Source: an uncultured Bacteroidales bacterium (GTDB lineage: Bacteria; Bacteroidota; Bacteroidia; Bacteroidales; Bacteroidaceae). Taken from it: a stretch of 32,719 bases of DNA. A program made the translations under genes and the position numbers. The DNA is taken from NCBI GenBank assembly GCA_945787885.1, contig CALZJF010000028.1, positions 1-32,719 on the forward strand, written 5' to 3'. The notes beneath the pieces are model-generated. The model was not told the origin of the DNA. It searched no databases and saw only the letters and a list, made by a program, of their open reading frames with translations. This document shows, piece by piece, positions 1 through 32,719 of this stretch. Each line of letters opens with the position of its first letter. Within the stretch, counting starts at the first letter, position 1.

Positions 1-287
1 GAGAAGTGTCAGCCCTAATTTATTTTGCTTGCAAAAGTTTTACCGGACAGCAATACTAATTTATAGAACCTATCTATAACAATTAGCAAATGCGTACCCC
101 TTATCTGAGGAACTATACGGGGCGTGCTTCCAGCCTGTGTTAATGCTTGTTGATGAATCTGACTCAGTAAGCCCTTTTTCGTTTCCCTAAACCCATGAAA
201 TCCACTCTGTTCAGACTGGCTTGAAATGTGTAGCTTTTGTAAAAATATGAGATTTCCAGTCTTTTCACAGAACTCCTGCTTCCCCAT
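1..287. other. Intergenic sequence, no gene recognised
   Basis: No recognisable gene is seen here. A 90-codon minus-strand frame starting at 287 is open, but its translation has no motif or family resemblance I recognise, and no promoter box is evident in front of it. The right edge abuts the dispersed repeat that begins near 288. The stretch may be the tail of something that lies outside the window. Confidence 0.4.
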
Positions 288-671
288 TCATCATTCTCAC
301 CCCTCCAAGTGATTAATTTGCCCCCATTAAATGGCCATTTTGCCCTTCAAAATGATTACTCTGAGACGAAATGTGCTGTAGAAACAAGGCATATTACTGT
401 AAACTCATTTTATTACTTACTTAGTTGTCAAATAATTGTCTGTGAATGACGATAAAAACATGGCTTATAGGTCATTTCGGGTGTTTTTCAGGGGTTTTCT
501 TTGGCATATTCCAAATTGCATAATGCTGTATATCAACACTTTAAAGCATGTTGCAATCAGTCGCTAGACCTTTTCAAAACTTTTGAACCATCGTAACAAA
601 TTGATTTTCACAGTAGTTACAGCGATTTTAGCACCCGAAATGACCTATACGCCAAAAACATAGTATCGGTC
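288..671 (+). repeat. Dispersed intergenic repeat, copy A (interrupted)
   Basis: Positions 288-461 match 11025-11198 with only a handful of differences, and the match resumes for about 10 bases after 661 (662-671 against 11199-11208). The shared part contains the perfect palindrome AAATGGCCATTT (329-340) and alternating modules resembling TGATTATTTTGCCCC. The 192 bp between 462 and 653 are absent from the other copy and look like an insertion. A more diverged, inverted relative lies at 19636-19720. No coding potential is evident. The family may be a non-autonomous or structural intergenic repeat; its function is unknown. Confidence 0.75.
462..653. mobile_element. MITE-like insertion, 192 bp
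   Basis: The element is bounded by 22-bp terminal inverted repeats (462-483 and 632-653, 21 of 22 matching; core ATAGGTCATTTCGGGTG). It is flanked by an 8-bp direct repeat AAAAACAT at 454-461 and 654-661, as expected of a target duplication. The related repeat at 11025-11208 carries one AAAAACAT (11191-11198) and no insert, so it represents the empty site. A near-central palindrome TTCAAAA-C-TTTTGAA sits at 573-587. There is no transposase, so mobilisation would need an enzyme in trans. TIRs beginning with GG and an 8-bp duplication would fit an ISL3-like parent, but that family assignment is inference. Confidence 0.8.
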
Positions 672-698
672 AATATAAAGTACATGATTTTCAGGCAA

Positions 699-732
699 TA
701 AAAAAAGGAGTCTAACTTAATCGTCAGACTCC
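699..732 (-). terminator. Terminator of tRNA-Ser
   Basis: Just downstream of the tRNA on the minus strand, GGAGTCT (707-713) pairs with AGACTCC (726-732), giving a 7-bp stem with a 12-nt loop. It is followed by a run of U in the transcript (A run at 699-706 on the plus strand). This is a typical intrinsic terminator. Confidence 0.8.
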
Positions 733-738
733 TTAAGG

Positions 739-825
739 CGGAAAGAGAGGGATTCGAACCCCCGGAACAGTTGCCCGTTCACCGCATTTCGAGTGCGGCC
801 CGTTCGACCACTCCGGCATCTTTCC
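739..825 (-). tRNA. tRNA-Ser(CGA)
   Basis: This is an 87-nt class II tRNA. The acceptor strands GGAAAGA and TCTTTCC pair fully and are followed by a G discriminator. The anticodon stem CCGCA/TGCGG encloses the loop CTCGAAA, giving anticodon CGA, which reads UCG serine codons. A long variable arm and a T arm with GGTTCGAATCC are present. The 3' CCA is not encoded (GCC follows), so a CCA-adding enzyme is needed. A TAAATTTG -7 box lies just upstream and an intrinsic terminator just downstream, so the gene is probably a single transcription unit. Confidence 0.95.
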
Positions 826-839
826 TTGTTTTCGATGTG

Positions 840-870
840 CAAATTTAGTCGTTTGTTGTCAAACAGCCAA
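840..870 (-). promoter_or_regulatory. Promoter candidate for tRNA-Ser
   Basis: On the minus strand TAAATTTG (840-847) matches the Bacteroidota -7 consensus TAnnTTTG. It is preceded after 19 nt by TTGG (867-870), a weak -33 match. The box lies 15 nt before the tRNA 5' end. Confidence 0.5.
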
Positions 871-932
871 GCGTATCGAGAGATTTTATTTGTTTTTTAG
901 TAGGTAAGCCTTTGTTTTGACCTTCTTACAGA

Positions 933-1571
933 CTAAAAATATAGTTTCCATGGGATAGAAAGAAGTATTAGAGTGAGGAAGAAGACGCTTGGTATAATAG
1001 AAAGCGTAGTAGAAGAATAGGTATATCCTGTAGGTTTGAACCAATGGCGATAGATGCCGTACAGTCCGAGACCAATGATTAGGCCAAACAGCAACCCCGT
1101 CAATATATCCGTAAAATAGTGGACACCGAGGTAAAGACGGGTCCAGCAATTGAGCAGGCTCCAAGCTACCAAGGTGAAAGTAAGAATGCGTCTTCTAAAA
1201 ATAAGGGAAACAAAGGAGGTTACGGCCATCGTATTACAGGCATGGCTGGAGAAAAAGCCATAGCGTCCGCCTCTGTATCCGTTTACTATATCTACCAAAT
1301 GGGCTATCTCTGGATTGTGGGTAGGACGGTATCGAGCTACAAGTGGTTTGAAAATACCTGATGAAACCTGGTCCGCAATGAGCACACAAAGCAATATACC
1401 TACAATTATAGCAAAGAAATGCCGCATATCGTGTTCGCGAAAAACGACATAGAGCATTGCTACATAGAATCCTATCCACACCCAAGTCTTTGTGGCGAGC
1501 ATGGCGAACGCATCGAGATAGATATTCTGTGAGCCGTTTAGCAAAAGGGTAATCGTGGTATCAAAGTCCAT
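933..1571 (-). CDS. PAP2-family membrane phosphatase
   Basis: The 212-residue integral membrane protein carries the three PAP2 phosphatase motifs. K75 through R82-P83 forms the KX6RP motif. The second motif is degenerate at its start, with Ser-Ser-His at 108-110 in place of the usual Pro-Ser-Gly-His. R145-X5-H151-X3-D155 forms the third motif with the catalytic His. Five to six hydrophobic helices surround them. Family members dephosphorylate lipid phosphates such as undecaprenyl diphosphate, phosphatidylglycerophosphate or lipid A at the periplasmic face; the substrate cannot be read from the sequence. The gene follows atpG by 76 nt across a terminator, so it may rely on read-through or on its own weak promoter. 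An undecaprenyl-diphosphatase role is possible but unproven. Confidence 0.85.
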   Translation of the reverse strand: MDFDTTITLLLNGSQNIYLDAFAMLATKTWVWIGFYVAMLYVVFREHDMRHFFAIIVGILLCVLIADQVSSGIFKPLVARYRPTHNPEIAHLVDIVNGYRGGRYGFFSSHACNTMAVTSFVSLIFRRRILTFTLVAWSLLNCWTRLYLGVHYFTDILTGLLFGLIIGLGLYGIYRHWFKPTGYTYSSTTLSIIPSVFFLTLILLSIPWKLYF

Positions 1572-1599
1572 GGACGGATATGCGTATTAACTGTCTGAA

Positions 1600-1638
1600 G
1601 AAAAAAAATAAGGAGGAAGACCATCGGACTTCCCCCTC
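1600..1638 (-). terminator. Terminator of the ATP synthase cluster
   Basis: After the atpG stop on the minus strand, a hairpin formed by 1629-1637 and 1611-1619 (one mismatch, GGAAG/CTTCC core) is followed by a run of eight U (plus-strand A run 1600-1607). It separates atpG from the PAP2 gene. Confidence 0.7.
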
Positions 1639-1647
1639 ATTATATTA

Positions 1648-2619
1648 TTATGCCATAGAACCGCCAACAATATCAAGAAGTTCAGCCGTAATGGCATATT
1701 GACGAGTCTTGTTGTACTGCAATCTGAGCACGCGGAGAAGTTCATCGGCATTGTCCGTTGCAGTCTGCATCGCAATCATTCGTGCAGCATGTTCAGAGGC
1801 ATTGCTATCCAGCAGGGCGGTGTAGAACATCAGATGAAGCTCCTTCGGAATCAATTTTAACAGCAGTTCCTTCAGGGAAGGCTCTACAATGTAGTTCTCA
1901 TGGAGAGGTTTGGCATCGGAGTCTTCATACTTTATTGCATCGCTGCGATGTTCTTTGGCATAAGCCACACTTTCTGCCGTAGCAACGGTGGACTGAAGGT
2001 CTCTGTCGTTTTTGACTTCGGCAAGCTGCAATGAGAGGTCAATCGGAAGATATTGCTTCCGGCGGAGTATTTGCGAGCCAGCACTCTTAAAGTGATGATA
2101 GATGAGTTCTACGCGGTCGTATTCGCCATTGCTATACTTCTCGTTGATGCTGATGGATATTTTGCGACATTCGGCTTCATTGGGGTTATCTGCAATATGA
2201 GTGAAATCTCCTGCAGACTCCAAACCTAATTTTGTCACCTTTTCTGCTACTTTCCTACCGATAGGGTAGATGACGATGCGCTCCACGCCGAGTTCTCGAT
2301 AGTGGCTAACGGCTTTCATCATTTCCTTTATGATGTTCGCGTTAAAACCACCGCACAGACTACTATTCGACGCATAGACCACCAGAGCAACGCATTTTAA
2401 CTGCTTATGCCCCTGCTCAAAGGCTGATACGATGTCTGACTGTGTGGCAAGAAAAGTCTTCAGCATCTTCTCCAGCGTTTCTTCATAAGGCAACATTCGC
2501 TCAATGCGTTGCTGCGCATGATGAAGTTTGCTGGATGCAACCATCTTCATGGCACTCGTTATCTTGCGTGTGCTATTGACCGAAGCTATTCTGTTCTTAA
2601 CTTCTTTGAGTGAAGCCAT
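1648..2619 (-). CDS. atpG: ATP synthase F1 subunit gamma
   Basis: This is the 323-residue central rotor shaft of F1. The N-terminal helix (residues 1-35, MASLKEVKNRIASVNSTRK) and the C-terminal helix (about 268-323, ending in DIVGGSMA) form the antiparallel coiled coil that turns inside the alpha3beta3 ring. It is longer than the E. coli protein (287 residues), with extra sequence in the middle domain. It is the last gene of the cluster, 83 nt after atpA, and an intrinsic terminator follows. The start is fixed by the conserved MASLKE beginning. Identification is by clear family resemblance in both terminal helices and by position. Confidence 0.97.
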   Translation of the reverse strand: MASLKEVKNRIASVNSTRKITSAMKMVASSKLHHAQQRIERMLPYEETLEKMLKTFLATQSDIVSAFEQGHKQLKCVALVVYASNSSLCGGFNANIIKEMMKAVSHYRELGVERIVIYPIGRKVAEKVTKLGLESAGDFTHIADNPNEAECRKISISINEKYSNGEYDRVELIYHHFKSAGSQILRRKQYLPIDLSLQLAEVKNDRDLQSTVATAESVAYAKEHRSDAIKYEDSDAKPLHENYIVEPSLKELLLKLIPKELHLMFYTALLDSNASEHAARMIAMQTATDNADELLRVLRLQYNKTRQYAITAELLDIVGGSMA

Positions 2620-2702
2620 ATTGTTCTTTGGAGTTTTGGTGGGTGAATATGTTCTGCCTCCTACGCACGCAGTTCCTGATAAGGCATGCTTGTTGGTGCT
2701 TT

Positions 2703-4283
2703 TTAGTATTGTGCAGCCACTTCTGCTGCCACCTTCGTAAGAATGGCGGTCACTTCATCAGTGAGTTTTCCAGCAGAGAGAACGGCAAGCACATCATCGG
2801 CATGGGATGCACGGAGCGTACTGAGGAACATATCCTGAAAATCACGGACTTTATTGATAGGCACATTGGCAAGCAAGCCCTTTGTACCACAATAGAGTAT
2901 AGCAACTTGTTCGCCTACTGGCATCGGAGAATATTGTGCCTGAACAAGCAGCTGGTTGTTCTTGCGTCCGCGGTCAATGGTCATGGCTGTGACGGGGTCC
3001 ATATCGCTGGAGAACTTTGAGAAGGCTTCCAACTCGCGATACTGTGCCTGGTCGATTTTCAGCGTTCCTGCCACTTTCTTCATGGATTTTATCTGTGCGC
3101 TACCACCCACACGTGATACGGAGATACCGACATCGATGGCAGGACGGAAACCCTGGTTGAAGAGATTGGAGTCAAGATATATCTGACCGTCAGTAATTGA
3201 AATGACATTCGTAGGAATATAGGCAGAAACGTCGCCAGCCTGAGTCTCAATGATGGGGAGAGCCGTGAGAGAACCACCGCCTTTGACCATTCCCTTCATA
3301 CATTCAGGCAGGTCGTTCATCTGCTGAGCTACTTCGTTTTGGGCATTGATCTTTGCTGCACGCTCCAGCAGGCGAGAGTGGAGATAGAACACATCGCCAG
3401 GATATGCCTCACGTCCAGAAGGACGGCGAAGAATCAGCGAAACTTCACGATATGCTACAGCCTGCTTCGAAAGGTCATCATAAACCACCAAGGCATGCTT
3501 TCCCCGGTCACGGAAGAACTCACCAATTGCAGCACCAGCCATCGGAGCATAATACTGCAATGCAGCACTTTCTGACGCCGTAGCACTAACGACGATGGTA
3601 TAATCCATCGCGCCATGATTCTTGAGCGTCTCAACAATGTTTGCCACTGTAGAGGCCTTCTGACCGATAGCCACATAGATGCAATATACGGGGTCACCTG
3701 CCTCGTAGCATTGACGCTGGTTAATGATGGTATCAATAGCTATGGCGGTCTTACCCGTCTGACGGTCACCGATGATTAACTCGCGCTGTCCGCGTCCGAT
3801 AGGAATCATGGAGTCCACACTCTTCAGACCCGTGGCAAGCGACTCTGTCACAGGCTGTCGATAGATTACTCCAGGTGCTTTACGGTCAAGCGGCATGAGG
3901 AATTTCTCTCCCTCAATCTGTCCGCCGCCATCAAGAGGCTGACCAAGAGGATTGATGACGCGTCCGACGAAATTATCGTTGACCAAGATGGATGCAACGC
4001 GACGTGTACGCTTGACACTCTGACCCTCTTTGATGCCTTCGGAACTTCCCAAAAGCACGGCTCCTACGTTGTCCTCTTCAAGGTTCATGGCAACGCCCAT
4101 TACGCCGTTCTCGAATTCGAGAAGTTCATTTTCCGTGACCTTTGTCAGTCCGTATATACGTGCTACACCGTCGCCCACGGTCAAAACGACACCGACTTCT
4201 TCAAACTTAACGTCAGTGGCCAGGTCTTTGAGTTGCTGAAGCAAAACGTCAGAAACTTCGCTTGGCTTTATGTTATTAGGCAT
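2703..4283 (-). CDS. atpA: ATP synthase F1 subunit alpha
   Basis: The 526-residue non-catalytic nucleotide-binding subunit of F1 has a Walker A motif GDRQTGKT at 172-179. The arginine finger that completes the beta active site is at about R390 (SVSRVGG). The N-terminal beta-barrel and C-terminal helical domains are complete. Relative to common alpha subunits there is an insertion of roughly 15-20 residues around 314-334 ([20 protein letters not shown]) before GGGSLTALP. Such inserts may be a Bacteroidota trait; I cannot check this here. It lies between atpH and atpG, with a 138-nt gap to atpH in which I see no feature. Confidence 0.98.
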
Positions 4284-4421
4284 ATTCTTTTGTTAAAATG
4301 TATTTGTGGTGTATAGAACACCCCTTTAGGCTGTAAATAAATGCTTTCAGAGACGTACCGTCAGCTTACTTTTTAAGGGTGAACCCTGTCTGTTAGTCAG
4401 AGAAAAGACTTTTTGTCTGTC

Positions 4422-4973
4422 TCAGTTGGTCTTCGCAACAAGGTTTCTACGCAAGGTCTCTAATTGTCCTTTCAGACTTGCATCCAACCTGTTGTCACCA
4501 TACTGAAGAATAAATCCACCCTTAATCTCAGGGGCAATCTTTATCTTCATTTCGATAGTCTTCTGCGTACGTGCTTCTACGATAGCCTGAATCTTTTCTT
4601 TGAGCTTTTCCGACACAGGGTGCGCCAGCGTTAATGAGCCACTAAGGATGTTGTTGGCAGTCTCGTAATGCGCAGCGTAGCTTGTCGCGATGAATTGCAT
4701 GATATTTTCGCGTCTATGACTAATGCAGAGCTCTACAAACCTCTTTGTCGAGATGCTGACCTCCTGCTCCGTTTTCGCCGCGGCAACGAGTAGCATCGCC
4801 TTTTTCTCCTTGGAAAGCGTTGGATTTTGTAGGGCATGCGTCAGCATAGGCAGATTGGTAAAAGATGCCACCATCTGTTGCATCTCCTGATAAACCTGCT
4901 TTGCCTCCTCATTCTCATCGGCAAATCGCAGAAGTGCTTTGGCATATCTCGAGGATACAATTCCTATGTCCAT
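4422..4973 (-). CDS. atpH: ATP synthase F1 subunit delta
   Basis: This 183-residue subunit sits on top of F1 and links it to the peripheral stalk b subunits. The N-terminal helical bundle begins with the typical ISSRYAKALLRFA-like segment (residues 5-18). The C-terminal domain carries the family pattern around PEIKGGFILQYGDNRLDASLKGQLETLR. It starts 14 nt after the atpF stop, in the usual b-delta-alpha-gamma order, so translation is probably coupled. Length is normal for the family. Confidence 0.95.
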   Translation of the reverse strand: MDIGIVSSRYAKALLRFADENEEAKQVYQEMQQMVASFTNLPMLTHALQNPTLSKEKKAMLLVAAAKTEQEVSISTKRFVELCISHRRENIMQFIATSYAAHYETANNILSGSLTLAHPVSEKLKEKIQAIVEARTQKTIEMKIKIAPEIKGGFILQYGDNRLDASLKGQLETLRRNLVAKTN

Positions 4974-4987
4974 TGCGGTTTGTTTGA

Positions 4988-5497
4988 TTATTTCTCGATT
5001 TTATCAAGAAGGCTGTTGATATAGGTTTCCTGCTTGTAGTCATCCTTGAGCTGCTCCATGACGAGTTGTTCTGCAATTTGGATAGAAAGCTCTGCTACCT
5101 GCGAACGTATTTCGCGAAGTGCATTCTCTTTTTCCACTTGGATTTGAGCTTTGGCCTCCTGCAGAAGTTTTTCGCCTTCTGCGCTGGCCTTTGCTTTTGC
5201 CTCCTTTATCATTGCGTCACGAGTTGCCATAGCGTCCTTCACGATTTTCGCTTGCTCTTCGCGTGCCTCGCACAGGATTTTCTCGCCTTTCGCTTGGATA
5301 GAAGCCAATTCCTCATTGGCTTTCCTGGCATTGGTCAAGCTCTCACTAATGAATTGCTGCCGTTCCTCCACCATTTTGATAATAGCAGGAAATCCGAACT
5401 TCGCAAGTATCAGGAGAACGATGATGAATGCCAAAGCCATCCAGAAGATTAGGCCTATATCTGGAGTGAGCATTCCGGGCAAATTCATTGACTCCAT
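4988..5497 (-). CDS. atpF: ATP synthase Fo subunit b
   Basis: This is the 169-residue peripheral stalk subunit. One N-terminal membrane helix (about residues 13-33, GLIFWMALAFIIVLLILAKF) is followed by a long, highly charged, Ala/Glu/Lys-rich helix (35-150) expected to form the right-handed coiled coil of the b dimer. The C terminus would contact delta. It lies between atpE, with a 225-nt gap, and atpH. Only one b-type gene is present, so a b2 homodimer is expected. Confidence 0.96.
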   Translation of the reverse strand: MESMNLPGMLTPDIGLIFWMALAFIIVLLILAKFGFPAIIKMVEERQQFISESLTNARKANEELASIQAKGEKILCEAREEQAKIVKDAMATRDAMIKEAKAKASAEGEKLLQEAKAQIQVEKENALREIRSQVAELSIQIAEQLVMEQLKDDYKQETYINSLLDKIEK

Positions 5498-5722
5498 TAT
5501 GAGGTTTCAATTATATATTATAAATATCTTCGGGGGAGAAGGTGGAATTTGACAGGAATTAACAGAAGAATTGCTATCTAATCCACCACTCTTTTAGCTT
5601 AACTGCAGTAAAAGCTAATTAATGGAATAGGATGGTGGGGATTACATCGTGATTTCTGAGAATAAATTTTCAGAGCACATTCTGACATTGCGATGCAATC
5701 CCCCAACCTCCTATCAGGGCTG

Positions 5723-6028
<306 letters not shown>

Positions 6029-6051
6029 TTATGTTATCGGGGAGAGATATT

Positions 6052-7146
6052 TTACGCCTTGTGCTCATGCACGGGATGTGAGAGTCCGATAAACACGGCT
6101 GAGAGAAGGGTGAAGACGTAAGCCTGCACGAAAGCAACGAGGCACTCCAAAAAGTTCATGAAGAGAATCATGACAAAACTCATTATCGTCATGCCGCCAC
6201 CTACAACGTAGGACATCCATCCGCCCATCGCGCACGTCACAAAGATGATGGCGAGGAAGGAGAGGATGATGGCATGGCCAGCCATCATGTTGGCGAAGAG
6301 ACGCACCATGAGTGCAAAAGGCTTGGAGATGATGCCAAACATTTCTATCACAGGCATGATGGCTATAGGATAGAATTTCAGCATTACTGGCACATCGGGC
6401 CAAAAGATTTCCTTCCAGTATTCCTTGTTGCCGGAAAGGTTAATAGCCAGCATGGTGCAGAAAGCCAAAAAGAACGTGATGTTGATATTGCCTGTCACGT
6501 TAGCACCTCCTGGCACAAGACCTAAAAGGTTGCTGACAAGGATAAAGAAAAATACCGTAAGGAGATAAGGAACAAAGGGGCGATAATGCTTTTCGCCTAC
6601 GCATGGTTTAATCAGGTCGTTCACGAGATACATGACCAGAGCCTCCATCATTCCTACGAATCCTCCAGGAGCATCCTCTTTTGAGTTATGGCCTTTTGCC
6701 CATCTGGCACAGCCGAGGAAGACGACAATCAGAATAAGCGATGTCAGCAATATTTGCGACACGTTCTTGGTGATGGAGAAGTCAAGCGGACGAACAGACG
6801 TGCCATCAGAGAGCTGCTGGTAAATCTTGCCGTTCCTTTCTTCGTTGAAATAGAAGCCCTGATAGTTTGCCTCGCCATGCTCCATAGCCTCATGGATTTT
6901 CGAACTCATGAAGACTTTCCACTCATGCGTTTCCTCGTCCCGCACGATACAAGGAAGAGGAATCGTACCTTCGACATTCTCCGTAGCGAAGAAATGCCAT
7001 TCGTAAGCGTCGCCAAGATGCCCGAGCACGATTTCTTTCACATCTATTTCGCCCTCTGCAGCCTGCTTTCCCGAAGCGAAGGCAGAAGAAAACGAAAAGA
7101 ATGCTACCACGCTGTAAACAACGTATCGTAAGAAGTTGTGTATCAT
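6052..7146 (-). CDS. atpB: ATP synthase Fo subunit a (with N-terminal extension)
   Basis: This is the 364-residue stator subunit that forms the proton half-channels. The essential arginine is R282 in KPFALMVRLFANMMAGH, and the C-terminal helices are conserved. It is about 90 residues longer than the E. coli subunit. The N terminus looks like a signal peptide (residues 1-24, cleavage near AFAS), followed by a charged soluble segment of about 100 residues before the first core helix at about 130-148, so that segment should be periplasmic. I know similar extensions from Bacteroidota a subunits. The start overlaps the previous stop by one base (TAATG), pointing to coupled translation. Confidence 0.95.
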   Translation of the reverse strand: MIHNFLRYVVYSVVAFFSFSSAFASGKQAAEGEIDVKEIVLGHLGDAYEWHFFATENVEGTIPLPCIVRDEETHEWKVFMSSKIHEAMEHGEANYQGFYFNEERNGKIYQQLSDGTSVRPLDFSITKNVSQILLTSLILIVVFLGCARWAKGHNSKEDAPGGFVGMMEALVMYLVNDLIKPCVGEKHYRPFVPYLLTVFFFILVSNLLGLVPGGANVTGNINITFFLAFCTMLAINLSGNKEYWKEIFWPDVPVMLKFYPIAIMPVIEMFGIISKPFALMVRLFANMMAGHAIILSFLAIIFVTCAMGGWMSYVVGGGMTIMSFVMILFMNFLECLVAFVQAYVFTLLSAVFIGLSHPVHEHKA

Positions 7147-7541
7147 TAGGATAATGTGTTATTCTTACTCTCTTCCTTCATGTGTATGATGGTGGTGAAC
7201 ACCAAAGAGACGATGAAGCAGATGAAGATATTTGAAGTAAATGCTATTAGACCAGGAAATTGCGCCAAGCCGTAAAGGACGATGACAAGAAGGCTGACGA
7301 GGAATCGAACGCCTTTTGCTGCTATCAAGACCCCAGGAAGAGAGCGTACGCGATGTTTTCTGAAGTAGTCTGCAATCCCTATTTCGCCCATAGTGAGCGC
7401 AAAGAAAATCACTGCTGCGCAAAGCAGTCCACGTGCAATGATGACGGGGTCCGTGTCAGTCAGCAACGTCTCTGCATAGAGAAGCAGGGGGCAAAGCAAC
7501 ACGAAGACCAGCGACAAAGCAAGTATTCTTTTGATTTGCAT
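7146..7541 (-). CDS. Small membrane protein inside the ATP synthase cluster
   Basis: This 131-residue protein has a hydrophobic N terminus and three further hydrophobic stretches (about residues 36-58, 73-96 and 98-120), and a short charged tail. I do not recognise a named family. Its place between atpC and atpB, with a one-base overlap with atpB and 21 nt from atpC, matches where other bacteria keep AtpI/AtpZ-type assembly factors for the c ring. A similar assembly or membrane-insertion role is an inference from position only. No AtpI signature can be read with confidence. Confidence 0.8.
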   Translation of the reverse strand: MQIKRILALSLVFVLLCPLLLYAETLLTDTDPVIIARGLLCAAVIFFALTMGEIGIADYFRKHRVRSLPGVLIAAKGVRFLVSLLVIVLYGLAQFPGLIAFTSNIFICFIVSLVFTTIIHMKEESKNNTLS

Positions 7542-7562
7542 GGTTGTGAAATCAGGGGAACT

Positions 7563-7823
7563 TTATTCTTCGCTTATCTGTGGCTCGACACAGATAGAGA
7601 CATTGTTCGCGTTGACATCAATAAATCCTCCTACGATATCAACCTCCACGGTCTCCTTTGCCATGCACTTCACCGTTCCCTCCGAAAGCGAGGAAATGAT
7701 AGGCGCATGATTATAGAGCACTTCGAAAGATCCTTTCTCGCCCGGCACCTGCACACACTGGGCAGGCCCATTGTAGATAACCTTTTCGGGAGATACGATT
7801 TTCACCTGAAGAGCTTTTTCCAT
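7563..7823 (-). CDS. atpC: ATP synthase F1 subunit epsilon (short form)
   Basis: This 86-residue protein is the N-terminal beta-sandwich domain of epsilon (VKIVSPEKVIYNGPA, then GSFEVLYNHAPIISSL and GGFIDVNANNVSICVE), which binds gamma and the c ring. The usual C-terminal two-helix domain of about 45-50 residues is absent and the frame ends cleanly in PQISEE. In E. coli and Bacillus that domain inhibits ATP hydrolysis, so this enzyme should lack that control. I know short epsilon subunits from other Bacteroidota. It follows atpD after a 183-nt gap. Confidence 0.94.
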   Translation of the reverse strand: MEKALQVKIVSPEKVIYNGPAQCVQVPGEKGSFEVLYNHAPIISSLSEGTVKCMAKETVEVDIVGGFIDVNANNVSICVEPQISEE

Positions 7824-8006
7824 ATTCGTATGGTGGGTTTAGGTGGGTTGGCTATCATTCCGTCCCCACATTTATTAACCTCTTTGACGGTGGGAAATAA
7901 GAAGCCCACCAAAGTATGGTTCAATAGATATTTCTGCAGGAATAAGGTTTTGCCAGCAAACACTCCTGCAATCACACACGAATGCTTGCTGACACCTTTC
8001 CTTGTC
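7824..8006 (-). other. atpD-atpC intercistronic gap with hairpin
   Basis: This 183-nt gap is long for a cluster whose other genes are mostly close. On the transcript a 6-bp stem GGTGGG/CCCACC (7889-7894 and 7905-7910, with flanking CTTTG/AAAG partly extending it) has no U run after it. It could be a processing or attenuation site that tunes the beta:epsilon ratio, or only a stabilising hairpin. An 83-codon open frame crosses the gap but overlaps both neighbours and has no recognisable content. Confidence 0.4.
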
Positions 8007-9569
<1,563 letters not shown>

Positions 9570-9600
9570 TTATTTCTGCTGTAACTAAGATTGTGGTGTT

Positions 9601-10578
9601 TCAGATACTCAGTTCGTCCAAGACTTTGATGAGCTGCGGGTCCATATCCTTTCGTTTCTGCACAGCTTCTATGAAAGGCACATACACCACATCATTGTTC
9701 CTGATGCCCACCATCACATTTCTCTGTCCCTGTATCAAGGCCGTGATGGCTCCCACGCCTACGCGACTTGCCAGAATGCGGTCGCGGGCGGACGGCGTTC
9801 CGCCACGCTGCAAATGGCCCAGAATCGAGACGCGCACGTCAAACTGCGGGTATTCCTTCTTTACACGGTCTGCATAATAGAGAGCACCACACTTGGGACT
9901 CTCCGACACAATGACCATGCAGCTTTTCTTTGACTTTCTGATGCCGCGGCTCATAAATTCTATCAGCTGGTCAGCGCCCGTAGTGTCTTCTGGAATAATG
10001 GCCGCTTCTGCGCCTGCTGCGATGGCACTGTTTTGCGCCAAGAATCCAGCATCGCGCCCCATGACTTCTATAAAGAAAATGCGCTCATGGGAGTTCGCCG
10101 TATCACGAATTTTATCAACACAGTCCATGATGGTATTCAGCGTCGTGTCGTAGCCAATGGTGTTGTCTGTTCCGTAAAGGTCGTTGTCAATAGTTCCCGG
10201 CAGTCCGATACAGGGATAATCATACTCCTCAGCCAATTTCATTGCACCCGTAAGCGAACCATTTCCGCCGATGACAATCAGCGCGTCGATACCTTCTCTC
10301 ATCAAAGTGTCATAAGCTCTCTTTCTCCCTTCCGGTGTCTGAAAATCCTTCGAACGTGCCGTACGCAATATCGTACCGCCAGTCTGGATGATGTTCGAAA
10401 CATCCTCTGTCGTAAAGGTTTTCACCTCACCATTCATCAATCCTTCATATCCACGATAAATGCCTTTCACCTTCAGCCCATTGCTGATAGCACTGCGTGT
10501 CACTGAACGTATTGCTGCATTCATGCCAGGAGCATCACCTCCTGAAGTAAGAACGCCTACACATCGAATTCTTGCCAT
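9601..10578 (-). CDS. pfkA: 6-phosphofructokinase
   Basis: The 325-residue enzyme phosphorylates fructose 6-phosphate to the 1,6-bisphosphate. The nucleotide-binding [10 protein letters not shown] (11-20) and catalytic PGTIDND (127-133, base D131) are present. Gly at 107 (GGNGS) and Gly at 128 (PGTIDN), where PPi-dependent enzymes carry Asp and Lys, predict ATP as phosphoryl donor. The position equivalent to E. coli D103, which helps bind Mg-ATP, is Asn here (N106). The fructose-6-phosphate site MGRDAGF (168-174) is intact. It sits 61 nt upstream of atpD on the same strand, so glycolytic and oxidative ATP-making genes may share a transcript. Confidence 0.95.
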
Positions 10579-10617
10579 ATTGATTTATGAATTAAAAGGT
10601 GACGCTGGGGATGGACT

Positions 10618-10650
10618 CAAAAATAAAATGGGGAGGAATGACCTTTCAAT
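10618..10650 (-). promoter_or_regulatory. Promoter candidate for pfkA and the atp cluster
   Basis: TATTTTTG on the minus strand (10618-10625) fits TAnnTTTG. It is preceded after 21 nt by ATTG (10647-10650). It lies about 40 nt upstream of the pfkA start, and no other good box lies between tRNA-Gly and pfkA. Confidence 0.5.
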
Positions 10651-10702
10651 CAGGTATTGCTCCCTATAATAATAAATAATGAGTATCTACCCATTGACTG
10701 TG

Positions 10703-10775
10703 AGCGGCAAACGGGGCTCGAACCCGCGACCCTGGGCTTGGGAAGCCCATGCTCTACCAACTGAGCTACTGCCGC
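10703..10775 (-). tRNA. tRNA-Gly(CCC)
   Basis: This is a 73-nt tRNA. The acceptor GCGGCAG pairs with TTTGCCGC with one G-U closing pair. The anticodon stem TGGGC/GCCCA encloses TTCCCAA, giving anticodon CCC for GGG codons. The D arm (AGCTCAGTTGGTAGAGC) and T arm (GCGGGTTCGAGCCCCGT) are standard. CCA is not encoded. A good promoter lies about 83 nt upstream. The pfkA promoter region follows directly, and no clear terminator separates them. Confidence 0.95.
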
Positions 10776-10857
10776 AAAAGAAACAGAGTCATAAAGGTGA
10801 AATACGTTTTCTCAATGAATTTGTAGAAATCGTCCTGCCTTTATTGTTTACGCACTG

Positions 10858-10889
10858 CAAAGTTAAGGCGTTATTTTGGTACTTGCAAG
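10858..10889 (-). promoter_or_regulatory. Promoter candidate for tRNA-Gly
   Basis: TAACTTTG on the minus strand (10858-10865) is an excellent -7 match. CTTG (10886-10889) sits exactly 20 nt upstream as the -33 element. The tRNA 5' end is 82 nt further on, leaving a leader to be removed by RNase P. Confidence 0.7.
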
Positions 10890-11024
10890 TAAAAACGAGG
10901 AAAAAAGAAGAATTTGCGGATAAAATGCGAAATCCATGTTTAGAAACTTGCCAAATGTTTGCTGACGAATTGTTTGGCATATCCTTTTTTTTGCACCACA
11001 AACCACAACATATCTTAAAGAAAG

Positions 11025-11208
11025 TCATCATTTTCACCCCTCCGAGTGATTATTTTGCCCCCACTAAATGGCCATTTTGCCCTTCAAAATGATTACTCTG
11101 AGACGAAATGTGCTGTAGGAACAAGGCATATTGCTGTAAACACATCTTATTGCTTACTTAGTTGTCAAATAATTGTCTGTGAATGACGATAAAAACATAG
11201 TCACGGTC
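11025..11208 (+). repeat. Dispersed intergenic repeat, copy B (uninterrupted)
   Basis: This copy matches 288-461 plus 662-671 and lacks the 192-bp insert found there. The palindrome AAATGGCCATTT is at 11066-11077. It sits between the tRNA-Gly promoter and the promoter of the receptor pseudogene. No coding potential is evident. The match ends shortly after AAAAACATAG, which is where copy A received its insertion. Confidence 0.8.
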
Positions 11209-11352
11209 TTTTTATACAGTTCTGCATTAGAAACCTTTTACCCAAAGAATATGGGCAGGAAACAGACACCGAGATAGGCAAAAAGGTAAGGAATAGGAAA
11301 ACAATATACCAAAAAAAAATAATGCAGAGCAAAATCCAAAAAGATGAAATAG

Positions 11353-11380
11353 TTTGCCAAGGAAATATATCGTACTTTTG
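11353..11380 (+). promoter_or_regulatory. Promoter candidate for receptor pseudogene and HMA gene
   Basis: TACTTTTG (11373-11380) matches the -7 consensus, with TTTG at 11353-11356. The 16-nt spacing is shorter than the usual 19-21, so the -33 element is uncertain. The first ATG follows 76 nt later. Transcription from here would reach the intact HMA gene through the broken receptor. Confidence 0.45.
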
Positions 11381-11456
11381 CACCACCATACCACATGAGT
11401 AGGCTATAAAACAATTTTTCAATACCTACAAGACTAAACACAGACAACCAAACTTC

Positions 11457-11956
11457 ATGAAGAAAATTTCAACGACTATTGCAGTATCGCTCGCGATAGG
11501 CGCAAAGGCCGTGGGGCAGACGGGGTGGAAGACGGACAGCCTTGCACAGAATAGCATCATGGACCAGACGCTGCAGAGAGTAACAGTCAAGGCTTCGCCA
11601 AACAAGAAATCACGCCTACGAGTGACTAACACAGAAATCATCGGACAGGGCGAACTGATTCGCGCTGCTTGCTGGAACTTTGGCACTTCGACCTCACTGG
11701 CAGCATCAATGGCAGCGGCGAACTCTATGACCACTCTCACTACCCTGCCTACTTTCAGTTGCAGGCTCAAATCACTCGCGATTTCCGGTATTGCTCCATC
11801 TACATTGGTGGTGAGAATCTGACCAACTACACCATCAAGCATCCAATTCATGGAGTTTCCGACCCTTGGTCAACAGCATTCGATGCCACTCAAGTTTGGG
11901 GACCCGTCAATGGTGCGATGGCATACATCGGCATCAGAGTAAAGGGAATTTTGTAA
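11457..11956 (+). pseudogene. TonB-dependent receptor remnant (internal deletion, frameshift)
   Basis: The first frame (from 11457) encodes a signal peptide (MKKISTTIAVSLAIGAKAVGQ) and the start of a receptor plug, with VTVKAS and EIIGQGELIRAAC resembling the plug of heavy-metal-associated TonB-dependent receptors. From about 11681 a different frame encodes the C-terminal end of a beta-barrel (WHFDLTGSINGSGEL, QAQITRDFRYCSIYIGGENLTNY, SDPWSTAFDATQVWGPVNGAMAYIGIRV), ending at 11956. Intact family members are about 700-800 residues, so some 500-600 codons are missing and the two ends are out of frame. The fusion point lies between about 11670 and 11690. The adjacent HMA gene fits the usual pairing with this receptor type. 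It is almost certainly non-functional. Confidence 0.85.
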
Positions 11957-11960
11957 ATGA

Positions 11961-12000
11961 CTCAAGATTATACAAGACTATACAAGACTATACAAGACTA
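11961..12000 (+). repeat. 10-bp tandem repeat before the HMA start codon
   Basis: Three perfect copies of TACAAGACTA (11971-12000) are preceded by one degenerate copy (11961-11970, 7 of 10 matching). The array fills the whole space between the pseudogene stop and the HMA start; the A of the ATG is the last base of the array. Copy-number slippage would move sequences in front of the ribosome entry site without changing the protein. Confidence 0.85.
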
Positions 12001-12293
12001 TGAAACAATTGATCATCATGATGGCAATGGCCATCGCTTCCTTTTCTGCCTCTGCTCAGAAAGCTGCATCTTCCGACACTTTGGTCATCACCACCAACCC
12101 ACAGATGCACTGCACGAATTGCGAAAAGAAAATCAAGAGCAACATTCGCTTTGTGAAAGGCGTAAAGAAAATCATCACGTCAGTTCCAGAACAAAAGGTG
12201 ACAATCATCTATGAATCCAAGAAGTCTGGCTATGAGGACTTTGCCAAAGCCTTCCAGAAAATAGGCTACGACATCGAGAAACTGCAGAAATAG
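12000..12293 (+). CDS. Periplasmic heavy-metal-associated (HMA) domain protein
   Basis: This 97-residue protein has a signal peptide (1-19, cut near ASA-Q). It is followed by a single HMA fold with the metal-binding MHCTNCEKK motif (CxxC, cysteines at about 38 and 41) and a ferredoxin-like pattern ending YEDFAKAFQKIGYDIE. Such proteins bind Cu(I) or related soft metals. Export implies a periplasmic role in capture or hand-over. It follows a wrecked TonB-dependent receptor of the type usually paired with it, so it may now work alone or be on the way to loss. No promoter of its own is seen, and its translation start is embedded in a 10-bp tandem repeat. Confidence 0.88.
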   Translation: MKQLIIMMAMAIASFSASAQKAASSDTLVITTNPQMHCTNCEKKIKSNIRFVKGVKKIITSVPEQKVTIIYESKKSGYEDFAKAFQKIGYDIEKLQK

Positions 12294-12359
12294 AACAGCA
12301 CATCATAGTTTCTCATTGCCTCTTGACAGAGCTTCATACATTGGAACAAGAACAGACAA

Positions 12360-12403
12360 AAGGCTGACATCCTCCATCAGAACGATGGGGGGACGTCAGC
12401 CTT
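12360..12403. terminator. Bidirectional terminator between HMA gene and ssb
   Basis: AAGGCTGAC (12360-12368) pairs with GTCAGCCTT (12395-12403). An inner stem CCTCCATC/GATGGGGG extends the hairpin. It serves the converging HMA (+) and ssb (-) genes, with short U-rich tails on both sides. Confidence 0.75.
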
Positions 12404-12427
12404 AATTGCTACGCAGGACTCTTGCGC

Positions 12428-12775
12428 TCACTTCTGCTCTCGGCTTTCTTTCGGGGTAAGCATTTCCATCTCTGTCACCCATATCTCCGTGACATATCGC
12501 GTCACGCCCTGCCGATCGGTGTAGGAACGGGTGCGAAGCTGTCCTTCGACGTAGAGTTTGTCGCCTTTCTTCACATATCGCTCCACCACTTCTGCCAGTC
12601 TTCTCCAAAACAACAGTCGGTGCCACTCAGGTTTTTCTGGCACCACCGTCCCGTTTGGTAGCGTATAGCTGGGAGTAGTGGTCGCTAATGTCACCTGTGC
12701 CGAACAGGTATTGGCGTCAAGATAACGAATTTCGGGATCTTTACCAACATTCCCGATGAGCATGACCTTATTCAT
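12428..12775 (-). CDS. ssb: Single-stranded DNA-binding protein, tailless form
   Basis: The 115-residue OB-fold protein begins MNKVMLIGNVGKDPEIRYLD. The typical SSB segments EWHRLLFWRRLAEVVERYVKKGDKLYVEGQLRTRSY (residues 50-85) and YVTEIWVTEMEML are present. It stops after PKESREQK. The disordered linker and the acidic tip (DDDIPF-like) that recruits SSB partner proteins are missing, so it is shorter than the usual 150-180 residues. It may be a paralogue of a full-length SSB encoded elsewhere. It is the last gene of the bamD-rpoZ-DUF4293-ssb cluster, 21 nt after DUF4293. Confidence 0.9.
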   Translation of the reverse strand: MNKVMLIGNVGKDPEIRYLDANTCSAQVTLATTTPSYTLPNGTVVPEKPEWHRLLFWRRLAEVVERYVKKGDKLYVEGQLRTRSYTDRQGVTRYVTEIWVTEMEMLTPKESREQK

Positions 12776-12796
12776 AGTGTTTGTTGCTACAAACGA

Positions 12797-13273
12797 TTAA
12801 CGCAGTCTGTCCATCGAACGCACCAAATCTTCATCACGCTTCACCGCACGACCTGCCAAGAATAGGAAGATGACTGCCACGAGCGGGAGCTGTGCCGTAA
12901 TGGAGGGCATGAAGATGGCAGACGTTGTGGAATAGACGAACCAGACTTGCAGACCATACGCCATATAGAAGAGGATGACGAGCAGGATGCCATAAATGCA
13001 CTTCTGCATCTGCCCCAAACGGTTTTTATAGTCAAACAGAGCGAAGAGGGAAATCAGAGCAGCCAGCCCGCTGAAGACGGGGAACAGCCAGCATGCCCAT
13101 TGCGCTCCAGCGTAGGCTTCTACGCCGAAGCTATCAATGCCGAAGACCGACATCCTATACATGCCTTGGCTTCCAGCCTGTATGACAGAGAAGGTTGCCA
13201 AAGGAAAGAAATTCACCGCTACGAGCAATGCCGTGGCAATCAGAAGATAGAGGGTTTGTATGCGCTGTATCAT
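12797..13273 (-). CDS. DUF4293 family membrane protein
   Basis: This 158-residue protein begins MIQRIQTLYLLIA, the hallmark start of DUF4293, a Bacteroidota-restricted family of unknown function. Four hydrophobic helices are seen (about 8-26, 58-80, 90-112 and 122-142), and a basic tail (KRDEDLVRSMDRLR) is probably cytoplasmic. It lies between rpoZ and ssb. The hairpin after rpoZ may separate it from the upstream genes, and no clear promoter of its own is visible. Confidence 0.85.
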   Translation of the reverse strand: MIQRIQTLYLLIATALLVAVNFFPLATFSVIQAGSQGMYRMSVFGIDSFGVEAYAGAQWACWLFPVFSGLAALISLFALFDYKNRLGQMQKCIYGILLVILFYMAYGLQVWFVYSTTSAIFMPSITAQLPLVAVIFLFLAGRAVKRDEDLVRSMDRLR

Positions 13274-13320
13274 AGTTTTTGGAGTTAAAGGTTTTTTTGA
13301 CGGGAAAGGAGGGACTTCTA

Positions 13321-13381
13321 AAAATAAAAGGCGCGCTGCAAACCCATCCGCATAGGAGAATGGGGAACTTGCAGCGCGCTC
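13321..13381 (-). terminator. Terminator after rpoZ
   Basis: An 11-bp perfect stem GCGCGCTGCAA/TTGCAGCGCGC (13332-13342 with 13370-13380) has an inner CCCAT/ATGGG-type extension. On the minus strand it is followed by CTTTTATTTTT. It is strong enough to end most transcription before DUF4293. Confidence 0.75.
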
Positions 13382-13478
13382 TATGAGATTAGAATATGGG
13401 AGGACGGAGGAGAGAGAAACAAATTCATCCTACAGTTCTGTCAGAAAAAGCATCCCCACATTCTTCAATACTTGATAA

Positions 13479-13820
13479 TCAGTCGAGATTCTGGTGATCG
13501 CGCTCCTTCAGCGGATTGCGGTAATAAATCTTTCCATTCGCAAATTCTTCTGCTGCTATAAGCGTAGGCTTCGGCAGACGCTCGTAGTGCTGGCTGATTT
13601 CAATCTGCTCGCGGTTCTCAAAAGTCTCCTCAAGACTGTCGTTCGCAGTGGCAAATTCCTTGAGTTTACGGGTGAGGTCTTCTTTCATCTTCACCGAGAT
13701 TTGGTTGGCGCGCTTTGACATGATGACAACACTCTCATAGATGTTTCCTGTCTCATCGGCAAAACTCATCAAGTCGTGCGTGACAGTGTTTGTAGGTGCT
13801 TTGACTTTCTTGTAATCCAT
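13479..13820 (-). CDS. rpoZ: RNA polymerase omega subunit (Bacteroidota type)
   Basis: This 113-residue small protein begins MDYKKVKAPTNTVTHDLMSFADETGNIYESVVIMSKRANQIS. The segment SVVIMSKRANQIS and the following charged helix (LTRKLKEFA) correspond to the omega/Rpb6 fold. The C-terminal EQIEISQHYERLPKPTLIAAEEFANGKIYYRNP is typical of the Bacteroidota form. Omega helps assemble and stabilise the beta' subunit. It lies 108 nt after bamD, as in other Bacteroidales. Confidence 0.9.
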   Translation of the reverse strand: MDYKKVKAPTNTVTHDLMSFADETGNIYESVVIMSKRANQISVKMKEDLTRKLKEFATANDSLEETFENREQIEISQHYERLPKPTLIAAEEFANGKIYYRNPLKERDHQNLD

Positions 13821-13928
13821 CTTGCGTTTGGTATCTTGTTTTATATTTTGTTAGCTTTGGGGATATTGCATTGGTGCCTTGGGGCAAGCTGTACATCCTA
13901 ATATATCAGCGATAGGCATTCACAGGCG

Positions 13929-14801
13929 TCATCCCTGCCCTGCTGCCTCATCATACTTTGCAGCCTCGCCCGTCAGATAGGGTTTCGCCTTCCTATAGAG
14001 TTCCTTGGCGCGCTTCATGAATTTCGACTGCGGATATTCGTTCTCAAAACTATAGAACTCTTCTGCCGCACTCTGATAGCGCTCTGCCTTCTTCGACTCT
14101 ACGCTCTGCTCTGCCATTTCAAATTTTGAACGGAGAATCAGGATGGCAAAGTCCTCACGCCGCGGACTGTAGGGATAATCATTGATGGCATTTTGCGCCG
14201 TCACGATGCAAGCCTGATAGTTCGAGCCTCCCTCCAGACAGTTCAGGAAGTAAGCACCAAGGTCAAAATAGAGCTTTGCCGAAGCATATTCCTTCTCAAT
14301 GAGCTTATCCTGAAGTTTGAATATATAATCTTGTGCTGTCTGTCGATAACGGCTGTCAGGCATGGCTTCAATGAAATTGTTAAATTCAGTGATGGCCTTA
14401 TAGGTGTCCGTTTGGTCGAGTATGGGTTCCGGCGTATTTTTGTAGAGCGAAAGCCCCGTGTAAAGTCGTGCCTCCTGACAATAATAGCCACGCGGATAGG
14501 ACTCGTAATACTTTTTGAAGTATTCCGAAGCCACATCGTAGTTCTTTGCCTTATAGTTCGCCATGGCAAGCATATAGAGGGCCTCTTGACCACGCTCTGT
14601 TCCTTTGGTAGCGGCGAGCAGGTCATAGAGCAACGTACTGCATCGCGTGTAGCGTCCGTCATAGAAATACTGTTTGGCAGCCTCATAGCGCAGGTCGGTG
14701 TCCGAACTCTTCAGCTGGGCATTATAGTTGCCACACGAAGCCAGCACACCAACGACCGCAAAGCCTACCAGCGCACGCCGTATTGGGAAAAGTCTTTTCA
14801 T
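13929..14801 (-). CDS. bamD: Outer membrane assembly lipoprotein BamD
   Basis: This 290-residue lipoprotein has a signal peptide with lipobox VLASC (acylated Cys at 23). TPR-like helical repeats follow, starting at YEAAKQYFYDGRYTRCSTLLYDLL, with further units around 75-100 (ALYMLAMANYKAKNYDVASEYFKKYYESYP) and near the C terminus. BamD is the essential partner of BamA in folding outer-membrane beta-barrels; it sits on the periplasmic face of the outer membrane. It is the first gene of a minus-strand unit with a well-formed promoter, facing rpsP. Confidence 0.93.
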   Translation of the reverse strand: MKRLFPIRRALVGFAVVGVLASCGNYNAQLKSSDTDLRYEAAKQYFYDGRYTRCSTLLYDLLAATKGTERGQEALYMLAMANYKAKNYDVASEYFKKYYESYPRGYYCQEARLYTGLSLYKNTPEPILDQTDTYKAITEFNNFIEAMPDSRYRQTAQDYIFKLQDKLIEKEYASAKLYFDLGAYFLNCLEGGSNYQACIVTAQNAINDYPYSPRREDFAILILRSKFEMAEQSVESKKAERYQSAAEEFYSFENEYPQSKFMKRAKELYRKAKPYLTGEAAKYDEAAGQG

Positions 14802-14838
14802 TGGCTGATCTTTTTCTTTTGCTTACTGCGTTTGGGTG

Positions 14839-14869
14839 CAAAGTTACGTTTTCCCTTGAAAATCACAAA
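14839..14869 (-). promoter_or_regulatory. bamD promoter
   Basis: On the minus strand TTTG (14866-14869) and TAACTTTG (14839-14846) are separated by 19 nt, a near-perfect Bacteroidota promoter. It lies 38 nt before the bamD start. Confidence 0.8.
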
Positions 14870-14994
14870 TTTCTATGTGCGTTAAATGAAAATTATGCCA
14901 TTTTGCGCTCATCTATAAACCTCAAATTGCATAGTCAACATGTATTTTCAGTCAAAAACGACGAAAGTTATCACAAAAAAGACAGAGCTATGCG

Positions 14995-15024
14995 TTTTCA
15001 TTCCATCAATAAGACGTAATTTTG
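14995..15024 (+). promoter_or_regulatory. rpsP promoter
   Basis: TAATTTTG (15017-15024) is a strong -7 box. TTTT (14995-14998) lies 18 nt upstream as a weak -33. The leader of about 85 nt that follows contains the short hairpin GAGGGA/TCCCTC near 15071-15088, which could have a regulatory role. The rest of the bamD-rpsP interval holds nothing else I recognise. Confidence 0.65.
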
Positions 15025-15112
15025 CGCCGTCTTCACGAGTTTGAAGACATCAAATCCATTTATTAACAAGTGAGGGACGTGCTCCCTCCGCAAATACAAA
15101 CATTTTTCACAA

Positions 15113-15652
15113 ATGGCAACACGTATTCGTTTGCAGCGTCATGGTCGCAAGAGCTATGCTTTCTACAGCATCGTCATTGCTGACGCTCGTGCTCCTCGCG
15201 ATGGTAAGTTCATCGAGAAGCTCGGAACTTACAACCCCAACACCAATCCTGCAACCGTAGATTTGAATTTTGAACGCGCCCTTCATTGGGTAGAGTGCGG
15301 CGCCCAGCCCACCGACACCGTTCGCAACATCCTTTCTGACGAAGGTGTTCTTCTCATGAAGCACCTCAAGGGTGGCGTGAAGAAGGGAGCATTCGACGAT
15401 GCTGCTGCTCAGGCTAAGTTCGAGGCTTGGAAGCAGGAGAAGGCTGCTAAGGCCAACGCTTTCGAAGCCAAGAAGGCTGATGCCAAGAAGGCTGCTGAGG
15501 CTGCTCGCCTTGAGGCTGAAAAGGCTGTCAACGCCAAGATTGCTGAGAAGGTGGCTGAAAAGAAGGCTGCTGAGGCTGCCGCAAAGGCTGAAGCTGAAGC
15601 TGCCGCCAATGCCGAGGCTCAGGAGGCCCCCGCAGAGGAAGCCAACGCATAA
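15113..15652 (+). CDS. rpsP: 30S ribosomal protein S16 with long C-terminal tail
   Basis: Residues 1 to about 85 are a normal bS16 ([43 protein letters not shown]). From about residue 95 to 179 a tail made almost only of Ala, Lys and Glu follows (repeated [12 protein letters not shown] motifs), likely one long charged helix. The E. coli protein has 82 residues, so the tail doubles its length; I know such tails from Bacteroidota S16. It has its own promoter and terminator, so it appears monocistronic, not in the rpsP-rimM-trmD-rplS operon of many bacteria. The ATG follows an A/T-rich leader without a Shine-Dalgarno. Confidence 0.96.
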
Positions 15653-15742
15653 TCCTCCATTTGGCTGCTACCTGATTGCCTGCTTTTTTCTGCAGCAGTT
15701 GCAACAAGAAAAGGTGAAAGCCAATGCAATGAAAATCCCCTA

Positions 15743-15779
15743 AGTCGCCGGCTCCGAAAGGTCAGTCGGCGGCTTTTTC
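15743..15779 (+). terminator. rpsP terminator
   Basis: AGTCGCCG (15743-15750) pairs with CGGCGGCT (15767-15774) with one G-U pair. A T run follows (15774-15778). Confidence 0.8.
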
Positions 15780-15931
15780 ATTTTGTATAGGTTCCGTCAC
15801 ATTCAGAAACCGAAAAACTGCAGCAGAACATCCCCCTCCTATATATATTATAAGGAGTCTGACAGAGATGTAAACGTCTCCTCCTACGTCTCTCTGGCTC
15901 CCAATCTCTTTCCCCTCACCACTTTCCTCCT

Positions 15932-16786
15932 ATGGCACGAAAAAGAAAGAACTGGGTTGTCCCCGAAGGTACAACGCCCACTCCGTTCGACCTTCGTATC
16001 CTCGAAATACAAGCCAAAGGCCACCTCGTCCCCACCCGTCAGCTTATCAAAACTCCCGAACAAATTGAAGGCATACGCCGCGCCGGCGAAATCAACACCG
16101 CCATCCTCGATATGCTCGAAGAAAAAATTCGAGTCGGCATGACCACGGGTGAGATTGACCGCCTCGTGGCAGACTTCACCGAACGTCACGGTGCCATCTG
16201 TGCGCCCCTCAACTATGAAGGCTTCCCACGCCACTGCTGCACGAGCATCAACGAGGTCGTTTGCCACGGCATACCCTCCGACGACGAAGAATTGTGGGAT
16301 GGCGACATCCTCAACGTTGATGTCACCACCATCCTCAACGGCTACTATGCTGATGCCTCGCGCATGTTCTGCATCGGACAGGTAGAACCGCGTGTACAGC
16401 GTCTCGTCGATTGCGCCCGTGAATGCCTCGAAATCGGCATCGAAGCCGCACAGCCTTGGCATTATGTGGGAGAAATCGGAAAAGCTATCGAACGCCACGC
16501 TCGTCAAGACGGATTCTCTGTCGTACGCGACCTCGCCGGCCACGGCACGGGCAATGCTTTCCACGAAGACCCCGTCATCGACCACTACGACACGCGGCAA
16601 CGCGGCATGCTCCTTGTGCCAGGCATGGTCTTCACCATCGAACCCATGATTAACATGGGCACCCACGAAGTCTTCATAGATGAAGAAGATGGATGGACCG
16701 TCGTCACGGAAGACGAACTCCCTTCTGCACAATGGGAGCACACCTTTGTCATGACTGAAGACGGCCTTGAAATCCTCACTCACTGA
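15932..16786 (+). CDS. map: Methionine aminopeptidase, type I
   Basis: The 284-residue enzyme removes the initiator Met from nascent proteins. All five metal ligands are present: D130 (LNVDV), D141 (YADAS), H204 (AGHGTGNAFHEDP), E237 (FTIEPM) and E269 (QWEHTF). The catalytic domain starts at about residue 40, so there is an N-terminal extension of some 35-40 residues beginning MARKRKNWVVPEG, basic and without Cys. It might help ribosome binding, which is inference. It is followed closely by tsaD on the same strand. I see no clear promoter in the 279-nt gap after rpsP; its terminator lies there. Confidence 0.95.
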   Translation: MARKRKNWVVPEGTTPTPFDLRILEIQAKGHLVPTRQLIKTPEQIEGIRRAGEINTAILDMLEEKIRVGMTTGEIDRLVADFTERHGAICAPLNYEGFPRHCCTSINEVVCHGIPSDDEELWDGDILNVDVTTILNGYYADASRMFCIGQVEPRVQRLVDCARECLEIGIEAAQPWHYVGEIGKAIERHARQDGFSVVRDLAGHGTGNAFHEDPVIDHYDTRQRGMLLVPGMVFTIEPMINMGTHEVFIDEEDGWTVVTEDELPSAQWEHTFVMTEDGLEILTH

Positions 16787-16855
16787 TTCTTTCCCGCAGG
16801 AGGCATCTTGTGCCGCGAATTATTCCCCCTAAAGCTAATGCCCCTCTCTACTAAT

Positions 16856-17893
16856 ATGTCCACCTATATCCTCGCCATAGAATCCAGTTGCGACGACACC
16901 TCTGCCGCCGTCCTTGCCGATGGCTATCTGCTGAGCAACGTCACTGCCTCGCAGAGCGTCCACGAAATGTATGGAGGCGTTGTACCCGAACTTGCCAGCC
17001 GAGCTCATCAGCAACACATTGTGCCCGTCGTCGATGCCGCCCTCAAGAAGGCAGGCATTTCCAAGGAGCAACTCTCGGCCATAGCCGTCACTCTCGGCCC
17101 TGGCCTAATGGGTTCCCTCCTCGTTGGTGTCAGCTTTGCAAAAGGTCTCGCCGTCAGCCTTGGCATACCCCTCATCGAGGCCAACCATCTTCAGGGTCAC
17201 ATTCTCGCACACTTCATCCGAACACCGGAGAGCCAGGAATGTCCACAGCCCTCTCCTGCTCCTCCGCCCTTCCCCTTCCTCTGTCTTCTCGTCAGCGGTG
17301 GCAACACGCAGATAGTCAAAGTCTCTGCCTACAACGAGATGGAAATCCTCGGACAAACCATCGACGATGCTGCAGGCGAAGCCATCGATAAATGTTCAAA
17401 AGTCATGGGCATGGGCTATCCGGGAGGTCCCATCATTGACCGCCTCGCACGCCAAGGCAAACCCAACACGTTCCGCTTCGCCAAGCCCGACATACCTGGG
17501 CTCGACTATAGCTTCTCTGGCCTCAAGACCAGCTTCCTCTATTTCCTGCGCGACCAAGTCAAAGCAAATCCACAGTTCATCGAAGAAAACAAGTTCGATT
17601 TGGCTGCATCGCTCGAACAGACCATCGTAGATATTCTGATGAAGAAGCTCAAACTCGCCGTCCGTCAAACGGGCATCACCCATGTGGCGCTCTCTGGCGG
17701 TGTCAGTGCCAACACGGGGTTGCGTCAAGCCTTTCAGGCTATGGAGAAGTCTGGACGTTGGAAAATCTACATCCCCCCCTTCTCCTATACTACCGACAAC
17801 GCTGCCATGATAGCCATCACGGCCTACTACAAATATCTCGACCACGACTTCTGCCCTCTCTCTCGTCCTGCCTACTCTCGCACGACTATTTGA
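16856..17893 (+). CDS. tsaD: tRNA threonylcarbamoyladenosine synthase subunit TsaD
   Basis: The 345-residue ASKHA-fold protein transfers threonylcarbamoyl to A37 of ANN-reading tRNAs together with TsaB and TsaE. Seen are ILAIESSCDDTSAAVL (5-20), ELASRAHQQHIVPVV, the metal ligands H111 and H115 (EANHLQGH), GGNTQIV and GEAIDKCSKVMGMGYPGGPIIDRLA, and the C-terminal HVALSGGVSANTGLR. An in-frame ATG at 16808 would add 16 residues unlike the family, so 16856 is chosen. It lies 69 nt after map, probably in one transcript. A small insertion of Pro-rich sequence (PQPSPAPPPFP) follows HFIRTPESQE. Confidence 0.95.
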   Translation: MSTYILAIESSCDDTSAAVLADGYLLSNVTASQSVHEMYGGVVPELASRAHQQHIVPVVDAALKKAGISKEQLSAIAVTLGPGLMGSLLVGVSFAKGLAVSLGIPLIEANHLQGHILAHFIRTPESQECPQPSPAPPPFPFLCLLVSGGNTQIVKVSAYNEMEILGQTIDDAAGEAIDKCSKVMGMGYPGGPIIDRLARQGKPNTFRFAKPDIPGLDYSFSGLKTSFLYFLRDQVKANPQFIEENKFDLAASLEQTIVDILMKKLKLAVRQTGITHVALSGGVSANTGLRQAFQAMEKSGRWKIYIPPFSYTTDNAAMIAITAYYKYLDHDFCPLSRPAYSRTTI

Positions 17894-17919
17894 GAAGAGG
17901 AAATACCAAACAAAATCGC

Positions 17920-17984
17920 TAAGCAGGCAATGAATATTAGTCTAAAGTAGGTAATGATTTTTTTTAGTCAGACTTCTTACCTAC
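17920..17984 (+). repeat. Fragment of dispersed repeat 2 plus hairpin
   Basis: TAAGCAGGCAATGA (17920-17933) is identical to the start of the longer repeat near 19888 and similar to that near 32505. It is followed by GTAGGTAA (17947-17954), which pairs with TTACCTAC (17977-17984) across a T-rich loop. It lies between tsaD and the CinA-like gene. It may act as a weak terminator for tsaD, although the U run is in the loop and not after the stem. Confidence 0.5.
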
Positions 17985-18033
17985 CTTATCACTTATTTTC
18001 TAAACCTCAAAAACCTTCAAACCTCCCCACCCC

Positions 18034-18567
18034 ATGGAACTTGATATCCGCCTTGCCAGCAAGGAAATCAACGAAATCCTCTGGCGCACCCACAAGACCA
18101 TATCCACTGCTGAAAGTTGCACATCAGGCAAAATAGCCAGCATCCTCACCATAGCCCCCGGTGCCTCCGCCTACTTCAAGGGCGGTGTCATCACCTATGC
18201 CGATGAAATGAAGACCGCCATGCTCGAAATCGACGCCGACCTCATCGCCGAGAAGACTGCCGTCTGCGAAGAGGTGGCACGCGGGATGGTGGAAGGTGCA
18301 AACCGCCTCTTCTCCACCGACTATGCCGTGGCAGCTACAGGATTTGCCGGGCCTGGCGGACCGGATGCCAAGACGGGCATTCGCGTCGGAACCATCTGGG
18401 TGGCAGCCGGACGCGAAGGGCATATCCTCACACGATGCCTTACCGATGATGAAGGGCGCGACCACAACATCCTAAAAGCCTCTGCCGCAGCCGTACATCT
18501 TCTCCTCGAAATCCTCAAGGCCGATGCAGCCGACGAAGATGCCGATGCCGACATAGCTACTTTTTGA
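18034..18567 (+). CDS. CinA C-terminal domain protein (nicotinamide-nucleotide amidase)
   Basis: The 177-residue stand-alone CinA C-terminal (PncC-type) domain hydrolyses nicotinamide mononucleotide to nicotinate mononucleotide and ammonia. Motifs seen are STAESCTSGKIASILTIAPGAS, FKGGVITYADEMKTAMLEI and AVAATGFAGPGGPDAKTGIRVGTIWVA. The N-terminal ADP-ribose pyrophosphatase (COG1058) half of full CinA is absent, which is common. A short Asp/Ala-rich tail (ADAADEDADADIATF) ends the protein. The start ATG at 18034 directly follows a C/A-rich leader. The gene appears to stand alone between tsaD and rpmB. The symbol pncC would be reasonable for the domain. Confidence 0.9.
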   Translation: MELDIRLASKEINEILWRTHKTISTAESCTSGKIASILTIAPGASAYFKGGVITYADEMKTAMLEIDADLIAEKTAVCEEVARGMVEGANRLFSTDYAVAATGFAGPGGPDAKTGIRVGTIWVAAGREGHILTRCLTDDEGRDHNILKASAAAVHLLLEILKADAADEDADADIATF

Positions 18568-18668
18568 CAAACAAGACACTCTGACAGGAAAATATCTGAC
18601 ATTTCTGCAAAACAGACTGACAAAAGGGAAGAAAAATTCAAAAAAATGGCAGAATATCTTCTCTAAAA

Positions 18669-18700
18669 CTTGCCGCATCTGTGCCAACACGTTAATTTTG
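18669..18700 (+). promoter_or_regulatory. Promoter of the rpmB-rpmG operon
   Basis: TAATTTTG (18693-18700) is preceded by CTTG (18669-18672) at 20-nt spacing, a good match to the Bacteroidota consensus. The rpmB ATG lies 53 nt downstream. Confidence 0.7.
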
Positions 18701-18752
18701 CATCCGATTGGGAATAACATACTATTAGTAACTACAAAAGAAACATAGCGAT

Positions 18753-19013
18753 ATGTCTAAGATCTGTCAAATCACCGGTAAGAAAGCCATGATTGGCAAC
18801 AACGTTTCGCACTCGAAGCGTCGCACCAAGCGCACCTTCGATGCCAACCTCTTCACCAAAAAATTCTACTATGTAGAAGAAGACTGCTGGATTTCTCTCA
18901 AGATTTCCGCCGCAGGCCTTCGCCTCATCAATAAGGTAGGTCTCGACCGCGCCCTCAGAACGGCCATCGCCAAGGGCTACTGCAACAGCAAAGACATCAA
19001 AGTAATCGGCTAA
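18753..19013 (+). CDS. rpmB: 50S ribosomal protein L28
   Basis: This 86-residue bL28 begins [63 protein letters not shown], a complete and typical sequence of normal length. The first Cys-containing motif lacks the second pair of a zinc ribbon. It leads a three-gene operon with rpmG and DUF4295 and has its own promoter. Confidence 0.97.
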
Positions 19014-19032
19014 AACTACCCTCTACACACAC

Positions 19033-19221
19033 ATGGCAAAGAAAGTTAAAGGAAACCGCATTCAGGTCATCCTCGAATGCACCGAACACAAAGATAGTGG
19101 TATGCCCGGTACCAGCCGTTACATCACCACCAAGAATCGCAAGAATACTCCTGAACGTCTTGAGCTGAAGAAGTACAACCCCATCCTCAAGCGCATGACG
19201 ATTCACAAGGAAATCAAGTAA
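19033..19221 (+). CDS. rpmG: 50S ribosomal protein L33
   Basis: This 62-residue bL33 ([62 protein letters not shown]) is of the type lacking the zinc-binding CxxC pairs: only one Cys remains. It sits 19 nt after rpmB and 33 nt before the DUF4295 gene. The family pattern [21 protein letters not shown] is diagnostic. Confidence 0.96.
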
Positions 19222-19254
19222 TATTACCACCACTTAGTTTTTCTCTTCTGACTT

Positions 19255-19413
19255 ATGGCAAAGAAAGCAGTCGCTACGCTCCAGACCGGTAAGACCGATG
19301 GACGTGCCTACACCAAGGTTATCAAGATGGTGAAGAGCCCCAAGACTGGCGCTTACACCTTCGATGAGCAGATGGTACGCAACGAGGAAGTCACCGATTT
19401 CTTCAAGAACTAA
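19255..19413 (+). CDS. DUF4295 family protein, likely ribosomal protein bL38
   Basis: A 52-residue basic protein, MAKKAVATLQTGKTDGRAYTKVIKMVKSPKTGAYTFDEQMV and onward to DFFKN. It matches DUF4295, a Bacteroidota-restricted family always found after L28 and L33 genes. From memory, a ribosome structure of a Flavobacterium species revealed an extra large-subunit protein named bL38 that corresponds to this kind of gene; I cannot verify the match here. The position as third gene of a ribosomal protein operon, the size and the charge support a ribosomal role. An intrinsic terminator lies about 120 nt downstream. Confidence 0.88.
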   Translation: MAKKAVATLQTGKTDGRAYTKVIKMVKSPKTGAYTFDEQMVRNEEVTDFFKN

Positions 19414-19530
19414 TAAAAACATCTGACTGCTGCTCTGCTCAGGCATTCTGAGCGTGGGCCATGTGCATCATGCACTCTCCCTCCCCTCATATACAAGTGC
19501 AGTTGCAGCAGGCACACTATAAAGAATTTG

Positions 19531-19563
19531 AAGCCTCCACACTGATGTGTGGAGGCTTTTTTC
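19531..19563 (+). terminator. Terminator of the rpmB operon
   Basis: AAGCCTCCACA (19531-19541) and TGTGGAGGCTT (19548-19558) form an 11-bp stem followed by a T run (19557-19562). The 120 nt between the last gene and this hairpin hold nothing I recognise. Confidence 0.9.
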
Positions 19564-19635
19564 GTACCAACAACACGCAGCGAAGCATCATGTTTCGACA
19601 GTGATTCCCAGAATTTCTACGGCATGTTTTGTCTC

Positions 19636-19720
19636 CATGTGGTCATTCTGAGAGGGAAAAGAGGTCATTCTGAGGGGTGAAAATAATCACTTGAAGGGCA
19701 GGAAGTGACCACTTGGGAGG
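19636..19720 (-). repeat. Diverged inverted relative of dispersed repeat 1
   Basis: Read on the minus strand this stretch contains TGCCCTTCAAGTGATTATTT followed by TCACCCC, closely resembling modules of copies A and B (for example TTTTGCCCTTCAAAATGATT). The imperfect palindrome AAGTGACCACTT replaces AAATGGCCATTT. Module order differs, so it is a rearranged or decayed relative. It lies between the rpmB operon and ftsY. Confidence 0.5.
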
Positions 19721-19826
19721 CAGACGCTCAGCAGAACGGCGTTCGCAGAGAAAGAGGAAAGGGGCAGGTTTTGCAAAAAACAGGCAGGTTTTTGCAGGAA
19801 ACGTCAAAGTTTACGTTTATTTTTCG

Positions 19827-19834
19827 TAATTTTG
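19827..19834 (+). promoter_or_regulatory. Possible promoter upstream of ftsY
   Basis: TAATTTTG matches the -7 consensus. No good -33 element is seen at the right distance. If used, it would give a leader of about 250 nt that includes dispersed repeat 2. Confidence 0.35.
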
Positions 19835-19886
19835 CAGGCAGAAGTGGCGGATTATTTGCAGCATCGCCCTCCCCCACTCCTATATT

Positions 19887-20027
19887 ATAAGCAGGCAATG
19901 ATAATTATTCATCTAATAATAGGTGAATTTGTCTGGATGCCCTGTTTGGATGCAGATTTTGTCCTGAAATGAGGGAACATCGCACTATATGACTGTTTCC
20001 AAGGCTATAAGATGCGCCAAGGAGCGG
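19887..20027 (+). repeat. Dispersed intergenic repeat 2, first copy
   Basis: About 140 bp share a common layout with 32504-32643: a TAAGCAGGCAA start, a TTTGGATGCCCTGTTTGGATGCAG-like double motif (TTTGAATGCACTGTTTGAATGCAG at the other locus), then CTATATGACTGTTTCCAAGG (19985-20004; one mismatch) and a GCCAAGGAGCG-like end. The overall identity is moderate with conserved blocks. No coding potential is evident. It lies in the leader region of ftsY. Confidence 0.6.
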
Positions 20028-20039
20028 ATTCAGACATCA

Positions 20040-20057
20040 CAGGAATCATGATTCCTG
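20040..20057. promoter_or_regulatory. 18-bp perfect palindrome before ftsY
   Basis: CAGGAATCATGATTCCTG is a perfect palindrome ending 34 nt before the ftsY ATG. It could be a dimeric regulator site or form a hairpin in the mRNA. No further copy was noticed in the window. Confidence 0.45.
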
Positions 20058-20091
20058 CTATTGTATTCTCCCCACTATAATCGAACTCTTT

Positions 20092-21048
20092 ATGTCGTTT
20101 TTTAGCAAACTCTTCTCGAAGAAAGAAAAGCAGGAGGTGTTGGACAATGGGCTGAAAGCCACGAAGACCAGCTTCTTCGACAAAATCACGCATGCCATTG
20201 CAGGAAAGTCGAAAGTCGATGACGAAGTTCTCGACGAACTGGAAAACGTGCTCATCACATCCGACGTAGGCGTTGATACCACACTGGAGATTATTCGCCG
20301 CATTGAGGAGCGTGTGGCGCGCGACAAATATGTCTCTACCTCTGAGCTCAACGGCATCCTCCGCGAGGAAGTAATGAATCTGCTGGTGCAAAGCGGCAAC
20401 GACGGCGAAGAGGGCTACGAAATCCCTGCGGAGAAGCGTCCGTACGTCATCCTCGTAGTGGGCGTCAATGGCGTGGGCAAGACAACGACCATCGCCAAAC
20501 TTGCCTATCAATTCAAATCTGGGGGAATGAAAGTCGTGCTCGGTGCTGCCGACACATTCCGCGCTGCTGCCATCGAACAGCTATGTCTCTGGGGCGAGAG
20601 AATCGGCGTGAACGTGGTGAAACAGAAGATGGGGGCCGACCCTGCCTCCGTGGCATACGACACCTTGGCGCATGCTCGCGCCGAGAATGCCGATGTGGTC
20701 ATCATTGACACGGCAGGACGATTGCACAATAAGGTAGGACTGATGGACGAACTTACGAAAATCAAGAAGGTGATGCAGAAACTCCTGCCCGATGCACCGC
20801 ATGAGGTGCTGCTCGTGCTCGATGGCTCTACGGGCCAGAATGCCTTTAATCAGGCAAAGGAGTTCGTCAAAGCCACCGATGTCACTGCTCTCGCCATCAC
20901 GAAGCTCGATGGCACGGCGAAGGGTGGCGTCGTCATCGGCATCAGTCATCAGCTGAAAGTCCCGGTGAAATACATCGGCCTGGGCGAAAAGATGACTGAC
21001 CTTCAGCCCTTCGACCGCACCGCCTTCGTACAATCTCTCTTCTCATAG
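20092..21048 (+). CDS. ftsY: Signal recognition particle receptor FtsY
   Basis: This 318-residue SRP GTPase docks SRP-ribosome complexes at the membrane. The short N-terminal part (1-40) is basic, with MSFFSKLFSKKEK as a possible membrane-targeting helix; the long acidic A domain of E. coli is absent. The N domain (about 40-110) precedes the GTPase: G1 GVNGVGKT (124-131), DTFRAAAIEQL (154-164), G3 DTAGR (206-210), and TKLDGTAKGG (270-279). The protein is of minimal Bacteroidota length. It is followed 21 nt later by rimO, probably co-transcribed. The upstream leader carries a dispersed repeat and an 18-bp palindrome. Confidence 0.97.
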   Translation: MSFFSKLFSKKEKQEVLDNGLKATKTSFFDKITHAIAGKSKVDDEVLDELENVLITSDVGVDTTLEIIRRIEERVARDKYVSTSELNGILREEVMNLLVQSGNDGEEGYEIPAEKRPYVILVVGVNGVGKTTTIAKLAYQFKSGGMKVVLGAADTFRAAAIEQLCLWGERIGVNVVKQKMGADPASVAYDTLAHARAENADVVIIDTAGRLHNKVGLMDELTKIKKVMQKLLPDAPHEVLLVLDGSTGQNAFNQAKEFVKATDVTALAITKLDGTAKGGVVIGISHQLKVPVKYIGLGEKMTDLQPFDRTAFVQSLFS

Positions 21049-21069
21049 TCACTCCCCCTCTCCCCACTT

Positions 21070-22404
21070 ATGAAACATACAATCGACGTCATCACAATGG
21101 GCTGTTCTAAGAATCTGGTAGATTCGGAAAACCTCATGCGGCAGTTTGAAGCCATCGGCTACGCCTTCTATCACAATCCCGAAGAGCTGCACGGCGACAT
21201 TGCCGTCATCAACACCTGCGGCTTCATCGGTGATGCCAAGGAAGAAAGCATAGCTGAGATTTTAGACCTTTGCGCACGCAAGGCAGACGGCGAGATAGAG
21301 CGCGTCTTCGTCATGGGATGCCTCTCCGAACGCTACCGCAAGGAGCTGCAGGAGGAAATGCCCGAGGTAGATCGGTTTTATGGCAAATTCGACTGGAAGG
21401 AGATGGTGGCAGACCTCGAACGCGAGGCATCTGAAAGCCAGCAGTCGCCTACGCCATGTGCAGGATGCCATGGAACAGAAACCTCCACCCTTCACACCAC
21501 GGGCCACTACGCCTATCTGAAAATCAGCGAGGGCTGCAACCGCCAGTGTGCCTACTGCGCCATACCCCTCATCACGGGGCGACACACGAGCCGCACGATG
21601 GAGGATATTCTCGACGAGATGAGACGCATGGTGGAAGCCGGAGTCCACGAATTTCAAATCATCGCTCAGGAACTCACCAGCTATGGCCTCGACCTCTACC
21701 ATGAGCGCAAGATTGCAGAACTCGTGGAGCGCATGGCGCAGATTCCCGGCGTAGAATGGATTCGCCTCCATTATGCCTATCCCGCACAGTTCCCAATGGA
21801 CTTGCTGCGCGTCATCCGCGAGAACGACAACGTCTGCAAATATCTCGACATCGCTCTGCAGCACATCTCTGACGGCGTGTTGGAACGTATGCACCGCCAT
21901 ATCGACCGTGCAGAGACCTTGCGCCTCATTGACCGCATTCGCGAGGAAGTGCCGGGCATCTGCCTGCGCACAACGCTGATGGTGGGATTCCCCGGGGAGA
22001 CGGAGGCTGACTTTGAAGAGCTGAAAGACTTTGTTCGGCAGGCGCGCTTCGAGCGCATGGGAGCTTTTGCCTACAGCGAAGAAGACGAGACCTATGCCGC
22101 CACTCATTATACCGACGATGTCAGCGAGGAGGTGAAGCAGGAACGCCTCACGCAACTGATGGCCATCCAGCAGGACATCTCTGCCGACGTTCTGGAACAG
22201 ATGGTGGGAAAGGTCTGCAAGATAGTCATCGACCGCCGCGAGGGAGAATGGCTGATAGGACGCACGGAATACGACAGTCCGGAGGTGGACTGCGAGGTGC
22301 TGATACCGTATGCTGAAGAATGCCAGACGGGGCATTTCTATCAGGCTCGCATCACGAAAGCCGAAGAGTTCGACCTCTACGGCGAAATCGTTGTCAATTC
22401 TTAA
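21070..22404 (+). CDS. rimO: Ribosomal protein S12 methylthiotransferase RimO
   Basis: This 444-residue radical SAM enzyme adds a methylthio group to the conserved Asp of ribosomal protein S12. The N-terminal UPF0004 domain provides cluster cysteines C12 (GCSKNLVDSE), C50 (NTCGF) and C84 (MGC). The radical SAM motif CNRQCAYC uses C156, C160 and C163. A C-terminal TRAM domain (about 380-444) completes it. The GCSKNLVDSE signature separates RimO from MiaB. An extra CAGC pair (C130, C133) lies in the linker before the radical SAM domain; whether it binds anything is unknown. It follows ftsY and precedes two HU-type genes. Confidence 0.96.
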   Translation: MKHTIDVITMGCSKNLVDSENLMRQFEAIGYAFYHNPEELHGDIAVINTCGFIGDAKEESIAEILDLCARKADGEIERVFVMGCLSERYRKELQEEMPEVDRFYGKFDWKEMVADLEREASESQQSPTPCAGCHGTETSTLHTTGHYAYLKISEGCNRQCAYCAIPLITGRHTSRTMEDILDEMRRMVEAGVHEFQIIAQELTSYGLDLYHERKIAELVERMAQIPGVEWIRLHYAYPAQFPMDLLRVIRENDNVCKYLDIALQHISDGVLERMHRHIDRAETLRLIDRIREEVPGICLRTTLMVGFPGETEADFEELKDFVRQARFERMGAFAYSEEDETYAATHYTDDVSEEVKQERLTQLMAIQQDISADVLEQMVGKVCKIVIDRREGEWLIGRTEYDSPEVDCEVLIPYAEECQTGHFYQARITKAEEFDLYGEIVVNS

Positions 22405-22458
22405 GTAGGTGTGCCAAGCACGCCTGCCAAACAGCCCAATTCCCTATTCCATCTGCCC

Positions 22459-22734
22459 ATGACCAACAAAGAATTCATAGCCGAACTGGCGAAACGGACA
22501 GAAACTTCTTCAAAAGACTGCCAGCAACTCGTGGAAAAACTGATAGAAATCATGGCTGACGCCTTGGACGATGGCGACACCATCAATGTGCAGGGCTTCG
22601 GAAGTTTTGAAACGAAGAAGAAGACGGAACGCGTCATCGTCAATCCTGCCACCAAACAGCGCCAACTGATACCGCCCAAACTCACGGTGGGCTTCAAACC
22701 GAGCACGGTGCTGAAAGAAAAAATCAGGAAATAA
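22459..22734 (+). CDS. HU/IHF family DNA-binding protein
   Basis: This 91-residue protein is typical of the HU/IHF fold: helices MTNKEFIAELAKRTETSSKDCQQLVEKLIEIMADALDDGD, then INVQGFGSFE and the DNA-clasping arm with VNPATKQRQLIPPK, which keeps the intercalating Pro. It ends with FKPSTVLKEKIRK. An upstream in-frame ATG (22411) would add 16 residues not seen in the family, so 22459 is chosen. It starts 54 nt after rimO and ends 15 nt before the HU-LysM gene, so the two HU-type proteins are probably made together and could form a heterodimer (inference). Confidence 0.93.
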   Translation: MTNKEFIAELAKRTETSSKDCQQLVEKLIEIMADALDDGDTINVQGFGSFETKKKTERVIVNPATKQRQLIPPKLTVGFKPSTVLKEKIRK

Positions 22735-22749
22735 CGCCACTCACTGAGC

Positions 22750-24327
22750 ATGAACAACAAGATACTTCTGCAACAACTGACCGACGCATTGGCGGCGCGT
22801 GCAGGCATCACCAAACGTAAAGCCGATGCCTTCGTACGTGCCTTCTTCGATGTGGCTGAAGAGGGCCTGACGACGGAGGCTTTTCTGAAAATCAAGGGCT
22901 TTGCAACGTTCAAGATCATCACCGTCAGTGAGCGCGAAAGCGTGAACATCAACACGGGAGAGCGTTTCCAAATCAACGGTCACGAGAAGATTAGCTTCAC
23001 GCCCGATACGGCTTTCAAGGAACTGGTGAACCGTCCGTTCAGCCATTTCACCACCATCAATCTCGAAGACGACCTCGACCTCAGCGAATGGGAAGGCATG
23101 TCGAACTTCGCAGAAGAGGAATCGGAGCGCGCTGAAAACCCGTCTGCCGACGCTGCGGAAATCGACGAGACTACAGAAACACTGACGGAAGAGGCGGCAG
23201 AAACACTGACGAATGGCTCTGCTGAGCCTTCGGCTGTTACGGAAAATCCGATAGAAATAGCCGAGTCGTCGGAAAACGAGGAGCCTTCCACACTCGTGGA
23301 AATGGCAGATTCTGAGACTGTTAGCGAAGCCGGCGAACAGTCTGAGGCGGCTGAGATTGCAGAGCTGGGAGCTGCACTGGCAGAAGCTGTTTCTGCAGAA
23401 CCGACCATCGTTTCTGAGGTATCACACCCCGAAGAAAAAGCTGACGACGGCAAGGAAGAAGGAAAAGAAGAATCTGTAGAAACGGCTGAAGAATCTATAG
23501 GAACTGCTGAAGAATCTGTAGAAACGGCTGAAGAATCTATAGGAACTGCTGAAGAATCTGTAGGAACTGCGGAAGAATCTATAGAAGCTGCTGAAGAATC
23601 TGTAGGAACTGCGGAAGAATCTACTGAAACTGCTGAAGGCTCTGAAGTAGCAGAAACCGAAGAAGAGCCTCTGCTGCAGGCGCAAGGAAACGCGGTGCCA
23701 CAGCATGAAAGCGAGGAGAAACCTGCCATCGTCATCAACAACACGCTGCCCGAGCAGAAGCACAACGGATGGCGAACGGCATGCGTAGTTATCGGCGTAC
23801 TCCTGCTGATGGCCATGAGCTACTTTGTAGGCTACTACCGCCTGCTGTGTCCTTGCTACACGGATTTTCTCTTCACCCCCACTCCGTCTGAAGAGACAGC
23901 AGCCCCCGCCCGTCAGCAGACGGCTGCAGAAACTCCGAAAGCAAAAGCAGAAAGCTCAACCACACAAACCTCTGCTCCGCAGACGACTGCCAAAGATTCG
24001 ACCACGAAGGCTGAAAACACACAGCAGAAGACTGAAACACCACAGCCAAAAGCTACCGACTCTCAGACCGCTGCCCAAAATCGCCGAAAGGCTGAGTTGG
24101 CTGCCGCAAAGAAATATCGACAAACCTCTGGGCCGTATCTCATCACGGGTGTCGTGCGCACACACGTCATGGCTCCTGGCGACAATCTCTACCTGCTCGC
24201 CAAGAAAGAATACGGCAACAAGGATATGGCATCCTATATCATCTTCCACAACCAACTGAGCAACCCTGACCTCATTCAATTGGGACAAAAGATTGAAATT
24301 CCGCGCCTAACGCCCAAGGAGGAGTAA
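22750..24327 (+). CDS. HU-like DNA-binding, single-TM, LysM domain protein
   Basis: This 525-residue protein has an unusual layout. Residues 1 to about 97 are HU/IHF-like (helices, LKIKGFATFKI, arm with NINTGERFQI, then FKELVN); the Pro that normally intercalates into DNA is replaced by Ile in the arm. Residues 100-335 are highly acidic, with eight copies of a seven-residue unit (ES[VI]xTAE) at 241-296. One membrane helix lies at about 343-363 (CVVIGVLLLMAMSYFVGYY). A Thr/Gln/Lys/Pro-rich linker (370-455) leads to a C-terminal LysM domain (472-518, VMAPGDNLYLLAKKEYG). The expected topology is HU in the cytoplasm and LysM in the periplasm, linking nucleoid and peptidoglycan. That role is inference. 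It follows an HU gene by 15 nt. Confidence 0.9.
   Translation: MNNKILLQQLTDALAARAGITKRKADAFVRAFFDVAEEGLTTEAFLKIKGFATFKIITVSERESVNINTGERFQINGHEKISFTPDTAFKELVNRPFSHFTTINLEDDLDLSEWEGMSNFAEEESERAENPSADAAEIDETTETLTEEAAETLTNGSAEPSAVTENPIEIAESSENEEPSTLVEMADSETVSEAGEQSEAAEIAELGAALAEAVSAEPTIVSEVSHPEEKADDGKEEGKEESVETAEESIGTAEESVETAEESIGTAEESVGTAEESIEAAEESVGTAEESTETAEGSEVAETEEEPLLQAQGNAVPQHESEEKPAIVINNTLPEQKHNGWRTACVVIGVLLLMAMSYFVGYYRLLCPCYTDFLFTPTPSEETAAPARQQTAAETPKAKAESSTTQTSAPQTTAKDSTTKAENTQQKTETPQPKATDSQTAAQNRRKAELAAAKKYRQTSGPYLITGVVRTHVMAPGDNLYLLAKKEYGNKDMASYIIFHNQLSNPDLIQLGQKIEIPRLTPKEE
23470..23637 (+). repeat. 21-bp in-frame tandem repeat in the HU-LysM gene
   Basis: Eight units of 21 bp encode ES[VI/T]xxAE heptads. 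Units 1 and 3 are identical, as are units 2 and 4, so a 42-bp block duplicated recently. Later units differ by a few bases. Because units are multiples of three, copy changes would only lengthen or shorten the acidic spacer before the membrane helix. Confidence 0.92.
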
Positions 24328-24433
24328 GGAAAACGCTGGAGCGACTGACTATTTGTACGGCTGCAACACGCCCGTATGCAACGTTCGCCTCTCCTGCGCT
24401 GATTGAATTTGCAATCTCTCGCATAGCAAAACG

Positions 24434-24464
24434 AAGGCTTCCGCATACAGGAAGCCTTTTTTTT
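24434..24464 (+). terminator. Terminator after the HU-LysM gene
   Basis: AAGGCTTCC (24434-24442) pairs with GGAAGCCTT (24450-24458) and is followed by a run of eight T. Confidence 0.9.
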
Positions 24465-24495
24465 GACCTAAAAACACAACTTTTTCGCTGTTTTG

Positions 24496-24527
24496 CTTGC
24501 ACGAAACACAGAAAGTGCCCACTTTTG
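24496..24527 (+). promoter_or_regulatory. Promoter candidate of the ABC/GntR operon
   Basis: CACTTTTG (24520-24527) matches TAnnTTTG at seven of eight positions counting the free ones. CTTG (24496-24499) lies 20 nt upstream. The box lies inside the left half of the palindromic operator candidate. Confidence 0.5.
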
Positions 24528-24572
24528 CGGTGTAATACTTCACTATTACACAGAAATACCGGTCACTTTCTG
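24509..24572. promoter_or_regulatory. Concentric palindromic operator candidate
   Basis: Two inverted repeats share the same centre at 24540.5: the inner GTGTAAT-N8-ATTACAC (24530-24551) and the outer CAGAAAGTG/CACTTTCTG (24509-24517 and 24564-24572). Half of the bases between them also match. The region overlaps the promoter candidate and ends 35 nt before the ABC ATPase start. The operon's own YtrA-like GntR regulator is the obvious candidate to bind it (inference). Confidence 0.7.
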
Positions 24573-24607
24573 CATATATACTCAGAAAAATTCTAATCTC
24601 TTCACTC

Positions 24608-25453
24608 ATGATTAGCATCAATCACCTCAACTTCCGCTACAATTTCCATCGTCCGCCAGTCTTTACGGACTTCTCTCTGGAAATTGGCGATGGCCAAATC
24701 ATCGGGCTATTAGGAAAGAACGGCACAGGAAAATCCACCCTGCTCTATCTCATCTGCGGTCTGCTCTACGACAAGAAACACAGCGTCAGCATTGACGGCA
24801 TTCCCTCACACGAACGACGTCCCGAAACACTGCAACGGCTCTTCATCGTGCCAGAAGAGTTTGAACTCCCTCCCATCAGCATCCGCCAGTATGCGAAGAC
24901 ACACAGCGGATTCTATCCCAACTTCTCAGAGAAAGTGCTTGAAGATACACTCCGGGAATTTGAACTCTCGCCCGACATACACCTCGGAAGCCTCTCGATG
25001 GGACAAAAGAAAAAGGCGTACATCAGCTTTGCGCTGGCAGCGCAGACGGACTATCTGCTGCTCGACGAACCGACTAACGGTCTGGACATTCCGAGCAAAT
25101 CGCAGTTCAGAAAGGTCGTGGCCAGCCAGATGACGGAACAGCGCACCATCATCATCAGCACGCATCAAGTACACGATGTAGAGATGCTGACCGACCGCGT
25201 AGTGCTGCTCGCAGAAGACCGTCTGCTGCTCGATGCCAGCCTCAACGACATCGCCGAACGCCTGCGCTTCGAGGTGCGCCCCGTGGGAGCCGACCTCTCA
25301 GATGCCCTCTACATAGAGCCTTCGATTGCTGGAACATTGGTGGTTGCTCCTGCCAATGGCTTTAGCGACACCACCACCGTCAATCTGGAACTCCTCTTCA
25401 ACGCCTTGACGCAAAATCCGGAAGTCGTCAAAACTCTGACGCAGCCTTCCTAA
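24608..25453 (+). CDS. ABC transporter ATP-binding protein
   Basis: This 281-residue ABC ATPase has Walker A GKNGTGKST (36-44), signature LSMGQKKK (129-136), Walker B LLLDEP (150-155) with D-loop NGLD, and switch His H186 (STHQ). The Q-loop region is IVPEEF rather than a clear Gln-containing motif. A C-terminal extension of about 80 residues (200-281) follows the ATPase core. It resembles ATPases of exporters regulated by YtrA-type GntR proteins in which a separate six-helix membrane subunit follows. The operon order is ATPase, membrane protein, regulator, DUF2807. A palindrome overlaps its promoter. Substrate unknown. Confidence 0.92.
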   Translation: MISINHLNFRYNFHRPPVFTDFSLEIGDGQIIGLLGKNGTGKSTLLYLICGLLYDKKHSVSIDGIPSHERRPETLQRLFIVPEEFELPPISIRQYAKTHSGFYPNFSEKVLEDTLREFELSPDIHLGSLSMGQKKKAYISFALAAQTDYLLLDEPTNGLDIPSKSQFRKVVASQMTEQRTIIISTHQVHDVEMLTDRVVLLAEDRLLLDASLNDIAERLRFEVRPVGADLSDALYIEPSIAGTLVVAPANGFSDTTTVNLELLFNALTQNPEVVKTLTQPS

Positions 25454-25484
25454 AAAATCCTTTACACTCATCTATATATATAAT

Positions 25485-26318
25485 ATGCAGAACTTCAGCC
25501 TCAGACGCACCCTGATGCTCGTGCGCCGCATTATCACCACTGACCCGCAACGCTGGCGAAACTATGCGCTACTCATCTATTTGGCCTACGCCATACCCTC
25601 CATCTATCTGCTGAACAGCACCCGGCATCTGCAGCCTCTCTATCTGAACGACATGCTCGCCAACAGCGCGTCGGCAGCAAACACCATCAGCATTATCCTC
25701 TCCATGCTGGCAGCATCGCTCACGTTCAAGTGTATGAACTCTAAGACAAAACGCCTTGACTTCCTGACACTTCCTGCCACTCACCTGGAGAAATTCGTCA
25801 GCCTACTGCTGGTCTATGTCATACTCTTCCAGATCGTCAACTTCCTGGCTTTCCTGCTGGCCGACCTGACCCAATATTTATTCTTCCTCGTGCAGGGAGT
25901 GAATGCAGGATTCATGCTGCCCCTCTTCTCGTCCAACTTTTCGGGCATCAGCATCGCTCGCGACAGCATGCTGTTCACACAGGGCGAACACATCTGGCAG
26001 ATAACGCTCATCCTGTATCTTGCCACCATCTGCCGCATTGCCACCTTCATCTTGGGCAGTGCCATCTTCCGCCGTCAGGCGTTCGTGCTCACCATACTCT
26101 TCTTCTTCGTCACCGGCATGGGGCTTCTGACCTTAGTCATCCTCCCACTTGACGACGTACTGATACTGAACCTGGATTTCATACGCAAAATCGATGCTGG
26201 CACAATATGTAACGCCATTATCCTTGCCGAACTGGCTTGGACGACAGCATGCTGCTGGCTCAGCTATAGAATGTTTGCGAAAGCCAGCGTCATCACTTCG
26301 AAAAACATTGGGTTCTGA
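25485..26318 (+). CDS. ABC transporter membrane subunit (ABC-2-like)
   Basis: The 277-residue protein has about six hydrophobic helices (about 27-45, 65-83, 103-130, 166-190, 201-225 and 246-264). The N terminus is basic and cytoplasmic in appearance (MQNFSLRRTLMLVRRIITTDPQRWRN). I cannot assign a named family by motif, but directly following an ABC ATPase (31 nt) and preceding its GntR regulator makes it the permease partner. With the ATPase it would form a dimeric exporter or envelope-stress transporter; the substrate is unknown. Confidence 0.8.
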   Translation: MQNFSLRRTLMLVRRIITTDPQRWRNYALLIYLAYAIPSIYLLNSTRHLQPLYLNDMLANSASAANTISIILSMLAASLTFKCMNSKTKRLDFLTLPATHLEKFVSLLLVYVILFQIVNFLAFLLADLTQYLFFLVQGVNAGFMLPLFSSNFSGISIARDSMLFTQGEHIWQITLILYLATICRIATFILGSAIFRRQAFVLTILFFFVTGMGLLTLVILPLDDVLILNLDFIRKIDAGTICNAIILAELAWTTACCWLSYRMFAKASVITSKNIGF

Positions 26319-26380
26319 CACTCAGACATTCATTCCTACCCCCACTCTTCTCCTTGATTGACTCATTTACTGAAGGAACT

Positions 26381-26743
26381 ATGAATTTCAGAGAAACATG
26401 CCCCATCTATCTCCAGATATCCGACCGACTGATGGACGAAATACTGGCGGGGAAATATGCCCCCGATGAGCGCATACCCGGTGTGCGCGACTACAGCGTA
26501 CTGCTACAGGTGAACGTGAACACCACGACAAAGGCGTTCGACCAACTCCGGCAGCGCGGCATCATCTATGACAAGCGCGGTCTGGGATGCTTCGTCAGCC
26601 CTGATGCCATACAGCGCATACTCAGCATACGCCGCGATGCCTTCTTCAACGAATGGATTCCCGACATCGCACAGGCTATCCGGCAACTCGGCATCACCAC
26701 GGATGAACTCCTCAGCCATCTCGAACAATGCAATGAAGCATAA
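26381..26743 (+). CDS. GntR family regulator, YtrA-like
   Basis: This 120-residue protein has an N-terminal winged helix of the GntR type (PIYLQISDRLMDEILAGKYAPDERIPGVRDYSVLLQVNVNTTTKAFDQLRQRGIIYDKRGLGCFVS, residues 5-70). A short helical tail of about 50 residues follows, too small for a ligand-binding FadR/HutC domain. That layout is the YtrA subfamily, usually repressors of their own ABC operons. An in-frame ATG at 26354 would add nine residues without family likeness, so 26381 is chosen. It is the third gene of the operon, and a concentric palindrome at the promoter is its likely binding site. Confidence 0.9.
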   Translation: MNFRETCPIYLQISDRLMDEILAGKYAPDERIPGVRDYSVLLQVNVNTTTKAFDQLRQRGIIYDKRGLGCFVSPDAIQRILSIRRDAFFNEWIPDIAQAIRQLGITTDELLSHLEQCNEA

Positions 26744-26779
26744 ACAAGCATCATACACACACACTTCATCATACATCTT

Positions 26780-27535
26780 ATGTTTCAGAATTTCATCCAT
26801 ACGCTTACCGTGGTAGCTGCCATGCTCAGCGCAACATGCCTCATCTCCTGCAAAGAAAAGAAAAGCCGCTTCGAAACCTTCGAGGTGCCTGCCACAATGG
26901 TGCATTCCATAGAAGCGCGCTCGGGCATCAATGTGGTCTATGAACAAAAAGAGGGGGAGCCGAAGGTGAGCGTCAACTGCGACACCCTCATCACTCCGCT
27001 CCTCTCCGTCAATGTCATCGACGGAAAACTCATAGCGACATACAAAGACGAAAACCACATACCCCGAGGCAACGTGACTGTAAACGTCGTGGCACCCGCC
27101 GTGGCTACTTACAAAGCTGAAATGGGGGCAGAAATCAAGGCGAAAGAAGGTGTAGAAATCACGGGCAACGTGGAAATTGAAGCCAACACGGCTGGTTACG
27201 TGCGTTTCGGAGCCGGACTGAAATGCCAGAAGGCCCGCATCGTGGCACAAAACACAGGCAAAGTCACGCTGAAAAAGATGGAAATCGACGCCACCGAGGT
27301 GAAAGCCACGACGGCAGCCTACGTCATTCTCGAGGGAAACACCCAGATGCTGCAATACAATCGTGGTACAACGGCTGACATCGTGCATAAGAAACTAACG
27401 ACCAACCGTATAGACTCCCTAAAAACAACGGAGCCTTACAACTATCCGCCACCCAAAAAGCAGAAGCAGAAGCCTCAACCATCAAAACCGCAGCCTGCCA
27501 CCAAGGACTCCGTGCCCCAAAAGCCTGCGGCATGA
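26780..27535 (+). CDS. DUF2807 (head GIN domain) lipoprotein
   Basis: This 251-residue putative lipoprotein has a signal peptide with lipobox ending LISC (C24). The core (about 35-215) is a repetitive beta-rich domain of the DUF2807 type: FEVPATMVHSIEARSGINVVYEQ, then VNVIDGKLIATYKDE, VTVNVVAPAVATYKAEMGAEIKA. A Pro/Lys/Gln-rich tail (PPPKKQKQKPQPSKPQPATK) could reach through or bind envelope polymers. Function of the family is not established; it is common in Bacteroidota envelopes. It is the last gene of the ABC-GntR operon, 36 nt after the regulator, so it is probably induced by the same envelope signal. A terminator follows. Confidence 0.85.
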   Translation: MFQNFIHTLTVVAAMLSATCLISCKEKKSRFETFEVPATMVHSIEARSGINVVYEQKEGEPKVSVNCDTLITPLLSVNVIDGKLIATYKDENHIPRGNVTVNVVAPAVATYKAEMGAEIKAKEGVEITGNVEIEANTAGYVRFGAGLKCQKARIVAQNTGKVTLKKMEIDATEVKATTAAYVILEGNTQMLQYNRGTTADIVHKKLTTNRIDSLKTTEPYNYPPPKKQKQKPQPSKPQPATKDSVPQKPAA

Positions 27536-27588
27536 AGCTATGAGAGCATAATCTGGCTGAGCCCCAAGGGAAATCAACAGCAAAAGCA

Positions 27589-27627
27589 GAGGCTGTGTCA
27601 GTACGCACACTGACACAGCCTCTTTTG
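27589..27627 (+). terminator. Terminator of the ABC-GntR-DUF2807 operon
   Basis: GAGGCTGTGTCAGT (27589-27602) pairs with ACTGACACAGCCTC (27609-27622), a 14-bp perfect stem with a six-base loop, followed by TTTT. It faces the end of rnpB, which converges from the other strand. Confidence 0.92.
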
Positions 27628-27642
27628 TAGGTAATAAAAAAA

Positions 27643-28061
27643 GGAGCAGCCGGCCGATGAGCCGGGTTCTGTACCGCAGCGAAGATGTCACGGCGTCCGT
27701 CATTTATCTACGATGGGCGTCGCCACCCACCTCTATCGTCCTACCCTCCAGCGCTTGTCGCCAACGACAATCGGACGGGCCACCCTCTGACGCTGGTTTA
27801 CGCGGACTTTCATCTTCCGATGTGTACAGCACGACTGTCGCCAGCCGCCTGGTGAGCTCTTACCTCACCTTCTCACCCTTACCTCCTGAATGGAAAACAC
27901 GACATGCAGGCTTGCGCCCGACGGCGTGCGGAGGCGGTTGTTTTCTTCTACACGTATCAGCCCTCGCGGACTCCTTCCCGTTAGGAAGCGGAATGCCCTG
28001 TGCTGCCCAGACTTTCCTCTGCCGTACGAGCATCTCTTAACTTCGAAATATAGACCGCTCC
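27643..28061 (-). ncRNA. rnpB: RNase P RNA, class A
   Basis: This is the catalytic RNA of RNase P, about 419 nt. On the minus strand the 5' end GGAGCGGTC (28053-28061) pairs with the 3' GGCTGCTCC (27643-27651) to form helix P1, allowing G-U pairs. The universally conserved GAGGAAAGTC core follows at 28011-28020. The 3' conserved CAGAACCCGGCTCAT lies near 27657-27671. A seven-U tract (27636-27642) directly after P1 acts as the terminator. Open frames seen here are accidental. The ends are set by P1 pairing and could be off by a few bases. It processes tRNA 5' leaders, including those in this window. Confidence 0.93.
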
Positions 28062-28172
28062 TACTCCCGCAGTATCAACACGAGGCTGACACGACGGCGA
28101 AGCAGTTGAAGGGAAGAGAACGCCCGACGGAAGCGACGGACTGTCCGACTGCTTCCTTATAAATTTATGGCG

Positions 28173-28207
28173 CAAAATTATGAATTTCAGCCTTGAAACG
28201 ACAATTA
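28173..28207 (-). promoter_or_regulatory. Promoter candidate for rnpB
   Basis: TAATTTTG on the minus strand (28173-28180) is a good -7 box. TTGT lies 20 nt upstream (near 28201-28204). It lies about 110 nt before the predicted mature 5' end, so either a leader is trimmed or a weaker, nearer promoter is used. Confidence 0.45.
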
Positions 28208-28223
28208 AAAGAAAATTATTTCC

Positions 28224-28231
28224 TAATTTTG
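28224..28231 (+). promoter_or_regulatory. Promoter -7 box for the DUF5103 gene
   Basis: TAATTTTG lies 32 nt before the ATG at 28264. No clear -33 TTTG is at the normal distance. It is divergent from the rnpB promoter candidate 44 nt away. Its position rules out the more upstream in-frame ATG at 28180 as start. Confidence 0.55.
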
Positions 28232-28263
28232 CACGCAAAACAATCACTTTTCGCCAACTCAAC

Positions 28264-29547
28264 ATGACTGATTCCCAACGCTGGCTTTCGATGCTCAGCA
28301 TCCTTCTGACTCTCTGCGGCGACGCCTCTGCCCAGCAGGCGCGCATACTGGGAGGTATAGCCTCTCTGCGAACGGAGATTGGCGGACAGCTCGTCGGGAT
28401 GCCTGTGCTGAAATTGGCATCAGGCGAGACGATGGAGGTCAGTTTTGACGAACTGAGCCACGACTATCACCGTTTCGTCTATCGGCTCGAACATCTCGAC
28501 CGCTTCTGGCAACCATCTGATGGGCTCTTCTTCACGGAATATGCTGAGGCCACTCAGACGGATGTGCCTATCGAGACCTATACGGAGAGCCAAAATGTCA
28601 GTACGAACTACACCCACTACTCTTTCAGTTTTCCCAACTCAGACATGCGGCCGCTGCTTTCGGGCAACTATCGGCTGACCATCCTGGCAGACGATGATGA
28701 GCTGCGCCCCGTGGCAGAGGTTTATTGCTGCATGACTGAGACCGCCGTCGGCATCAATGGCACCGTGACGACTGATACGGAGATTGACTACAACGGGCAG
28801 CATCAGCAAGTGGTTTTCAACGTGGATTGTGCACAGCTCCCCGCACGCGACTACCGCGAGGACTGCTACACCGTAGTACTTCAGAACGACCGTTGGGACA
28901 ATGCTGTCTGCGGAGCACCACCGACGTCGATTCATGCCGACCGCATGGAGTGGAGCCATCAACGCCAACTGGTGTTCCCCGCTGGAAATGAATACCGGAA
29001 ATACGAACAACTCTCACCGCGATATGCCGGACTGAATGTAGAATCAGTAGGATGGTTCGAGCCGTGGCTCCATGCCACCATCGCCACGGACGATATTCGG
29101 CGCAACTATCTGACCTACGAAGACCAAAACGGAACGAGCGTCATTCGAAACACGGACAACGTATATGATGAGACGGAGACGGAATATATGATTACGCATT
29201 TCGCCCTTCATGCCCCCGAACCTTTTGAAGATGCGCGCGTCTATCTGAATGGCCGATGGACAACGGGGGGCATTTCACCGCAATGGGAACTGACCTATAA
29301 TCCCGACAGCCAATGCTACGAGGGAGCCTTCATCATGAAGCAGGGATATTATGACTATCAATACCTCGTCGTACCCAACGGAATGGCTCTACCCGCACCT
29401 GCCACCATCAGTCTGACGGCAGCGACAGAGGGCGACTTCTACCAGACAGAAAACGAATACCGCATACTTGTCTATTTTTCACTGCCCGGCGACCGCTACG
29501 ATCGCCTCGTCGGTGCATCGCGGCTGAAGAAGGGGGCGTTGCAATAA
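28264..29547 (+). CDS. DUF5103 protein, type IX secretion plug-like
   Basis: This 427-residue exported protein has a signal peptide at 1-23 (cut near ASA-Q). It has the pattern of DUF5103, with an N-terminal domain (about 35-150) containing LEVSFDEL-like and YRLEHLDRFWQPSDGLFFTEYAEATQT segments. A C-terminal part has beta-rich FALHAPEPFEDARVYLNGRWTTGGISPQWELTYNPDSQCYEGAFIMKQGYYDYQYL, like a carbohydrate-binding or Ig-type fold. The family includes the plug that closes the SprA translocon of the type IX secretion system. Other T9SS genes are not in the window. The start is fixed by the promoter box at 28224. Confidence 0.85.
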   Translation: MTDSQRWLSMLSILLTLCGDASAQQARILGGIASLRTEIGGQLVGMPVLKLASGETMEVSFDELSHDYHRFVYRLEHLDRFWQPSDGLFFTEYAEATQTDVPIETYTESQNVSTNYTHYSFSFPNSDMRPLLSGNYRLTILADDDELRPVAEVYCCMTETAVGINGTVTTDTEIDYNGQHQQVVFNVDCAQLPARDYREDCYTVVLQNDRWDNAVCGAPPTSIHADRMEWSHQRQLVFPAGNEYRKYEQLSPRYAGLNVESVGWFEPWLHATIATDDIRRNYLTYEDQNGTSVIRNTDNVYDETETEYMITHFALHAPEPFEDARVYLNGRWTTGGISPQWELTYNPDSQCYEGAFIMKQGYYDYQYLVVPNGMALPAPATISLTAATEGDFYQTENEYRILVYFSLPGDRYDRLVGASRLKKGALQ

Positions 29548-29609
29548 TGCCTCTGTCCAGCTTTTCCATCATTTCCCCTATCATTCTTCAGCCTCCCCCT
29601 CCCTACACC

Positions 29610-30308
29610 ATGAACTATTTCACCTTCGAACCTTTCATCAATTATAGCCAGAGCTTCGACCTGCAACTGATACACCAATGGTTTGTCAGCAGTTTGGACT
29701 ATATCGGCACGCTGGCATTTGCCATCTCTGGCATCCGCCTGGCCTCCGCAAAGAATTTCGACCTCTTCGGTGCCTACGTCATGGGCCTTGCCACTGCCAT
29801 CGGCGGCGGAACCGTGCGCGACATCATGCTTGGGCTGCCCATCTTCTGGATGCAGCACGGCGAGATATATTTCAGCATCGTCGCAGCAGCCTTGATTTTA
29901 GTATGGCTCTTCCGCGAACACGTAGTACGCCGCGACAACACTTGGTTTCTATTCGACACCGTGGGTCTTGGCATGTTCACCGTCATCGGCATCGAAAAAG
30001 CACTGGGAGCGGGACAGCCGATGTGGGTGGCGATGATGATGGGAGCCCTGACGGGAGCAGGCGGCGGCGTCATCCGCGATGTCTTCCTGAATGAAATTCC
30101 CCTTATCTTCCGAGCAGAAATCTATGCCTTGGCGTGCCTCATCGGAGGTTTGTTCTACTGGGTAGGCACGCAGCTTCATCTTTCCCCCGTGACGTGCGGT
30201 TTTGCCTGCGGTGCCAGCGTCATCCTGACGCGCATACTCGCCGTGCGCTACAATCTCCATCTGCCCGTCTTGCATAGCAGCGAGGGAAACTCAGACTTCC
30301 CGGCATGA
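29610..30308 (+). CDS. TRIC (UPF0126) family membrane channel
   Basis: This 232-residue membrane protein has the two-fold repeated GGG motif of the family: GGGTVRD and GGGVIRD, each at the bend of a helix. Seven hydrophobic helices follow an N-terminal amphipathic part. Prokaryotic TRIC proteins form trimeric cation-selective channels; some UPF0126 members have been linked to glycine uptake, so the substrate is open. An in-frame ATG at 29547 overlapping the previous stop would add a Pro/Ser-rich, unconserved 21 residues; 29610 is preferred. It follows the DUF5103 gene by 62 nt, probably in the same transcript. Confidence 0.9.
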   Translation: MNYFTFEPFINYSQSFDLQLIHQWFVSSLDYIGTLAFAISGIRLASAKNFDLFGAYVMGLATAIGGGTVRDIMLGLPIFWMQHGEIYFSIVAAALILVWLFREHVVRRDNTWFLFDTVGLGMFTVIGIEKALGAGQPMWVAMMMGALTGAGGGVIRDVFLNEIPLIFRAEIYALACLIGGLFYWVGTQLHLSPVTCGFACGASVILTRILAVRYNLHLPVLHSSEGNSDFPA

Positions 30309-30372
30309 TTACAATAGTTCTGCAAAGACAGAATATAGCAGAATTTGGCTTTTCTTATAAAAAACAACGCTG

Positions 30373-30408
30373 TTTGCAAAGCCCATTGCGATTATTTCTG
30401 TAACTTTG
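30373..30408 (+). promoter_or_regulatory. Promoter of the phosphohexomutase gene
   Basis: TAACTTTG (30401-30408) is a strong -7 box. TTTG at 30373-30376 is 24 nt upstream, somewhat far for a -33 element. The gene starts 81 nt downstream. Confidence 0.6.
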
Positions 30409-30489
30409 TGGCGCATATTCCTATATAAATCATAGGCTGCCATCTATTGAAGACAACTTGTAACATATAACATTTACCCCTAATCATCT

Positions 30490-32232
30490 ATGGAAAATCA
30501 AGAACTCATAGCCCAGTGCTCAGCAGAAGCACAGAAGTGGCTCGACTCTCCCATCTACGATGCTGAGACCAAGAAGGCCGTAAAAGCCATGCTCGATGAT
30601 GAAGACAAGACGGCTCTCATCGATGCTTTCTATCGCTCACTCGAATTTGGCACGGGCGGTCTGCGCGGCATCATGGGCCCTGGCACAAACCGCATGAACA
30701 AATACATCGTCGGTATGGCCACGCAGGGTTTTGCCAACTATCTCCTCAAGGCTTTCCCCGGACAGCAGGTCAGCGTCGTTGTGGGTCATGACTGCCGCAA
30801 TGAAGGTCGGATGTATGCGGAGAGCGTTGCTGCCATCTTCAGCGCAAACGGCATTAAGGCTTATCTATTCGAGAGCCTCCGCCCAACGCCTGAAATCTCT
30901 TTTGCCATCAGACAGCTGGGAGCAAAGGCTGGAGTGAACGTCACTGCAAGCCACAACCCGAAGGAATACAATGGCTACAAGGCCTACTGGGAAGACGGCG
31001 CACAGGTGCTCGCACCACACGACACGGGCATCATCGAAGAGGTGAACAAAGTGGCCATTGAGGACGTAAAGTTTGAAGCCAACTGGGACCTCATTGAAAT
31101 CATCGGAGGAGAGATGGACTTCGACTATATGACTGCCGTACACGAGGCTCTCATTGACCAAGAAGTCATCAACCGCCAGAAGGACCTCAATATCGTATAT
31201 TCTGCCATGCACGGCACAGGACGCGTCATCGTGCCGCTCTGCCTCCGCAGCTGGGGCTTCCAGAATATCCACGTCGTACCCGAGCAGATGGTCGTTGACG
31301 GCAACTTCCCCACTGTGGTCAGCCCCAACCCTGAGAATGCGGAAGCCATGACGCTCGGCATGAATCTGGGCACGAAGCTCAATGCAGACCTCGTCGTTGC
31401 CACCGATCCCGATGCAGACCGCTTGGCCATCGTATGCCGCGACAACAAGGGCGAATGGATGATTCTCAACGGCAACCAGACGGCACTCATGTTCTGCTAC
31501 TACATTATCAAGAACAAGAAGAATTTGGGTCAGCTCAAGAGCACAGACTTCCTCGTAAAGACCATCGTGACGACCGAAAGCATCGCCAACATTGCCAAGA
31601 AGGAAGGCGTAGAAATCCGCGATTGCTATACGGGATTCAAGTGGATTGCACGCGAAATTGCGCTTTCTGAAGGCAAGCAGAAGTACATCGGAGGCGGCGA
31701 GGAGAGCTTCGGATTCCTCCCCTACGACAAGGTTCGCGACAAGGATGCGCCTGCTTCCATCTGCCTCATCTGCGAAATCGCTGCTTGGGCAAAGGATCAG
31801 GGCAAAACGCTCTACGACCTGCTCATGCAAATCTACGTGGACTACGGCTTCAGCCTCGAACACACCATCAATGTGACGAAGCCTGGCAAGAGCGGTGCCG
31901 ATGAGATTAAGGCCATGATGGAGAACTTCCGTGCAAACCGCCCGAAGAGCATTGCCGGCAGCAAGGTGACGCTCGTGAAGGACTACGGCGTACTCAAGAC
32001 GTACGACGCTGAAGGCAATGAGGCTTCCCTTGATATGCCTTGCACCAGCAACGTGCTCCAGTGGTTCACGGAGGATGGCACGAAGATTTCGGTACGTCCC
32101 TCAGGCACTGAGCCGAAAATCAAATTCTATTGCGAAATCCACGGCGAGATGGGATGCCCCAACTGCTACGCCAGCGCTAAGGAGGATGCTTTGAAGAAGA
32201 TTGAGGCCATCAAGAAAGAGCTGGGTCTCTAA
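30490..32232 (+). CDS. Phosphoglucomutase/phosphomannomutase family enzyme
   Basis: The 580-residue alpha-D-phosphohexomutase interconverts hexose 1- and 6-phosphates, most likely glucose. The phosphoserine is S154 in TASHNPKEYNGYK, the metal loop is DPDADR at about 305-310, the sugar-binding GGGEESFG lies at about 399-406, and the phosphate-binding RPSGTEPKIKF lies near 536-546. It is longer than E. coli ManB/GlmM proteins and of the size of Bacteroides and Bacillus PgcA-type enzymes, which act on glucose 1-phosphate for glycogen and capsule pathways. It has its own promoter and terminator, so it appears monocistronic. The exact sugar cannot be decided from the sequence. Confidence 0.93.
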   Translation: MENQELIAQCSAEAQKWLDSPIYDAETKKAVKAMLDDEDKTALIDAFYRSLEFGTGGLRGIMGPGTNRMNKYIVGMATQGFANYLLKAFPGQQVSVVVGHDCRNEGRMYAESVAAIFSANGIKAYLFESLRPTPEISFAIRQLGAKAGVNVTASHNPKEYNGYKAYWEDGAQVLAPHDTGIIEEVNKVAIEDVKFEANWDLIEIIGGEMDFDYMTAVHEALIDQEVINRQKDLNIVYSAMHGTGRVIVPLCLRSWGFQNIHVVPEQMVVDGNFPTVVSPNPENAEAMTLGMNLGTKLNADLVVATDPDADRLAIVCRDNKGEWMILNGNQTALMFCYYIIKNKKNLGQLKSTDFLVKTIVTTESIANIAKKEGVEIRDCYTGFKWIAREIALSEGKQKYIGGGEESFGFLPYDKVRDKDAPASICLICEIAAWAKDQGKTLYDLLMQIYVDYGFSLEHTINVTKPGKSGADEIKAMMENFRANRPKSIAGSKVTLVKDYGVLKTYDAEGNEASLDMPCTSNVLQWFTEDGTKISVRPSGTEPKIKFYCEIHGEMGCPNCYASAKEDALKKIEAIKKELGL

Positions 32233-32277
32233 TCCCTCTCTCGTTCCCTTTGACCTTTACGCCGAGAATTCCCCAAA

Positions 32278-32330
32278 CGAGATGGGAGGAGGCAGCATGC
32301 AGCTAACTCTTGCGCCCTCCCCCCATCTCG
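32278..32330 (+). other. Long hairpin between the mutase gene and its terminator
   Basis: CGAGATGGGAGGAGG (32278-32292) can pair with CCTCCCCCCATCTCG (32316-32330) in a long stem with one or two bulges. It lies 46 nt after the stop and 21 nt before the intrinsic terminator. It may protect the mRNA 3' end; no U run follows it. Confidence 0.5.
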
Positions 32331-32351
32331 CAATCTATGACGATTAACAGC

Positions 32352-32393
32352 AAAGACACCCCCTCCTTCTCGGCTTCGGGGGTGTCTTTTTTT
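32352..32393 (+). terminator. Terminator of the phosphohexomutase gene
   Basis: AAAGACACCCC (32352-32362) pairs with GGGGTGTCTTT (32379-32389), followed by a run of T to 32393. Confidence 0.9.
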
Positions 32394-32503
32394 TCATCTT
32401 CAGCCTTCCCTCGCGCGCGTAATATATAATGTGTGTTTAACCAGAAAAGCCTCTGTTCTCTCAGTTGCTGAATGAGAGCAAAATCCCCCTCCCCCAAAAA
32501 GAA

Positions 32504-32643
32504 GTAAGCAGGCAAGTAGGTAACGAACATTAGTTTTATGTTTGAATGCACTGTTTGAATGCAGGTTTTAGACTTGAAAAAAAGGAGCATAGCGTGTGCT
32601 ATATGACTGTTTTCAAGGCTAAAAAATCGGCCAAAGAGAGCGT
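32504..32643 (+). repeat. Dispersed intergenic repeat 2, second copy
   Basis: This copy shares conserved blocks in the same order and orientation as 19887-20027, including TAAGCAGGCAA, TTTGAATGCACTGTTTGAAT and CTATATGACTGTTTTCAAGG (32599-32618). The stretch after it (to the window end) has no gene I recognise. A 95-codon minus-strand frame over this area has no recognisable content. Confidence 0.6.
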
Positions 32644-32719
32644 TAAAACATACGAGCCATAATTATTTTAGGTAGGTTCTATCAATTCAATACTTCGTTA
32701 AAAAAATACCAATCGGCTA

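Follow-up and report, generated by a model that had tools for sequence, protein, structure and literature searches.

We identified a conserved two-gene system of Bacteroidota, in which a small HU protein is encoded directly ahead of a longer protein that joins an HU domain to a LysM domain through one membrane helix. It was found in a stretch of 32,719 nucleotides (the window) from an uncultured Bacteroidales bacterium (contig CALZJF010000028.1). This HU-TM-LysM system is real, conserved and under-described. Among the matches listed from the openly licensed PMC literature, which omits most subscription journals, there was no paper on it. To our knowledge, little is known about chromosome placement and segregation in Bacteroidota, the dominant human gut bacteria. 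A function between chromosome and wall was plausible and was our best guess, with about an even chance of being right. If true, a conserved two-gene system would join the nucleoid and the wall directly. The genes and the parts of the longer protein were located in the window as follows.

20092 to 21048, plus strand: ftsY, upstream neighbour (TIGR00064, 1.8e-107), also found in two annotated records
21070 to 22404, plus strand: rimO, conserved upstream neighbour (TIGR01125, 5.8e-134)
22459 to 22734, plus strand: partner HU gene, 91 aa, with the arm KKKxER..VNPxTKQRxLxPPK (PF00216, 1.2e-25, aa 1-89), a member of a dedicated clade
22750 to 24327, plus strand: gene for HU, acidic spacer, transmembrane helix and LysM, uninterrupted from ATG to TAA, 525 aa
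22771 to 23031, plus strand: HU domain, aa 8-94, from the PF00216 match and alignment
23029 to 23049, plus strand: N-x-P-F-x-x-F motif, aa 94-100, right behind the HU domain, from aligned rows
23050 to 23769, plus strand: acidic spacer of variable length, predicted on the cytoplasmic side (73 D/E and 7 K/R over 242 aa)
23467 to 23638, plus strand: tandem repeat of 21/42 nt inside the spacer, with EESxxTA units (TRF score 239/267)
23776 to 23832, plus strand: single transmembrane helix, about aa 343-361, from hydropathy and flank charges
23833 to 24162, plus strand: linker rich in T, Q, A and P, predicted periplasmic from its sequence
24163 to 24303, plus strand: LysM domain, about aa 472-518, from profile matches
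24433 to 24459, plus strand: candidate terminator-like stem with a T run, 3' of the gene, from a consensus scan that gave 6 sites in the region with 5.5 expected by chance

The initial annotation had read the longer gene as one frame for an HU-like domain, an acidic repeat-rich spacer, a hydrophobic helix and a LysM domain, and its coordinates and domain limits were correct. The 525-aa protein matched PF00216 as a whole domain at aa 8-94 with an E value of 1e-17. IHF and HU were its nearest solved chains in phmmer (best E 2e-8), and PF00216 was also matched in 57/57 aligned rows of membrane HUs. The arm of the window's membrane HU was RESVNINTGER in the alignment, with Ile67 at the arm position that we took to be the site of the intercalating proline. 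In the motif right behind the domain, the N, the P and both F residues were invariant in 57/57 aligned rows. The spacer was of low complexity and ranged from 37 to 498 aa among 76 relatives, with a median net charge of −34. The order of HU, helix and LysM was no chance product, since it recurred in relatives at 23-51% full-length identity and also in a distant family (f46). A chance fusion or an assembly artefact was ruled out by this conservation, which covered 80/80 of the best 80 of at least 554 relatives and 16/16 loci of f46.

The 525-aa protein contained only one hydrophobic stretch, which started at aa 343 and had a mean hydropathy of 2.2. Its LysM region was under the Pfam cut-off (E 0.067, 13.6 vs 20.9 bits). 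The SafA/ExsA model matched aa 475-518 with an E value of 3.8e-5, at 23.5 bits and thus below the whole-protein cut-off of 67.85 bits. A family LysM profile built from 20 sequences matched the solved LysM structures of Ecp6 (9e-15) and SafA (1.7e-6). It also matched 76/76 complete relatives, and 57/57 when the sequences used in building were left out. PF01476 was matched at E ≤ 0.01 in 34/57 membrane-HU rows, and on these profile matches the region was counted as a LysM domain of the PF01476 family.

The HU domain had been placed inside and the LysM domain outside, and this placement agreed with the residues around the helix. More K/R residues stood before the helix than after it in 58/76 relatives (equal in 12, fewer in 6), and the 15 residues before it held a mean of 3.1 K+R vs 1.4 after. 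The trend was similar in f46, where the means were 3.2 before and 0.9 after, with more before the helix in 15/16 proteins, equal numbers in one and fewer in none. By eye, no signal peptide-like N terminus was seen in the 525-aa protein. The flank charges and the N terminus together fit an N-in, C-out topology, with HU probably cytoplasmic and LysM probably periplasmic. A signal peptide with HU outside was rejected on the same two observations.

The partner HU gene ended with its stop codon 15 nt ahead of the ATG of the membrane HU. It had been suggested that conservation of this pair would support a heterodimer, and the pair was found to be conserved. A partner HU lay directly upstream in 80/80 loci (the best 80 of at least 554 relatives), in 16/16 f46 loci and in 17/17 two-gene loci of the Bacteroidales sample. 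It was also found in 29/30 loci of the first set of relatives; the thirtieth (L031) ended with its contig before the partner site, giving 29/29 visible sites. The gap between the two genes had a median of 11 nt over 79 loci, was 30 nt or less in 73, and was an overlap in 7. The f46 genes overlapped in 15/16 loci (14 by 4-11 nt, one by 1 nt), and the remaining pair had a gap of 2 nt. At E ≤ 1e-22, the partner profile matched 14 of 119 Bacteroidales genomes, each time at a gene adjoining the membrane gene and always within the 17 two-gene loci.

Linkage to rimO had been raised as a point to check, and rimO was upstream of the partner in 80/80 loci (best 80 of at least 554). Annotated records of Parabacteroides distasonis and Bacteroides finegoldii showed the order ftsY, rimO, HU and a longer HU protein, with both HU genes labelled 'HU family DNA-binding protein'. 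A match of the LysM region was seen in the P. distasonis record. In both records, an AAA/DUF58/(hypothetical or BatD)/VWA group lay downstream of the pair. The window differed at this place: an ABC ATPase, an ORF without a Pfam match, a GntR regulator and a DUF2807 protein were encoded behind the pair at 24608-27535 (plus strand). Elsewhere in the window, positions 1648-9539 (minus strand) held ATP synthase genes of the gamma, alpha/beta type, delta/OSCP and A chain kinds, together with another alpha/beta-type ORF with a V/A-type C-terminal domain. A phosphofructokinase ORF (9601-10578, minus strand) adjoined them. A type 9 secretion plug-domain protein (PF17116) was encoded beside a glycine-transporter family protein (PF03458) at 28180-30308 (plus strand).

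The distribution of the system was examined in several genome samples. The first profile search gave matches in 46/61 genomes (60 relatives and the window's own), some of which were plain HUs only. From these, 30 loci were read including the window's own; two of them (L012, L017) ended at the contig before LysM, and L031 was without a start. In the genome collection, at least 554 relatives were confirmed and the best 80 were kept as a named set. These best 80 of at least 554 came from Bacteroides (B. fragilis and B. faecis among them), Phocaeicola, Prevotella, Alloprevotella, Paraprevotella, Xylanibacter and uncultured relatives. Two of the records bore the names Pseudobutyrivibrio and Clostridium, and we took these for misnamed MAGs. 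A complete frame with the helix was present in 76 of the best 80 of at least 554, and L108 was also complete, with 433 aa and a LysM domain. Two further members (L048, L083) ran past the contig end. In L107 (MAG contig CALUIN010000036.1, 2489-3415), the HU-TM frame ended right behind the helix with no LysM; either this relative is truncated or its sequence contains a frameshift error. The pair was thus common in the window's genus-level group and in its Bacteroides and Prevotella kin.

In a sample of 119 Bacteroidales genomes, 28 matched the full-length profile, and one locus was read in each. There were 17 two-gene loci, one single-chain locus and ten of another kind. Nine of the ten (L168, L170-L176, L178) matched the LysM profile alone and were rejected as family members, and the tenth (L177) was rejected as, by eye, a tandem HU with a SPOR-like end. 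Presence in Bacteroidales was therefore patchy, at 18/119 sampled genomes. Across the phylum, 53 of 148 genomes matched the HU profile at E ≤ 1e-12. Outside the window's own genome, long-frame matches were found in 16 of these 148 genomes, all from f46, which is one family of the same phylum and a different class. The HU and HU-TM-LysM pair was present in 16/16 f46 genomes read, and rimO was not found within about 1.5 kb upstream of the pair in these 16 loci. In a second sample, at least 257 of 392 phylum genomes matched an f46-built profile, many of them through nothing more than short HU frames. The matches listed included 40 f46 genomes, of which 39 had E values no higher than 1.4e-51 and G472 had 8e-30; this count covers the listed genomes, and the 115 unmatched, unlisted ones may include further f46.

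An origin from a mobile element was rejected. Four plasmid records matched, all typed as non-mobilizable, and one was a 1.77 Mb Prevotella replicon. In the two of these records that were examined, the annotated ones of P. distasonis and B. finegoldii, the pair adjoined ftsY and rimO. A membrane-HU relative with 43% identity was also present in an unannotated 5.4 kb clone titled 'Bacteriophage sp.' (MT838299.1, L248), which may come from a bacterium and carry the phage title in error.

A tree was built from 97 columns of 89 HU domains, a selection of sequences with 21 membrane HUs and as many partners from Bacteroidales, 16 of each kind from f46, and 15 ordinary HUs. The membrane HUs of Bacteroidales and f46 formed one clade with a support of 99/97. 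Their partner HUs formed another (99/93), and the ordinary HUs were separate from both (91/86). The inner forks were unsure because of the few columns. The upstream gene had been called a canonical HU, and this description did not hold: it lay in the partner clade, and further HU genes were present elsewhere in the same genome. Since it belonged to a clade of its own, it appeared to be a dedicated partner and not a housekeeping HU. Both clades spanned the two groups, which meant that the pair was apparently old or had once been transferred between them, and the tree allows either.

The two HU domains were found as a natural fusion in another family of Bacteroidales (f116). One HU-HU-TM-LysM protein was matched in 35/38 of its genomes, and a second genus was matched weakly. 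All loci read (19/19) looked single-chain, rimO was directly upstream in 16/19, and no separate partner HU was found upstream of the 19 genes at E ≤ 1e-3. In 15 of the 19 loci, the two domains were compared by profile. The first HU was nearer to the partner profile (3.1e-12 vs 7.4e-6 for the membrane HU), and the second was nearer to the membrane-HU profile (4.1e-14 vs 1.7e-7 for the partner). On one example, Pfam found the first HU alone, below the cut-off (E 0.0024), and gave no LysM match, so the HU identity in f116 rests on the profile-profile comparison. This fusion was strong indirect evidence for a joint function of both HUs and suggested that the two chains act as a single unit, the simplest case being an HU dimer to which each contributes one half. 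Adjacency, co-occurrence, separate clades and a natural fusion were all observed for these putative subunits of an IHF-like heterodimer. The proposal that the upstream HU would be the dimer partner was supported by the conserved pairing and strengthened by the fusion. That the two HUs function together was well supported by these comparisons.

DNA binding was the weak link of a tether. In Bacteroidales, the partner HU had a mean net charge of +5.0, while 15 ordinary HUs from the same phylum averaged +4.1. It had 12 positions with at least 80% K/R (50 rows), and its arm proline was present in 78/79. The membrane HU was near neutral, with a mean net charge of −0.25, and had 11 such positions. 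Its arm (RESVNVNTGER) and the preceding strands were less variable than the helices (0.75-0.83 vs 1.86 bits). In the alignment, this arm was without most of the canonical arginines, as judged from the list of residues that we take to be the DNA contacts of the HU arm. The initial annotation had stated that the arm lacked the intercalating proline. This stood for the named set (best 80 of at least 554), where the site was occupied in 76/76 by Val (61) or Ile (15). It did not stand for the whole system, as the arm proline was kept in 16/16 membrane HUs of f46 and in one Bacteroidales locus (L166).

The charges in the other families were lower. The f46 subunits were slightly acidic on average (−1.1 and −1.4). 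In f116, the mean net charge was −3.5 for the first HU and −4.9 for the second, and most of the arm of the second was lost, with N-x-P-F still kept in 12/15. By eye, the arm was also shortened in two two-gene loci (L169, L179). HU-type DNA wrapping was thus probably not retained throughout the family, given the acidic HUs of f46 and f116 and the lost or short arms of f116, L169 and L179. In particular, f116 spoke against HU-type DNA binding being required everywhere. From this mixed evidence of charge and arm, a DNA tether was likely but not certain for the window's species, and less likely for f116.

Based on the above results, we propose that the adjacent genes would encode an IHF-like heterodimer of two HU subunits. 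Its small subunit would be soluble and, in Bacteroidales, would keep its conserved basic residues and arm proline. The large subunit would hold the other HU fold on a long, polyanionic spacer, cross the inner membrane once with N-in and C-out, and grip peptidoglycan through its LysM. A heterodimer with such a membrane pass and grip would hold DNA near the envelope by a flexible, wall-fixed tether, which might organise or position the nucleoid in Bacteroidota. We put a peptidoglycan-anchored heterodimer that tethers DNA to the envelope at slightly under an even chance. We hold more loosely, as a tentative extension, that in Bacteroidaceae and many relatives the dedicated heterodimer is a direct DNA-to-peptidoglycan tether that runs parallel to an HU-CCDC81-SPOR tether of the same cell and possibly replaces anchoring of the ParA or nucleoid-occlusion type.

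The main rival was a RodZ-like scaffold, in which the HU folds would be a protein-protein heterodimer module linking a division, elongation or secretion machine, and not DNA, to the wall. It would account for the acidic f116 domains with most of the second arm gone, the shortened arms of L169 and L179 and the acidic averages of f46. It would also suit the motif behind HU, which was invariant in 57/57 rows and kept as N-x-P-F in 12/15 single-chain rows. Burroughs and colleagues reportedly proposed in 2017 that the tandem-HU CCDC81 family abandoned DNA binding in eukaryotes, which would be a similar course. However, the basic and strongly conserved partner arm of Bacteroidales, the partner charge like that of an ordinary HU, and the arm with proline retained in 16/16 f46 membrane HUs argued against it, and we regard the scaffold as possible but doubtful. 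Even with DNA binding lost, an HU heterodimer as a membrane scaffold would be a notable reuse of a histone-like fold.

Two further functions were improbable. One was a transmembrane sensor with CadC/ToxR-like logic, in which LysM would read the state of peptidoglycan and the HU pair would alter local DNA architecture or transcription. The single pass with predicted N-in topology, a ligand domain outside and a DNA-binding-type domain inside were consistent with it. However, the spacer varied from 37 to 498 aa in 76 relatives and was of low complexity, so that it would transmit a signal poorly. No sequence-specific DNA domain was found by Pfam scan in the window's protein and 57 rows, and rimO and ftsY, which adjoin the pair, have housekeeping roles. 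The other, rated a touch lower still, was a HubP/FimV-like polar organiser, whose acidic cytoplasmic region, and not HU, would recruit clients while HU added a contact with the nucleoid. LysM, a single helix and an acidic repeat-rich cytoplasmic region are shared with HubP/FimV, but the domain order was reversed, no signal peptide was seen, and 57 relatives together matched 18 Pfam families, none of them FimV/TPR. The DNA tether remained the preferred reading.

The system was compared with known ones. The HTH of RodZ binds MreB, and the protein also has one transmembrane helix and a periplasmic region. By description and not by sequence, it resembles the membrane HU protein in its cytoplasmic DNA-binding-type fold, single helix and periplasmic region, and it differs in that HU, LysM and a partner gene stand here in place of the HTH. 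According to two papers (PMC8789113, PMC12918733), HubP binds partners mainly through acidic modules, its LysM is critical for its location, and in Vibrio ParA1 links it to the positioning of the chromosome. HubP/FimV shares with our protein an outside LysM, one transmembrane helix and a long acidic cytoplasmic region, but has its LysM N-terminally, a FimV/TPR C-terminus and no HU domain described. The 525-aa protein and 57 relatives gave no match to a FimV/TPR family, and their domain order was the reverse.

HU and IHF (PF00216) share with the pair the HU fold by profile and, as in IHF alpha and beta, two distinct subunits. In contrast, one subunit here is predicted to be anchored in the membrane and the wall and has an arm without proline in 76/76 named relatives, and both subunits lie in clades separate from the 15 ordinary HUs. 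The HU-CCDC81 and SPOR proteins of Bacteroidetes were reportedly connected with chromosome partitioning by Burroughs and colleagues in 2017. A protein of this kind, with a tandem HU and SPOR, was also encoded in the same genome (contig C22, L036:1465-2643, minus strand; PF18174 4.6e-26, PF18175 4.7e-14, SPOR 2.2e-8). PF18174 was matched in 107/119 Bacteroidales genomes, 103 over the cut-off, and these counts concern PF18174 alone, not SPOR. No PF18174 or SPOR match was found in the 525-aa protein or in the listed families of 57 rows. The window's system ends in LysM where those proteins have SPOR, its soluble HU partner is normally encoded by a gene of its own, and its membrane HU is of a different kind, matching PF00216 in 57/57 and PF18175 weakly in 35/57. 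With their tandem HU folds, hydrophobic stretch and C-terminal peptidoglycan-binding domain, the HU-CCDC81-SPOR proteins are the closest described kind to the HU-TM-LysM pair.
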